Source of the DNA: a virus
Direction: 5' to 3' (one strand)
Virus record (IMG/VR): IMGVR_UViG_3300035687_000009
Location: 1-52,709 of that record
DNA: 52,709 nt
Positions 1-52,709 of this stretch are shown here, piece by piece. A program made the position numbers and the translations under genes. Every line of letters begins with the position of its first letter. The stretch's first letter is position 1. The notes beneath the pieces are model-generated. The model ran no database searches, was not told the origin of the DNA, and saw nothing but the letters and a program-made list of their open reading frames with translations.

Positions 1-144
1 AGTAGGACAACTCTTTCAAGCCGTGTAATAGGACAATGAAAAAATCATTTTTGATTACACTCAGATCGGCACCACGCAGATCGGCACCACTCAGATTGGC
101 ACCACTCAGATTGGCACCACTCAGATTGGCACCACTCAGATCGG
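1..144. repeat. Left copy of terminal overlap (contig circularity)
   Basis: Bases 1-144 recur at 52566-52709 in the same orientation with a single mismatch (T at 127, A at 52692). The overlap starts in unique sequence and ends inside the 15-bp pentapeptide-repeat array. The minus-strand reading frame is continuous when the ends are merged, which fits a circular or circularly permuted genome of about 52,565 bp rather than true physical terminal repeats. Confidence 0.9.
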
Positions 145-445
145 CACCACGCAGATTGGCACCACGCAGATTGGCACCACTCAGATTGGCACCACTCAGA
201 TCGGCACCACGCAGATCGGCACCACGCAGATTGGCACCACTCAGATCGGCACCACTCAGATCGGCACCACGCAGATTGGCATCACTCAGATCGGCACCAC
301 GCAGATTGGCATCACGCAGATTGGCACCACTCTCAACAGCCGCAACCACAACTTCTTTAAGTGTTTCACTTTCGTACTCGAAAAGGACATTTCCAGTCCA
401 TCGATTTTTAATTTGAAATTTGATTTTGGTAGTTGAGGTTTCCAT
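1..445 (-). CDS. Pentapeptide-repeat protein, N-terminal part (continues at 52709-52294)
   Basis: The ATG is at 445 on the minus strand and the gene runs off the left end; its C-terminal part is at the right end of the window. Joined, it gives 717 nt, or 238 aa. The N-terminus ([18 protein letters not shown] and on) is a short globular head seen in phage pentapeptide proteins. It is followed by about 19 five-residue units of the A(D/N)L(S/R)G type, which form a right-handed beta-helix. Family members include gyrase-binding DNA mimics, but this phage subfamily has no established function. The gene lies early in the leftward operon, after several small regulators. Its DNA is so repetitive that the opposite strand is open too; that frame encodes only a low-complexity Arg/Leu/Pro string. 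Confidence 0.88.
61..345 (-). repeat. 15-bp tandem repeats encoding pentapeptides
   Basis: About 19 copies of a 15-bp unit (plus-strand form roughly GCAGATCGGCACCAC, with G/T and C/T variants) lie head to tail. On the minus strand each unit encodes one pentapeptide such as [10 protein letters not shown] or GANLS. Point variation is limited to a few positions, which suggests expansion and contraction by slippage or recombination. Because the assembly breaks in this array, the true copy number may differ. Confidence 0.9.
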
Positions 446-451
446 TTTTAT

Positions 452-523
452 TCAGGGTTTTATTTTTGGTTGTCTTTTGAATTTGATGTGAGTTTCACCT
501 TTATTGATAAGGTCATTCTCCAT
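452..523 (-). CDS. Possible 23-aa micro-ORF
   Basis: This short minus-strand frame (starts MENDLINKGE) begins at the stop of the upstream 46-aa ORF (TAAATG junction) and ends 6 nt before the ATG of the pentapeptide gene. Tight packing in the leftward operon is the only support. It is lysine-rich with no recognisable domain and could be leader sequence instead of a gene. Confidence 0.3.
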   Translation of the reverse strand: MENDLINKGETHIKFKRQPKIKP

Positions 524-664
524 TTATCTCCTTCGCCGTGCTCCTTCCATTCCTTTCTTACATACGACACATCTACCTTTGCATGCGATTGTTCCGTTGT
601 AGTTTCCATATTTTGGTTCTTTACATTGACATTTTAATTCTCCCACAGGCACACCTCCACTCAC
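524..664 (-). CDS. Small cysteine-rich (zinc-ribbon-like) protein, 46 aa
   Basis: A GTG-started frame with cysteines at residues 12, 14, 28, 32 and 35 (CQC, then ACKGRCVVC) and an Arg-rich tail (GARRRR). The spacing resembles a small zinc-binding knuckle, and the basic C-terminus suggests nucleic-acid binding. It overlaps the end of the upstream 69-aa ORF and an AAGGGG stretch precedes the GTG. The cysteine pattern is seen directly; zinc binding is inferred. No family is recognised. Confidence 0.5.
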   Translation of the reverse strand: MSGGVPVGELKCQCKEPKYGNYNGTIACKGRCVVCKKGMEGARRRR

Positions 665-830
665 TCACCCCTTGTTTACAAGAGCTCATTATTTTTTTAT
701 AGGAGCAGTGATCGATAATTTTTGCAGCCTTGCTCTGGTCGATGCCGTTCACCTTGCAGTAGGCTTGAAAAAAGATCTTTGAGGTACTCATTGGTTTTAT
801 TTTTTTATAGGAGTGGGAATGTATGGTCAT
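621..830 (-). CDS. Hypothetical early protein, 69 aa
   Basis: The minus-strand frame overlaps the stop of the next upstream gene by 4 nt (ATGA type). The likely functional start may be the internal Met before STSKIFFQAYC. The C-terminus carries CACG and a further Cys, so it may bind metal. No known family is recognised. Its place, two genes downstream of the early promoter at 1272, suggests a small early regulator or host-interaction protein. Confidence 0.5.
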   Translation of the reverse strand: MTIHSHSYKKIKPMSTSKIFFQAYCKVNGIDQSKAAKIIDHCSYKKIMSSCKQGVSEWRCACGRIKMSM

Positions 831-1051
831 GCTATTCTCATGGTCTTAATTTCCATTCTGGCTTTGTTCTCGTTCATTACTTCAATCGCCGCCTCTATTA
901 TCTGAGCGTTGAAAGCCTTCTTGTTAAGAACCTTACTTACCCATTCACGACTTTTCCGCGCTTTAGCGGCAACCCTATCTTGATCGCCATCGAACATCCA
1001 TGAATGGATCTCTGTAATCTTTTCGTCAAGTTCTTTTGGTAGGGGCTTCAT
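827..1051 (-). CDS. Small early DNA-binding-like protein, 74 aa
   Basis: The protein is helical and charged, with a segment (RVAAKARKSREWVSKVLNKK) that looks like the recognition region of a helix-turn-helix: Ala-rich helix, then SREWVSKVL. As the second gene of the leftward operon, opposite the repressor, it takes the position of Cro or an antirepressor. That role is inferred from location and is not shown by family membership. Confidence 0.65.
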   Translation of the reverse strand: MKPLPKELDEKITEIHSWMFDGDQDRVAAKARKSREWVSKVLNKKAFNAQIIEAAIEVMNENKARMEIKTMRIA

Positions 1052-1240
1052 TTATATCCCTAGTTTTTTTTCCTCCACCGTTAAACCCTTGTCTAAAATT
1101 TCATCCACCAGATAAGTGTAGTGGACATCTTCTTTTTGCTTGGCGGCCTTCTGCCTGGCAACTTCCTTGGCTCTTTCTCTATTTTTCACCGAAACCCTTA
1201 CATGGGTAAAATCTTGTGTTTTTGCCCTTTCCTTAGCCAT
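1052..1240 (-). CDS. First gene of leftward operon, ribbon-helix-helix-like, 62 aa
   Basis: The ATG at 1240 (MAKERAKTQDF) is preferred over one nine codons upstream, because that one would lie within a few bases of the promoter -7 element. The sequence reads as a beta-strand (THVRVSVKN) followed by two helices ending in TYLVDEILDKGL, the arrangement of Arc/MetJ-type ribbon-helix-helix proteins. It is immediately downstream of the operator repeats, so it may act as a Cro-like regulator of the divergent region. Confidence 0.65.
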   Translation of the reverse strand: MAKERAKTQDFTHVRVSVKNRERAKEVARQKAAKQKEDVHYTYLVDEILDKGLTVEEKKLGI

Positions 1241-1264
1241 TTGTATATTGGTTAACTGATGTAA

Positions 1265-1298
1265 CAAATATAAACAGTTGTTGATAACATATGCAACA
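1265..1298 (-). promoter_or_regulatory. Leftward early promoter (Bacteroidota type)
   Basis: On the minus strand, TATATTTG (1272-1265) matches the Bacteroidota -7 consensus TAnnTTTG. A TTG lies 21 nt upstream, in the -33 position. The two 15-bp repeats overlap this promoter, so the repressor encoded at 1329 probably controls it. It would drive the whole leftward early operon, including genes beyond the contig junction. Confidence 0.65.
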
Positions 1299-1309
1299 GT
1301 TGTTGATAA
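1273..1309. promoter_or_regulatory. Operator-like direct repeats in divergent intergenic region
   Basis: AACAGTTGTTGATAA occurs exactly twice, at 1273-1287 and 1295-1309, with a 22-bp period (about two helical turns on the same face). The copies sit between the divergent repressor gene and first early gene and overlap the leftward promoter. This is the expected location of a phage immunity operator; binding by the 1329-1730 product is inferred. Confidence 0.7.
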
Positions 1310-1328
1310 AATATTTTAAAGTTTTTTT

Positions 1329-1730
1329 ATGGCTCAGACTGAGCGCAAAGACGAGCGATTAATTGCGGTTATAGTGGACTTGATAAGCAAATCAGGCAAA
1401 TCCGATGCTGAATTGGAGTTGGAATTAGGCTTTTCGACTCAAAGAATAAATAACTATAGGCTTGGTAAGCGTGAGGCTAAACTGGATTTTATAGCCAAAT
1501 GGAAGGATGTTTATAATGTAGATATCGTTGACTTATACAGGGGGATTGAAACAATTGTTTCACATGGAAAAACCGAAAAAGGTACAGCCGCAACAAATAG
1601 TGATGAAGCGGCTGTAAATAAGGCGAAGTATTTAGCTGAGTTGGAGGCGGAGGTGTCTCTGTTAAGAATCGTTACAACGCAGCAATCGGAAACAATATTG
1701 AATTTATCACGATCTGCCGTATCGAATTAA
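1329..1730 (+). CDS. XRE-family transcriptional repressor (CI-like), 133 aa
   Basis: The N-terminal 60 residues have a helix-turn-helix pattern (SDAELELELGF then STQRINNYRLGKREAKLDFI) typical of XRE/Cro-CI proteins. A linker follows, then a C-terminal coiled coil (residues about 95-130, ELEAEVSLLRI). There is no LexA-type S24 protease domain, so induction would need another route, such as antirepression. It faces the early operon across the operator repeats, as expected for the lysogenic repressor. Confidence 0.75.
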   Translation: MAQTERKDERLIAVIVDLISKSGKSDAELELELGFSTQRINNYRLGKREAKLDFIAKWKDVYNVDIVDLYRGIETIVSHGKTEKGTAATNSDEAAVNKAKYLAELEAEVSLLRIVTTQQSETILNLSRSAVSN

Positions 1731-1934
1731 TGACAGTATTATAGATCCCTGGAGTATTAGGCGTTTATGTCTGATCTGCTCATCCTCCGGAAGTGTGGAC
1801 AGAATAACATCAAGGTGAGCCTTTGAGGCTTCCATGCTAAGTGTGATAAATTCGGCGGCCAACTCAGGATCTAAGTGATCGGAGCAGTTAACAAGGGCAT
1901 CGATTAATTGGAAATTGTTGTGAGATCTACGCAT
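1707..1934 (-). CDS. Hypothetical protein, 75 aa
   Basis: This frame overlaps the 3' end of the repressor gene by 24 nt on the opposite strand and is convergent with it. The protein is helical (LDPELAAEFITLSMEASKAHL) with no recognised family. No competing frame exists from 1735 to 1934. Antisense overlap with the repressor mRNA could matter for regulation, but that is speculative. Confidence 0.45.
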   Translation of the reverse strand: MRRSHNNFQLIDALVNCSDHLDPELAAEFITLSMEASKAHLDVILSTLPEDEQIRHKRLILQGSIILSLIRYGRS

Positions 1935-2147
1935 AAGGGTAGTGCATTAATATTAAGTGGAACAATAGGAATTTTTGATAATACTTCAACGCCACAATTC
2001 AACCTCTTACCTATTGCCATTGGGAAGGGGACTATAATTTTACCTGTGGTTGTGAGTGCATCTTAGTGCAAAAATTGGACAACTTATGTCAAAGAATACA
2101 ACGGCTGGCTACCGGCTTTTGTTTTACGTACCTTAAAAATACCCTTT

Positions 2148-2576
2148 ATGAAAAACATCATTTCAGCTATTTTAACCTTATCCATAATGATCTCATGCAG
2201 TGATGAGTCTATAACGGATCCGCTCGCAGGACCGTGGATATATAAATCTTCTGGATCGGGCCCGGTAATAGATGCAAAATTCGATCTAAGATCTAACGGT
2301 GGGGGATTCGCAATTACCGAAATTGAGCTAACTGTAGACGGCGAATTAGATTCTAACCTGGATCAATATGGTGCCTTTGCTTTAGAGGTTACGCCTAAAA
2401 GTATCAAGCAGATATCCATCACAAAATTTAGTAACAATGGGCAGGTGATCAAAGGTATTGCATTCTTTAAACTAGAATCAGATAATGGTCGTCAATGGAC
2501 GGTTGATAGCGTTATGTATTTGAATGAATCCCTTATAAAGTTTGGATATGTCAATCAGGAGTTAATTAAAAATTAA
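2148..2576 (+). CDS. Predicted lipoprotein, 142 aa
   Basis: The N-terminal signal (MKNIISAILTLSIMISCSDE) ends in a lipobox-like Ile-Ser-Cys with Cys at residue 17, typical of Bacteroidota lipoproteins. The mature part is beta-strand rich and resembles small lipocalin-like or META-like lipoproteins, without a firm match. It sits in the lysogeny region, 10 nt before an Imm-like gene, so a prophage-expressed surface or superinfection-exclusion role is plausible. Confidence 0.65.
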   Translation: MKNIISAILTLSIMISCSDESITDPLAGPWIYKSSGSGPVIDAKFDLRSNGGGFAITEIELTVDGELDSNLDQYGAFALEVTPKSIKQISITKFSNNGQVIKGIAFFKLESDNGRQWTVDSVMYLNESLIKFGYVNQELIKN

Positions 2577-2586
2577 CCACCTCAAA

Positions 2587-2841
2587 ATGGAAGTTATACT
2601 TATTATACTGGCTGTTTGCTTAGCAGGCTTCCTTTACTTCATTCCAAGTTGGATAGCATGGAATACTAATAACTCGAGCCTGGTTATAATTCTTAACATA
2701 TTAATAGGATGGACGGTAATTGGATGGTTGATTGCGTTGATTGTTGCCCTGACATCATCTGAAATTCCACCACAGCAACCAAAGGTTATAATAGAGCAAA
2801 GGCATGAGGACGACAATCTGGGACAAGATCGGAAAGCTTAA
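2587..2841 (+). CDS. Superinfection immunity protein (T4 Imm-like), 84 aa
   Basis: There are two hydrophobic segments (residues about 3-22 and 30-55) with the signature YFIPSWIAW and LNILIGWTVIGWLIALIVAL, which match the Imm family of small inner-membrane proteins that block DNA entry of superinfecting phages. It follows the lipoprotein gene by 10 nt. The C-terminal tail is hydrophilic and overlaps a SHOCT-domain ORF in another frame. Similar membrane proteins elsewhere carry SHOCT as a fused C-terminal domain. Confidence 0.75.
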   Translation: MEVILIILAVCLAGFLYFIPSWIAWNTNNSSLVIILNILIGWTVIGWLIALIVALTSSEIPPQQPKVIIEQRHEDDNLGQDRKA

Positions 2842-2944
2842 AAAGCTATTAGATAAAGGAGCGATCACAGAACGAGAATATGATCAAGAGAAAACCAGGC
2901 TACTTTCAGGAAAATACCCACCAGGGTCAAAAGTTGAGTTATGA
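2804..2944 (+). CDS. SHOCT-domain micro-protein, 46 aa
   Basis: An ATG at 2804, in a +1 frame relative to the Imm-like gene, opens a 46-aa frame with the short C-terminal (SHOCT) pattern: KIGKLKKLLDKGAITEREYD followed by EKTRLL. SHOCT is usually found at the C-terminus of membrane or phage proteins and is thought to be an oligomerisation or interaction module. The 38-nt overlap with the immunity gene suggests translational coupling or a split of an ancestral fusion. Confidence 0.65.
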   Translation: MRTTIWDKIGKLKKLLDKGAITEREYDQEKTRLLSGKYPPGSKVEL

Positions 2945-2955
2945 AAATAATTGTT

Positions 2956-4209
2956 TTACAGTAAATTAGCCACCATTTTTTTAGTCTCCATATCAAAACT
3001 ATCCAAATACCTTTGAGTTGTTTTCGGATCGGAATGTCCTAATGCTCTTTGAATAAATATCAAGTCCGCGCCCTTCTTCCATGCTATTGTAGCGAAGGTA
3101 TGCCGGGCCCAGTAGGTCGTTAGTTTTGGTAACTCCATTTTCTCACTAGCAATTTTTAATTGATCGTTCGTATCTGTAACGAAGTCATGAACCCGGTACT
3201 TAATCTGCTTTTGGGTGAGCCCATCCCGAAGCACTGGAAATACGAAAGCATTCGGATTCATGGAGTCCGTGAAATTTCCCCAACGCTGCATGATCGCTGT
3301 TGTTTCTGTTCGCAGGGGGATCTCAATAACCGAACGATCTCGAGAGGTATCAATGGTTTTTGCCCGCTCAAAGAAGATACACTCTTCTTTGATGTCGCGA
3401 TATTTCAATAAGGCTATGTCCTTGAAGTTCATCCCGTAACAGAAATATGAAAATATAAACAGATCCACGGCTTTTTGGAGCTCAGGGTTAAGCGTCCGGA
3501 AGGAGAGGACTTTATTTTTTTGATCCTCAGTTAACGCCAGCTTACGGCCTTTCGAGGTTGGGATTACATACTTACCCTTCCCGAAGGGATACATTTTACC
3601 GGGTATCTTATTCTTTTTAATAGCCAGGTTAAATGTTGTACGCAAGCAAATGCAATACATCCCCACGGTAGTAATCGACCTTGGTTCCCGCTCATCCTCA
3701 ACACTACCCGATGTCATCCATTTTTCATACTTCATGAGCCATGCAGGAGTGATTGACCCAAAGGAAAGATGATCGCCTGCAAATACTTTCATGCTGTTGC
3801 AAGCGGCATCATAAACCGATGCTGTGCCTTCCTTGTCCCGCGCCCGCAAATCTGATGCGTATCCGGCCATCAAGTTTAAAGGGTTCTTATACCGGCCCAC
3901 CTGGGTTAACTGTAGCCCAAAGTTTTCCGGATCGATGAAAGGGTCTTCCTTCAGGATTTCTTTCGCCCGCTCGTATATATCGGATAGATTGGTTTGCTTT
4001 TCCTGAAGGTCTTTATCCTTACCTGGATTACCCATTATCTTTTTGAACTCATCAACAGTTGCAAAAATGCTAGTCTTATAATATTTCTGGATGAATCGTT
4101 TTGCATTCTCAGGATCCCTGTAGGTTGTTCGAATCTTAACATGGTACCGGCCTTTGTTATCGCCGGTTGTTGTTATTCTCTTCTTGTCGAGTACTTTTGA
4201 AATGGTCAT
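2956..4209 (-). CDS. int: Tyrosine-type integrase, 417 aa
   Basis: The N-terminal arm-binding and SAM-like domains are followed by a C-terminal catalytic domain. Visible motifs are GMNFKDIALLKYRDI (a Bacteroidota variant of the first Arg box), TTYWARHTFAT (ARH motif), LGHSDPKTTQRYLDS with a His and the nucleophilic Tyr. This is the layout of CTnDOT/Bacteroides phage recombinases. The gene is transcribed away from the adjacent attP (4211-4486), with its start codon next to putative arm-type sites, so occupancy of the arms could repress it. Confidence 0.93.
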   Translation of the reverse strand: MTISKVLDKKRITTTGDNKGRYHVKIRTTYRDPENAKRFIQKYYKTSIFATVDEFKKIMGNPGKDKDLQEKQTNLSDIYERAKEILKEDPFIDPENFGLQLTQVGRYKNPLNLMAGYASDLRARDKEGTASVYDAACNSMKVFAGDHLSFGSITPAWLMKYEKWMTSGSVEDEREPRSITTVGMYCICLRTTFNLAIKKNKIPGKMYPFGKGKYVIPTSKGRKLALTEDQKNKVLSFRTLNPELQKAVDLFIFSYFCYGMNFKDIALLKYRDIKEECIFFERAKTIDTSRDRSVIEIPLRTETTAIMQRWGNFTDSMNPNAFVFPVLRDGLTQKQIKYRVHDFVTDTNDQLKIASEKMELPKLTTYWARHTFATIAWKKGADLIFIQRALGHSDPKTTQRYLDSFDMETKKMVANLL

Positions 4210-4370
4210 AATGTGAATAGTAAGTTCATAGTTTCACCGAATTTAGTGTGAATACTAATTGAATGACGTTTGAATGATATGTGAATAACTTATTGATTTA
4301 CAGTCGATTAGTTGCGAAATATAAGTGAAATGATCATATTTGAATGCGCCTTACAGGAATTAAAATATGA

Positions 4371-4413
4371 CTCATAATCAATAGGTCCCCGGATCGTGCC
4401 CGGGAGGGCCCAC
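4371..4413 (+). other. attP core: 3' half of a tRNA (CAT anticodon loop onward)
   Basis: The sequence reads as an anticodon loop CTCATAA (4371-4377), a T-arm with 5-bp stem CCCGG/CCGGG (4388-4404) and a 7-nt loop, then AGGGCCC and A as acceptor strand and discriminator. There is no 5' half upstream, so this is not a complete tRNA. Phage integrases of this class commonly recombine in tRNA 3' ends and restore the host gene. A Met-type (or CAU-Ile) tRNA is the likely attB. Confidence 0.72.
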
Positions 4414-4425
4414 GAGTTAACAGTC

Positions 4426-4462
4426 AAGCAGTTAGGACGCAATCCGACTGCTTTATTTTTTT
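4426..4462 (+). terminator. Rho-independent terminator after the tRNA fragment
   Basis: The stem AAGCAGT / ACTGCTT (4426-4432 / 4447-4453) has an inner GGA/TCC and is followed by a TTTATTTTTTT tract. It would end transcription of the restored host tRNA after integration and insulate the downstream phage genes. Confidence 0.75.
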
Positions 4463-4520
4463 GTAAGGTTCATAGAAAGTTCATAGGAATTAAAATGATG
4501 CCTACCATGACTCGAAACAC

Positions 4521-4679
4521 ATGAAGCTTTTAATAATATTTTTGACAGCCATGGTAATAGCTCTTGTGTTTCGGTTTGCCTTTCAATACATGGGCTTCTT
4601 CAGTGAGTTTTTATATGGCTGGGCCGGAGGCACCCTCGCATTATTGGCGATATTGAAAATAGATAAATATCGGAATTAA
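4521..4679 (+). CDS. Small membrane protein, 52 aa
   Basis: There are two predicted membrane segments: residues about 3-20 (LLIIFLTAMVIALVFRF) and 33-47 (GWAGGTLALLAILKI), with a short basic C-terminus. It lies just beyond attP, upstream of a lipoprotein and the terminase genes. No family is recognised; its topology fits many tiny phage membrane effectors. Confidence 0.55.
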   Translation: MKLLIIFLTAMVIALVFRFAFQYMGFFSEFLYGWAGGTLALLAILKIDKYRN

Positions 4680-4702
4680 AACCGCAATGTTTTATGGAAT
4701 AG

Positions 4703-4888
4703 TTGAAACTCCTTATTTTCATAACAATTATTACCCTCTGCTCCTGTGCTCATCACTCAATTCCGAAAAGAACATTTAAAGAGCCGAAGAAAAGAGTAGC
4801 GACACAGAAGGAAAGCAGATTGTTATTTGTATCGATGATTTTAGGAGTTGTAATAACCTTCCATTTCTTACCTGAAGATCAAAAATGA
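4703..4888 (+). CDS. Small lipoprotein/membrane protein, 61 aa
   Basis: A TTG start gives a signal-like N-terminus (MKLLIFITIITLCSC) with a possible lipobox Cys, a basic middle, and a second hydrophobic segment near the C-terminus (LLFVSMILGVVITFHF). Two membrane anchors on so short a chain resemble small envelope-spanning or lysis-associated phage proteins. No homologous family is recognised, and the TTG start makes the N-terminus less certain. Confidence 0.45.
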   Translation: MKLLIFITIITLCSCAHHSIPKRTFKEPKKRVATQKESRLLFVSMILGVVITFHFLPEDQK

Positions 4889-5103
4889 GATACTTTTTTA
4901 TTTCCTATTCCCATAACTTAGGCTTTGGCTCACTCACTATACAGCTTGAAGAATTCCCTAACGAACAAGGAATTTTTAAAACCCTTCAGGAAGAGGCCCC
5001 GGGAGACAAGGACCTCCCCAAGATAGAATCTATCACCATCCTTTCTCTTTTCGAGTTCAAAACCAAAGAGGATTTCGATTCGTTTAATCGCTCTGAAGAA
5101 TAG
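4885..5103 (+). CDS. Hypothetical protein, 72 aa
   Basis: It overlaps the previous gene by 4 nt (ATGA), so the two are probably translated together. The product is soluble and acidic (LQEEAPGDKDLPKIESI) and has no recognised domain. It is the last gene before the structured element and the terminase genes. Confidence 0.55.
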   Translation: MRYFFISYSHNLGFGSLTIQLEEFPNEQGIFKTLQEEAPGDKDLPKIESITILSLFEFKTKEDFDSFNRSEE

Positions 5104-5183
5104 TTTTTATTGGTCGCTTCGCTGTGACGTACCCCTGTTTGGCCTGCCGACTAGTAACCGCAGGGCTTTGTGTAAAATATTGA

Positions 5184-5301
5184 AGAAGAGAATGAGTGGC
5201 TTAGGTTTGGAATCCAAGCCAGATTGTTAAAAGGTGTTTACACGATGTGAGTTTGGAATTCACACCGTTCTTCAGAAACCCGTTTTTACTCATTCTCTTC
5301 T
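5184..5301 (+). ncRNA. Structured element: long stem enclosing twin hairpins
   Basis: A 14-bp perfect stem (5184-5197 with 5288-5301) encloses two hairpins. Hairpin 1 is GGCTT/AAGCC at 5198-5220, and hairpin 2 is TGTGA/TCACA at 5246-5264. Both present the same 9-nt loop sequence GTTTGGAAT (5205-5213 and 5251-5259). The element lies directly upstream of the small terminase gene. It could be an RNA element in the 5' leader or a DNA packaging/terminase recognition site; the sequence does not decide. Confidence 0.6.
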
Positions 5302-5325
5302 ATTTCCTAAATTGGGAATTATTCC

Positions 5326-5333
5326 TAAATTTG
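5326..5333 (+). promoter_or_regulatory. Possible promoter -7 element before terminase genes
   Basis: TAAATTTG fits the Bacteroidota TAnnTTTG consensus and lies 36 nt before the terS start codon. TTCCTAAATT is repeated at 5304-5313 and 5322-5331. No well-spaced -33 TTG is evident, so this late promoter is tentative and may need an activator. Confidence 0.35.
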
Positions 5334-5368
5334 TACTTGACACCGAATAATACGGATGTAATACGACT

Positions 5369-5638
5369 ATGGGGAAGGAAAAGACACAATTCAAACCCGG
5401 AAATTCAGGTAAACCAAAAGGAGCGGAAAACAAAACTACAAAAGCCGCCAAGGCGCTATTCCTGGGAATTATGGATGGTGAGGTTGAGCACATTAAGCGC
5501 TCCCTTGACACGATCCGGGCTAAAGATCCCGCGAAATACCTGGAAGTCCTATCTAAATTCTTTCCATACTTCATGCCTAAGAAGCTCGAAATCGACACCC
5601 CGACAGAGATAACAGTCAATGTCAAGCGTAGAGATTGA
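5369..5638 (+). CDS. terS: Terminase small subunit-like protein, 89 aa
   Basis: The N-terminus (KTQFKPGNSGKPKGAENKTT) is the basic GNxGKPKG motif common in phage terminase-associated small proteins (DUF5681-type). The C-terminal part is helical. It overlaps terL by 20 nt, and the pairing with the large subunit supports the role. It would bind packaging-site DNA and recruit the large subunit. Confidence 0.75.
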   Translation: MGKEKTQFKPGNSGKPKGAENKTTKAAKALFLGIMDGEVEHIKRSLDTIRAKDPAKYLEVLSKFFPYFMPKKLEIDTPTEITVNVKRRD

Positions 5639-6935
5639 TTTCTATTTACCCAAACTCCACCCTGCGCAAAAGGTAATAATGCAGCAGGCTAAAAGGTTCA
5701 ACCACCTCCGATGCGGCAGGCGTTTCGGGAAAACAACACTTATTCAGGAATTAACATCAATTGCCCTTGAGGGGAAAAGAGTAGGCGTATGGTTCCCGGC
5801 ATACAAGGACCTGGCGGAGGTATGGACAGAAGTTAAGCTTTTGTACAAACCGGTTCCTCATGAGGTCTATGAATATATTGACATAATCGATAAGAAGGAC
5901 GAACAACTCAAACAAATCCGGTTACTCGGAGGGGGATTAATTGATTTCTGGTCGATGGAGAATCCTGACTCTGGCCAGGGTCGGAAATATCACCGGGCGA
6001 TTGTAGATGAGTCGGCGAAAGCCCAAAAGCTATACACAGCTTGGGAAAACACCATCCGCCCAACGCTCACCGACTACAAAGGGGACGCCTTCATAATGTC
6101 CAGGCCAAAAGGGAAAAATGCAGGAGGAACTGCGGAGCACCCGGGGAATGGGTTCTACCTTCTAGAGGAAAAACATAAGAAGTTTTTAAACTGGGCCTTC
6201 TTCCATTTCACCACATATGATAATCCATACATGGAGCATAGTGAAATCGAGGAGGCAAAATTACAGCTCGATGATATCAACTTCCGCCAGGAATACATGG
6301 CTGAATATGTCGATGCCAACGACAGGCCCTTCCTGTACAAGTTCGATGAAAAGAAGCATGTTATTGATTTTTACAAACCCAACCCTCACCTACCTATCCT
6401 GGTAAGCTTTGACTTCAACAAAGACCCAATGACCGCCTTGATCGGCCAACAAGTAGATATCTTCACCTCTTATGCTTTTGCTGAGATCAATCTTCCAGAA
6501 GGATCCACCCCGGAGGTTTGCGATCTTATAATTACCGATTATGTTCACTGGCTCTATAGGGATATTGAAGTCACCGGAGACGCAACAGGGAGAAACAGAT
6601 CTGCAATGGTAAAAGGGAACCTGAATCATTACCGGATAATCCAGGATAAATTAAGGTTATCCGATGATCAGTTAAGAAATCCGACAGCCAATTTAGCCCA
6701 TTCTGATAGCAGGGTGCTGTGTAACTCAGTGCTGCAGAATGCAAAGTTCTATATCACAAAAGACTGCAAAAAAACAATCAAGGACGCAATTTCAGCGTAT
6801 GTGGACGCCTCCGGCGAACTAGTGAAAACCCAGGCTGAAGGACTACACCACTTCGATACACTCCGGTATATGATCCATGCCTTTTACCCTGATTTTATTA
6901 CTGATCCAGATCAATACCAACAAGCAGAAGAATAA
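5619..6935 (+). CDS. terL: Terminase large subunit, 438 aa
   Basis: The ATPase domain shows a Walker A (GRRFGKTT, residues 33-40) and a Walker B ending in VDE (residues 129-131). The C-terminal RNase H-like nuclease domain shows SFDFNKDP near residue 265, GDATGRNRS and a late HHFDTLRY acidic position. Length is typical of the family. It translocates DNA into the prohead and cuts concatemers. The start overlaps terS; the next gene follows after a hairpin. Confidence 0.93.
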   Translation: MSSVEIDFYLPKLHPAQKVIMQQAKRFNHLRCGRRFGKTTLIQELTSIALEGKRVGVWFPAYKDLAEVWTEVKLLYKPVPHEVYEYIDIIDKKDEQLKQIRLLGGGLIDFWSMENPDSGQGRKYHRAIVDESAKAQKLYTAWENTIRPTLTDYKGDAFIMSRPKGKNAGGTAEHPGNGFYLLEEKHKKFLNWAFFHFTTYDNPYMEHSEIEEAKLQLDDINFRQEYMAEYVDANDRPFLYKFDEKKHVIDFYKPNPHLPILVSFDFNKDPMTALIGQQVDIFTSYAFAEINLPEGSTPEVCDLIITDYVHWLYRDIEVTGDATGRNRSAMVKGNLNHYRIIQDKLRLSDDQLRNPTANLAHSDSRVLCNSVLQNAKFYITKDCKKTIKDAISAYVDASGELVKTQAEGLHHFDTLRYMIHAFYPDFITDPDQYQQAEE

Positions 6936-6941
6936 TAAATT

Positions 6942-6972
6942 CCCATAATGGTTTGTATTTTCCATTATTGGG
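6942..6972 (+). other. Hairpin between terL and the glycosyltransferase cassette
   Basis: CCCATAATGG (6942-6951) pairs with CCATTATTGGG (6962-6972) with one bulged T. There is no T tract after it, so it is a weak terminator at best. It marks the left border of the inserted cassette and could be an mRNA processing or attenuation site. Confidence 0.4.
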
Positions 6973-7015
6973 ATTTAGTATTGTAATGGGATTACGGTTT
7001 ACGATCCCTACCTGA

Positions 7016-7537
7016 ATGACGGTTGACATCGTAGGAACTGGGGCCACGTCCCAGAACTGGAAACAACATGATTACTCCATCGGCGTTAATGATGCCTGGA
7101 AATTTGGTCAGCCAACAGACGCACTTTTAGTCTGTAACCGCCCCCAACAATTCACACCTAATCGGATTGAGATAATAATAAACTCAAAGCCTAAAGATTT
7201 TTTCTCACACAAAGCAAACTGGGCTGAGTGGTTTCCAAAATGGAAACAAATAAATCTCGTTACCTGGTACGGCACACTTAATCCAAAACAGGTTTACAAT
7301 TCTGACACTTCACCCTTCATTGCAATATCACTGGCTTACAATCTTGGAGCGAAAGAAATAATTCTTTGGGGAGTTGATTTCATTTCTCATCACATCTATA
7401 ACACAGGAAATACAGATACAAAAAATGAGGTGGAAAGGTATCTGCAATTATTTGAAGCGCTGAAAGAAAGGGGTGTGAATGTATTTGTGGGATCTGAGGG
7501 CGGAGTGTTTGAAAGGCATTTATCAGTTTATTCATGA
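7016..7537 (+). CDS. Rossmann-like glycan enzyme (GT42/MptE-like), 173 aa
   Basis: The start MTVDIVGTGATSQNW resembles the N-terminal nucleotide-binding loop of the DUF115/GT42 sialyltransferase-like superfamily. The later segment AISLAYNLGAKEIILWGVDF matches the conserved A..LG.KEI.L.G.DF pattern of that group. At 173 aa it is shorter than the usual 250-300 aa of GT42 enzymes. It is the first gene of the cassette, ATGA-overlapped with the next. Sugar donor and acceptor cannot be predicted. Confidence 0.6.
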   Translation: MTVDIVGTGATSQNWKQHDYSIGVNDAWKFGQPTDALLVCNRPQQFTPNRIEIIINSKPKDFFSHKANWAEWFPKWKQINLVTWYGTLNPKQVYNSDTSPFIAISLAYNLGAKEIILWGVDFISHHIYNTGNTDTKNEVERYLQLFEALKERGVNVFVGSEGGVFERHLSVYS

Positions 7538-8166
7538 CTCCATTTTGCACTATAACACCCACTCGCTCTGATCGCCCTCAATTACTTGAGTTCTGCAAAC
7601 ATCAGCTTTCCAGAATGAGTGTAAAACCAGATAAGTCTTACTTCATAGACTACCCTGCGGCAAATGAAAGCATTGACATTGTGGAGAGAGTGAAGAACGG
7701 TGTTCACCTGGCAAAGGCAGAAGGCTTTGAATACGCTTTCATTATCGAGGATGACGACTGTTATCCCGCGGACTTCTTTGAAAGCTTTGATATCGGCAAC
7801 TATTTATTTTATGGTAGCGAAGAAACAACCTATTACAACCTACGGAATAGATCTTATAATATCTTCCAACACGCTCGCAGGTCAAGCCTGTTTACTACTG
7901 GCTTTAACATTTCAGCATTAAAAGGATTTAATTGGTATGCTCCGAGAAATAGATTCCTTGACGTCAGCCTTTGGCAATATGCCGAACAGCAGCCCACGCA
8001 ATTTATTAAAACCAAAGCGATAGGCATGAAACACAACTTAGGGCTATGCGCTGGCAAGGGACACACTCACCAGGGAAAATATTCAGACCAAAGTTTAGAA
8101 TGGCTGAAAGCAAATACAGATAGTGAACAGTTTGATTTTTATAAAACATTAATGGAGAAACTATAA
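7534..8166 (+). CDS. GT-A glycosyltransferase-like protein, 210 aa
   Basis: It begins with a typical GT2-like strand (CTITPTRSDRPQ). An acidic metal-binding cluster, EDDDCYP, lies at about residue 73 after the strand YAFII. The rest is compact, with aromatic residues, and lacks membrane segments. GT-A enzymes use nucleotide sugars with a divalent metal bound by the DxD motif. The cassette position supports the call; the substrate is unknown. Confidence 0.7.
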   Translation: MTPFCTITPTRSDRPQLLEFCKHQLSRMSVKPDKSYFIDYPAANESIDIVERVKNGVHLAKAEGFEYAFIIEDDDCYPADFFESFDIGNYLFYGSEETTYYNLRNRSYNIFQHARRSSLFTTGFNISALKGFNWYAPRNRFLDVSLWQYAEQQPTQFIKTKAIGMKHNLGLCAGKGHTHQGKYSDQSLEWLKANTDSEQFDFYKTLMEKL

Positions 8167-8174
8167 ATGTAAAA

Positions 8175-8420
8175 ATGGGATGTGATAAACAATCATACTT
8201 CACAAGAGCTGAGGCAAAAAAAGCCAGGAAGAAAATAAACCAACTTGGCACCGTCCGCGAAAGCTTAAAAACAATTTACCGCTGTGAGTGGTGCCATGCT
8301 TACCACCTCAGTTCCATTGAAAAAACGAAGAGCAGAAAATTCAAAAGGTTGAATCTATTTAAGCAGAAGGAAAATTCAGAATTAGAAGAACTGAGAAAAC
8401 AAGTAAGTAAAAACATATAG
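8175..8420 (+). CDS. Small zinc-ribbon-like phage protein, 81 aa
   Basis: The sequence YRCEWCHAYHLSS places Cys37, Cys40, His41 and His44 in a knuckle after a basic helical N-terminus. This resembles small phage proteins with a YxCxxCGxWHLTS motif. It sits among the glycosyltransferase-like genes and may bind nucleic acid or only be structural. Metal binding is inferred from the Cys/His spacing. Confidence 0.6.
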   Translation: MGCDKQSYFTRAEAKKARKKINQLGTVRESLKTIYRCEWCHAYHLSSIEKTKSRKFKRLNLFKQKENSELEELRKQVSKNI

Positions 8421-8423
8421 CCA

Positions 8424-8729
8424 ATGATAACAGAGAAGGAAATGAAATCTATTCCAAAGGGCCGCTGGTCTAATTCCGCGTTACGCCAGGTATTTGGAAA
8501 GAAGCATGGATCGCCAGTCAGTGAAATGACAAAGGATGGAAACCAGGTAACAATAATTGGCAATAGGTTTCAACGTAGATTCAGACTGAATCATCCATTC
8601 AAGCAGATACCAGTTAAGGATGAAAAAGCAAAATTCCAAAGCAACCGCATTGAGAATAAAAAGCAGTTAACGTTGATGCGTAAGATCATTCAGTTCTTTG
8701 CGTACTTATTTAACCGGAAAGCTGCATGA
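8424..8729 (+). CDS. Hypothetical basic protein, 101 aa
   Basis: The product is basic and rich in Lys, Arg and Gln (RFQRRFRLNHPF), with no recognised domain and no membrane segment apart from a weakly hydrophobic stretch near the C-terminus (IIQFFAYLFN). It begins 3 nt after the preceding stop and overlaps the next gene by 4 nt, so it is part of the cassette transcript. Confidence 0.55.
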   Translation: MITEKEMKSIPKGRWSNSALRQVFGKKHGSPVSEMTKDGNQVTIIGNRFQRRFRLNHPFKQIPVKDEKAKFQSNRIENKKQLTLMRKIIQFFAYLFNRKAA

Positions 8730-9295
8730 TCCTCCTCTCTATCCTTATATGTCACATCCCTGAGCGGTACGACTTCATGAAGCGGTTATCCGGAATATTG
8801 GATCCGCAGTTGGAGAAGTACAAAGCTTCCGTTAACAGTTTCATTGATGATTCACGCTATAAGAAAATCGGAAGGAAACGGAATGAGCTTGTCGCCAGAG
8901 CTAACGGAAAGTATTTATGTTTCATCGATGATGACGACAGGGTAAGCGACAATTATATCGAACTGCTTTTGGAAGGGATTAAAAAAGATGTGGACTGCTG
9001 CAGCCTGAAAGGGATCATTACTGAGGATGGAGAAAACCCGTTGCTATTCGAGCACTCGATTAAATATAAAATTTATAAGACTGTAACGGATTCTATGGAA
9101 GGTGATATAAGATATGAACGTTATCCAAACCATCTGAACGTTGTTAAAAAAGAGCATGCTAATAGATTCCCATTTCCAGAAACGAACCACGGTGAAGATA
9201 CCGATTACGCTACTCAGATGTTCAAAGCCGGCGTCTTAAAAAGTGAGCATTATATTGATCAGGTTATTTACTATTACGATTACAGAAGAAAATGA
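8726..9295 (+). CDS. Family 2-type glycosyltransferase, 189 aa
   Basis: It has the N-terminal GT2 strand (SILICHIPERYDFM), then GRKRNELVARANGKYLCFID with the metal site FIDDDDRVS at about residue 72, and a late acidic region (NHGEDTDYATQMF) that matches the catalytic ED motif position of GT2 enzymes. It is short for GT2, and no membrane anchor is seen. It lies inside the cassette and couples by ATGA with both neighbours. Confidence 0.78.
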   Translation: MILLSILICHIPERYDFMKRLSGILDPQLEKYKASVNSFIDDSRYKKIGRKRNELVARANGKYLCFIDDDDRVSDNYIELLLEGIKKDVDCCSLKGIITEDGENPLLFEHSIKYKIYKTVTDSMEGDIRYERYPNHLNVVKKEHANRFPFPETNHGEDTDYATQMFKAGVLKSEHYIDQVIYYYDYRRK

Positions 9296-9477
9296 AAACA
9301 GACGTAAAAATGGATGTTACAACCGACGCCTCTCAAACGTGTAAAGCAATAAAGGCAGTCACATTTGCAGTTAATGATTTAAAGAAAGCTATTGATCAGC
9401 TGAATGAAACATCCATTACAATCAGCATCCAATCAGAAAGCATACACCATAAACGCTGGTATCAGTTTTGGAAATGA
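9292..9477 (+). CDS. Small hypothetical protein, 61 aa
   Basis: It overlaps both neighbours by 4 nt. It looks like one long amphipathic helix (AIKAVTFAVNDLKKAIDQL) and a basic, aromatic C-terminal tail (KRWYQFWK). No family is recognised. Such small helical ORFs alternate with the enzymes along the cassette. Confidence 0.5.
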   Translation: MKTDVKMDVTTDASQTCKAIKAVTFAVNDLKKAIDQLNETSITISIQSESIHHKRWYQFWK

Positions 9478-9692
9478 AAATGTATGTCCAAAAAGTGATC
9501 GGAGGGCAGTCTAGGTATTTCTATGAATCCTGGTATTTAAACAATCATGGTGCGCCCTGCGTATTCAGAACACCTTTTAGGGACCATCATAATAACGAGG
9601 ACCTTAAAAGTTTATATAAATTCATCTACCAACTGAAGGATAATATTCAGAAGTGTATAAACACAGAGACAGATCTATCAATAGAAATATGA
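9474..9692 (+). CDS. Hypothetical protein, 72 aa
   Basis: The ATG at 9474 is chosen because it overlaps the preceding stop by 4 nt as in neighbouring genes. A TTG two codons upstream is possible. The sequence (YVQKVIGGQSRYFYESWYLN) is aromatic and beta-like, without a recognised domain. Confidence 0.5.
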   Translation: MKMYVQKVIGGQSRYFYESWYLNNHGAPCVFRTPFRDHHNNEDLKSLYKFIYQLKDNIQKCINTETDLSIEI

Positions 9693-10576
9693 GAGCAATC
9701 AGCTATTCACTTTTTGGTTATAACAAAGAACGTCAGGCAAATTGCTTTGACTTCAATTCATATTTACGCGGGATGCATATTTGTCTGCGCTTCAATAGGA
9801 TTCTTTTCCCTGACTGGCAGATGGTTGTTAATATTGACGGTTCCACCTTCGATTCTCCTTACCGTCCTATCTTCGAATGGCACCAAGCAAAAGGATTTAT
9901 CCGCTTTAATATTCAAGATAACGACACCCAGCTTTGTAAGGCAATGCTGTGGAGATTTAAAACAGTCTTTGATTACGATCATCCCGACTGGCGCTACTCT
10001 CATGTAATCTGCCGGGACCTGGACTCTATCCCTACTTACCGTGAGGCTCAAATGGTTCAGGAGTGGGTGACCGAAGATAAAGCATTGCATTGTATTACCG
10101 ATTCAGTTTCACACACTATCCCAATGATGGGTGGACTTGTAGGCTTCAGACCTGGATATGCTAAAGACCTGCTTGGACTAAGGACTAATCCAGAATCATG
10201 CTTTGATAAGCTTATTGAAAGGGCGGCAATTAATTACAGTATAAAAGGATCTGATCAGACATTTTTGAATCAAGTAATTTATCCATCGCTGGCAGATCAT
10301 TGCACCGAACATTTCATAAAGGGAATGTCCCATAATAAGAAGGAGGAAAACGGAAGGCATTACCGCATCGATGAAAGCCTGGAAATCGGAGTTGATCCTA
10401 AATTCAAAGAAACAAATCTGCTTGCCGGACATGCCGGTGCTGCTGGTTTTTATGAAACCCCTACTATGAAATTTCTTTATTGGGATGATCCATTCAAAGA
10501 AGATTATAAGGAACTGGAGACTATGAAAGGATTTGAACAGATATTTTACTGGCAAACACGGGAGGATTTAAGATGA
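9689..10576 (+). CDS. GT-A-like glycosyltransferase, 295 aa
   Basis: The start at 9689 (MRAISYSLFGYNKER) is preferred over an upstream in-frame ATG because of the ATGA overlap. It shows a CRDLDSIP acidic motif near residue 110, typical of DxD nucleotide-sugar enzymes, then a segment with HTIPMMGGLVGF and GSDQTFLNQVIYP (an acidic D-Q motif found in family 8/32-like enzymes). It is the largest enzyme of the cassette. Donor and acceptor are unknown. Confidence 0.7.
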   Translation: MRAISYSLFGYNKERQANCFDFNSYLRGMHICLRFNRILFPDWQMVVNIDGSTFDSPYRPIFEWHQAKGFIRFNIQDNDTQLCKAMLWRFKTVFDYDHPDWRYSHVICRDLDSIPTYREAQMVQEWVTEDKALHCITDSVSHTIPMMGGLVGFRPGYAKDLLGLRTNPESCFDKLIERAAINYSIKGSDQTFLNQVIYPSLADHCTEHFIKGMSHNKKEENGRHYRIDESLEIGVDPKFKETNLLAGHAGAAGFYETPTMKFLYWDDPFKEDYKELETMKGFEQIFYWQTREDLR

Positions 10577-10818
10577 AAATAATCGAATGTAATGTCTGGT
10601 GCTCGGAGAGTGATAAGAATCGAGAACTCGGTTTACCTGACGGTGATTGCTGGATGCCTATCGCTATTGACTTTGATGTGGTGGCTACAATCAAAGAGGC
10701 CGGCCCGAATGACTTCCTGGGGCATGGAAAGGCGACGGTCTACGTAAACGGATCACACTTTATAATTGATATAGAATATCAAGAGGCTGTAAAAATTTGG
10801 AAGCGTACGATTTTATGA
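10573..10818 (+). CDS. Hypothetical protein, 81 aa
   Basis: A small acidic protein with beta-strand pattern (GKATVYVNGSHFIIDIEYQE). No family is recognised. It sits between a glycosyltransferase and a methyltransferase and overlaps both by 4 nt. Confidence 0.55.
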   Translation: MKIIECNVWCSESDKNRELGLPDGDCWMPIAIDFDVVATIKEAGPNDFLGHGKATVYVNGSHFIIDIEYQEAVKIWKRTIL

Positions 10819-11309
10819 AGCGCATTGAAGGAGAATGGCGATACTTTGACGAGGCACTACAGATGCCATATCCATGGTACACAAAACCGGCGTTAACGGT
10901 TCTGGATAGAATGGTACTGAATCGGAAGCGGATATTTGAATTCGGGGCCGGTGATTCTACGTTATGGTTTCGCGAGAAAGGGGCACAGGTCTGGAGTGTT
11001 GATAATAACATGGAATGGGCAACGAAAATAAACTGCGATTTCCAGGCTTTTTACAATGAGTATGTCAGCACAATCGACCGTGCTGGAGAGTTCAATATAA
11101 TCTGTGTTGATGGCGTGTGGCGCGATGAGTGCGTAATCAGAGGATGGGATCATTTGAAGAAAGGCGGGCTGATGATCGTTGATAATTATAAGCAGGCATC
11201 CGTAGAAATGCACTGGCCTAAAACGGAAGAATTAATTAAAGGTAAAAATTATACTATACATAAAGAGCCTGACCATTACGATTGGCAAACATTAATGATC
11301 ATAAAATGA
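10815..11309 (+). CDS. Class I SAM-dependent methyltransferase-like, 164 aa
   Basis: It begins at 10815 (MKRIEGEWRYFDEA). Motif I is EFGAGDSTLWF near residue 47, a Gly-rich SAM-binding loop, followed by WSVDNN at strand 2 with an Asp for the ribose. A later VDGVWRDECV and GGLMIVDNY match motifs of the class I fold. Sugar or small-molecule O-methylation is likely in this context, but the target is unknown. Confidence 0.7.
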   Translation: MKRIEGEWRYFDEALQMPYPWYTKPALTVLDRMVLNRKRIFEFGAGDSTLWFREKGAQVWSVDNNMEWATKINCDFQAFYNEYVSTIDRAGEFNIICVDGVWRDECVIRGWDHLKKGGLMIVDNYKQASVEMHWPKTEELIKGKNYTIHKEPDHYDWQTLMIIK

Positions 11310-11500
11310 AGATCTCAAAGAAAGTTGAAACAGCTGAAGCGCTATTCCTGGCAATGATAAGGAACGCAAAGTTTTCACTCTCTGCAATGAACTTCGCGCC
11401 GGAGGAAATAATTGAACTGGAATCGTTCACCAGGCCATACCGGGATAAATTGAATGAGATTGAAGCAATGGAAAGAGAAATAAATGACACCCTGAAATGA
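11306..11500 (+). CDS. Small helical hypothetical protein, 64 aa
   Basis: The ATG at 11306 overlaps the preceding stop. The protein is helical and charged (MKISKKVETAEALFLAMIRN), with an acidic C-terminus (EIEAMEREINDTLK). No family is recognised. Confidence 0.5.
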   Translation: MKISKKVETAEALFLAMIRNAKFSLSAMNFAPEEIIELESFTRPYRDKLNEIEAMEREINDTLK

Positions 11501-12306
11501 AAAAGTATATCGTATTATCGGTTAATGACAATGTGGATTACTTATACTTCACACCTTTAGTATGCTGGGCGTGGAGACGTTTAGGATGGGAGCCTTTACT
11601 GTTTTTTAGAGGCGATATGACTGATCCAATTGCAATGATGGTTTTTAAAAATGCCAACATCGATAAGAACAATGGTTATCAACTTTCACAGCAGGACGGT
11701 TACCGGTCCGACACGATAACACAGATATCCAGGCTTTACGCCGGCTGTGTTATCGATACACATGATATGGTAATGACAGGAGATATTGATATGATCCCGC
11801 TTTCAGATTACTGGAAACCAAAGCAAGAGGACGTTACTGTTTATGGGCATGATCTTACTGGCTATGGTCATTATCCAATTTGTTACATAGCAATGGATGG
11901 CTACAAATGGGCGGAGGTTATGAATTTGGTGAACTTTGATTATGACGAACACATCAAGCGTGATCTCGATACTCTCCCACAAGCAAAGGATCTTGACTTC
12001 TATAAATATTGGTTTTCGGACCAGGACTTGATCACAGCGAGGTTAAACGAATATGGTAAAGAGAAGATAACCTTTATCAATCGCGGACAAGGATCACATG
12101 GTTACGCAAGAGGTCGTATTGACAGGGGTTCAAATGGATGGGTACTTGATCAACCGGAACTTATCGATGCTCACTTAATGCAACAGACGCACCATAGTAA
12201 TGAAAAAATCCAAAAACTTATGGATCTATTGCATCATGTTTGGCCGAAAGAAGATTGGAAGTGGTTCTTGGAATATACTAAGGAATTTAAAAAACTATCG
12301 ATATGA
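11497..12306 (+). CDS. GT-A-like glycosyltransferase, 269 aa
   Basis: The N-terminal strand/turn (KKYIVLSVNDNVDYLYF) and the DxD region MTGDIDMIPLSDYW near residue 92 are as in family 8-type enzymes. A late motif SDQDLITARLNEYG matches the conserved D-Q(D/E) helix that follows the active site in these proteins. It carries a HGYARGRIDRG segment and has no membrane anchor. A substrate cannot be assigned. Confidence 0.72.
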   Translation: MKKYIVLSVNDNVDYLYFTPLVCWAWRRLGWEPLLFFRGDMTDPIAMMVFKNANIDKNNGYQLSQQDGYRSDTITQISRLYAGCVIDTHDMVMTGDIDMIPLSDYWKPKQEDVTVYGHDLTGYGHYPICYIAMDGYKWAEVMNLVNFDYDEHIKRDLDTLPQAKDLDFYKYWFSDQDLITARLNEYGKEKITFINRGQGSHGYARGRIDRGSNGWVLDQPELIDAHLMQQTHHSNEKIQKLMDLLHHVWPKEDWKWFLEYTKEFKKLSI

Positions 12307-12464
12307 GAATACACATCCCTGACGTAGTCGTTCGTATACACTGGCATGCCAGTTATAAAATTAAATGGATCCCAAGTGAGGGAAATAGTGCCGTAAGTTT
12401 CGGTCGTAAATACAGATTTTATTATTGGCTAAAGTATCAGATTGAGTTCGTTACACATGAATAA
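12303..12464 (+). CDS. Small hypothetical protein, 53 aa
   Basis: A short frame (starts MRIHIPDVVVRIHW) that overlaps the upstream stop by 4 nt and the downstream start by 8 nt, filling what would otherwise be the only gap in this part of the cassette. It is basic and aromatic (GRKYRFYYWLKYQIEF). No family is recognised. Confidence 0.5.
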   Translation: MRIHIPDVVVRIHWHASYKIKWIPSEGNSAVSFGRKYRFYYWLKYQIEFVTHE

Positions 12465-13089
12465 GCGTTGTATAGTAAATGTTGCTACCGGGGAATTCTA
12501 CGGTAAGATGCAGGAGAGATTAGTTGAATCATTATCTCAAAGTATAGACTATGGAATAGATCTAATGACATGGAGCGACTGCCTACCTGAAGGCTCACGT
12601 CTTCATTCAGAATCCCCATACGGTTTTAAAGTTCACGCTATAAAAGCAGCTTATGAGAAAGGTTATACTTCTATCCTTTGGCTGGATTCTCCTGCGTACG
12701 CGGTTAAAGAAGATGTATCGCCAATATTTGAGAAGATTGAAAAAGAAGGATATTATGCTATGAGTCATATCGACCCATTGGAAAATTGGGTTGGTGATAC
12801 CGTTCTGAAATATTATAACAACGTGAGGCGTGAAGCTCTTGTAGGTAAGAACCTACCATCTGGTTCATGTTATGGTTTTGATTTTACGAGCCGCGGTGGA
12901 AGTATATTCCACGGAATGCAGAGGGCGGAAGAAGCCGGCATGTTTAAATCTGAACCAATTGGAGAGGGAACATGGCACAGGCATGATGAGGCAATATTGG
13001 CAATGGAATTAGGTAGTCTGAAGATCTTCACTAACGATCCATTATTTCAAAGCGATAGTCCGGAGTGTGTAATTAAATCAGGTGGATGA
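12457..13089 (+). CDS. Glycosyltransferase-like protein with altered DxD, 210 aa
   Basis: It starts at 12457 (MNKRCIVNVATGEFYG). A GT-A-like core has SILWLDSPAYAVKED near residue 75, where the expected DxD is replaced by D-S-P. Later FTSRGGSIFHGMQRAEEAG and HRHDEAILAM provide a second acidic site. The missing second Asp suggests a metal-independent or divergent enzyme, or an acceptor-binding paralogue. Confidence 0.55.
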   Translation: MNKRCIVNVATGEFYGKMQERLVESLSQSIDYGIDLMTWSDCLPEGSRLHSESPYGFKVHAIKAAYEKGYTSILWLDSPAYAVKEDVSPIFEKIEKEGYYAMSHIDPLENWVGDTVLKYYNNVRREALVGKNLPSGSCYGFDFTSRGGSIFHGMQRAEEAGMFKSEPIGEGTWHRHDEAILAMELGSLKIFTNDPLFQSDSPECVIKSGG

Positions 13090-13703
13090 AAACAATAGAT
13101 CAGCATACTTTCGATGAAAGGCTTTTAAATGGACGATGGGTCATTGATGCCGGATGCCGTGGATTTAACTTCACGAACTATTGCCTCGATCGTTGTAATG
13201 TATACGCTTTGGATATAGAGGACTTCAGTAATAATGAAGATGTTTCAATAGTAAGAAAATATTTTTCAAAGCTTATATTTAAACAAGCCGCATTAACCAA
13301 CTACTCAGGGCAAACAGAATGTTATCTATGGGGTAATGGGTACGGCAACTTCATCAAAGGAATAAACGGTGAGCCTGGCAGCACCGAAGACAGGCCAGTT
13401 CAGAAGATCACGGTTCCGGCTATCACGCTACAGGATATTTACAAAGAGATCGGAACGGATATTGACTTATTAAAATTAGATATCGAAGGTGCAGAGTACA
13501 GGGTATTGGGCGAAGGTTTCGAACCTATCCCGAAACAAATCACAGTTGAAACACATGAGCATTGCCACACTGATCTCCATAATACTTACTGGCCAGAAAT
13601 ATGGGAAAGGCTTTGTAAAGATTACCATGCCTCACTCTATATAAGTGAATGGCCCAAGTATAAGTTTATGGATTGTTTATTTATAAGGAAAGATATTCTA
13701 TGA
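13086..13703 (+). CDS. FkbM-family methyltransferase, 205 aa
   Basis: The SAM-binding loop VIDAGCRGFNF is near residue 19, followed by VYALDIEDF. The highly characteristic FkbM motif LLKLDIEGAEYRVL is near residue 135. FkbM enzymes methylate hydroxyls of sugars or natural products. The family and the cassette context favour sugar O-methylation. It overlaps both neighbours by 4 nt. Confidence 0.82.
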   Translation: MKTIDQHTFDERLLNGRWVIDAGCRGFNFTNYCLDRCNVYALDIEDFSNNEDVSIVRKYFSKLIFKQAALTNYSGQTECYLWGNGYGNFIKGINGEPGSTEDRPVQKITVPAITLQDIYKEIGTDIDLLKLDIEGAEYRVLGEGFEPIPKQITVETHEHCHTDLHNTYWPEIWERLCKDYHASLYISEWPKYKFMDCLFIRKDIL

Positions 13704-14386
13704 TCTACGCTTTTAATTTCACATGCGATCGTGATAATGACCTTAGTAATTTAATGGTGCAAACTCTTTACCGGCACTGTGATGACCTCAAAGAATTAGT
13801 TGTAATCAACACCGATCACAACCTGGACTATCGGGGTTATGGTAATGGCGCTGGGTGGCCTCAAAGTATGCTGAAATTAAAAAGGCTAAGAGAATTTAAT
13901 CCAGCAGATGACGACTTTATTTTGTCCGTGGATAGTGATGTGGTGTTCGGCAGCCGTGAAGTATTTATCCAGTTAGATAAGCAGTACGGAATCATCGGCA
14001 CCAAACATATTCCAGAGTTTAACACCGCGCTGGGTAAATGGTCACACATGAGCGGGGCATTAATATTCATCCGCGGGGATATTGCAAAAAAGATGGCTGC
14101 TTTGGATGAGACTACTTTGAACATGATAAGGTTTCAACACTTCAAACCATTTAGATTAACGGAAAATGAAGATGTGGTATTAAGTTACCTGGCTTCCTAT
14201 TGTGGGGCAAATCAATTCAGCCTTCCAAGTTTTTTAAGTTCGGGAAATTTTGAAAGCGAGGTAAAAGAAAAAAAATTAAGAAGCTTTTACCATCTTAACT
14301 ATTGTCCGACACAATTCTTAGGTGAGGAGGTGGCCGGCAAATGGGACATCCCTAAAATACTGAAATCAAAAGGAATAGAATTATGA
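13700..14386 (+). CDS. GT-A-like glycosyltransferase, 228 aa
   Basis: The ATG at 13700 (MIYAFNFTCDRDND) is used, overlapping the preceding stop. A canonical acidic motif LSVDSDVVFG lies near residue 76, and GTKHIPEFNTALGKWSHMSG and TENEDVVLSYLA complete the GT-A-like pattern. No membrane region is seen. Confidence 0.72.
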   Translation: MIYAFNFTCDRDNDLSNLMVQTLYRHCDDLKELVVINTDHNLDYRGYGNGAGWPQSMLKLKRLREFNPADDDFILSVDSDVVFGSREVFIQLDKQYGIIGTKHIPEFNTALGKWSHMSGALIFIRGDIAKKMAALDETTLNMIRFQHFKPFRLTENEDVVLSYLASYCGANQFSLPSFLSSGNFESEVKEKKLRSFYHLNYCPTQFLGEEVAGKWDIPKILKSKGIEL

Positions 14387-14676
14387 TATACAAAATAATT
14401 TTAGACGGACAGACCTTCGAATGCTTATTGGATAAGGATGAGGTGTATAGTGGTATTTACTCGGGATATTGCAGACAACCAGACAACGAAAATCGTCATT
14501 ACTTCGATTATAAATTTTGTTGGCGCGGTGTATGGGAAGGTAGACTATATTTTAAGGATTCAGAATATTGGTCTGAAGATTTAGACTTAATGAATAGGAT
14601 CTGGATAATTCTCGAAAACAAATTGAAGGAAATGATTCGGGAATCAAATCCTGATATAAAAAAAGAATACGAATGA
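14383..14676 (+). CDS. Hypothetical protein, 97 aa
   Basis: A small aromatic-rich protein (RHYFDYKFCWRGVWEGRLYF) with an acidic C-terminus. No family is recognised. It overlaps the neighbours on both sides by 4 nt. Confidence 0.5.
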   Translation: MIYKIILDGQTFECLLDKDEVYSGIYSGYCRQPDNENRHYFDYKFCWRGVWEGRLYFKDSEYWSEDLDLMNRIWIILENKLKEMIRESNPDIKKEYE

Positions 14677-15188
14677 GGCACCGATTTATAGATAATCTTT
14701 CACACTGGAATTCATATTTGCCGCTTTTATGGGAGGCTCTTGAATCTACCAAAGGTGATGTTATCGAGTTGGGGATGGGTGACGGATCAACAGAGAAGCT
14801 CCATGAATATTGCAGGCAGAATAGCCGGAAGTTATTCTCCTATGAATCCAATGAAGCATGGTATAGGAAATTTGAAAAGTTAAATACCGTAGATCATAGA
14901 CTTGAATACGTTGGGCCAAACTGGCAACCAATGATTGAGAATCACAGAGGGGAAGTTGGCGTTTTATTCTCAGACGAGGCACCTGGGGAGATGAGGAAAT
15001 ATAATATTTCAATGTTTTGCAATATCGCTCAGGTGATTGTTGCGCACGACACGGAGCCAAGTAATGATGGAGGGTATAAATTCTCTCTGATAAAACCGCT
15101 GTTTAAATATATAAAGCATTTTCAATTTCAGGGCGCGGACGCAACGGCGTTCAGTAATTTTATTGACGTAACAAAATGGAGTATTTAG
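14673..15188 (+). CDS. Class I methyltransferase-like protein, 171 aa
   Basis: Motif I reads VIELGMGDGSTEKLHEYC near residue 30, a SAM-binding loop. It is followed by LFSYESNEAWYRKF, where an acidic residue would contact the ribose, and by an IVAHDTEP segment. It resembles the 10815 gene product in layout but not closely in sequence, so the cassette contains more than one methyltransferase lineage. Confidence 0.65.
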   Translation: MRHRFIDNLSHWNSYLPLLWEALESTKGDVIELGMGDGSTEKLHEYCRQNSRKLFSYESNEAWYRKFEKLNTVDHRLEYVGPNWQPMIENHRGEVGVLFSDEAPGEMRKYNISMFCNIAQVIVAHDTEPSNDGGYKFSLIKPLFKYIKHFQFQGADATAFSNFIDVTKWSI

Positions 15189-15376
15189 AAGGTATATGTA
15201 TATGTAAGTGTGAGTGTCACATAAAAGGGAATATAGTACTTCATTTTATAGCGTGTTGTGAACTCACTGGCGAGTCTTATATAAACATCGATGGTAGTAT
15301 TGATTTTGAAATTTATAAAAAACTTATTAACGGGTCAGATGACCAAAACAAAACTTCTACGATTATGAGTGATTGA
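15176..15376 (+). CDS. Cysteine-rich small protein, 66 aa
   Basis: The N-terminus has five Cys and a His within 25 residues (ICICKCECHIK, then ACCE), suggesting metal binding, possibly with disulfides if exported. No signal peptide is evident. It overlaps the preceding gene by 13 nt and the next by 4 nt. Confidence 0.5.
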   Translation: MEYLEGICICKCECHIKGNIVLHFIACCELTGESYINIDGSIDFEIYKKLINGSDDQNKTSTIMSD

Positions 15377-16092
15377 TTTCCTTAATCCACCCCTCCAGAG
15401 GCAGACCATACAAAAGTAATGTCACCACTACAAAATGGCTGTCAGCAGCCGGCATCGAAGATGTTGAACTAATTGTTTCTATTGATGACAACGATCAGAA
15501 CAGAAGACAATATTTCGATATCTATTCTCACTACGATCCATTTAAAACCAAAATAATCTCCAGCGCTAACCGTTCGGCCGTTGATGCTATTAACAACGGA
15601 GCTAAAGAAGCAAAGGGTGATATCCTTATTGTCGTTTCTGATGATTCCGATTGCCCGGAAGGATGGGGAAGAACAATCCTGGAAGCTACAATAGACAAAA
15701 AAGATTTTGTTTTAAAAACTTATGACGGCGTTCAGAAGTGGATTGTTACCATGCCGGTAATTGACCGCGCTTATTACAACAGGTTCAACTACATCTATCA
15801 TCCGGACTATTCGCATATGTTCGTGGATACAGAATTCACACATGTTGCCGATGTCTTGAAAAGAATTATCTGGCGCAATGATATTTCATTCCCACACTTG
15901 CACTACTCCGTAACAAAAGGTAAGAAGGATGAAGTAAGTAATAGGGCGGATGCCACGTGGACACAAGGGAAGGTTTTATACTTAAAACGCTTCATGGAAA
16001 AATTCGGCCTCGATGAGAGTGTTAATGTTTGGGATGTGGCAAGTGAGGGGCATAAGAAGTGGATTCAGGATGCAATGCGACTGAAGGTATGA
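15373..16092 (+). CDS. Family 2-type glycosyltransferase, 239 aa
   Basis: It opens with the GT2 strand (MISLIHPSRGRPYKS) from a TTG that overlaps the previous stop (TTGA). An acidic region VVSDDSDCPEGWG appears near residue 88, preceded by AINNGAKEAKGDILIV, a standard GT2 arrangement. Later GKVLYLKRFMEKFGL is helical. It is predicted to transfer a sugar from a nucleotide donor; the acceptor is unknown. Confidence 0.75.
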   Translation: MISLIHPSRGRPYKSNVTTTKWLSAAGIEDVELIVSIDDNDQNRRQYFDIYSHYDPFKTKIISSANRSAVDAINNGAKEAKGDILIVVSDDSDCPEGWGRTILEATIDKKDFVLKTYDGVQKWIVTMPVIDRAYYNRFNYIYHPDYSHMFVDTEFTHVADVLKRIIWRNDISFPHLHYSVTKGKKDEVSNRADATWTQGKVLYLKRFMEKFGLDESVNVWDVASEGHKKWIQDAMRLKV

Positions 16093-16847
16093 AGATAGCC
16101 GCGATTTATTGTGTTTGGTTTGACGGGATGGATCTGCTGCCGTACTCAGTTAATAATATTCTACCTGTTGTGGATGGTGTTATTATTATTTGGTCGAACT
16201 ACTCAAACCACGGAGAGTATAAACCATTTACTCTAACTCCTGCGGATGATAAAGTTAAAATGTATCAATGTGAACCCGCACAATTTGGAAACGCACATCA
16301 AAGCGAAAGGGAAAAGCGAAATTTTGGTTTGGATAAAGCGCGGCAACTTGGATTTACTCATTTTATTATGCTTGATGCTGATGAGTTTTACGAACAATCT
16401 GATTTCCAGATCGAAAAGGATTATATCGAAAAGAATAATACCGCTGGAACAGTTTGCAGAACACAAGTATATTTTAAGAAGCCAACATACTTTTTACCTG
16501 ACCATACACTAGTTCCATTTATTCACAAAATAACGCCAACATTAAGATTTCAGCACAACAATAAAACATATCCATTTACCTACGATAAGGATGGCAATGC
16601 CCACATCGACCCTACCAGGAGGCTTAATATTACCGATGGTGTGGAGTGGTCAAATATTACAATGCATCATTTTAGCTGGCTGAGATCTGACTACAATTTA
16701 AAAATCGAGAATTCAGTAGCCAGAAAGAATCTAAAAGCGTCAACCATTTACGCTGATCTTCAGAAGGCCGCGCCAGGGGTTTATAATGATTTCTACCGTG
16801 CTGAAATAAAAGAGTGTGAAAACATATTTAACCTTCCGGATCTATGA
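16089..16847 (+). CDS. Family 2-type glycosyltransferase, 252 aa
   Basis: The ATG at 16089 (MKIAAIYCVWFDG) is chosen by its ATGA overlap. The DxD site is IMLDADEFYEQ, after KARQLGFTHF. This resembles the GT2-like enzymes with a lethal(2)-type LDADEF motif. There is no transmembrane anchor. It is the last clear enzyme of the cassette. Confidence 0.78.
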   Translation: MKIAAIYCVWFDGMDLLPYSVNNILPVVDGVIIIWSNYSNHGEYKPFTLTPADDKVKMYQCEPAQFGNAHQSEREKRNFGLDKARQLGFTHFIMLDADEFYEQSDFQIEKDYIEKNNTAGTVCRTQVYFKKPTYFLPDHTLVPFIHKITPTLRFQHNNKTYPFTYDKDGNAHIDPTRRLNITDGVEWSNITMHHFSWLRSDYNLKIENSVARKNLKASTIYADLQKAAPGVYNDFYRAEIKECENIFNLPDL

Positions 16848-17125
16848 TAGAATTTATTATACATCTTGTTATTGGGTCGCTCTTCGTTTGGGGGGTATTC
16901 AAAATATTTGATGATCTTCTTTTGCCGGTTCGAGTAAAGATTGAAACGTGGTTAGGCCCAAAATGGAGTAAGCCTATGGTAACATGCCCGCCGTGCATGG
17001 CCTCGTTTCATGGGATATATTTAGGACTTATTTTCTTTGGCGCTGACTGGATTATTATTTTATACTGTGTGTCCCTTTGTGGGTTGAATTATTTGATCCA
17101 GCAATTTCTACCTGAATATGATTAA
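16844..17125 (+). CDS. Small membrane protein with CPPC motif, 93 aa
   Basis: The protein has a hydrophobic N-terminus (residues 4-20) and two hydrophobic C-terminal segments. Cys48-Pro-Pro-Cys51 lies in the loop between them (TCPPCMASFHG). It recalls DUF1360-type phage membrane proteins with a CxxC loop. Membrane location suggests that it might anchor the cassette enzymes or act on the envelope; that is inference. Confidence 0.6.
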   Translation: MIEFIIHLVIGSLFVWGVFKIFDDLLLPVRVKIETWLGPKWSKPMVTCPPCMASFHGIYLGLIFFGADWIIILYCVSLCGLNYLIQQFLPEYD

Positions 17126-17249
17126 CGGATACGAATACTGGATATCATATCTGATTTTCGAGACTATGGATATTCACTGGACCCCTGTGTATGACATTGA
17201 AAAAGGATTGCAAATGATTGAGCGATATAAATTAAAATACCCAAACTGA
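17118..17249 (+). CDS. Small hypothetical protein, 43 aa
   Basis: A short frame starting MINGYEYWIS overlaps the preceding gene by 8 nt and ends 1 nt before the next ATG. It is aromatic and amphipathic. Packing between neighbours is the main support; no family is recognised. Confidence 0.45.
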   Translation: MINGYEYWISYLIFETMDIHWTPVYDIEKGLQMIERYKLKYPN

Positions 17250-17250
17250 A

Positions 17251-17862
17251 ATGATAAAATTTATTAAAAATCTATTCAAAGCAAAACCAAAAAATCCGGT
17301 ATTTAATATTCATCATCCGGACATAGCACCGAATATTGAATTTGCTTTTGAGGCCGCAGGTAGGAAGTTTTATCGATTCGTTAAGGACTATCAAATGCCG
17401 ACCGGGAGGTATAAGTATGCAGAGGCCTTTTTGTATGAATCAGAATTAAGGATGAATTTAAAAACCTTGAATTCCTACATGGATGAGATCGAGAAAAACA
17501 TTGACGGATCAAAAGGAGTAATAAATATCAGCAAAGTGATTCAGGTGATTTGGGCTATTCGTGGACGCTGTAAGCTTGCGTTCTCCCCTGAAACAATTGA
17601 GCGCCTTGCAACCGCTATTTATTTCGATGAGAGTGAGGATCTAAGTAGTTTAAATATAGAGTATGCCGAGGAGAAAATTAAGTTCTTCAGGAAGCATAAA
17701 GTAATTACTTTTTTTTTGACCAAGCCTATGAGCGATTTATTGGGACTCAGCGGTTTCACCGAAACACATTTTCAGACCTTTTTGAACCAGGTGGAGCAAG
17801 CGGAGCAACTGATAAAAGACTTGATGTTCGATCCAGAGAAGCCTTCTTTGCCGAACACATAA
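17251..17862 (+). CDS. Tail assembly chaperone, short form (G-like), 203 aa
   Basis: This gene directly precedes the tape-measure region, where tailed phages usually carry two tail assembly chaperone products from one start. The protein is helical and acidic in the second half. Its frame contains a T9 run at 17710-17718 in the codon phase T TTT TTT, and a second frame in -1 phase stays open from that run to 18008. So the short form ends at 17862 and a frameshifted product continues. Assignment as chaperone rests on position and the frameshift; sequence families of these proteins diverge strongly. Confidence 0.7.
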   Translation: MIKFIKNLFKAKPKNPVFNIHHPDIAPNIEFAFEAAGRKFYRFVKDYQMPTGRYKYAEAFLYESELRMNLKTLNSYMDEIEKNIDGSKGVINISKVIQVIWAIRGRCKLAFSPETIERLATAIYFDESEDLSSLNIEYAEEKIKFFRKHKVITFFLTKPMSDLLGLSGFTETHFQTFLNQVEQAEQLIKDLMFDPEKPSLPNT

Positions 17863-18008
17863 AAAGCAAGGAACATCAATTAAAGGTGGTTTCTGGTTAT
17901 GATATCTTACAGGAAGATGTGTTTAGAAAAATGGATCAGTACTCTTATTTATACCACATCTCCGAATTAAAGAAAAGGCAGGATGAATTAGATGGTATAA
18001 ATCCATGA
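17251..18008 (+). CDS. Tail assembly chaperone, -1 frameshift fusion (GT-like), 252 aa
   Basis: A -1 shift at the T9 run (phase T TTT TTT, 17709-17718) or at A AAA G near 17814 would fuse the first ORF to a downstream frame ending at 18008. The extension is convincing protein, including EAFFAEHIKSKEHQ and YLYHISELKKRQDELDGINP. In the -1 frame a TAA lies at 17697-17699, just before the T run, and no ATG exists before 17931, so the frame cannot easily be expressed alone. This mirrors the lambda G/GT system; the shift site itself is inferred. Confidence 0.72.
17700..17720 (+). promoter_or_regulatory. Candidate slippery site for -1 frameshifting
   Basis: Codons read ATT ACT TTT TTT TTG in frame 0, giving a U UUU UUU heptamer that permits re-pairing of both Phe tRNAs one base back. 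Run length is nine T. The alternate A AAA G site at 17811-17816 is a weaker candidate. The overlap of both frames from here to 17862 fits a shift anywhere in that range. Confidence 0.6.
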
Positions 18009-18106
18009 GAAACTTATTATATTTACATAGCGTATCTATCAGGTACAGGCCGTTTCAGGCAATACAAAATCTCCATTCCTATGAACGTTGGCAGAGAGAA
18101 CGGTAA
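18005..18106 (+). CDS. Possible 33-aa ORF between chaperone and tape measure
   Basis: A short frame starting MRNLLYLHSV overlaps the frameshift product by 4 nt (ATGA) and the TTG start of the tape measure gene by 19 nt. It is basic. It may only be a coupling ORF that keeps ribosomes moving into the tape measure cistron. Confidence 0.3.
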   Translation: MRNLLYLHSVSIRYRPFQAIQNLHSYERWQRER

Positions 18107-20343
18107 ACGTCAGGATAAATTACACGGTCAATACCGCTGAAATTCAAAAGGCCCAGGCTGCATCCCAAGCAGCCCAAAAAGCAACTGATGATCTAAGAAG
18201 AGCTTCTGAACAATATGGCAAGGCTTCCACCGCTGCCCATAAGGAAAACTCCGCCGGCGCCAAGCTGGCCTCTCATGATGTAGGCAGCCTTTCAAAAGAA
18301 TTCAATTCACTCTACAGCGCAATCAAACTTGTTATCTCTGCGGGACTGGCTAGAGAATTATTTGATGCAACACTGGCAGCGGCAAAACTATCTGGAACAA
18401 TAGATGGAGTGCAAAGGGCATTCAATAGAATCCCAAATGCGACACTTATAATGAATCAACTCCGGAAGGCCACTCATGGAACGGTTTCGGATTTGGAGTT
18501 AATGCAAAAAGCCTTAACAGCTCAAAACTTTCGTATCCCATTAGAAAAATTAGGTACTCTTCTTGAGTTCGCGGCAGTCAAAGCTCAACAGACAGGCCAG
18601 GAGGTAAATCACTTAGTTGATTATATAGTTTCAGGTATTGGTTATCGCTCCATCAAACGTCTTGATGACTTAGGCTTCACGGCGAATCGTGTGAAGGAGG
18701 CATTAGGTGGAGTCAGTCTTCAGGCTGCTGACATGGGACAGGTGATGGATGCTGTTACAAAATTAATGGCTGAGGATTTAGGAAAAACTGGTGGGTTCGC
18801 CAAAACTTCCGCCACCGAGGTCGAGCGGTTAGCGATAAAATGGAATGCGCTTAAAGTAGCTGTATCCGAAGCGTTAACCTCTCCAGCGTTACTAAAATTC
18901 TACGAGGGTACTGTAGATGCTCTAAAGGAAGGCTTCAATGTAACCTTTGGTAATAATGAAAAAATAAGGGAACAAGAGGTTAAACGCGCAGCGGCTGAAG
19001 AGGTTGAGAGTTTCAAAAAAATGCATCTTACTAAAGAGGTATTAAAAAGTAAGGAAAAAATAAACACTGTAATTCAAAAGGAGATTGATTCCAATAAAAT
19101 TGTCATAGCTGATAATGAGAAAGAAATGGCTCAGCTAAAAGAAAGATTCGCCTTTTTAACAGATGAGGCAAATACAAGACATAGGGATCATAATGAAACA
19201 CAGGAAGAAATTGACCGGATAAAGGAGCAGCATAAATATTATCTAGAGAGAAACGCAGTTCTTCGGGAAGGCAATAATATTCTTTTTGAATATAGAGAAG
19301 AGCTGGAAAAAACTCTTAAAAGTGGCAGTATACCGGTAATGATTTTCAAGGCGGGGTTCGATGATGAGGCATCATTCCGGGAATACAAAAGAATTAAGAA
19401 AGAGATTGAAGACGACTCTAAAAAAGACGAGATAGATTTTACGTTCAAATTCTCAGAAGAAGATGCCAAAAGAGTCCAACAGGAGGCTTACGATTTCATG
19501 AAGGGTGAACTTGCTAAGGATGATGGGCCTTCGATAGAATTGGCTGATATTCTTTTTGGGCCAGAAAAAAAACGATCAACAGATTGGGAACTTTTAAGGG
19601 ACGAGTTCAAAGAAAACTGGCGTGGGATATTATCTCAGGGATTTGATGATACCGCGAATTTCTTACACATGCTTCAAGAGGCTGAATTGAGCCAGATGCA
19701 GAATAGAATAACGAACATTAGAAATCATTATGATAATGAATTATTACTCGCTGGGGATAACGAGCGGCGTAAAAAAGAAATAGCGATTAAGGAAGCCCGC
19801 GAAATTGAAAAAGTTAGAAGGGATATCGCCATGAAAGAATGGCAATCCAGAAGAAACGGCGTCTTAATAGATACTGCCGCCGGTATCGCAAAAAACTTCG
19901 CGCAATATCCATGGCCTGAGTGGATCATCCCTGTTGCAGTCACCACAGCACAAGGGGCTGCACAACTTTCAGCTATTGACAGGGCAAGGCCACGTTTTGC
20001 AAAAGGCGTCCTAAATCTTCAGGGGCCAGGGACAGGAACAAGTGATTCTATTTCTGCTTACCTCTCAAAGGGTGAATCCGTAATGACAGCCGATGAAACC
20101 AGGAATTCATTAGGCATCCTAAAAGCAATCAAAGAAAATAAAATTGACGACCGTATACTAAAAAATATTGATTTCACCGGCGGGCGCACAGTTCATGCCT
20201 CATTGAACGATTCTCGAATTGTAGACGAATTACAGGCGATCAGAAAGGGCCAGTACAACATCGAAGAGCAGGGACGTCAATTATTCAGAGTCTATTCCGA
20301 TCGCCAGGGTAACAAGAAACGCATAAGAAGCAAATCCATTTAA
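18088..20343 (+). CDS. Tail tape measure protein, 751 aa
   Basis: The TTG at 18088 is the only reasonable start; the next in-frame Met is far inside. The N-terminus is Ala- and Gln-rich helix (NTAEIQKAQAASQAAQKATD), followed by a globular domain (residues 100-260) and long charged coiled coil. The C-terminus has the tape-measure ending GPGTGTSDSISAYLSKGE. At 751 aa it is short, predicting a short tail if it follows the usual length relation. It would template tail tube assembly. Confidence 0.85.
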   Translation: MAERTVNVRINYTVNTAEIQKAQAASQAAQKATDDLRRASEQYGKASTAAHKENSAGAKLASHDVGSLSKEFNSLYSAIKLVISAGLARELFDATLAAAKLSGTIDGVQRAFNRIPNATLIMNQLRKATHGTVSDLELMQKALTAQNFRIPLEKLGTLLEFAAVKAQQTGQEVNHLVDYIVSGIGYRSIKRLDDLGFTANRVKEALGGVSLQAADMGQVMDAVTKLMAEDLGKTGGFAKTSATEVERLAIKWNALKVAVSEALTSPALLKFYEGTVDALKEGFNVTFGNNEKIREQEVKRAAAEEVESFKKMHLTKEVLKSKEKINTVIQKEIDSNKIVIADNEKEMAQLKERFAFLTDEANTRHRDHNETQEEIDRIKEQHKYYLERNAVLREGNNILFEYREELEKTLKSGSIPVMIFKAGFDDEASFREYKRIKKEIEDDSKKDEIDFTFKFSEEDAKRVQQEAYDFMKGELAKDDGPSIELADILFGPEKKRSTDWELLRDEFKENWRGILSQGFDDTANFLHMLQEAELSQMQNRITNIRNHYDNELLLAGDNERRKKEIAIKEAREIEKVRRDIAMKEWQSRRNGVLIDTAAGIAKNFAQYPWPEWIIPVAVTTAQGAAQLSAIDRARPRFAKGVLNLQGPGTGTSDSISAYLSKGESVMTADETRNSLGILKAIKENKIDDRILKNIDFTGGRTVHASLNDSRIVDELQAIRKGQYNIEEQGRQLFRVYSDRQGNKKRIRSKSI

Positions 20344-23300
20344 ATGGGAAATCCTAAATTCAGATTCACGCTTTCCCATAATCCAACCTTGCAGTTTGCA
20401 AATTATGATTTCAATGCGCTAACAAATTGGGAACAGATCACGCCCGCCGGGCATCAGGCTTTTTCGTACGATCAGGTAACCGGATCCGCGCTATCTGATG
20501 GATCATCCTCAAACCTGGCCAACACTGGATATTTAGGGCAAACACGCCAGGGGGGATGGCCAGTGGGAACGTACACAATAGAAATAGCCGCAACGAATCT
20601 TTCCAGCGGCGGAAGCTCTCCTTATGTGTCCGGACTCGTCGTTCAGGGGTCAAATGATGGTGTGTCACTGGCTACCTCAATCGCTTATTCCGGAGATGGA
20701 AGCTGGACCGCTGGCGGATTTGCGACCAAAACCATAACATTTACAACTACTCAGGTTTGGCCTTACTTATTTTTTGGATTCACCAAACAAGGGCCATCAA
20801 CAGGATATGAGATATACTTTGCTGTCAGGTATATCCAAATAAATAGCACCACGGATACTAATGACATTAAGGTAATTTCAGAGCCCGATGGATGGAAAGA
20901 TGCTGTTTTGAAATTAGAGCGCCATCCAGATTTCCATTCATTGGTTGAATACTTCGAGGGTGGATTTATTTTTTATGGAAGCAATGGCAATAAAGATGGT
21001 GGACTGGACTTTATCAAAAGCCATGAGGCAGCATATGGGGTTGATGTTACTATTGAGATCCTTATTGAATTATCATTTAACGAAGGCCTTTCCTACGTAA
21101 CTGTTTTTGACGGACTGCTGGATATTTCAGAGATCCAGGAGTTACCAGATAATAAAATCGAAGTTCCTATTATTCGGGATGATCTATGGGTTAAGTTTAT
21201 TAATCGGCGCGACACTCCGGTGAGTTTATCCAGTACTACAGATCTTGATGGTAACCCGGTTGCTCCGGTAGATCCTATCGACATTAATCTTCCATCTCAG
21301 CCGGTCCGGCAAAGCTACATAGCGCACCTTGACAGGACTGCCGGCTATCCCGGCTTACCAGGGGTGGAAATAACCGATAACAACACCTATGTACAATTCG
21401 ACTGGAATATTGCATCGCTCTCTGAGATCGCAGAGAAATTCACACTCCCAATAATTGATAACCCAGGGATACCAGTTCCGCTATTCAGTTTTAAATACGC
21501 AGGGAGATACGTTATAAACATAACCATCGATATCTCCGATGATGCCCTTGAGGGGTCCGGACCTTCATTTGCTCCGAGCACATACCTAAATATTTTCTTC
21601 CAGCTTAATAATGACACACGAATTGTTTTTACTAAAACCAATGTTCCTGTTGGTATTGGTGCTCTTAGAACCAGGTACACATTCTCTACAACGCTGTCTA
21701 TACATGACCCTGGAGCGGAAATAAGAATTTACGGTGAGCGCAGTAATACCGATGAGTTTTATATAATGTATCAGAAATTCGATTCTGTTAATGGAATTGA
21801 GGTGTATAATAATATCTCCATTATTGCAGATACTACCTATGAAAGCACTGAGGCGCAGGGCTATTTCCTCCATGATGTTTTTGCGGGGATAATTGAAAGG
21901 ATCGTGGGGCGCAATGCTTTTTACAGCACCGTTTTAGGGCGCACGGATACAAATTTACGGCAGTACGATGCAAATGGTTGCTACTCTGCTTTTGTTATTT
22001 TAAAAGGTCTACAGCTTCGTGGGTATACACTTACTGAAAAACCTTTCTTTATCTCCTTTAATCAAGCGTGGAAAATCGCCGATCCTATTTTTAATCTAGG
22101 ACTCGGGTACAATCAAATCTCAGGGGTTGATATTATAGAGCTTGAAAAAAAGTCCGATTTTTATGATAAGGATAATATCTCAGTAAGCATCAGTAACACG
22201 CAGCCCACCAGGGAATATGACAACAACCGGATATTCAAAAAAATAAATATCGGTTATAGCCAATGGGAAAGTGAGGATGTTTCAGGGATGGATGACCCTC
22301 ATGCCAAACAGGTAAGGGCCACCGCTATTGCCAAGACAGGCGTAGAATTTTCGGCGCATTGCGAAGGCATTGCCGCATCAATAGCGATAGAAACAACTAT
22401 AAGGCAGCGACAGGAAAAAACTAAAGATTACAAATTCGATAATAATAATTTCATCATCCATCTGTATAGTGATGACCTGAGCCCGGATAGGTACCGTCCT
22501 GAATTTAGCGAGAACTTTAATTCAATATCTAACCTGAATAACTCCGATCAAAGGTATAATCTTATCCTTACACCTTTAAGAAATTTTCTCCGCTGGGCGA
22601 ATTACTTCAATGGCTGTCTTCAGAAATACCTCACCTCATCCTACAGGTTCGTTTCAGGGGAGGGTAACTATGATATGGAGAGTGATTATAATTGCGCGAC
22701 CGGGCAAAGCTGTTTAGGGATTATTTGTGATAACCTTGCCGAGGATAGCGATATAAGTTTATCAGTTTACGGTCCAGGGATAGGGTTTATTCATCTTCCA
22801 GATCTATTTACCTTAAATACAAAACTAAATTGGGAGAACTATTTATCCATCAGGACCAATAGAAAATATGCTATCTCTTTTAGCCAGACCACCTCAAACC
22901 ACAAAAAACTTTTAATTGATAAACTGGAATACACACTTTGCAGAAGCAAGGTTAAGATAGTAGGCTGGGCAGGGGAACAAATTGATTTAACGGTTCCTCT
23001 ATCACTACAGCCCGCGTCTGTGATGTGCTCATCGCCGGTTATTAATAGTGCAGCACCTATCGAATATGATGAATCATACCAGGATATTCTCGATAGGGCC
23101 ACAACACTGGGTTATAGCCTTCCATCAGAAGAGCAGAAGGTAAAGCAAAATAATTTTGTTATAGCCTTAAAAAATTTGGGGATATGGGATGATCTGGATA
23201 TCCTCTATGTCTTCGCCACAGACGGTGATTCAGATTTTGCAACGCTTAATTGGAAAGCACCGGCAAGTTTCCAGGCTTCAAAAGTTAGTAGCCCGACATT

Positions 23301-23820
23301 TACGGCTAATCAGGGATTCACAGGCAATGGATCGTCCGCTTACCTGGATACCGGATGGGCACCGGATCCTGATGGAGTTAATTATACTCAAAATGATGCA
23401 TGCGGGTTTGTGTACGTTAATAATTCCATTGCGGAATCACAGAAGTATGCATATGGCGCATTGAATAATACACCTAGTGCTTTCGGTCTTACGGCGATAA
23501 TACCGTATGCTCCCACAAATACTTATGGGGCCTATGTAAATGGCTTTGGTGTATCTGGCGCGAATAGTAATTCAAAAGGGTTTTACTCAGCGCACCGAAA
23601 TGGTGGCCAAATTACAGGTTATAAGAATGCAGTTCAGATAGCCACTGCGGCTATAGTCTCCAATGGATTAACCACAAATGATGTCGCTGTTTTAGCTGGG
23701 CGTGGAGACGCAGGGGCAGCGTCACACTCTAGTTATCAGGTTGGTGTATTTGGAATGGGGGCTAACATTTCAGAGTCATCTTTATATACCGCCTGGAACG
23801 ACTATTTCACAAGTTTATAA
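20344..23820 (+). CDS. Tail tip/receptor-binding protein with lectin-like ends, 1158 aa
   Basis: The N-terminal 170 residues form a beta-sandwich-like domain (WPVGTYTIEIAATNLSS) like a carbohydrate-binding module. The middle (about 170-790) is typical phage tail hub/baseplate sequence. The C-terminal 230 residues (ATLNWKAPASFQASK, NQGFTGNGSSAYLDTGW) form a LamG/concanavalin-like domain often found as a receptor-binding end in Bacteroidota phages. The stop is followed directly by the next ATG. Placement after the tape measure supports a tail tip role. Confidence 0.75.
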   Translation: MGNPKFRFTLSHNPTLQFANYDFNALTNWEQITPAGHQAFSYDQVTGSALSDGSSSNLANTGYLGQTRQGGWPVGTYTIEIAATNLSSGGSSPYVSGLVVQGSNDGVSLATSIAYSGDGSWTAGGFATKTITFTTTQVWPYLFFGFTKQGPSTGYEIYFAVRYIQINSTTDTNDIKVISEPDGWKDAVLKLERHPDFHSLVEYFEGGFIFYGSNGNKDGGLDFIKSHEAAYGVDVTIEILIELSFNEGLSYVTVFDGLLDISEIQELPDNKIEVPIIRDDLWVKFINRRDTPVSLSSTTDLDGNPVAPVDPIDINLPSQPVRQSYIAHLDRTAGYPGLPGVEITDNNTYVQFDWNIASLSEIAEKFTLPIIDNPGIPVPLFSFKYAGRYVINITIDISDDALEGSGPSFAPSTYLNIFFQLNNDTRIVFTKTNVPVGIGALRTRYTFSTTLSIHDPGAEIRIYGERSNTDEFYIMYQKFDSVNGIEVYNNISIIADTTYESTEAQGYFLHDVFAGIIERIVGRNAFYSTVLGRTDTNLRQYDANGCYSAFVILKGLQLRGYTLTEKPFFISFNQAWKIADPIFNLGLGYNQISGVDIIELEKKSDFYDKDNISVSISNTQPTREYDNNRIFKKINIGYSQWESEDVSGMDDPHAKQVRATAIAKTGVEFSAHCEGIAASIAIETTIRQRQEKTKDYKFDNNNFIIHLYSDDLSPDRYRPEFSENFNSISNLNNSDQRYNLILTPLRNFLRWANYFNGCLQKYLTSSYRFVSGEGNYDMESDYNCATGQSCLGIICDNLAEDSDISLSVYGPGIGFIHLPDLFTLNTKLNWENYLSIRTNRKYAISFSQTTSNHKKLLIDKLEYTLCRSKVKIVGWAGEQIDLTVPLSLQPASVMCSSPVINSAAPIEYDESYQDILDRATTLGYSLPSEEQKVKQNNFVIALKNLGIWDDLDILYVFATDGDSDFATLNWKAPASFQASKVSSPTFTANQGFTGNGSSAYLDTGWAPDPDGVNYTQNDACGFVYVNNSIAESQKYAYGALNNTPSAFGLTAIIPYAPTNTYGAYVNGFGVSGANSNSKGFYSAHRNGGQITGYKNAVQIATAAIVSNGLTTNDVAVLAGRGDAGAASHSSYQVGVFGMGANISESSLYTAWNDYFTSL

Positions 23821-25081
23821 ATGTCAATAATTACTATTATATTTACCTTATCGTCCGGTCGTTCTGGAAATACAATACCTTCCACGTTTTTAGCGGTTGC
23901 TTTTTTCTGACGCTAATCCTGTTCAGTTCTGGAATATAAACTGCGATACTTTCAATGAAAAGGAAGTAGATGGAGTTTTTGCGCGATGTTTTTGCGCGCC
24001 TTTTAATTATGACGACGAGATCACGATCCAGTTTACCGACGCATCCGGGAACGCTTTTACACTTTACGTCCTTGATTCCGATAACAATATTCTATACACA
24101 TCTTCGGTAAGTGGATCTAATAATACATTCACGCATTCCTTTACTCCGTCTGCTCAAGGAATAACAGAGGACGAAGTTCAAATATTTATTGTTAGCAATG
24201 GCGGCGGGGCCTCAGTGATCAATAGTTTATTTGCCAGCAATCTCGACGGTTGGGTAAATGAGGGATCTGGAGTCTCATGGTTATGGGATTCATCAGAGGG
24301 TGGATGTGCCACAACAGCGTTAGGGCTGAATAACCAGTCAACCAAACAACTTGTTATGTATGTTTCAGGGGCTGAAACCACCATGCTTTATAACCTGGTG
24401 CTGGATATCGTTCTTTTTACCTTCACTTCACAGACAGCGAATTTATTGATACAAGCCTATGATGGAGGTACGCTTGTATCAACCTTGTACGATGAGGATA
24501 TCGTTTTTAGTGCCTCACAATCCTACCCGATAAACACCATCGTTGCGATTCCAAAGTTCACAAATATTAAGGTGACATATTCGACAAATGGTGAGTCAAA
24601 TATTTTCCTAAAGTCATATGTGAGCGCTGTGAAAGGAGGTACCGGAGCAAAGTCTGATTGTATTGACATTAAGCCAGATCATGACGAAACTGTTTTAATT
24701 AATTACCACAACAACAGGGTTTTCGCTTCTTTGAACTCCTCAGTGGGCACCCCTGATCCTGAATTTAATCTTCGGATACCGGCGATATTTTTTGAGGAAC
24801 GATTCCCGGAGGAAATCGAAGAAATAGAATTGAGTGATAATAGTTCAATACAACTCAATGCACAAGTGAAATCGCAGAAGTTTTTAAAAGTAAAACCAAT
24901 GCCTTTTTACATGCATAAAAAAACAAAGCTGGCATTGTCATTCCAGACAGTAACCATTGACGGTGAGGAGTGGATTAAATCTGAAGCTTATGAAATTCAA
25001 GCCGGCAATGAGCGACATCCTTTCCGAAAAGCAACTTGCTGGCTGACGGAGAAGGATTATTTGGTAAGAAACGTTTTATAA
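23821..25081 (+). pseudogene. Tail protein with apparent frameshift at T6 run
   Basis: An ATG at 23821 opens MSIITIIFTLSSGRSGNTIP and stops at TGA 23908-23910, while the main frame (SDANPVQFWNINCDTFN and on, to 25081) resumes in the +1 frame. Deleting one T of the six at 23901-23906 would join them seamlessly as LAVAFSDANPVQF. Read alone, the main frame has only a TTG at 23897. The joined protein would be about 419 aa, beta-rich, with tail sequence. The break could be sequencing error, a real frameshift, or programmed shift. Confidence 0.6.
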
Positions 25082-25139
25082 TAGCAAATAACAAAAGTTC
25101 GCGTTAAGCGGAAATACAACAAAATCAATTTTTTATGCA

Positions 25140-25682
25140 GTGCCTACAAGTGTTTTTTGTGCCCAGGATTTGCCGGATTTCGTACAACGGGAATGCGGCG
25201 TTGAATTAGGTGGACTCACAGCTTTTGCGCTCATCCAGCGCGATCAAGCACCAACAGAAACAGACCTATATACATTGAGTTGGTGGCAGCAGAAATTAGC
25301 GGCCTCACCCCAAAAAGTTTGGGTTATTACCGATACACGGGGCTCTTACTCCGGTGGAACTCCAGTCGAAGAAGAAGGTTATGGAAAAGTGCCTACCATA
25401 CGTACCGGCGCAGACCATGAGGCTAATCTGGAAGTGAGAGGAATTTATGGCAATCGCAATTTCTCAGCGATTGTAAATCAGACAGCGAAATGGAATGCAT
25501 TCCTTGTTACCAACGGTGAGTTGGGACTTTATATCGAGGATGTTTCTGCTTACATGAAGTTAATAGTGGATCAGGGAATTAAAACCACAGCCAGGTGGGG
25601 TATAAACCTTAAATGGTCTGACGACATGAGCAATCCGCTCGTTGTTGATGCGAGCGCTCTTGATTCCATCTTTTCAAACTAA
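25140..25682 (+). CDS. Virion structural protein, candidate major tail protein, 180 aa
   Basis: The frame starts at GTG 25140 (MPTSVFCAQDLPDFVQ). An ATG at 25135 is out of phase, and a missing base (ATGGCAGTG to ATGCAGTG) would create an in-frame start MAVPTS, so the N-terminus is uncertain. The protein is compact (WVITDTRGSYSGG, ADHEANLEVRGIYGN) and followed by a strong terminator, which suits an abundant virion product such as tube or decoration protein. Family assignment rests on context. Confidence 0.6.
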   Translation: MPTSVFCAQDLPDFVQRECGVELGGLTAFALIQRDQAPTETDLYTLSWWQQKLAASPQKVWVITDTRGSYSGGTPVEEEGYGKVPTIRTGADHEANLEVRGIYGNRNFSAIVNQTAKWNAFLVTNGELGLYIEDVSAYMKLIVDQGIKTTARWGINLKWSDDMSNPLVVDASALDSIFSN

Positions 25683-25707
25683 GGGGCATTCATTTGCCCT
25701 TTTTTTT
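25683..25707 (+). terminator. Rho-independent terminator after tail protein gene
   Basis: GGGGCA/TGCCC stem (25684-25688 with 25695-25699) with a 6-nt loop is followed by eight T. It separates the tail gene block from the portal/head block, consistent with controlled stoichiometry of an abundant tail protein. Confidence 0.8.
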
Positions 25708-25718
25708 CCTTCATTCTT

Positions 25719-27539
25719 ATGATTTACGGAACCGAAGAATTTGACGAAATATTAATTAAAATTATCAAAGCCCCAAAGGATGAGGCTGGCTACCGTCATC
25801 CATGCTATGAAGATTCCTGTGCCCATGCAGAGGAAATGAGCTGGCATCTTTACGGGACTAAACCTGAAGCGTTACTCAGCAGCGCCCGCCCCAGGGAGGA
25901 TCCGGAAGTGACCGCTTACCGGTTAAAGAACTACCAACCTACTACTAAGTCGGCGGCAGATAAGGCTATTAATATCGTTTCGAAGATCTTCAATCCGAAC
26001 CTTTATTCCATCAGATGGGAGAAACAAAGTGAGAGTCAAAAAAAATTAAAGGAATACACTTTGGATTATTACCCTGAATATAATTCGGTAGTAAACTATA
26101 CAAAAGATGTTCTGCTAAGAAAAATGCTCGCAGATCCCAATGGTGTAGTAGCTATCAAGCTTGAGAATATTCCGGAAAAAACCTCGGAAGAAATTGTGCC
26201 CAGCTTAGTTGTTTACGGTTCGTCGGCTGTGTGGAATTACGACTATGATCATTTTCTTATCCACCTTAAAACGGAAGAAATTAAAGTAGGCCAGAAAAGG
26301 ATAACATGGTTCTATTTCGAATATTATGACAACGCTAATTATATCGAATTCCGGGCTTACGTCACCCCGAACGACAAATTAATAGTTGAGGACCTAAAAA
26401 ATTACCCTCACGGTTTCACTGAAATCCCTGCGTGGAAACTTCAGGGAAAAAGTGAGTCTAAAGACACCGGGGAAATTATGTATAAGTCATTCTTTGACTC
26501 AGCGGTGCCTTACTGGAACTATTCTATTATTCATGAGTCCGATGTGCTCGGGGCGTATATTAATCACATGCACCCATTGCGTGTAGAGCTTTCCGAGGAA
26601 TGTAATTACTTATGGGAAGGTAGATTCAAATGTGCCAGGGGTATTATCAAACTTGACACTGGCAGCACCATGGCTTGCCCGCATTGTGAAGGGTCAGGAT
26701 ACAAACCGGCCGGGCCTTACGGAGTATTCAAAGTGTCAAAGAAAAAACTCGAAGGCGGTGACGGGTTCTCTCCTGCTGAGGCGGTTTCTTATGTCAACAT
26801 CCCTGTAGATGCCACAAAAATGCTGGAGGAACGGGCGCACAAAATGCGGCAGATGGGAATGTGGGCTATCAATATGGATGTGGAGGATAAGGTGGGGGAA
26901 AATCAATCAGGGGTTGCCAAAGTGGTTGATCGCTCAGCTCAGTTCGATACGCTGTATAATATCGGGTCAGTGATCTTCGACGTTCACTTGCAGAATATTT
27001 TTTACTTTTTCAACCTGTATATGTTTGGGGTGAGCGATAAGTCCGTAGGGAAAGATCCTGAAAGCAATTTACCTGAGATCAACAAACCAACTCAGTTTGA
27101 TATTGCATCCACGGCAGAACTTGTCGCTAATTATAAGGTGGCAAAAGACTCCGGGCTGGACGCAAACTTTCTGCAGATAAAACAGATCGAAATAGGAACC
27201 AGGGATCTGACTACAAATCCAGACTTGAAGAAGTTTACAAATTTATTGCTTGACCTTGACCCGCTGCCTGGTATGGATGCGACCATGATAAGCCTGAATG
27301 TATCAAAACTATTCATTCGGCAGGTAGACGCGGTTATTCATAATAACATTAAGAGATTTTTGGAACGGGCCATTGAAGAGGATCCAAAATTCTTTGAGAA
27401 AAAACGCAGTGAACAAAAACTGAAGCTTGAGGAATATGGCCAGGAAATGATTACAGAGAATAAGCCTAAGATTGATCCAACTATTTTAGAGTATGTCAAA
27501 AACGAAAAGAAAGCCGCAGCGCATGGTGCGATTGCGTAA
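25719..27539 (+). CDS. Portal protein, 606 aa
   Basis: Length and position just upstream of a MuF-like protein, scaffold and capsid point to the portal. The protein contains a zinc-knuckle-like insertion (FKCARGIIKL, ACPHCEGSGYKP), an amphipathic region with ARPREDPEVTAYRLKNYQ, and a coiled-coil C-terminus (KLKLEEYGQEM). Portals form the dodecameric ring at the capsid vertex. The sequence family is not named with certainty; gene order is the main evidence. Confidence 0.72.
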   Translation: MIYGTEEFDEILIKIIKAPKDEAGYRHPCYEDSCAHAEEMSWHLYGTKPEALLSSARPREDPEVTAYRLKNYQPTTKSAADKAINIVSKIFNPNLYSIRWEKQSESQKKLKEYTLDYYPEYNSVVNYTKDVLLRKMLADPNGVVAIKLENIPEKTSEEIVPSLVVYGSSAVWNYDYDHFLIHLKTEEIKVGQKRITWFYFEYYDNANYIEFRAYVTPNDKLIVEDLKNYPHGFTEIPAWKLQGKSESKDTGEIMYKSFFDSAVPYWNYSIIHESDVLGAYINHMHPLRVELSEECNYLWEGRFKCARGIIKLDTGSTMACPHCEGSGYKPAGPYGVFKVSKKKLEGGDGFSPAEAVSYVNIPVDATKMLEERAHKMRQMGMWAINMDVEDKVGENQSGVAKVVDRSAQFDTLYNIGSVIFDVHLQNIFYFFNLYMFGVSDKSVGKDPESNLPEINKPTQFDIASTAELVANYKVAKDSGLDANFLQIKQIEIGTRDLTTNPDLKKFTNLLLDLDPLPGMDATMISLNVSKLFIRQVDAVIHNNIKRFLERAIEEDPKFFEKKRSEQKLKLEEYGQEMITENKPKIDPTILEYVKNEKKAAAHGAIA

Positions 27540-27548
27540 GGTATACAA

Positions 27549-28406
27549 ATGACAGCGCAGCGATTAGCGGTGAATACTGAAAATCTTATCATTGAAACGG
27601 TGGAGGAATTTACTATTGGTGTTGGTCGTGTTCAAAACTCCGTCTATAACCAGCTGATCAGAAGTGTTAAAAATCTGGAATTAGATTCAGATGGATATAT
27701 TTTACAGAATGCGGCAAACAGAAAAATCCTGTACGAGGCTGAGGAATTAATTAATATACTACTCCCTGGTGAGGATTTCACAAGGATAGTCTCTGAAACA
27801 ATCGCGGTGCTTCCGCAGATCGATGTGTTAAACTCAGAATACTTCAGCACTATTTCCGACAAGTTCAATCCATCACGGAATTATTTTAAGGTGCTGCAGA
27901 GTCAAACCATTGAGAAGATTGAATCTTTTCTTTTGCGTGATGGACTTTCTTTTGCCGTTAAAACCCCGCTTAAAGATATTTTGAATCTGAATATTAATAC
28001 AGGTGGCAGTTTCGATGGGTTCCTTCAGCAACTAAGAAACTTCATTTTAGGAGACAATGAACTGGACGGAAGATTGATAAGCTATTCACGCGGACTCTTA
28101 AAAGATACGTTATTTAATTATTCGCGTGCATATCAACAGGCTGTGACGGCAGATTTAAAACTTGTTTATTTCCTATACGCCGGAGGACTAATGGATAAGA
28201 GCCGGGATTTTTGCATCGAGCGCAGCGGGAGGTTTTTCCATGAATCAGAAATAATAGAGTGGGCTAAACTTGATTGGAAGGGACGAAACAAGGACACCAC
28301 AGAAAGCTCGATCTTTATTTATTGCGGAGGTCATAATTGCTCCCATTCTATGATCCCGGTCAGTGAATTTATGGTGCCGGTAGAACAGCGTATTAATATA
28401 GAGTAA
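27549..28406 (+). CDS. MuF-like minor head protein, 285 aa
   Basis: The C-terminal segment matches the phage Mu F pattern: SRDFCIERSGRFF, then WKGR, then YCGGHNCSHSMIPVS, with Cys and His residues that could bind metal. The upstream part is helical. Portal followed by MuF is a common head morphogenesis order. It may act in head assembly or be packaged in the capsid. Confidence 0.75.
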   Translation: MTAQRLAVNTENLIIETVEEFTIGVGRVQNSVYNQLIRSVKNLELDSDGYILQNAANRKILYEAEELINILLPGEDFTRIVSETIAVLPQIDVLNSEYFSTISDKFNPSRNYFKVLQSQTIEKIESFLLRDGLSFAVKTPLKDILNLNINTGGSFDGFLQQLRNFILGDNELDGRLISYSRGLLKDTLFNYSRAYQQAVTADLKLVYFLYAGGLMDKSRDFCIERSGRFFHESEIIEWAKLDWKGRNKDTTESSIFIYCGGHNCSHSMIPVSEFMVPVEQRINIE

Positions 28407-28410
28407 AAAA

Positions 28411-28441
28411 CCCCTGATTCACTAGCCAAACGGATCAGGGG
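28411..28441 (-). terminator. Perfect 8-bp hairpin, best read as a minus-strand terminator
   Basis: CCCCTGAT (28411-28418) pairs with ATCAGGGG (28434-28441) across a 15-nt loop. The plus strand has six A before it, not T after it, so only the minus strand reads as hairpin plus T tract. No minus-strand gene lies here. It may terminate antisense transcripts or protect the 3' end of the head mRNA. Confidence 0.5.
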
Positions 28442-28643
28442 TCAAGGACTTCGCTGCATGTATTGGATCAGCAACGCACATGCAAATTAGCCATTTAAAA
28501 GGGGTTTACAAAATATTTAATCCCATAATTGGAAATTATCCCAAAAGGGTATACTTTAGTGCTTGTTATCCTTAGATAACGAACCGGGCTTAAAAGGCCA
28601 ATACAATTAAAACTTCCACCGCCCCATTCCTGGGGGAATATTT
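28442..28643 (+). other. Gene-free stretch before scaffold-adjacent gene
   Basis: This region holds only weak frames; the best is a 31-codon frame at 28480-28575 (MQISHLKGVYKI and on) with no support. TATTTTTG at 28639-28646 fits a TAnnTTTG -7 element but overlaps the TTG start of the next gene. No confident feature is seen. Confidence 0.4.
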
Positions 28644-29033
28644 TTGAAGCAAATCTTAGTGAAGGTCCGAAACATCTCAAAGGATGACCACGGGCAACAA
28701 ATCGAAGGTGTATCAGGCATTGAAACAATTATTACGTACAAAGCCTACCGTTACACACAAGAACAATTTGAATTACTGTATCAGTGCGATGAGAGTGGTA
28801 AGCAGGTAGTCGATCAAAACGGCAATGCAAACCCAAACTTAGAAGCCCAGCACCAGGCGATAGCAAAAATAAAAAATGCCGCACCTGTGGTTAATTCTGG
28901 GCCAGTCGTCACCGAAACAAAAATGCAGGATAACCCTGATGTTCATCCGGAAACCGTAACCGGTACTCATACGCCGGCACCTCAAAAAAGGGGGCCTAAA
29001 AGAAAAGTTGAACTTCAAGAACACACTGCATGA
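28644..29033 (+). CDS. Hypothetical head-region protein, 129 aa
   Basis: A TTG-started frame with N-terminal beta-like segment (MKQILVKVRNISKDDHG), then a mid helix and a Pro/Thr-rich, basic tail (PAPQKRGPKRKVELQ). It overlaps the scaffold-like gene by 4 nt. No family is recognised. Similar small proteins precede scaffolds in other phages of this type, which suggests a head-assembly role. Confidence 0.6.
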   Translation: MKQILVKVRNISKDDHGQQIEGVSGIETIITYKAYRYTQEQFELLYQCDESGKQVVDQNGNANPNLEAQHQAIAKIKNAAPVVNSGPVVTETKMQDNPDVHPETVTGTHTPAPQKRGPKRKVELQEHTA

Positions 29034-29908
29034 AAGGTAAAGCATTCTTAGAAAAAATAAATAAACAGGGCAAGATCAACAATGAAGACTTTAATAAAGT
29101 CCTTGAAACATTCCCTGATATCGAACTTCCGGACGTTTGGGTTAATCTGTTTGAAGAGAATTTCCTGACCAGGGAAAGGGCTACTGCAGATTTCGAGATC
29201 ACCAAAAGGATCAAAGCTGAAAGCTTAAACGGTGTTGATGAAAAATTGAAAGGTGTTATCGCCTTGCTTGATGCAAAGGATAAAGAAGAAGTTGAAAAGG
29301 AAGTGAACACTTATAAAAAAGTGGAGCTGCTTCACTCAGCAATACCCAGGCTGCTGGAAAAGGTGAAGGGAAATAATCCCACAACTGACGAAAAAGTTAA
29401 GGAGCTTGAAAAAACCAACCAGGAACTGGTTGAAAAAATCAAAATCATTAACACCGAATCAGAAAACAAAGTAAAGAGTGTGCAGAAAGAGTTTGACGAA
29501 AAGGAAAGAGGTATGAAAGTAGATTGGACTCTCGATAAGGAGTTATTGAAATACACCTTCGCAGACGAATTCACCGGAATCAAAGAGGCTATTCTAAAAG
29601 GTATACTATCAGACGTCAAAGGAAAAAATACTTTGGCGTTGGATGACAAAGGGCAAATCCTGGTACAAGAAATTGTTAACGGTGCGCCAAAACAAAAATT
29701 TAACGGTAACGATCCAGTTACAATAGACAGCCTGCTCGCTGAGCCATTAAAACCATTCCTCAAAAAAAATAACAAGGAAGGTGATGGATCTCAGCAACAA
29801 CAGCAGCAAACGCGTACCCGTACGCACCAGGCGACAGACACTATCGACCCAGGGAAGGCAACACTTTCTGAGAGGCGAAAGTTGGCAGCGCAAAACGCTA
29901 CAGTCTAA
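29030..29908 (+). CDS. Scaffolding-like protein, 292 aa
   Basis: Charged coiled coil dominates residues 90-175 (KVKELEKTNQELVEKIKII), followed by a folded segment, a poly-Gln stretch (SQQQQQQTRTRTHQ) and a C-terminal helix (KATLSERRKLAAQNATV). A coiled-coil protein directly upstream of the major capsid gene is the standard scaffold layout; the basic C-terminal helix would bind capsid subunits. Confidence 0.72.
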   Translation: MKGKAFLEKINKQGKINNEDFNKVLETFPDIELPDVWVNLFEENFLTRERATADFEITKRIKAESLNGVDEKLKGVIALLDAKDKEEVEKEVNTYKKVELLHSAIPRLLEKVKGNNPTTDEKVKELEKTNQELVEKIKIINTESENKVKSVQKEFDEKERGMKVDWTLDKELLKYTFADEFTGIKEAILKGILSDVKGKNTLALDDKGQILVQEIVNGAPKQKFNGNDPVTIDSLLAEPLKPFLKKNNKEGDGSQQQQQQTRTRTHQATDTIDPGKATLSERRKLAAQNATV

Positions 29909-29921
29909 TTTCTAAATTATT

Positions 29922-31037
29922 ATGCCAGCATCGGCCTTCGATCATAATATCGCAGGGGCTTGTGAGAATATTCGCAAAGAAGCGGAAGATCTCTCAGGTT
30001 CTAATTACGCAATGGATTTAACCCGCTCTAATGGAGCGCTTGACTTCATTACCGATCCATCTAACGGTGGAGTTGAATCCGAATTAATCACACCAGCAGG
30101 AGAAAATGGAGCGAAACTTACAACGCTTAAAGTTCTCTATGATCAGCCTACCAGGGCTTGTCAGGCTTCCACAAGTTTGGACACTAATATTTGTAACGAC
30201 ACTGCTACAACGCCAACACGTAAGCAGTTTTTCAAAACCATCGGTAAGAAAATTTCTTCACCGGCTCGTTATTTTTCAAATAATGACCTGGTTATCCTGT
30301 GTCAGGGTTCAAAAGAATTTATTCAAAACCGATTGAAAAGTGATCTCAGGGCAACGAAAGAACTTTGGAATGAGGTTCTGCTCGCAGAACTGAACGCCAT
30401 GAAAGGTAAGATCTACCATTGGGATGGAACTGAAACATTATCCGGTAGCGGCAAATCTCTGCAGCTCCTCAGAACCGAGAACGGACATGATCTTCCTCAG
30501 CCAGGTAACTTCATCACGATTGCTCAGGACTTCACTAACATGAAGCTTAGCGGCGTTCCGGCGCTTATCGGTGATGGTTATTTTGACCGTTACATCCGTC
30601 TTAATCAACTTGCATGTTGTAATGCATCTACTCCTTATGCGGATGCGGTGAGTAATGCCGGGGTGGCATATTATTACGACCACAAGGCCAGTGATATTCT
30701 GGGCGCGAACAAAACAATTGTAATCCCTTACGGGATTATCCACCTGTTGACATTCAACCAAAATCAGAACATTGCCGATCTATTGGGTAATAACGGAAAT
30801 GTAGGCAGTGAATTTCATATGGTTATTCCTGATCCGGATTATCCTGGATTGAAGTGGAACTTTGATATGAAATGGGATTGCACTACGCTGCGTTGGAAAT
30901 ATATGTACTCAGTGCATTGGGATGTGTTCAACGTTTACCAGGCTGACAGTTTTGCTTCCGACAGCGGAACACCTGATTGTTCAGATGATAACGTTGGTAT
31001 TACCGGAGTATTCCAGTATAATATCACTCGCGGTTAA
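29922..31037 (+). CDS. Major capsid protein, 371 aa
   Basis: It lies 13 nt after the scaffold-like gene and before the neck genes. Length fits an HK97-fold capsid protein. Early region has NGGVESELITPAGENGAKLT; later IVIPYGIIHLLTFNQN and DPDYPGLKWNFDMKW. Two Cys pairs (ACQASTSLDTNIC, QLACCNAS) are unusual. No HK97 family name is certain from sequence, but position and length strongly support the call. Confidence 0.8.
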   Translation: MPASAFDHNIAGACENIRKEAEDLSGSNYAMDLTRSNGALDFITDPSNGGVESELITPAGENGAKLTTLKVLYDQPTRACQASTSLDTNICNDTATTPTRKQFFKTIGKKISSPARYFSNNDLVILCQGSKEFIQNRLKSDLRATKELWNEVLLAELNAMKGKIYHWDGTETLSGSGKSLQLLRTENGHDLPQPGNFITIAQDFTNMKLSGVPALIGDGYFDRYIRLNQLACCNASTPYADAVSNAGVAYYYDHKASDILGANKTIVIPYGIIHLLTFNQNQNIADLLGNNGNVGSEFHMVIPDPDYPGLKWNFDMKWDCTTLRWKYMYSVHWDVFNVYQADSFASDSGTPDCSDDNVGITGVFQYNITRG

Positions 31038-31040
31038 TCT

Positions 31041-32000
31041 GTGAGTTGCTTCGACAACTATATCACTATTTCGGAACCAACTGCCGAAAGCAGGTCAGGG
31101 CTATACGCTACTGACCTGCCCGGCATTGACCGGGATATGCTGGATGGGGTTGCGCGAAGCGTTTCAGAAGATGCTGATGATATCTGGGCGACAATTTACA
31201 AGCGGGCAAAACGGAATTTAGTCTCCGACGTTTCCAAACAGATCCTTAATAAATTCCATGCTAATCTAAAACTTGTCACCAGGGAAACATCCGCATTTAA
31301 AGCCGACAACAATTCATCTACAGGTTTATCGGGACTGACCATAGAGTTTAAACTCCCGAAATACGCGAAGCTCCATATTTTATCTATAAATGTTTTTAGC
31401 GCAGCGGCCTATTCGTCTGCTGGTATATTCAAGATTTACGAAACTGACGAATCCGGAGAATTACTTGATACTATCACCACTGCAATAGCAATAGGGCGTA
31501 ACGTCATTAATGTAGATACCGATTATGAGGTGGACAAAATATTTATCTCGTATGATCCGGCGGTTTATACTTTTAGGGAAACAGAAAACAAGTATTTCGA
31601 ATCACATAATTATTTAGCCTTTGATAATGTCGTTTGTAATGAGTGCTTTTATGGAGATACTGATTTTACAGCCTCGGTAGTTCATGTTAATGGTGGAGGG
31701 ATAAATGTAAAGTTTTTGATTTACTGCTCACTTGAAAAATACGTCTGTGAAAATCTTAAACTTTTTGAGGACGCACTGCTCTATAAAATTGGCCATGAGA
31801 TTACGGTGGAGAGGCGCTTGGGAGAGAGGCTGAATAAATGGGCGGTTATGACACAAGAGAGATGGGCAGAGCTTGAGGCATTCTACAAGGCGCAATACGA
31901 AACAAACCTTATGAATGTTATCGATGGCTGCAACATCCCTGAAGATGATATCTGCTTTGCTTGCAGGAATACTGTGAGAACTGAAACAATTCTACCTTAA
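31041..32000 (+). CDS. Head-tail connector/structural protein, 319 aa
   Basis: A GTG-started gene 3 nt after the capsid gene. The sequence includes beta-rich segments (AKLHILSINVFSAAAYSS) and a cysteine-bearing C-terminus (DDICFACRN). Its place directly after the capsid suggests a connector or adaptor protein, but no family is recognised. Confidence 0.62.
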   Translation: MSCFDNYITISEPTAESRSGLYATDLPGIDRDMLDGVARSVSEDADDIWATIYKRAKRNLVSDVSKQILNKFHANLKLVTRETSAFKADNNSSTGLSGLTIEFKLPKYAKLHILSINVFSAAAYSSAGIFKIYETDESGELLDTITTAIAIGRNVINVDTDYEVDKIFISYDPAVYTFRETENKYFESHNYLAFDNVVCNECFYGDTDFTASVVHVNGGGINVKFLIYCSLEKYVCENLKLFEDALLYKIGHEITVERRLGERLNKWAVMTQERWAELEAFYKAQYETNLMNVIDGCNIPEDDICFACRNTVRTETILP

Positions 32001-32005
32001 AAAAT

Positions 32006-32053
32006 ATGGCTTGTAATTGCGGTAGCAAAAAAAGAAAGAAACGTGGCAAATGA
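32006..32053 (+). CDS. Possible 15-aa cysteine/lysine micro-ORF
   Basis: ATG at 32006 gives MACNCGSKKRKKRGK. It lies between the connector-like gene and the neck gene and overlaps the GTG start of the latter by 11 nt. It may be a coupling leader or a tiny nucleic-acid-binding peptide; support is minimal. Confidence 0.3.
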   Translation: MACNCGSKKRKKRGK

Positions 32054-32525
32054 GTTCACCGATCTAATCACCAAAATAAATAACGCTGTACGTTCCGATA
32101 GGAACCTTAGAATTTCCTTGTCCAATACTTTGGCCGTTCACAAGCCACGGATTTTTCAACAAGGCTTTGATGCTAAAGGGCAAAAGATCGGCGTATACTC
32201 AACAAAACCAATATCAATTTCAAAAACAAGCCAAGCCAGAAATACAGGAAAAACATATTTCAAGGGCGGGTACGCTGAATATAAAAGAGCTGTTGGTAAA
32301 AATCCTGGATTCGTAAATCTGCGCAACACCGATCAAATGATGATGGACTATGTAATTATAGGTTCTAACCTGAATTATGGTTTTGGGTTTCAAAATCCTG
32401 AGAACGCCAATAAGTCGGGATGGGTTGAGCAGCACTTCGGACTTAAAAACATTTTTGATATCAGTAAGAACGAGGAGAACATACTGGCAGATTCTTTGGT
32501 CGATCAACTTATAAAAAGCCTATGA
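32043..32525 (+). CDS. Neck/tail-completion protein (HK97 gp10-like), 160 aa
   Basis: GTG start (MANEFTDLITKINNAV). The middle contains FKGGYAEYKRAVGKNPGFVN, typical of phage virion morphogenesis proteins of the gp10/gpS type. It overlaps the next gene by 4 nt. Expected to sit at the neck joining head and tail. Confidence 0.68.
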   Translation: MANEFTDLITKINNAVRSDRNLRISLSNTLAVHKPRIFQQGFDAKGQKIGVYSTKPISISKTSQARNTGKTYFKGGYAEYKRAVGKNPGFVNLRNTDQMMMDYVIIGSNLNYGFGFQNPENANKSGWVEQHFGLKNIFDISKNEENILADSLVDQLIKSL

Positions 32526-33067
32526 CTGAAATCATAACAGCTATAGACGCATGGACCGCAAATAGGTATGCTTATACCAAAAAACTATACGGGTTTTCTG
32601 AGCTTGTGAAAAAATCATCAAGCGAAGGGAAGGAGGACATTTTCCCTATGACCATACCCGGGAATCCATCAAGCAGAAGGGAGAAGGTTTCACTCGATGA
32701 CAGGTATACTTTTATAACCTGGATCCGGTGGGCACAGCCAGCAACATATTCAGCAAGTGAAGATTGGAGCTTTGGAAAATCTGAAGCAAGGATCGGTGAG
32801 ATCCCATTGCGATTAATACTTGCTCATAAAACAATATTAGGCGAGGATGTGGTATTTGATTTTATCAACGCCTTTCCTTCAAAATTTACAGTATCCGGTT
32901 TTCAGTTTGTGTTCATAAACGGCAGCCCTTCAATTGATCCGGACCATGATACAATAATGCAAACAGAATTAAACGGTACTAATTACGAGAAACATCGGTT
33001 CGACTGGAATGTATACGTGTTGAACATTAATATACAGTTTTTGGAGTGTCTGGAGTTGACACCTTAG
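32522..33067 (+). CDS. Neck/tail-terminator-like protein, 181 aa
   Basis: The protein has compact mixed structure (SLDDRYTFITWIRWAQP, ILAHKTILGEDVVFDFIN) with no family name. It sits after the gp10-like gene, where tail-terminator proteins normally lie. Inferred structural role. Confidence 0.55.
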   Translation: MTEIITAIDAWTANRYAYTKKLYGFSELVKKSSSEGKEDIFPMTIPGNPSSRREKVSLDDRYTFITWIRWAQPATYSASEDWSFGKSEARIGEIPLRLILAHKTILGEDVVFDFINAFPSKFTVSGFQFVFINGSPSIDPDHDTIMQTELNGTNYEKHRFDWNVYVLNINIQFLECLELTP

Positions 33068-33069
33068 TT

Positions 33070-34455
33070 ATGGCGAGAAGATGCGGACCAACAAAACCAT
33101 GTGGGATGCAGGGTGGATTATTAAATCCATTCTTTCAGAACGGAATTGATATCGCTGGCATAACGGGGTTATCTAGTAGTCAGGGAGTAGAAACTCTGCG
33201 ATATGCCCTTTTAGTTCAAGCGTCTGATTTAGGGGAAGGGGTATTATCATTTAATAATGCTGCGGCTCCTAATGGGGCAATGGTGGCGGACAGAAGATTA
33301 GGTGGTATTGGTTCGTATGTTGAATTTATAGTACCAACTACAGTGGGCAACGGCAGTGGTATACCGCTTTGTTTAACAACCTCTGATGATGCGAATTACA
33401 CATGGTCAACAGGGGCAGGCACTTTTTTATTATCGTGTTATTACGTTGCTGGGAACTCCTATTTCTATACTGAAAACGGTTCATCTAGTGGTATCACACT
33501 ATCAACACTGCCTGTTGCGGGTGATATTATCCGGCTCGAAAAAGTTTCCTTAACACAGATAGCGATTAAGAGAAGCAACGGTGGTTCATTCACAACACTA
33601 GTTACCAGAACTGTACTCACAGACTTCCCTAATCCATTCGTTAAAGCAATGCACGTGTTAGCTCCTGCTGCTAATAGGTCACTAACCGTGAGGGGTTACG
33701 GACTGCGAAGTCGATTACTTTCCGTTACTGGGGGGCAAATGCCGTTAATCGTATTTACGGGGGAAAGTAACTCAGGCGGACGAGCCTTAAACTCTGTGGC
33801 ATCACCCGCAGAGCGTGCTGAACGCAGTTCAGTTAAGATACTAAACAACACTAGTCTTACTTTCGAAAACCTTGATATCGGCACAAATAACCTCTTAGGC
33901 CACGCAGGGATTACACCTGCAGCAGAACATAGCTGGGAGTTGCAGTTAGCAAGGCGTGTGGAAGCAAGTGATTTTGGAATTCCACTAGTATATATTGTTA
34001 AAACAGGCCAAGGTGGAACTAAGATAGTGGATTGGGCGGATGGAGCTACTTCATATTTATCAACAAACTGTTGGCAGTTACTTAAAGATCGTGTCGATGC
34101 GGCACTTGCTTTATTACAGGCGGCGCAGCCTTTACCTGTTCAAATTTATATTTTCTATAGCCAGGGGATAAATGATCATGTTGCGGGGACAGATATAACC
34201 ACATGGAAGACTAACACTATTGCGCATCTTGCTAAGATACGGACACGCTACGGATCAACAGTGAAAATTGTGATGACAAAATTCCCATCCGCAACATTCT
34301 CATCTTATAATACAGCTATTGACGAAATCACAGCTTCCGATCAATACACCTTTTCATCGCCTACAGAAGACCCTCCATTTAGTAGTAATCATTGGACTTA
34401 TAATGGGCAAAAACTAGTAGCTGATAGATTGATTGATAAGGCGTTTAACTATTAA
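33070..34455 (+). CDS. SGNH-hydrolase/sialate O-acetylesterase-like virion enzyme, 461 aa
   Basis: The ATG at 33070 (MARRCGPTKPCGMQ) is preferred to a GTG eight codons upstream. The N-terminal 215 residues are a beta-sandwich-like adhesion domain. The C-terminal domain shows FTGESNSGG with the nucleophile Ser at 233, YSQGINDH (GxND, 366-369) and a DPPFSSNHW block with Asp434 and His441, fitting an SGNH fold. It would remove acetyl groups from surface glycans, in a tail-exposed or extracellular role, and lies after the neck genes. Confidence 0.75.
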   Translation: MARRCGPTKPCGMQGGLLNPFFQNGIDIAGITGLSSSQGVETLRYALLVQASDLGEGVLSFNNAAAPNGAMVADRRLGGIGSYVEFIVPTTVGNGSGIPLCLTTSDDANYTWSTGAGTFLLSCYYVAGNSYFYTENGSSSGITLSTLPVAGDIIRLEKVSLTQIAIKRSNGGSFTTLVTRTVLTDFPNPFVKAMHVLAPAANRSLTVRGYGLRSRLLSVTGGQMPLIVFTGESNSGGRALNSVASPAERAERSSVKILNNTSLTFENLDIGTNNLLGHAGITPAAEHSWELQLARRVEASDFGIPLVYIVKTGQGGTKIVDWADGATSYLSTNCWQLLKDRVDAALALLQAAQPLPVQIYIFYSQGINDHVAGTDITTWKTNTIAHLAKIRTRYGSTVKIVMTKFPSATFSSYNTAIDEITASDQYTFSSPTEDPPFSSNHWTYNGQKLVADRLIDKAFNY

Positions 34456-34496
34456 AAAAATAAAAGAGGCCGCATAGAAAGATATAATCATCAAAA

Positions 34497-34601
34497 ATGA
34501 AGGGTGAGTTACCCATACTGATAATAATTATTTGCACAGTGTTAACATTATACACGCATCACAGAAGAAGAAAGAAACATGAGCGCACAGGAAGACGATA
34601 A
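34497..34601 (+). CDS. Tiny membrane protein, 34 aa
   Basis: A single hydrophobic segment (LPILIIIICTVLTLY) is followed by a basic tail (HHRRRKKHERTGRR). It overlaps the next gene by 23 nt. It sits at the head of the lysis module, so it may be a holin modulator or a small holin. Confidence 0.45.
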   Translation: MKGELPILIIIICTVLTLYTHHRRRKKHERTGRR

Positions 34602-34818
34602 GTTGGATCAGATTCTTACTCACGTTGAAAAGTTATCCCGGGGAATGTACGGGGATCCTGATAACGGTGTACACGGGCTGATTAGAGAAAACATGGATAG
34701 GGAAATCAGATTAAAAGCTGTTGAGGACAACCAGAAGAAAGTTAAATACTGGATAGCCGGGTTTTCAATAGCCATTCCATCTATTATACTTTTTATAAAA
34801 CAAAAGTTGGGGTTATAA
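34579..34818 (+). CDS. Holin-associated XhlA-like protein, 79 aa
   Basis: The N-terminus is a charged coiled coil (DKLDQILTHVEKLSRGMYG), then DREIRLKAVEDNQKKVKYW, and a single C-terminal membrane segment (IAGFSIAIPSIILFI). This matches haemolysin XhlA-type membrane-anchored phage proteins. With neighbouring small membrane proteins it forms the lysis cassette. Confidence 0.65.
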   Translation: MSAQEDDKLDQILTHVEKLSRGMYGDPDNGVHGLIRENMDREIRLKAVEDNQKKVKYWIAGFSIAIPSIILFIKQKLGL

Positions 34819-34822
34819 ACAA

Positions 34823-35248
34823 ATGAGGATCGAAATAAAAAGAGATTACCTGGAAGCTGAAACCCTCGGAGTACTGACCGTCTATGATGAGAATAACGAA
34901 GTGGCATTCACATGCAAAACGCTGGAGCTGCCATGGAGAGACAATCAGAAAAGAATCAGCTGCATCCCTGAGGATGAATACCTGGTCGTTAAGCGTAAGG
35001 CGCACGAACTACGCAAGTATGATCACTTCCACATCAAAGATGTTCCTAACCGTGAATGGATATTAATCCACATCGGAAATAAAGTGAGTCATATTTTAGG
35101 TTGCATCCTGGTTGGTGATAAGTTCGCTCACCTCGATGATGATGGCAATCTGGATGTAGTCAATTCAACGACTACTTTGAAAATGTTATTCGCTATTATG
35201 CCAGATAAGTTCAAGCTTAGAATATTCAGCAATGAAGTGAATGTATGA
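34823..35248 (+). CDS. DUF5675 family protein, 141 aa
   Basis: It has the DUF5675 features: early LGVLTVYDENNEV, TLELPWRDNQKRISCIPEDE and HIGNKVSHILGCILVGD, with His and Cys in an HxGN...GC arrangement that recalls YkuD L,D-transpeptidase active sites. Members sit in phage lysis regions. It may act on peptidoglycan, but family function is not established. It lies between holin-like genes. Confidence 0.75.
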   Translation: MRIEIKRDYLEAETLGVLTVYDENNEVAFTCKTLELPWRDNQKRISCIPEDEYLVVKRKAHELRKYDHFHIKDVPNREWILIHIGNKVSHILGCILVGDKFAHLDDDGNLDVVNSTTTLKMLFAIMPDKFKLRIFSNEVNV

Positions 35249-35604
35249 AAGCCTTAATCCTCATATTGCTTTTTATCTTACCTCAAAAGAGTGATCAATT
35301 CTTAATTACTCAAAGATGTGGAACAAAGTGTGAGAACTTCAAAGCTACCATAGCCATTACTCCGCATAATGTTTTCTTCTCAGCAAAAGGAAAACCTACA
35401 TGGACGCTGGATGTATGTAGAACAGTATATGATAAGAACAGAGAATTTCATTTCCTTCAGAAGGATACAGTTATAAACAGTGACACATTAAAAGTCTATC
35501 GCGGAGCCGTGATAGTTATTCCTGATCAGAAGATAATTGTACTGGAATTAAGGACGGCTACAAAATATTATTACTCAGCTTACACTTACAATAAAAGACA
35601 ATGA
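35245..35604 (+). CDS. Exported hypothetical protein, 119 aa
   Basis: A signal peptide (MKALILILLFILPQ) is followed by a beta-rich domain with three Cys (RCGTKCENF, LDVCRT). It is in the lysis region, overlapping both neighbours by 4 nt, and would act in the periplasm. No family is recognised. Confidence 0.6.
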   Translation: MKALILILLFILPQKSDQFLITQRCGTKCENFKATIAITPHNVFFSAKGKPTWTLDVCRTVYDKNREFHFLQKDTVINSDTLKVYRGAVIVIPDQKIIVLELRTATKYYYSAYTYNKRQ

Positions 35605-35822
35605 CACGAATAGTTAAACTTTGGTATCGCACAGCTTTTTGGGCACGGGTTGAGAAAAGTTTCCTTTACATCGGATCTGCTGTAACCGGGACTTTGGTGC
35701 TTACTGATGCCGATAAGATTTGGACGCTGATTGTAATAGGATCAACCATTATCGGAGGTATGGTCGGCTTCTGGTTCAATGATGAAAATAAGAATGGTGT
35801 GGCCGATATTTTTGAAGAATGA
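35601..35822 (+). CDS. Holin-like membrane protein, 73 aa
   Basis: Two hydrophobic segments (residues about 20-36 and 41-57), with a short N-terminal basic part and an acidic C-terminus (NDENKNGVADIFEE) that resembles a calcium-binding loop. The size, topology and location fit a class II-type phage holin. Confidence 0.6.
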   Translation: MTRIVKLWYRTAFWARVEKSFLYIGSAVTGTLVLTDADKIWTLIVIGSTIIGGMVGFWFNDENKNGVADIFEE

Positions 35823-35950
35823 GAAAAATCAATAAAAAGAAATCTCAACATGCGGCAAAGAGCTTCGCTAAAAAGTTAGTGGAAAATCAGCGCGATATAG
35901 ATCCTGAGATTTCAAAGATTGTTCAAAAACGCTTTTGGGATATGCTATGA
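35819..35950 (+). CDS. Small basic protein, 43 aa
   Basis: A short frame starting MRKINKKKSQHAAK, overlapping both neighbours by 4 nt. It is helical and very basic in the N-terminal half. No family is recognised. The double ATGA overlap supports expression with the lysis module. Confidence 0.5.
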   Translation: MRKINKKKSQHAAKSFAKKLVENQRDIDPEISKIVQKRFWDML

Positions 35951-36426
35951 AAAATAAAGAATCAGAAGGCTTCCGTGCTCTTGGTGATATAAGCCTATGG
36001 CAGTGGATATTAATATTGATCCTCGTGTGGTGTGTGATGAGCTGCAGTGCTAATTATAATCTTAAACGAATGAAGTATCATGAACGAATGGCCATCGCTA
36101 AAGGTGCCGTGATCATTCATGACACAGTGTTCGTTGAAAAAGTGGTAACTGTTCCGGAAGTAAAAACCGATACCGTATTTGAGTCCATTGAAGGCGATAC
36201 TGTATTCATATCAAAGGACCGGCTGAAAATAAAGTACATTAACCTCCCGGGTGATTCAGTGTTCATCCAGGGTAAATGCGAAAGTGATACTGTGATCATC
36301 AAGGTTCCGGTAACGATAACAAAAGAAATAACGGCTCCAAAAGGATTCAAAGATTACTTACCCTGGATACTTGTGGTGTTAACTATTGGGGCAGCGACTT
36401 ACTTTCTTAGGAGTTTCAAAAAGTGA
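35947..36426 (+). CDS. Candidate unimolecular spanin, 159 aa
   Basis: The ATG at 35947 (MKNKESEGFRALGD) is chosen by the 4-nt overlap. A hydrophobic segment ends in a lipobox-like VMSC near residue 33. The periplasmic part is beta-rich, with repeated V/T/D strands (DTVFVEKVVTVPEVKTDTVF), and the C-terminus is a membrane helix (YLPWILVVLTIGAATYF) with RSFKK. Lipid anchor at the N-end plus inner-membrane helix at the C-end is the u-spanin layout, used for outer membrane disruption at lysis. It is the last gene of the lysis module. Confidence 0.6.
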   Translation: MKNKESEGFRALGDISLWQWILILILVWCVMSCSANYNLKRMKYHERMAIAKGAVIIHDTVFVEKVVTVPEVKTDTVFESIEGDTVFISKDRLKIKYINLPGDSVFIQGKCESDTVIIKVPVTITKEITAPKGFKDYLPWILVVLTIGAATYFLRSFKK

Positions 36427-36443
36427 AGCTTGGCTGTTTGCGG

Positions 36444-36743
36444 TTACTCTTTTCTTTTCCTTAATCCTTTCGCCTCACGATACTTATTAATGATACTCCA
36501 CTTGGATCGCCCAATCTTTGCGGCCATTTCATCAATAGTATACCTTTTTGTGCCGTAATTTTTCAGGATAAAATTTTCATCGTGACGACTCCATTGCCAA
36601 CTCTTTTTTAAAAGCTTTAACTTTGATCCCCACATACGAATCGTGCTCTCCTTGACTAAATATTTTTTTGCTAGTTCTGAATTATTAGTTGTAGGAAATA
36701 GCTTTTTAAATTCCTTTTGGTCAATTGATTTGAAGTTTGTCAT
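36444..36743 (-). CDS. Myb/HTH-like DNA-binding protein, 99 aa
   Basis: The central part WQWSRHDENFILKNYG and TIDEMAAKIGRSKWSI reads as a Myb/SANT-like helix-turn-helix; a first half HTH also appears (NSELAKKYLVKESTIRMWG). It ends the leftward operon, 17 nt from the convergent late operon. It could be a transcription factor for late genes; that is inference. Confidence 0.65.
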   Translation of the reverse strand: MTNFKSIDQKEFKKLFPTTNNSELAKKYLVKESTIRMWGSKLKLLKKSWQWSRHDENFILKNYGTKRYTIDEMAAKIGRSKWSIINKYREAKGLRKRKE

Positions 36744-36746
36744 TTT

Positions 36747-37361
36747 TTAGTTACTTGTTATTCTATTTAACCGCGCTATAGCCAACTCGTTATAGTCAGG
36801 TACATTAGCGTAAGGCTCAAGCATGTGTTCTCCTTTATGCACATTTTTGATATAATCAAATCCTAGATCATTAAGTTCAACAAAATTTCTAGGAGCATTC
36901 TCTTGTGTGCCTTCGAATGCAACAACAAATTGCCTATTTCGATGGGCTAATTTACCAAACCTGTTAATCGCAATTCTAACCTCACGCCATTCGGTATAAT
37001 ATCCTTTAACTGGCTGATTGGATAATTGGGCATTATGAATTTCAATTTCAATCTTCTCGATCTGATTTTCGATTGGTTGTGCATCTGATTTACCATTTGC
37101 AATAAGCCTTGCGTATCTGACATATTTTTGTAAATTCCCCTCAACCTCTCGAGATTGAGACTCGCACCATGCAGATGGTTGTGATGGGCAATCAGTATAG
37201 CAATTCACGCGGAAATTATCAATGTCAATATATATAGTCTGTTTACACTTTTTTGTGTTGTGACCATAACCATTAACATAAAGCCGATTGCCCTTCTTGG
37301 TCCAAAGAGTGACATTCAAATACTTACCTAATTTTTCGGTGATTTTTTCGATTGTGTTCAT
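36747..37361 (-). CDS. Hypothetical early protein, 204 aa
   Basis: The ATG at 37361 (MNTIEKITEKLGKY) is preferred; an upstream in-frame start would reach into AT-rich intergenic sequence. It has a charged N-terminal region (LWTKKGNRLYVNGYG), Cys pairs (VNCYTDCPSQ) and a C-terminal helical domain. No family is recognised. Direct repeats lie 36 nt upstream. Confidence 0.6.
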   Translation of the reverse strand: MNTIEKITEKLGKYLNVTLWTKKGNRLYVNGYGHNTKKCKQTIYIDIDNFRVNCYTDCPSQPSAWCESQSREVEGNLQKYVRYARLIANGKSDAQPIENQIEKIEIEIHNAQLSNQPVKGYYTEWREVRIAINRFGKLAHRNRQFVVAFEGTQENAPRNFVELNDLGFDYIKNVHKGEHMLEPYANVPDYNELAIARLNRITSN

Positions 37362-37396
37362 AAAAACTTTATTTTTAATACGCTTATGTAAATATA

Positions 37397-37434
37397 AAAG
37401 CAAATCACAATATTACAAAGCAAATCACAATATT
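37397..37434. repeat. Two 18-bp direct repeats upstream of the last early genes
   Basis: AAAGCAAATCACAATATT occurs at 37397-37414 and 37417-37434 (20-bp period). It lies upstream of the minus-strand genes at 36444-37361, so it could be a regulator site with its own promoter; AT-rich context prevents a firm -7 call. Confidence 0.5.
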
Positions 37435-37467
37435 TATTTTACCTGCTTTTTAGGCTTTAATTTGGGC

Positions 37468-37650
37468 CTATTCCAATAGAATATCTTTCTGCTCCTTCTG
37501 TATATCAGAAAATATCTTCTTCAATATTTTCTTATCGAAGAGCCGGATCATTCGGAAGCGGTTATAGGCATCATCTTTTGAAAGGGTTTCTCCCTTCTCT
37601 TCAAAGTACCTCCTGGCTATCTCTGATCTATTGTAAGCTGGATGGATCAT
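37468..37650 (-). CDS. Small HTH-like hypothetical protein, 60 aa
   Basis: A basic helical protein (NRSEIARRYFEEKGETLSKD). It resembles short phage HTH proteins (RSEIARRYF). It is the last gene of the vWA operon, with ATGA overlap to its upstream neighbour. Confidence 0.55.
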   Translation of the reverse strand: MIHPAYNRSEIARRYFEEKGETLSKDDAYNRFRMIRLFDKKILKKIFSDIQKEQKDILLE

Positions 37651-37874
37651 AATTCTGGATTTGCTGGGTTATCGGATCTTACCTCCTTCATTGATAGGGC
37701 TTCTATTACATTGATCGTGCACCCACTATGTTCTATTGGATAACCTTTGGCTTTTTCAATCTCGAAAAATTCTTTCGATGAAATGTCAAGCGGGTTCTCT
37801 CCGTGCATGAGCATAGCGGGAGCTGAGGTGTACGCCCATTTGTTGGTGCCTTTTGTCAGTATATATATCTTCAT
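37647..37874 (-). CDS. Hypothetical protein, 75 aa
   Basis: The protein has no recognised domain (MKIYILTKGTNKWAY and GENPLDISSKEFFEIEKAKG). It overlaps both flanking genes by 4 nt in the vWA operon. Confidence 0.55.
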   Translation of the reverse strand: MKIYILTKGTNKWAYTSAPAMLMHGENPLDISSKEFFEIEKAKGYPIEHSGCTINVIEALSMKEVRSDNPANPEL

Positions 37875-38383
37875 AGTAGTATCATTGATGTGCTATTAAT
37901 CATTTCAGTGGTTGATAGACGATTCGAAATAACAGCGATCTCATTATCCACTTGCTGAAAATTCTTGTAGGACTTGATTTGATCTTTCAAAGTGTGGCGT
38001 AATTTGTCCGCAATATTATTCTCAATACCTATCAACCGCATTGCCTCTAATACATTAGTGTCCGCATTGATTAGGTATAAGGTAATTGCATTAGCTTTTT
38101 GACTAAGCCAGATATTAATTTCGTTTTCTTGCACCTTGAAAATACTAACCGACAAATCGAAGTTCCAATTCTTATACGGAAAATCTATAATGAAAAATGG
38201 AATGTCTGATTTGACGTATACCCCATAACGCAGCGGTTCCTTTCGCCACACTATTACTGTCTCTGGATCCGGATCTTTGATGTAATACAATACATCAAAG
38301 AAGGCTTCGTTCACTGAGGCTCTACACTCCTCAATACCCTTCGCGTTGCTGATAGGAAATTGCTTACCCGTTTCGTGTATCAT
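37871..38383 (-). CDS. Hypothetical protein, 170 aa
   Basis: The second half is helical (EAMRLIGIENNIADKLRHTL), the first half has an aromatic beta-like segment (YVKSDIPFFIIDFPYKNWN). No family is recognised. It is ATGA-coupled to the vWA gene, so the products may act together. Confidence 0.58.
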   Translation of the reverse strand: MIHETGKQFPISNAKGIEECRASVNEAFFDVLYYIKDPDPETVIVWRKEPLRYGVYVKSDIPFFIIDFPYKNWNFDLSVSIFKVQENEINIWLSQKANAITLYLINADTNVLEAMRLIGIENNIADKLRHTLKDQIKSYKNFQQVDNEIAVISNRLSTTEMINSTSMILL

Positions 38384-38955
38384 TTGAGTAATTTTTGCAG
38401 GATGGGTAATGTTTTTTCCTTTTTCAAGTCGTTAATGTGAGTATTGCCCCCAGATCTGGCCGCTAGCTTCCGCATGAAAGATATTGCCTCGTGGTCATTC
38501 TCGTTTCCGATGAAAAGAATATCAATTATACCTGTAAGAAGGTCTGCCTGTTTCAATGCCTCCTGTTCATCATCGGGGCGTCCATCGCTAATTATCAGGG
38601 TATGACAGGGGTTATATGTTGTAATATGAGCAATAGCAATGTGCAAGGCTGTGTTTCCGGCTGGTGGTGGAATATTACCAGGATTAACATCCTGCGCAAA
38701 TGCCGAAAAAGCAATTAATCTCCTAGCGCTCCAATCAATGGTATTGTCTTGCAATGCTTTTCTTAGCAACTCGTATTTTGTCGCATGGCCCACTGATTCA
38801 CTCATGCTTGATGAAATATCGGCTAGGATGAATTTCATATCGGTACAGTTCTTTTTGAATGAATGCCTTTGTACCGTTTCAGTCACTTTTTTAGATACCG
38901 CTGATTTTGCTGCTGTATCTATTAATTTTTGTAGAGGATTCGTTAGTTCGTTCAT
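38380..38955 (-). CDS. von Willebrand factor A domain protein, 191 aa
   Basis: A vWA fold is indicated by the MIDAS motif DISSS at residues 46-50, the GNTALHIAI segment with its Thr, and LIISDGRPDD with the third metal-site Asp. There is no AAA partner next to it. In bacteria, vWA proteins act as metal-dependent scaffolds for protein complexes. Its place in an early operon suggests a host-takeover or interaction role, which is inferred. Confidence 0.8.
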   Translation of the reverse strand: MNELTNPLQKLIDTAAKSAVSKKVTETVQRHSFKKNCTDMKFILADISSSMSESVGHATKYELLRKALQDNTIDWSARRLIAFSAFAQDVNPGNIPPPAGNTALHIAIAHITTYNPCHTLIISDGRPDDEQEALKQADLLTGIIDILFIGNENDHEAISFMRKLAARSGGNTHINDLKKEKTLPILQKLLK

Positions 38956-39557
38956 GGTTGATACTGGATAGCCTGGTTAACATTAATTTTTCCCTCGGCC
39001 CAATGGGCTGCAATATCCTTCATCAGGTTTTTGTAATCAGTCAGATCCTGTTCTGAAAGTTTTGATATCAACTTATTTTTTTTCAGGCTACCAGGAGCGT
39101 TGATCGAATTTCCAGTGACAAAGTACACCGACCATTCATCCCCTTGATACCCTTGCTTGCCGCCGTATGATACGTACACACGTCTTTCATTTGTGCCATA
39201 TTTTTTCCATACATTAATCCACAACCCTGAGGCGCTGTAATCGGGTTCTATAGCATTGATAATTTTCATGAATCGCTCAGAAAATTCCTTATCCTTCAGC
39301 CAGTTGTTTTTCTGCTTTTCTTCTGCAATTTTTGCGGCAGCCCTAGCCATTTCGCTTCGTTCAATTTCCTGAATCTCCATCAGCCTTGATTTTTCTTTGG
39401 CGCGATGCGCTGCTGATTCTTTGATCTCCTGCTTTTCTTTTTCTGTCAGCAAAATTTCGCGAGCTTCAGAAACCATGTTACGGTGAATGCTTTCTTTCAT
39501 AAGCCCTTGAAGTAATTCAAGGACTTGTTCGTTCGATAGCGAGCTGTAGTCTATCAT
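38952..39557 (-). CDS. Coiled-coil hypothetical protein, 201 aa
   Basis: The first half is a long charged helix (residues about 15-95, with REILLTEKEKQEIKESAAHR) and the second half is a globular domain with NVWKKYGTNERRVYVSYGG. No family is recognised. ATGA overlap links it to the vWA gene and to the Cys-containing gene upstream. Confidence 0.6.
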   Translation of the reverse strand: MIDYSSLSNEQVLELLQGLMKESIHRNMVSEAREILLTEKEKQEIKESAAHRAKEKSRLMEIQEIERSEMARAAAKIAEEKQKNNWLKDKEFSERFMKIINAIEPDYSASGLWINVWKKYGTNERRVYVSYGGKQGYQGDEWSVYFVTGNSINAPGSLKKNKLISKLSEQDLTDYKNLMKDIAAHWAEGKINVNQAIQYQP

Positions 39558-40042
39558 GATTGTAAGGTTTTCAAAAACCGCGCTGCATATACCGATACGT
39601 CTGCCTTACCTGATTTCCCACTGAACAGGGTGTTAACCGAGTTCATGACATCGAAGATATTTTCAAAGTTGTATTCGTCATCCCGCCTTTCGCGCCCGTC
39701 AATCCAGAATTTTGCAGATGTTTGTGAGAACAGCCATATTTGAAATTCGTCTATTTTTTCGAAATTTTCAAACTTAGGGAGCTGGCTTATTATTTCAGCT
39801 CGCAATGCTTCGGCCCATGCTATTTGTTTGTCAGATCCGGTTAGTGCGGGGAGCCCGATCTCTTTTGCTTCAGATGAAGCTTTTTCACTGGCTTCTTTTC
39901 TTTGCTGGGCTTGTTCTTCTTTCCAGCAATCGGTACACAATGTGCCCTCTAGCCATGATACCTTGTTGTCACGTTCGGAGTGTTTGCCAAATAATTGATG
40001 AGTTTGCTCATGACCACATGAATGCGTTACTTCGTATTTCAT
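39554..40042 (-). CDS. Zinc-finger-like protein, 162 aa
   Basis: The N-terminus has CGHEQTHQLFGKHSERD and then LCTDCWKEEQA, so a C-H / CxxC zinc site is likely in residues 9-40; the C-terminal part is helical. Similar short zinc proteins with a CGH start occur in plasmids and phages. It is the first gene of the vWA operon. Confidence 0.6.
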   Translation of the reverse strand: MKYEVTHSCGHEQTHQLFGKHSERDNKVSWLEGTLCTDCWKEEQAQQRKEASEKASSEAKEIGLPALTGSDKQIAWAEALRAEIISQLPKFENFEKIDEFQIWLFSQTSAKFWIDGRERRDDEYNFENIFDVMNSVNTLFSGKSGKADVSVYAARFLKTLQS

Positions 40043-40316
40043 AATTCTATCTATTTGTTTTTGCAGTCTGTCCAGGCCGACTGTATCACCCTTGAATTAT
40101 AATACTAAGATATACAGTTTTCCATATATCTCCAAATCTTTTATGAAATATTTTACCTTATTTTTCACCCCTGCAATACAGCCTATTATAGCGTATATAG
40201 TTTTCAGTATACTCCACTATTACCAGGTATCGGATAGTGTTTCTAATGACCTGTAATGAAGCCGATTTTTTTAGGTAAAAATAGAAAGTGCGTTTTTAGG
40301 CTAATTTAAGGGGTCG
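40043..40316. other. AT-rich intergenic region with paired inverted repeats
   Basis: No convincing gene is present. Two related inverted repeats with an AGTTTTC core are seen: GATATA/TATATC at 40109-40130 and GTATA/TATAC at 40193-40212. They precede the vWA operon and may be binding sites for a regulator. Confidence 0.5.
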
Positions 40317-40433
40317 TTATTTCTTATCCTTCGGTTTGTGTGGGCAAAACCAACAGAATGTAATCTTCGGGCGTGTGATGTCACGGCCACATAAGCACTC
40401 ATTAGATGGGCGTTTATTCTCGATAATCTTCAT
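40317..40433 (-). CDS. Micro-protein with zinc-ribbon cysteines, 38 aa
   Basis: The frame (MKIIENKRPSNE and on) overlaps the preceding stop by 3-4 nt (ATGA) and has Cys13, Cys15, Cys27 and Cys30 with aromatic spacers (TFCWFC). It ends in PKDKK. The CxC...CxxC pattern predicts a small zinc ribbon. No family is recognised. Confidence 0.6.
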   Translation of the reverse strand: MKIIENKRPSNECLCGRDITRPKITFCWFCPHKPKDKK

Positions 40434-41125
40434 AGCTTCTCAAACTCAATTCTCCATACCCATGGATTAGCCTTCAAAGATTCAGCGCCGTTGATGGATT
40501 CCCAAAGGGTGAAGAATGACAGCTGTGCTGTATCCTGGGTTACCTCACAAACTCCATTAATGATTCTGGTATAATCTGGCCAACCCGCATTCATCTGGAA
40601 TCCGTGACCAACCCCCTCTCTTATTGCATCCTCTTCAGTTATATCATGGAGTCTTTCAACGCTGACGGATTTGATCAATAGTTTGAGACGGCAGGCCGAG
40701 CGAGGCATGAAGATTGAAGGCTTCCAGTGAATATCTTTCCATTTCGGAAAATCTACACAGTCTGCTTTGTATTTTATCTGGTCGCCAATCTCTGCAAAAG
40801 TCTCTCTAACCCAAAGGATATTTCCAACTTTTCCGTATGGGCATTGGATGTCGATCAGGTGAGAAGCCAGGGATCCGGGTTTTGGTTTGAATCTAAATAC
40901 CGGCTGATCTTTTTGTTTGCAACTCGGATGTATCTCTCCAATAAAACGAACAGAGCGTGGGGAAGTGTTAATTATTTCCAAACCTTTCGTCATTCGCGTG
41001 AGATCCTTCCGATCTTCCAATACAGAGATTACCATTTGGGTAATGAATGGTATCGGGCGTTCTTTAACTACGTCATTGGAATAGAAGGCTTTGATTTGAG
41101 AATCAGGAACAGATGTTGCTTTCAT
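40430..41125 (-). CDS. ASCH/PUA-like phage protein, 231 aa
   Basis: Sequence features recur in phage ASCH-like proteins: NILWVRETFAE, WKPSIFMPRSACRLKLLIKS, VERLHDITEEDAIREGV and NPWVWRIEFEKL near the end. ASCH/PUA domains bind RNA or modified nucleotides. The role in this phage is unknown. It is the fourth gene counted back from the vWA operon. Confidence 0.68.
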   Translation of the reverse strand: MKATSVPDSQIKAFYSNDVVKERPIPFITQMVISVLEDRKDLTRMTKGLEIINTSPRSVRFIGEIHPSCKQKDQPVFRFKPKPGSLASHLIDIQCPYGKVGNILWVRETFAEIGDQIKYKADCVDFPKWKDIHWKPSIFMPRSACRLKLLIKSVSVERLHDITEEDAIREGVGHGFQMNAGWPDYTRIINGVCEVTQDTAQLSFFTLWESINGAESLKANPWVWRIEFEKL

Positions 41126-41136
41126 TTTTAATATGT

Positions 41137-41529
41137 TTAAATGCTTCGTGTTGTTTTGTAACCTTTTTCTTTTGCCTCTACCGGATTATCATGGATGTTC
41201 TCGTGATGTTTCCGGCAGACAGCCATAAATTTATTCGTGTCTGTTAAGTGCTCATTCTCTCTGCCACCAATATGATGTATCTCAACAGATTTTAAATGGC
41301 ATCCTTCTACTTCACAACATGGAAATGCTATGAGGTACTCTTTCGCCAACTTGTGATATTCGTTTAGCTGGGTCTGTCTTTTGAGTGTTACCTTTTGAGC
41401 CTGCCTCACAACTTGCGTTTTCTTAGCAGCACGTTCGTTTCTCCGATTCTCAGAATTATGCGATGCGCAAAAATCTGTAGATCCTTCAGCGATAGCGCCG
41501 CACCAACAATGTTTAATTTCTCGTTTCAT
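41137..41529 (-). CDS. HNH/NinG-like protein, 130 aa
   Basis: A basic N-terminal half precedes CCEVEGCHLKSVEIHHIGGR, then DTNKFMAVCRKHHENIH. The His-His plus Cys pattern fits HNH nucleases or NinG-type recombination proteins, with two zinc-binding Cys pairs. Probably acts in DNA processing or packaging. Confidence 0.68.
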   Translation of the reverse strand: MKREIKHCWCGAIAEGSTDFCASHNSENRRNERAAKKTQVVRQAQKVTLKRQTQLNEYHKLAKEYLIAFPCCEVEGCHLKSVEIHHIGGRENEHLTDTNKFMAVCRKHHENIHDNPVEAKEKGYKTTRSI

Positions 41530-41534
41530 AAGTT

Positions 41535-41858
41535 TTATCCGTTTACTGCTTTTCGCAATTCATCACTTAATTCTTTCGGTGATCCATACACCCAACCACC
41601 TGGGAAAAAGCTTGATGATTTCAGCTCCCCGCCGACCATCCAGACTGTGTGCCATCCTCCATGGTCATGGATCTCAGCGTGCCATCTACCGTGAGAATAT
41701 GAAGTAGGATATTTATTACTGATTTTCTTAAAACCGAAAAGTTTAAGCACTCTCTTGAATGAGTTTTGTGAGCGCTCAATCTCTTTCCTTCGTTCTTCAA
41801 TCAGCAGACATTGCTCACTGGTTAATTTTATCCTAACACCTTCAATGACTACTTCCAT
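41535..41858 (-). CDS. Hypothetical protein, 107 aa
   Basis: The middle carries HGRWHAEIHDHGGWHTVWM, rich in His and Trp; the N-terminus is basic helix (EERRKEIERSQNSF). No family is recognised. Its His cluster suggests metal binding. Confidence 0.55.
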   Translation of the reverse strand: MEVVIEGVRIKLTSEQCLLIEERRKEIERSQNSFKRVLKLFGFKKISNKYPTSYSHGRWHAEIHDHGGWHTVWMVGGELKSSSFFPGGWVYGSPKELSDELRKAVNG

Positions 41859-41872
41859 GGGTTAAACAATGT

Positions 41873-42448
41873 TTAATCGTTCTCATTTGATTTTATTTGA
41901 TGTTCAGTTATAGCGCCGCGTTGCAAAAGGAAATTTATTCGATACTCTACAGCGTTGCGTTTACTTTTAGGTAGACTACTTTTCTTTTGCTTGATTAGTT
42001 TATACTCAATTATCAGGTTTTCTTTTTCCGGGATCACCCTGCCAATCGTTTTAAGTAATTTGATGCCTCTCTGAATTTCTGATTCCCTCATTGGAATATT
42101 ATTTTCTCCAAGCACTTTTAATATGGCATCTTGAATAATATTATCAGTCATTGGTTTACCGTTCGTTCGCGGCAACTGCATTTTAGCGATAGTCTCCGGG
42201 GAATACTTTCTAAGCTCATCACGCACATATCCCTTTCGCCATCTCCACGCTTTCAATCCATCAACTATTGATACTTCGACAAGCCCATCCTTTTCAAATT
42301 TTTTCATTACCCGATAAATATTCTGGCCGCACCGACATTTAAAACAATAGTGGTATGGGTATGAAAAATCACCACAAGCCGGACAAAGACCCTCCGCTAT
42401 ACGTTGCTGACGTTTGGTTTTTGGATCAATTGTTAAATTGTTTTCCAT
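41873..42448 (-). CDS. Zinc-ribbon plus winged-helix-like protein, 191 aa
   Basis: The N-terminal region has LCPACGDFSYPYHYCFKCRC, a four-Cys knuckle, followed by an HTH-like middle (VYRVMKKFEKDGL is the general pattern) and a second helical part (QDAILKVLGENNIPMRESEI). It resembles a zinc-ribbon transcriptional or replication factor. No named family. Confidence 0.6.
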   Translation of the reverse strand: MENNLTIDPKTKRQQRIAEGLCPACGDFSYPYHYCFKCRCGQNIYRVMKKFEKDGLVEVSIVDGLKAWRWRKGYVRDELRKYSPETIAKMQLPRTNGKPMTDNIIQDAILKVLGENNIPMRESEIQRGIKLLKTIGRVIPEKENLIIEYKLIKQKKSSLPKSKRNAVEYRINFLLQRGAITEHQIKSNEND

Positions 42449-42491
42449 ACTATAATTTCGCTATTTTTATTTACAACTCCATGCCTACACG

Positions 42492-42830
42492 CTAAACAAT
42501 TTTCCCTATCGAACAGCACGCTAAAGCGTTCCTGTGTGCTACATTAAATTCTTCTTCAGAGCATTCTACAGTACTATACTCATCATTGCATATTGATCTG
42601 ATGATATAATTATCTGCTATCTGAACGGACATATCTTTCTCTTTCACTAAGACTCTGATAACGGTGTCTCCATCGATCTTGAAGAACTCACGATTTACGA
42701 ACTTTGATTTCCTGTACTGTGGCATAACTTTGTTTTTTAAAAGAAACTTTCCGTAACCCTTAACTTTATCTTTCACCTCCTGTGGTGTTTCATTGTAGAT
42801 TCTACGGGCTAGTTTGCTGGGCATTTTCAA
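42492..42830 (-). CDS. Hypothetical protein, 112 aa
   Basis: The N-terminus is basic (MKMPSKLARRIYNETPQEVK) and the remainder mixed beta, with a Cys-containing end (HRNALACCSIGKIV). No family is recognised. It overlaps the upstream gene by 4 nt. Confidence 0.55.
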   Translation of the reverse strand: MKMPSKLARRIYNETPQEVKDKVKGYGKFLLKNKVMPQYRKSKFVNREFFKIDGDTVIRVLVKEKDMSVQIADNYIIRSICNDEYSTVECSEEEFNVAHRNALACCSIGKIV

Positions 42831-43111
42831 AATGGTGTTTCATTCGGATTATACTTACGCTCCCTTTCAAGTTTTAAGAGGGCTCTCAACTCCTGGTTTT
42901 CTTTGACTAGTTCTGCTACTTTGTTGAGGCAATCCGCAACATGCTCCCCAAAATCGTCCTGCGTTTTGATGAATGGGTTAACAATAGACCTGCGAACACT
43001 CAAACAAATTTTCCCATCACTATCCATAACCATCTTGACTTCTCTGTCGTAACAAAAGGGCGCGATATACCATTTTCGCCAGTTTTCGGTTTTAATTTTT
43101 TTACTATCCAT
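42827..43111 (-). CDS. Hypothetical protein with coiled-coil end, 94 aa
   Basis: The N-terminal half is beta-like (KWYIAPFCYDREVKMVMDSD), while the C-terminal half forms a coiled coil (VAELVKENQELRALLKLERE). Between the replication-type genes and the ASCH/HNH group; possibly a replication accessory. No family is recognised. Confidence 0.55.
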   Translation of the reverse strand: MDSKKIKTENWRKWYIAPFCYDREVKMVMDSDGKICLSVRRSIVNPFIKTQDDFGEHVADCLNKVAELVKENQELRALLKLERERKYNPNETPF

Positions 43112-43123
43112 TTTTTTGGGAGG

Positions 43124-44002
43124 TTAAGACCTTCTGCTTTTTGCTTGATTATAAATCTTTTCCGCGTCCTCGATTGTTGCAGCGTACACATAATGCCCTT
43201 CATCATCATCGAACCTGCTCAACTCCTGATCAGGTGAATTTTTATAAAATTCCGCGGAGATGCTTTTTAAATCCCGCTGGAATAATTTGTAACGCTGGTA
43301 GGCGTTTGCATCAGCATTGTTTGTATTCTTAATCGGGATAGCTGCGTTTTTTTTGATTTCTTCGATCTGCCAGGGCTGAAGATGTTTTTCCAGAACAGGA
43401 TCCACCTCACCGGTTACAGCGACTTGAAGGGCGGCAAGTAAATTCCTTTCCGGGTTTATCTCTGCTGGTTTACCTTCCTTTCGCTTCACCTGGTAGATGC
43501 TTTCCTTTTCCTGCATCAGAGTTGATTCCACTACCTGGTATTTTTCTTCGAGGTATCTCTTCATCCATCCGGTTATTACCGCGCCATCCAGCCTGAAGAT
43601 CTCACCATAGTTGCCCATAGCACCCCGTTTGAAGCAGATGGATATATCCTCAATGGATTCAGATTTGAAAGCCTCGTAAAGCTGCTGTGCGATAACTGGT
43701 AGTTGGTGAGCTTGAAGGTTTAGCCTTTGATCAACGTTCATCATGGAGGCGAGTTCAATCAATTCAAACTCAATAAAGGCTGGGACTTTTTCCGTTGATA
43801 TCTGCATAGTCAGCATCGGAACACCAAGCTCAATCGCTTTTTCGATTGTTGTAGGCATCATCTTACTTACTTGGCTGAAGTTTGCAAAAGATAAAAAATT
43901 AGCCTGGTCAATGAGTCTCTGAGGCACCGTGTCGCTTTGCAAAATCTTCTGCAAGGTTTCGGATATGCTCGTTGTTTTTATTAATTCCTGATTGTTTTCC
44001 AT
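43124..44002 (-). CDS. Phage replication-region protein, 292 aa
   Basis: The protein is helical. It overlaps the DUF1376-like gene by 95 nt, an unusual length. Segments include MLTMQISTEKVPAFIEFELI and FRLDGAVITGWMKRYLEE. Position next to the initiator-like gene suggests a helicase loader or replication partner. No family is recognised with confidence. Confidence 0.6.
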   Translation of the reverse strand: MENNQELIKTTSISETLQKILQSDTVPQRLIDQANFLSFANFSQVSKMMPTTIEKAIELGVPMLTMQISTEKVPAFIEFELIELASMMNVDQRLNLQAHQLPVIAQQLYEAFKSESIEDISICFKRGAMGNYGEIFRLDGAVITGWMKRYLEEKYQVVESTLMQEKESIYQVKRKEGKPAEINPERNLLAALQVAVTGEVDPVLEKHLQPWQIEEIKKNAAIPIKNTNNADANAYQRYKLFQRDLKSISAEFYKNSPDQELSRFDDDEGHYVYAATIEDAEKIYNQAKSRRS

Positions 44003-44681
44003 AACTCTTTTTCCCTTTGTAATCTCTTAGCTGTTTTTGAAACGCAAGGCGTATACCACCTTCAGAATGATTTTTATAAAAATCCGGTGATCCCCTGACC
44101 TTCTCGCGGAATGATCGCACTTCAAAATCAAAATCCAGGTGTGGCCATTTGTTGCGTTGATTATTGAGGTATATGTCATCCAGTTCTTCAAGTTTTTCCT
44201 CGATGACATCTACCGCCGCTTCAAGCGAATTGTATTTAAAGCCATCAGAAGAAATTTCACCAGACTCTTTTTTATTTTTTAATTGAAGATTAGTATCAAT
44301 ATCAAGATCATTATTAAGGTTATGCTTTGGGTTATGTTTTGGGTTAATATCTGGGTTATGTTTTGGGTTCCTATTTCTAGGTCGTCCTCCTTTTTGGCCG
44401 TTATTCTTCTGTTTACTCCAGAATGCGCGAACCTTTTCAAGTTTTTCATTCTGAAGTTTCCCAGGTTCAATCTCTTTGAATTTATCTTTTAGCTTAACCC
44501 AAACTTTATTTACTTCGGGTTCGATTAATGACAATTCATCGATATCACTTGGAATAAATCCGTGGTCGTATTGATGAATTAATAAGCCGATGTAAACACC
44601 CTTCAGCTCTGCTCTCATGCCTCGCGTGCCTTTAATCCAATCACCCATCATGAGTGGCATGTAGACTTTTTGATCACCCAT
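43908..44681 (-). CDS. DUF1376-like replication initiator protein, 257 aa
   Basis: The N-terminus (PLMMGDWIKGTRGMRAELKG, GLLIHQYDHGFIPSDID) matches the DUF1376 domain seen in phage replication proteins, often fused to or paired with DnaB-loader domains. A tandem NPKH-type repeat in the middle (residues about 105-120) is encoded by four 12-bp DNA repeats, and AT-rich sequence follows. Like lambda O, this gene may contain the origin. Confidence 0.72.
   Translation of the reverse strand: MGDQKVYMPLMMGDWIKGTRGMRAELKGVYIGLLIHQYDHGFIPSDIDELSLIEPEVNKVWVKLKDKFKEIEPGKLQNEKLEKVRAFWSKQKNNGQKGGRPRNRNPKHNPDINPKHNPKHNLNNDLDIDTNLQLKNKKESGEISSDGFKYNSLEAAVDVIEEKLEELDDIYLNNQRNKWPHLDFDFEVRSFREKVRGSPDFYKNHSEGGIRLAFQKQLRDYKGKKSYGKQSGINKNNEHIRNLAEDFAKRHGASETH
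44318..44369. repeat. Four 12-bp iteron-like repeats inside the initiator gene
   Basis: GGTTATGCTTTG, GGTTATGTTTTG, GGTTAATATCTG and GGTTATGTTTTG follow each other at 44318-44365, with a partial fifth unit. AT-rich DNA (44270-44317) lies next to them. Iterons inside an initiator gene next to an AT-rich tract resemble the lambda ori arrangement. Origin activity is inferred. Confidence 0.6.
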
Positions 44682-44760
44682 TATTCACCTCCGATAGTTT
44701 AGGACGCTGTGTTTTTATCTTCGTTAATCTCATGTAACCTTTTTCTATTTTGCTGTTCAA
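44674..44760 (-). CDS. Possible 28-aa ORF overlapping the initiator start
   Basis: From TTG at 44760, the frame reads LNSKIEKGYMRLTKIKTQRP and stops 8 nt inside the DUF1376-like gene. The same frame is open back to the methyltransferase stop at 44806 (KEYEIRALYN), but with no start codon. It looks coding-like yet lacks a clear initiation site. It may be a remnant or leader. Confidence 0.3.
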   Translation of the reverse strand: MNSKIEKGYMRLTKIKTQRPKLSEVNNG

Positions 44761-44805
44761 ATTATACAGTGCTCTTATCTCGTATTCTTTTAGGAGGGAT
44801 GAAGC

Positions 44806-45444
44806 TCATACAGTGAATATTTTAAGTTGAGATTTGTACTGCTGAAATCTTTTCTCCTGAGCCTGAAAATAATCAGTGTCGATCTCGTAGCCGGTAAAGT
44901 CAAAGCCCATTTCGTAGGCTGCTATTCGTGATGAGCCTGATCCAAGATGAGTGTCAAGGATTTTATTGCCGGGATGGGCGTAGTTCTTTAGGAGGTACTT
45001 GTATAATGATGTAGGTTTCTGTGTGGGATGGAATCTCTCCTCATAAATCTCCTTCCTGACCCCATCCCAAGTGAACTTATAATACCTTACAGCAGTTTCA
45101 AATGACGACCAAGCAAGCTCACCATCCGCAAAATCTCCATATCTATCCTTATCCCAAAAAATCCAACATGAACTATCAAATGGCATCTTGCTTATAAAAT
45201 GATTTGCGCCCCAAACGATTTGGTTTTTTGAAACCCTGAACAACTCTTCGAAATAAGATTTATCTGGAGTTTGATTGTCCCATTTCTTTTTCTTGTATTT
45301 TTTTTGGGAATGATGTCTGGAAATATTACCTCCGTCTTCCCCCAATCCATATGGCGGATCCACGATAGCCAAATCAAAATACTTATCTGGGTATTTCTTC
45401 ATCCCTTCCATACAGTCAATATTGAATACTTCAGATAATGGCAT
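44806..45444 (-). CDS. Orphan DNA methyltransferase (beta-class), 212 aa
   Basis: Motif IV DPPY is at residues 29-32, and motif I ILDTHLGSGSSRIAAYEMG comes late, near residue 170, so the order is the beta class of N6-adenine/N4-cytosine methyltransferases. No restriction nuclease is adjacent. It probably methylates phage or host DNA to evade restriction or regulate expression. It directly follows the structured RNA region downstream of its own transcription unit. Confidence 0.85.
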   Translation of the reverse strand: MPLSEVFNIDCMEGMKKYPDKYFDLAIVDPPYGLGEDGGNISRHHSQKKYKKKKWDNQTPDKSYFEELFRVSKNQIVWGANHFISKMPFDSSCWIFWDKDRYGDFADGELAWSSFETAVRYYKFTWDGVRKEIYEERFHPTQKPTSLYKYLLKNYAHPGNKILDTHLGSGSSRIAAYEMGFDFTGYEIDTDYFQAQEKRFQQYKSQLKIFTV

Positions 45445-45470
45445 AGCGGTATAAATAATTTTCGTTAGGT

Positions 45471-45499
45471 AAAAAAGTGGAGGCTCTTACGCGACCTCC
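45471..45499 (-). terminator. Minus-strand terminator closing the structured RNA
   Basis: On the minus strand, GGAGG (plus 45495-45499) pairs with CCTCC (45479-45483), followed by CTTTTTT (plus-strand AAAAAAG, 45471-45477). It forms the 3' end of the RNA region and would separate the RNA from the methyltransferase mRNA. Confidence 0.6.
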
Positions 45500-45685
45500 T
45501 TACGTTATAAGTTGCCGTGGTGTCTGGGTACTATACAGATCCAGCCCATCCACGGCTTTCATAGCGCAGTCTCCACGATCACTGATCACAACCTTTCAGA
45601 AGACTAGCTTCATCCTGGAGATCCGCGCGGCAGTGATACCTTTGCGGACTAAATCCACGTGTTTATGAGACCACTTAGCGGTTGT

Positions 45686-45895
45686 GATGGAGGCAGGATT
45701 CGAACCTGCACGACTTATATTCCTTGATGTTAGTCAGCACTCCCAAAGGAGGATACTCGTTATTATTTTCATCAAGCTTTTTTTCTGGTCTATCTTTGCT
45801 TACCGGATATTCACCTGACTTGTCTTACAGCAAAGCTTTTTCATAAACCAGTCTCAACCGTTATTGTTAGCGTCTACCAGTTCCGCCACTCCATC
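45686..45895 (-). tRNA. tRNA-Leu-like gene with a ~120-nt insertion
   Basis: On the minus strand, GATGGAG (45895-45889) pairs perfectly with CTCCATC (45692-45686) as a 7-bp acceptor. A class II Leu-like D-arm (GCGGAACTGGTAGACGC, 45886-45870) and a T-arm GCAGG-TTCGAAT-CCTGC (45709-45693) are in place. A candidate anticodon loop TTGAGAC (GAG, Leu) follows a duplicated TAAC unit, but its stem has a mismatch. The gene is 210 nt, about 120 nt too long, with the surplus forming two hairpins. It may be intron-bearing, a giant variable arm, or a tRNA-mimic of the surrounding RNA. Confidence 0.6.
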
Positions 45896-45975
45896 AAATG
45901 ATCGGGCAGGGCACACTCCCGACAAACCCCATTAACCTGTATAACTCGTTACGTTATCGCCCACTTGGTATCTTA

Positions 45976-46239
45976 TTATACAACCGTGGCGTAAAGACGC
46001 TCAATTGAAATAACAAACTGCCTTTGCTTCTGCTCTCCATTATTAGCGTAACTGTGACCAGCCGCTGCTAATTTTATAACAGGGGTAATTTCCGCAAAGT
46101 TTTCAGACACAAGGGCAACCATGTGAGGAAGTGCTGAGTCGTACTCAACTCTACTTTGACCATCCAAATTTCCTGCATGTGCTGTTAACGCCGTAGCGAC
46201 ACTTGCAGGACTTCCAATGTAATTTACTGACCAACTCAT
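45976..46239 (-). CDS. Hypothetical protein, 87 aa
   Basis: The protein has a hydrophobic, Ala-rich stretch (SPASVATALTAHAGNLDG and ITPVIKLAAAGHSYANNG) but no clear membrane helix. It ends right before the structured RNA. No family is recognised. Confidence 0.55.
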   Translation of the reverse strand: MSWSVNYIGSPASVATALTAHAGNLDGQSRVEYDSALPHMVALVSENFAEITPVIKLAAAGHSYANNGEQKQRQFVISIERLYATVV

Positions 46240-46285
46240 TTTATTTTATAGATGGTGTAACGCCATCCCGCGTTTTAATTTTTAT

Positions 46286-46618
46286 TTATTTTACAATCGT
46301 ACTCTTCCATACTGATGCCGGTGTATGATGTGCCTTCACATTCTTAACCGTTCTATATCCTGCTTTGAAAACTATCCCGTTGTGAGCAGCTTTCCGGATA
46401 ACCCCTCCCCATGCTTTTTTACTTGGAGGTTCAGGTACTATTCCTTGCGAAGCGTTCCTGACATCTTCAACCATGAACACAGGATTTATCTCTGCGTAAC
46501 CTTTCAAAAATTCATAAGCCTGGTCACTCCAGTTACCATGAACTTTGTCGGCATGATCAACCCCTCTTTGAATTGCGTCAGCTGTTATCTTGAAATCTAT
46601 CTCTCTCTGTAATGTCAT
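46286..46618 (-). CDS. Conserved phage-type hypothetical protein, 110 aa
   Basis: The protein has WSDQAYEFLKGY, then VRNASQGIVPEPPSKKAWG and the C-terminal KAHHTPASVWKSTIVK. This style is found in small phage proteins of unknown role with a winged-helix-like fold, but I cannot name a family. It overlaps the upstream gene by 4 nt. Confidence 0.6.
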   Translation of the reverse strand: MTLQREIDFKITADAIQRGVDHADKVHGNWSDQAYEFLKGYAEINPVFMVEDVRNASQGIVPEPPSKKAWGGVIRKAAHNGIVFKAGYRTVKNVKAHHTPASVWKSTIVK

Positions 46619-46836
46619 AGCATGTTCCGTAAGTACACAAGCTCAGCCTCGTATATTTTTGTTTTACGTAGTTCCTCGTTCATCTTCTGATACTCAGTTA
46701 TTTTATCTTGATCCAGGCTGTCACTTAAAATTATTTCATCACGCTTGCCTTTTAATTTGTCGGACAGTCTCTTATTGCGATCCCGTAAAGCGTTGATCGT
46801 ATCCTTTAGTTTTGGCTTTGAGAAAAATGACTCCAT
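46615..46836 (-). CDS. Coiled-coil small protein, 73 aa
   Basis: Helical and highly charged (DTINALRDRNKRLSDKLKG, KMNEELRKTKIYEAEL), predicted to form a coiled coil through most of its length. No family is recognised. Overlaps the downstream gene by 4 nt. Confidence 0.5.
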   Translation of the reverse strand: MESFFSKPKLKDTINALRDRNKRLSDKLKGKRDEIILSDSLDQDKITEYQKMNEELRKTKIYEAELVYLRNML

Positions 46837-46839
46837 TTC

Positions 46840-47061
46840 TTACCAGTTATATTTTTGTCCCAGATAAGTAACTATTGCTATAAGAACCATTATCACGGGC
46901 AATCCGATAATAGCCAGCACTATCATTAACCCGGTGTTACGATCATCGGGTAAGTCCTGTGGCCTTACTTCTCTTTTCCGTGCCCGTCTTGTGGCGTTAG
47001 GAAACATTTTCATAAGGCTTGTTGTCTTATCTGTATTATTCATCATAAATAATCGCTTCAC
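46840..47061 (-). CDS. Small membrane protein, 73 aa
   Basis: A basic N-terminal region (ATRRARKREVRPQDLP) precedes a single membrane helix (GLMIVLAIIGLPVIMVLIAI) with a short tail. No family is recognised; possibly a superinfection or membrane-active early protein. Confidence 0.55.
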   Translation of the reverse strand: MKRLFMMNNTDKTTSLMKMFPNATRRARKREVRPQDLPDDRNTGLMIVLAIIGLPVIMVLIAIVTYLGQKYNW

Positions 47062-47405
47062 AATTTTAGCTTTATAGTTGTATTTGATCGCGTACTTTCA
47101 TTTTCTTTTTTTAACCGTTCAACTTCTTTTGTTAGCTCTTGCTCCTTCATTTGAAGGCTATTGATTTCATTCAGCATTGCCGACTCCTTGTTATTATCCA
47201 ATAACATATTATTAGCTTGTAAGTACCTTGCGGCTGCATCCCTCAGCTTTTCATTTTCTTCAATGAGTGATTTGTTCCAGAGGGTGGAAAATTCAACCAG
47301 TAAATCAGCAACCCTTGTGATGCCAACAAAATTATTTATAGTGTAGCTTTTTGATTTTAAGAAATCAGCTACCTGATCCTTACATTCTTGAAGTGTTGTA
47401 TTCAT
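47058..47405 (-). CDS. Coiled-coil protein, 115 aa
   Basis: The second half is a long coiled coil (LQMKEQELTKEVERLKKENE), and the N-terminus has a small helical domain (ECKDQVADFLKSKSYTIN). No family is recognised. Confidence 0.5.
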   Translation of the reverse strand: MNTTLQECKDQVADFLKSKSYTINNFVGITRVADLLVEFSTLWNKSLIEENEKLRDAAARYLQANNMLLDNNKESAMLNEINSLQMKEQELTKEVERLKKENESTRSNTTIKLKL

Positions 47406-47411
47406 GAGTGG

Positions 47412-47624
47412 TTAATCTTTAGTTGAACAAAATCCATTACATTCAAGCAATGACTCTGGCTCCCGCCCGTTCATCATTGATATATCTTTCATATTCGGAT
47501 AGTCTGGATTTGGTTTCAGGAAGACTAATCCACCTCCTTTTGATTGATCTTTACAGATTGTTACTGGCTGTCCTTTAGCGCTTGCGATTCCCCCGCTCCA
47601 CCATGCTATAACTCTTGTTTTCAT
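47412..47624 (-). CDS. Short protein with PP-loop-like start, 70 aa
   Basis: The start MKTRVIAWWSGGIASAKG resembles the SGGxxSA ATP-pyrophosphatase loop of phage PAPS-reductase-like proteins, and the end (ESLLECNGFCSTKD) has a CxxxC region like the C-terminus of such enzymes. The intervening ~150 residues expected for the family are missing, so it may be an internally deleted derivative rather than an enzyme. Confidence 0.5.
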   Translation of the reverse strand: MKTRVIAWWSGGIASAKGQPVTICKDQSKGGGLVFLKPNPDYPNMKDISMMNGREPESLLECNGFCSTKD

Positions 47625-47625
47625 T

Positions 47626-48009
47626 TTAATGGTTCAAAAGGTTAGGGTGCTCGTATATGTTGCCGATGATTTTAAAATGCGTTCGTTCAAATAGACAGGT
47701 TGGATCATCACTAGTTAAAGACTCCTTTACAACGAAACAGCCATCTTCGAAAATAACCATTACACGAAAGACGGTAGTGTTCTTGTAAACATGCTCCAGA
47801 ATATCCCCCTCATAGATTTCCTTTCCGTGCTTGTCGTGTAGTCCGGTGAATTGCATTACGCGAATATCAGTGCGACCTCCACCAAATAAAGTGTGACAGG
47901 ATACGGCAGCAGACATTAACCAATCGTTACTCAGCATAGTTTTCTCAAATACACGCCATACGCGAAACTTCAAAACTCTTGTCTCGGCTGTCTTGTCTAC
48001 TGTATTCAT
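47626..48009 (-). CDS. YopX family protein, 127 aa
   Basis: The centre carries VMQFTGLHDKHGKEIYEGDI, the YopX signature, followed by FEDGCFVV. YopX proteins are widespread in phages with no known biochemical function. The N-terminus is a basic strand (RVLKFRVWRVFEKTML). It overlaps the upstream gene by 4 nt. Confidence 0.82.
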   Translation of the reverse strand: MNTVDKTAETRVLKFRVWRVFEKTMLSNDWLMSAAVSCHTLFGGGRTDIRVMQFTGLHDKHGKEIYEGDILEHVYKNTTVFRVMVIFEDGCFVVKESLTSDDPTCLFERTHFKIIGNIYEHPNLLNH

Positions 48010-48221
48010 GATGGATATTTTTTATGGAGGTAGATTACGTCATCAATGAACTTATCCTTCACCGCCCCGGTGCGTAGGTTGTCAGGAATCCTCTTAAACT
48101 CCCTCACCAGCCTTTTTATACCACTGCGAAGTTTGTTTTTCTCCTCCTGCTTTTGTTTTTCCTCGCGTTCAATTCTATCACCCAACGCTTGGTCTTTTTG
48201 CCATTCTTCTACATTACTCAT
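48006..48221 (-). CDS. Small charged helical protein, 71 aa
   Basis: Highly charged coiled coil (QALGDRIEREEKQKQEEKNK) with a basic C-terminal region. Overlaps both neighbours by 4 nt. No family is recognised. Confidence 0.52.
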   Translation of the reverse strand: MSNVEEWQKDQALGDRIEREEKQKQEEKNKLRSGIKRLVREFKRIPDNLRTGAVKDKFIDDVIYLHKKYPS

Positions 48222-48421
48222 GAGTCCAACCGTTTTAAAAGTTCATCAACATAACTAATGATATTTACCGGATCAGGGAATCCATTTACATGATTCATAA
48301 GTTCAGGATTGGCCAGCATTCCCTGCATGGCCAGAGCTGCGAAGTGTTCACGTTTCGTCAAGCCCGAAATCTCCGTCACTTCACCCGGTTTTCGGATTGC
48401 AGACTTTTCGATGACCCTCAT
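48218..48421 (-). CDS. Hypothetical phage protein, 67 aa
   Basis: The segment GLTKREHFAALAMQGMLAN is typical of a small protein family common in phages of enteric and Bacteroidota hosts, with unknown function. C-terminus is helical (PVNIISYVDELLKRLDS). Confidence 0.65.
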   Translation of the reverse strand: MRVIEKSAIRKPGEVTEISGLTKREHFAALAMQGMLANPELMNHVNGFPDPVNIISYVDELLKRLDS

Positions 48422-48510
48422 AATCCCAACCTTTGAACGGTGCCCAGATATCTACCTGTGATTTCCTCTCCACAGTCAAAACAGATCGGTGCAATTCTAT
48501 GTTCTTCCAT
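48418..48510 (-). CDS. Micro-protein with CxxC, 30 aa
   Basis: ATG at 48510 gives a 30-aa frame (MEEHRIAPICFDCGEEITGR and more) that overlaps the next gene by 4 nt (ATGA). A CxxC at residues 10-13 is preceded by a His. The short length and lack of second Cys pair make zinc binding uncertain, but the overlap is consistent with a real gene. Confidence 0.5.
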   Translation of the reverse strand: MEEHRIAPICFDCGEEITGRYLGTVQRLGL

Positions 48511-48542
48511 ATCTTTTAGCTTAATATTTTGTAATACATTGG

Positions 48543-49250
48543 TTACGGGATCAACGTACTTTTGATCAGCTTTTCAGGAATGAATAGTTTCATAACTGTT
48601 TCTTTATACTTTTGGGCGGCCATTAGTTTCTCCACAATTCTATTCTGATCTTCAACATCCGTGGTGATAAGAATTATTTTCATCTTTAGATGATCTTCAC
48701 TCATTCGTGGATCATAGGTAGCGAAGGCGCATTTTTCCCGTTTGGTGAACAGAAGATTAGCCTGGCATTGATAGTAGTACTCAGGAAACTCTGCTTTCAG
48801 ATCGGCTTGATCTTGAAGCATGAAGTATTGAAGTTGGATACCTGAATCAAAAGGGCATTTGATTTCGAGTATTGTATCCTCATCTATATATCCATCGGGT
48901 GAACCTCCTGACATTATAGAGAACGGAACGAAGGAAGCCGGTTTTACTTCGCACCCGGTAATCATAGCGAAGTAATCAATCGCAGCCTGTTCATTGTCGT
49001 TCCCCCAATCAAGGGCTTTCGCGGATACCTCCCTTGCTATCCCTGTCAAATCCTCAGCTACTTTTTCCAAAATGTAACTCTTCGTAGTCTCTGACAGTTC
49101 GCCTCGCGCCTTGGCTTCCTTGCTCCTGGGCTCGGTGAATAGCTTCCAAACTTCAGAAGCAGTGAATCTACCTAACCTTTGATCGTGCCACGCTTGGCTC
49201 TTTTGTTTCGCTAAAGGATATTCCGCAAAGCCCATTGATGTTGATTCCAT
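48543..49250 (-). CDS. YqaJ-type viral exonuclease, 235 aa
   Basis: Catalytic core motifs of the lambda exonuclease/YqaJ fold: GRFTASEVWKLF near residue 28, EQAAIDYFA, GGSPDGYIDE with Asp and LEIKCPF with Glu and Lys of the active site. It digests dsDNA 5' ends for recombination. It sits next to a ssDNA-binding-like gene and a coiled-coil protein, a typical recombination module. Confidence 0.85.
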   Translation of the reverse strand: MESTSMGFAEYPLAKQKSQAWHDQRLGRFTASEVWKLFTEPRSKEAKARGELSETTKSYILEKVAEDLTGIAREVSAKALDWGNDNEQAAIDYFAMITGCEVKPASFVPFSIMSGGSPDGYIDEDTILEIKCPFDSGIQLQYFMLQDQADLKAEFPEYYYQCQANLLFTKREKCAFATYDPRMSEDHLKMKIILITTDVEDQNRIVEKLMAAQKYKETVMKLFIPEKLIKSTLIP

Positions 49251-49251
49251 A

Positions 49252-49797
49252 TTAGAAGGGTAAGGATTGGAATGCGTACTCAGTTACTTTTCCGTTAACT
49301 ACCCACGGATCAGCGCTATCAAATAATGCTTCTAGATATGCAGGCTTATCGAGAGCCGCCTTTTTGATTTCGTCAGACAAATCTTTTTTCGGACTTGGTG
49401 TGATGCTGTAGGTAGTGTCAAGGTCTTTACCTTTCCGTGTGATCTTAATATCATAAAAGAAAGGCTGGCCCCATTCAGCGTCCTTATGTAGGGTCTGAAT
49501 TGCGTTCTGTATTGTGGACTGAGTGATTTCAATAATCTGAACAGCCTGCTCCGAATAATTCCATACAAGGAAAGCCCAAAAATGTTTGATAGGCTTCTCT
49601 CCTAATGGCTTATCTGGTTTTGCATTGTAGCGGAATCGGTGAGGAACTTTGTCCTTCCAGTCCAACCATCCAATGATAGGCTTTGACAGAATGCGGATTT
49701 TGTTTTCTCCGTCCTGAAGTTTCATGTAATTACTATTCCCCGCCGGGGCTTCATAATTTTCGGGTAGGAACCCATCGTCATTTTGAACGTTTGTCAT
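49252..49797 (-). CDS. ssDNA-binding-like protein, 181 aa
   Basis: Neighbouring the exonuclease, it shows KLQDGENKIRILSKPIIGWL and FWAFLVWNYSEQAVQIIEIT, aromatic and beta-rich as in phage SSB/annealing proteins (gp32/gp2.5-type OB-fold). It would cover single strands produced by the exonuclease. Family naming is inferred from pattern and position. Confidence 0.68.
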   Translation of the reverse strand: MTNVQNDDGFLPENYEAPAGNSNYMKLQDGENKIRILSKPIIGWLDWKDKVPHRFRYNAKPDKPLGEKPIKHFWAFLVWNYSEQAVQIIEITQSTIQNAIQTLHKDAEWGQPFFYDIKITRKGKDLDTTYSITPSPKKDLSDEIKKAALDKPAYLEALFDSADPWVVNGKVTEYAFQSLPF

Positions 49798-49827
49798 ATG
49801 AAATAAAAGGTTAGTGACTATTTTTTA

Positions 49828-50868
49828 CTACAGTGATTTAGCTTTCTCGGTAATGAAGTTTGAGGTCTTCTCGATCATTACGGCAGCATCGACAATTACC
49901 TTACTTGCTTCTTTGGACTTTACCTCTGGTGGAAGGATTGATGCAAGAGAAGCCGCAAACGCTAAAAGCTTTTCTTTATCCGGGCGCAATGCTTCCTGTC
50001 TTTCGATCTCCGCTTTTACTTTCCGGTCGGCCTCTGCTTTTTCTTCAGCCTCACGCTTTGCCCTTGACTCAGCCTCAACACGGGCCTTTTCAACGGCTTC
50101 AATCTTAGCTTTTTCAAGTTCAGCTAAGCGGACTTTTTCCTCCTGCTCTCTGCGTTTAATTTCTTCAAATGCTCTTTTTTCGGACGCAATCTTTTCCTGC
50201 TCCGCACGTAGTTGAGCTTCTCTTTTATCCTGCTCAGCCTTGATGGCCTTTTCTTTTTCTGCCTGAGCTAGCGCAATCTTTTCCTGCTCCGCACGTTGCT
50301 TATCCAACTCTACCCGTTCAGCTTTCAATCTTTCTTCTTCGTCTCTACGCTTATTCTCTTGATCAGCGATACGTTCCTGTTCTTTGCGATATTCAGTCTC
50401 AGCATTAATAAGCAAGGCTTTGAATTTATCCTCACTCATAATTTTAAGTTCGTAGAAGTCTGCTGCATAATCGAATTGAGCAAGAGCGTTTAATCTCTCC
50501 TGAACTTTCGCGGATTCCTGGCGTTCCTTTTCTTTCCGAATAGCTTCCTTCTCCGCATCAATTCGGTCCACTTCAGATTTTAAGCTGTCCTCAATAGGTT
50601 GAATGATAGCCACCAATTCTTTTTCTCTTGCAATTACTTTACGTTGAAATTGGATGGCATTTTCACGAAGTTCTTTTGCATCACTAACGATCTGAACACG
50701 TTCGTTTTTTAGAACTTTCCTTGCTTCGTCAACTTTTTTATATCCATCTCTGTCTGAAACATCCGCTATCGTTAATCCTTTGTATTCATTTGCCAGGGCG
50801 AGCAAATTTATTTCTCTGGCTTCAAGTTTTTGTAGCCCCAGTTCTGTTGTAGGTTCAGTAGTAGTCAT
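49828..50868 (-). CDS. Long coiled-coil protein (DUF1351-like), 346 aa
   Basis: The N-terminal part (residues 1-95) is helical with DGYKKVDEARKVLKNER, and then about 200 residues of charged coiled coil (KEKAIKAEQDKREAQLRAEQ). The C-terminal domain (KEKLLAFAASLASILPPEVK) is compact. DUF1351-type proteins in phage recombination modules have this layout. Probably a scaffold or partner of the recombination proteins. Confidence 0.68.
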   Translation of the reverse strand: MTTTEPTTELGLQKLEAREINLLALANEYKGLTIADVSDRDGYKKVDEARKVLKNERVQIVSDAKELRENAIQFQRKVIAREKELVAIIQPIEDSLKSEVDRIDAEKEAIRKEKERQESAKVQERLNALAQFDYAADFYELKIMSEDKFKALLINAETEYRKEQERIADQENKRRDEEERLKAERVELDKQRAEQEKIALAQAEKEKAIKAEQDKREAQLRAEQEKIASEKRAFEEIKRREQEEKVRLAELEKAKIEAVEKARVEAESRAKREAEEKAEADRKVKAEIERQEALRPDKEKLLAFAASLASILPPEVKSKEASKVIVDAAVMIEKTSNFITEKAKSL

Positions 50869-51056
50869 ATTAGTGCTTTAAGGTTTTCTCGTCTGGCTTT
50901 AATTCGCTCCATCCCATGATTAAATTCCTGCTGAATTTCTTCCTGATTCATTTTTGAATCCCGGATTGCTTCCTGAAATTCTATGGATAGTTTCAGTAGC
51001 ATGGTTAGATCCCGGGAATCTTCAGGGACTAATAAATTATGTTCGATGGCTGTCAT
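50865..51056 (-). CDS. Hypothetical protein, 63 aa
   Basis: A small helical acidic protein (EFQEAIRDSKMNQEEIQQEF). It overlaps both neighbours by 4 nt in the recombination module. No family is recognised. Confidence 0.5.
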   Translation of the reverse strand: MTAIEHNLLVPEDSRDLTMLLKLSIEFQEAIRDSKMNQEEIQQEFNHGMERIKARRENLKALI

Positions 51057-51343
51057 ATGAATAAGGGTTCAGTTATTTTCTTTTGAGTCACCACATTCGG
51101 GATCTCGATCTCCGATTGAATATCGATTACCCCTGGCTCCACGCCCAACTCCTGGGCTATGGCTAATTGAACATCGATGTATAGATCTGAGGGCTTAATG
51201 GTTAACATGTTGATTATCCTGCAACAGTTCACAATAATTTTGTATGGTGAAAAGAATGAAGGCTTATGATAGTAAGCGATTTCAATGATGACCATCTGCT
51301 CATCATCACCTGATCCGAAGATGGAGCCTGTGAGTGTTTTCAT
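51053..51343 (-). CDS. Hypothetical protein, 96 aa
   Basis: The ATG at 51343 (MKTLTGSIFGSGDDEQM) overlaps the upstream stop by 4 nt and is preferred over a longer frame. It has a beta-like first half (MVIIEIAYYHKPSFFSPYK) and a helical segment. No family is recognised. Confidence 0.55.
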   Translation of the reverse strand: MKTLTGSIFGSGDDEQMVIIEIAYYHKPSFFSPYKIIVNCCRIINMLTIKPSDLYIDVQLAIAQELGVEPGVIDIQSEIEIPNVVTQKKITEPLFI

Positions 51344-51534
51344 ACTTTTATAAAGGGTAAGTTTTTTACTGGCTTCAAAAATTTGATGTCGTTCCTTTGG
51401 TAGGCTCTCTTTTCCTTGCAGCCTTTGATCCTCACTACATAGGTGCATAGTGAGTGCTGATCGATTCGTTCAAGTACATAGCCTATCCTTCCTTTGAAGA
51501 GATCGTGCTCATGGATTATTCTTACGCGGTCCAT
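51340..51534 (-). CDS. KOW-like small protein, 64 aa
   Basis: The sequence has DLFKGRIGYVLERIDQHSLC and ends IKFLKPVKN, like a KOW/SH3-like beta-barrel with Gly-Ile-Gly at the turn. It starts 2 nt after the preceding stop. KOW domains bind RNA or ribosomal components; role unknown. Confidence 0.55.
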   Translation of the reverse strand: MDRVRIIHEHDLFKGRIGYVLERIDQHSLCTYVVRIKGCKEKRAYQRNDIKFLKPVKNLPFIKV

Positions 51535-51536
51535 AA

Positions 51537-52262
51537 TCAAAACTCTTTACTGAATGATTTCTTTTCTCTCCATGTTGTCTTGAACATGCTCCACGCTTTC
51601 GCCGGACCGAAGTCGTCACCATTCGCAAAAATTAATTCTAACCTTTTTTCAAAAGCATCAACACGATGGAACTTTCTCCATGTAAGCCAGTCAAGGGTGA
51701 GGAATAAAGCGAAGCTGATTAGCACACCCATTACAAAGAATGAAGCGGGAACGACCGACCAAAACTCTTGATTAGAAGTAACAAGGATCAGCCAGATAAT
51801 TTTTGATATAACATATCCGGTAGGCACTGATAGTAAGTAGGATCTCTTACTACTTCTGGGGAATAAAAGGAATACCCCAAGCAGACAGAATAATTCAAAT
51901 AAGTGCGGGCCTAGTAAGAAAAAAAGATGGAAGTAATTCAAGTGGTACCAGTTAACATTCTCCACGGTTCTATCAAATAACAGATAAACACAAGCCGATG
52001 ACGGTGCAATTACTCCCATCAAACCTAACCCTACAAAAATCCTGTTGTTAACCAGCAGTGTGCTAGTTATTGCACTGAGGCCAGCAGTTACTTCCCTGAG
52101 TGCAAGGGCATAACGCGGGCTCAATAACTTCTTCCTGGCAGGCCCAAATACTCCATGCTGCAGCCATAAAAATGGCAAGAGCAATGATTTTAAAATACTT
52201 TCGCATAGTGGTTTTAATTTGAAGTTGAAAAAATATTTAAGTTGTACTGTCTCGTTCTTCAT
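51537..52262 (-). CDS. Integral membrane protein, 241 aa
   Basis: Four to five hydrophobic helices lie between residues 60 and 195 (for example LLGPHLFELFCLLGVFLLF and VVPASFFVMGVLISFALF), with a basic N-terminus and a soluble C-terminal tail (WSMFKTTWREKKSFSKEF). No family is recognised. In an early operon it may be a superinfection-exclusion or membrane-remodelling protein. Confidence 0.6.
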   Translation of the reverse strand: MKNETVQLKYFFNFKLKPLCESILKSLLLPFLWLQHGVFGPARKKLLSPRYALALREVTAGLSAITSTLLVNNRIFVGLGLMGVIAPSSACVYLLFDRTVENVNWYHLNYFHLFFLLGPHLFELFCLLGVFLLFPRSSKRSYLLSVPTGYVISKIIWLILVTSNQEFWSVVPASFFVMGVLISFALFLTLDWLTWRKFHRVDAFEKRLELIFANGDDFGPAKAWSMFKTTWREKKSFSKEF

Positions 52263-52293
52263 GATTGATAAAGGGGTAAAGGTTTTGGATATT

Positions 52294-52709
52294 TTATTTT
52301 TCGATCAGCTTTTCAAACTCTTCAATCCATTCCAGAACTAGTTTTGAAAACTGATTAATGGATGGGGTGTCGCCCTTTTTAATTCCAACGAAAAACATTT
52401 CGATAGGGCGGCTTGAATTTCTTACACTAAGAATCGCTTTAATCCTTACTGATTCTTGTGGACCATTATTAACTTTCGCCCCGCGCTCCAAAGTTCCACT
52501 CAAACAAGAGCATTCACCATCGTATACACGTCCGTTTATATTACCCTCTATAACATTTTGTTTCAAGTAGGACAACTCTTTCAAGCCGTGTAATAGGACA
52601 ATGAAAAAATCATTTTTGATTACACTCAGATCGGCACCACGCAGATCGGCACCACTCAGATTGGCACCACTCAGATTGGCACCACTCAGATAGGCACCAC
52701 TCAGATCGG
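52294..52709 (-). CDS. Pentapeptide-repeat protein, C-terminal part (continues from 1-445)
   Basis: This is the other end of the gene split by the window ends. After the repeats, the sequence runs [20 protein letters not shown], then GRVYDGECSCLSGTLERGA, a C-terminal domain often found with this head-plus-repeat architecture in phages and metagenomic proteins. The gene ends 32 nt from the membrane protein start. Reading from the TTG at 52584 alone would miss the repeats and head, so that start is not used. Confidence 0.88.
   Translation of the reverse strand, partial: DLSGAYLSGANLSGANLSGADLRGADLSVIKNDFFIVLLHGLKELSYLKQNVIEGNINGRVYDGECSCLSGTLERGAKVNNGPQESVRIKAILSVRNSSRPIEMFFVGIKKGDTPSINQFSKLVLEWIEEFEKLIEK
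52566..52709. repeat. Right copy of terminal overlap
   Basis: This repeats bases 1-144 with one substitution at 52692 (A for T), which changes one pentapeptide Asn codon to Tyr on the minus strand. The same substitution could be a sequencing variant or real population variation in the repeat array. Confidence 0.9.

Follow-up and report, generated by a model that had tools for sequence, protein, structure and literature searches.

A terL-linked cassette of glycosyltransferase and methyltransferase genes in uncultivated tailed phages that may decorate their virions

We analyzed an IMG/VR virus record over its full length of 52,709 bases (hereafter the window) and found, between terL and the tail genes, a tight run of 21 open reading frames (ORFs) on one strand (7016-16847) whose core genes, judged from sequence comparisons, have long been retained with terL in dozens of uncultivated phages. 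Twelve of these ORFs are enzyme-like, comprising eight GT-A-type glycosyltransferases (GTs), one sialyltransferase/MptE-like protein, one FkbM methyltransferase and two further SAM enzymes. We infer that the acceptor is the virion, and consider it probable that the cassette glycosylates subunits of the phage's own particles.

The recognized virion genes of the record were those for the terminase, tape-measure and portal proteins, and a tail-fibre-like protein with a carbohydrate esterase domain (PF03629) is also encoded in the window. The genome looks circularly closed because the beginning of the record is repeated from ~52,566, within a pentapeptide-repeat-like ORF. An integrase is encoded, and since its named relatives are almost all phages and plasmids of Bacteroides, Parabacteroides and Phocaeicola, the host is probably a member of the Bacteroidota; given the integrase, the phage may be temperate. 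Host assignment via terL was set aside, as no close relative was found in 396 sampled genomes from the phylum of the Ignavibacteria metagenome-assembled genome (MAG) described below. Neither the portal protein nor the putative capsid protein matched isolate phages by tblastn, and the cassette region gave no match to phage isolates by megablast.

Twenty-two same-strand ORFs (g01-g22) separate terL from the tail genes (Table 1). The coordinates, strand, gene order and motifs given for the enzyme block in the first-pass annotation were all recovered, as was its count of about 12 enzyme-like genes, with support that ranged from strong to weak by gene. It had also described most gene junctions as 4-nt ATGA/TTGA overlaps, and we counted these at 15 of the 21 junctions, or 17 if g07 and g11 begin at internal ATGs (9474 and 11306, respectively). 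The block as first drawn (7016-17125) was shortened at one end: g01-g21 stand, but g22 is kept near terL in three phages that lack this cassette (L003-L005) and thus lies outside it, as part of the terL/tail neighborhood. None of the small ORFs between the enzyme genes gave a match in the relatives that were searched. Profile comparison among the cassette enzymes linked only three pairs (g02-g05, g02-g21 and g10-g18), so that they are not recent copies of one another and a recent tandem expansion of a single GT was rejected. Sigma-70 and terminator scans of the region were near chance level, and a Bacteroidota promoter motif showed no clear excess (3 found versus 1.35 expected by a crude shuffle).

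Table 1. Positions of the cassette genes and neighboring features in the window, with the evidence for each
Feature	Coordinates	Strand	Evidence
terL, large terminase subunit, cassette anchor	5619..6935	+	PHROG 2 terminase 5.3e-29
g01, sialyltransferase/MptE-like, possible GT	7016..7537	+	PHROG 4603 (sialyltransferase) 1.3e-5; conserved in 11 loci
g02, GT2-like, EDDDCYP	7534..8166	+	profile link to g05 and g21
g05, GT2 glycosyltransferase, core	8726..9295	+	PF00535 2e-8; PHROG 14775 7e-32
g08, GT-A glycosyltransferase (predicted), core, near virus-specific	9689..10576	+	AlphaFold2 model; PDB GT-A matches
g10, SAM methyltransferase-like, accessory	10815..11309	+	profile link to g18, 93%; 6 related loci
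g12, GT-A glycosyltransferase (predicted), core	11497..12306	+	AlphaFold2 model; PDB GT-A matches; invariant D96xD98
g14, probable GT-A, WLDSP, accessory	12457..13089	+	Asp77 invariant in 13 sequences
g15, FkbM methyltransferase, accessory	13086..13703	+	PF05050 2.4e-15
g16, GT-A-like candidate, SVDSDV, near clade only	13700..14386	+	D78-S79-D80 invariant in 9 sequences
g18, SAM methyltransferase-like, core	14673..15188	+	GxGxGST motif invariant; 47 loci
g20, GT2 glycosyltransferase, core	15373..16092	+	PF00535 4.8e-7; PHROG 14945 1.2e-17
g21, GT2-like, LDADEF, last cassette gene	16089..16847	+	D96, D98, E99 invariant in 11 sequences
g22, small membrane protein (hydrophobic segment), overlaps g21, non-cassette	16844..17125	+	
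Chaperone-position ORF, conserved in relatives, unnamed	17251..17862	+	
Tape measure protein	18088..20343	+	PHROG tape measure families
Putative capsid protein	29922..31037		

The assignment to enzyme classes was strong for g05, g20, g15, g08 and g12. Both g05 (34.8 bits) and g20 (30.3 bits) exceeded the Pfam cut-off of 23.3 bits for PF00535 (GT2), and g15 scored 57.5 bits against PF05050 (cut-off 22.7). By sequence, g08 and g12 matched no family; their AlphaFold2 models were of high confidence (mean pLDDT of 91 and 95, respectively) and matched 134 and 124 PDB chains at E<=0.001, of which the best 50 in each case were nearly all glycosyltransferases, among them TarP/TarS, UGGT, glycogenin, GlyE and LgtC, with TM-scores of only about 0.3-0.6. 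These confident models strongly indicate that g08 and g12 are GT-A glycosyltransferases; of the GT and SAM folds expected throughout the block, the GT-A fold was borne out for these two, the products that were modeled. Assignments were fair for g02, g21, g10 and g18: a weak GT2 match was present in 4 of 14 relatives of g02, g21 matched PF00535 at 0.0015 (18.9 bits, below the 23.3-bit cut-off), and a few relatives of g18 had weak Methyltransf_23/24 matches. They were weak for g01, g14 and g16; in addition to its PHROG match, g01 hit the MptE-like family PF01973 at 0.0018 (18.5 bits, below the cut-off of 34.6), g14 weakly matched GT8 (0.024) and UGGT (0.06), and the invariant D-S-D motif of g16 faintly suggests a GT-A-like enzyme. 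Sequence profiles of g01, g02, g08, g12, g16, g18 and g21 had no match in the PDB.

The block is more than a chance assembly, because the same genes recur in the same context in other viral contigs at 38-66% amino-acid identity. A search with the g08 alignment recovered at least 88 IMG/VR stretches with a homologue, and g08 lay within 6.7 kb of terL in all 62 loci that held both genes; g05 was present in 58 of these loci, g12 in 47, g20 in 46, g18 in 41 and all five core genes in 29, counts that are lower bounds as many contigs are fragmentary. In dozens of IMG/VR contigs the core genes sat beside terL, on either its upstream or its downstream side, and were usually arranged as g20-g05-g08-g12-g18. 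The nearest clade mostly had the arrangement g01-g02-g05-g08-g12-g16-g18-g20-g21, with g10, g14 and g15 variably present and g20 ahead of g05 in some phages, and g16 was found in 12 viral contigs only. Many relatives have two additional genes upstream of the core, one for a GT-like protein assigned to a different PHROG family and one for another GT2-like protein.

Pairwise g08 distances tracked the distances of the other core genes g05, g12, g18 and g20 (Mantel r 0.82-0.92) as well as those of terL (Mantel r 0.85), and 0 of 2000 shuffles reached the observed value; since the shuffles ignore relatedness, the correlation is read as shared history and not as function. Median identities within the nearest clade were 48-57% for the core genes, 34-43% for tail genes and 40% for terL, and these phages have the virion region in common, but not most of the early region. 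By these comparisons the core genes are unlike a recently acquired accessory gene. The retention of related gene sets in other phages had been put forward as a check of the first-pass reading, and it was found for the core beside terL; its enzyme content, operon layout and link to virion genes were likewise supported.

Outside uncultivated viruses the module was rarely encountered. A search for g08 across 84,980 species genomes yielded one confirmed locus, which is a lower bound because the scan relied on short patterns; it is a g08-g12 pair in an Ignavibacteria MAG, situated among apparently chromosomal genes. Of the 396 genomes sampled from that phylum, 4 had a g08 match (3 of them partial) and 2 a g12 match. 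In isolate phages, tblastn gave only very weak matches for g08 and g20 and none for g12. As far as searched, then, g08 and g12 are near virus-specific, as both are nearly absent from cellular genomes and isolate phages.

In two sister phages, another cassette occupies another position. In L003 and L004, whose terL is 46-48% identical to that of the window, g22 and other neighbors are kept and the cassette is absent beside terL, but a second GT/methyltransferase cassette follows a portal/head gene and includes homologues of g20 and g14 and two of g05. (The L005 contig is too short to show any second cassette.) In one of these two sister phages (G001) scaffold-like and putative capsid genes come next after the second cassette, which adds a TylF O-methyltransferase (1.2e-34), an FkbM protein and two further methyltransferases; in the other (G002) it adds a sulfotransferase (PF03567, 1.2e-10). 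Loss of the cassette from relatives with intact virion genes had been named as an observation against virion decoration, and taken literally L003 and L004 display such a loss, yet both carry a replacement. That a different cassette in a different place again falls inside the virion region suggests that its function belongs to the particle.

To our knowledge, only a few actinobacteriophages have been shown to glycosylate their particles. The version described here is larger, belongs to other phages, consists mostly of GTs from other families and shares its inheritance with terL. Only g05 linked the cassette to an experimentally known system: it was 34% identical to Che8 gp108 across 96% of the length of g05, in a match that covers the GT part of gp108. 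Like the cassette, Che8 has a phage-encoded GT array with methyltransferase-like enzymes; it differs in that its annotated GTs number three and lie at the right genome end, whereas here as many as nine GT-like genes sit next to terL. The other cassette profiles, g08 and g12 included, had no match in Che8, and no homologue of Che8 gp109 or gp110 was detected with the profiles of the cassette. The cassette occurs in a phage lineage other than that of Che8. The Che8 major capsid protein is reported to be glycosylated (Freeman et al. 2023, as cited in PMC11256854 and PMC11600133), and for cluster O phages, capsid and tail-tube proteins are described as targets of GTs encoded downstream of an O-methyltransferase (PMC11600133). 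By annotation only, a g05-like GT follows the major capsid gene in the Mycobacterium phage LittleE and lies upstream of terL in the Gordonia phage Yvonnetastic; both have fewer GTs than the cassette, and the g08 and g12 profiles had no match there. In the window, the putative capsid protein showed no obvious Ser/Thr-rich tail, and no tail-tube protein was recognized in the record.

In the pathway that we propose, soluble enzymes translated alongside the packaging and tail genes would act in the cytoplasm, where the core GTs g20, g05, g08 and g12 would add sugars sequentially from the host nucleotide-sugar pool, g18 (plus g10 and g15 where present) would O-methylate those sugars, and the accessory GTs g01, g02, g14, g16 and g21 would lengthen the chain or make it vary. 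Glycosylation and methylation of the virion proteins would precede or accompany assembly. The sequence in which the enzymes act, the sugars used and any gain to the phage, for instance shielding of the particle or tuning of adsorption, are proposals, as is the acceptor. The lack of nucleotide-sugar synthesis and flippase genes claimed earlier held in family searches of 29 cassette or sister records, some of which are fragments and so limit all such absences: sugar nucleotidyltransferases (PF00483) were not found in any, with controls matching, nor were the lipid-carrier sugar-phosphate transferase PF02397 (controls matched in 9) or the GtrA flippase PF04138 (controls matched in 7). Because the donor-synthesis families were absent from these records, the sugars are most likely host-derived. 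The products of g01-g21 lack any pronounced transmembrane stretch (highest 19-residue hydropathy, 1.58, in g21), no membrane-anchored GT was found among them, and only g22 looks membrane-bound among g01-g22. A dedicated phage export system is thus undetected by sequence among the records searched.

These absences bear most directly on the best-surviving alternative, in which the enzymes would act late in infection at the cytoplasmic face on precursors of host LPS or capsule, and so keep progeny from re-adsorbing to debris or exclude other phages. Lipid-linked precursors can be substrates of soluble GTs, the PF03629 protein implies that surface sugars matter to this phage, and with its integrase the phage may be temperate. 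The Gtr serotype-conversion cassettes of temperate phages also contain phage-borne GTs. Nevertheless, unlike Gtr systems, the cassette has soluble GTs and no detected GtrA or lipid-carrier transferase, and it is placed with virion genes and co-inherited with terL rather than with the integrase or early region. We therefore regard modification of the host surface as unlikely. The original wording, a 'virion or surface' glycan, was narrowed to the virion on the strength of the missing lipid-carrier transferase, GtrA and membrane GT, the Che8 relative and the sister cassettes.

Modification of host proteins or small molecules, in counter-defence or metabolic takeover and with no glycan polymer, appears to us a long shot: the late-gene position is compatible with it and FkbM and other SAM enzymes act on many substrates, but the presence of many GT families and methyltransferases in one operon better fits chain assembly, and the TylF O-methyltransferase and sulfotransferase of the sister cassettes are typical of glycan decoration. 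Several GT families together with methyltransferase-like enzymes exceed the needs of known base-glucosylation systems. Glycosylation of modified bases in the phage DNA for evasion of restriction, as in T-even phages, is very improbable despite the position of the cassette beside a packaging gene and the existence of virus GT arrays that decorate DNA (Pyle et al. 2024, as cited in PMC12619734), because a thymidylate-synthase-type hydroxymethylase was found in 0 of 30 records, some of them fragments, with 9 of 14 controls matched; the cassette phages share phage-encoded GTs with T-even phages but lack a detected hydroxymethylated-base pathway. A search for Tet/JBP oxygenases gave no match in a scan whose own control was likewise silent, so that it carries no weight against an oxygenase route.

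Returning to virion glycosylation, we tentatively suggest, as possible rather than probable, that a near virus-specific, long-lived and terL-inherited module of GTs and methyltransferases in tailed phages coats virions with a methylated (in the sisters perhaps sulfated) oligosaccharide several residues long and constitutes a widespread phage glycocalyx, which would have been overlooked so far because hardly any isolate carries the module. If so, particle glycosylation would be a common and old trait, built by up to twelve enzymes across dozens of environmental phages, and would raise the question of which sugar chain is made, which protein carries it and what benefit it brings outside animals with antibodies. 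The cassette would also be a source of small, soluble GTs from families not yet described (g08, g12 and g16). The nearest viral fold matches of g08 were the giant-virus GT-like proteins A0A6G6XQ87 and A0A076FI77, at ~21% identity; the source named for A0A076FI77 is a virus of eukaryotes, and the protein stands outside any terL-linked module.

The pair formed by g08 and g12, two of the core glycosyltransferase genes of the cassette, also occurred in an Ignavibacteria MAG (L014), where the surrounding genes look chromosomal, and this was the sole locus confirmed in the species-genome collection. Among the glycosyltransferase genes of two loci with cassette relatives, L006 and L008, sit ORFs resembling HNH-type homing endonucleases. 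In the sister phage G002, the alternative cassette encodes a sulfotransferase, which hints at a possible sulfated glycan. In the window, a tail-fibre-like ORF with a carbohydrate esterase domain may be directed at host surface sugars.

Features of the window and of related loci
Feature	Location	Basis
g08-g12 pair, Ignavibacteria MAG	L014 4175-5765	
HNH-type homing endonuclease-like ORF	L006 4450-4953	by eye
HNH-type homing endonuclease-like ORF	L006 6332-6832	by eye
HNH-type homing endonuclease-like ORF	L008 5202-5768	by eye
Sulfotransferase, alternative cassette of G002	L115 9524-10063	PF03567, 1.2e-10
Tail-fibre-like ORF, carbohydrate esterase domain	window 33046-34455	SASA, PF03629, 6.6e-6
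Small hydrophobic protein near terL (example)	L079 12303-12590	CxxC-type motif
Pentapeptide-repeat-like ORF	window 1-416 + 52294-52709	
Hairpin, terL/g01 spacer	window 6936-6977	fold z-score -2.3

At 50 loci, terL has close by a gene for a small hydrophobic protein that bears a CxxC-type motif; in the near clade a similar motif is seen in g22, the small ORF outside the cassette. The pentapeptide-repeat-like ORF spans the circular junction, and the overlap of the window ends is imperfect because of its repeats. The hairpin, which lies in the 80 nt separating terL from g01, may serve as a terminator, an attenuator or a processing site.
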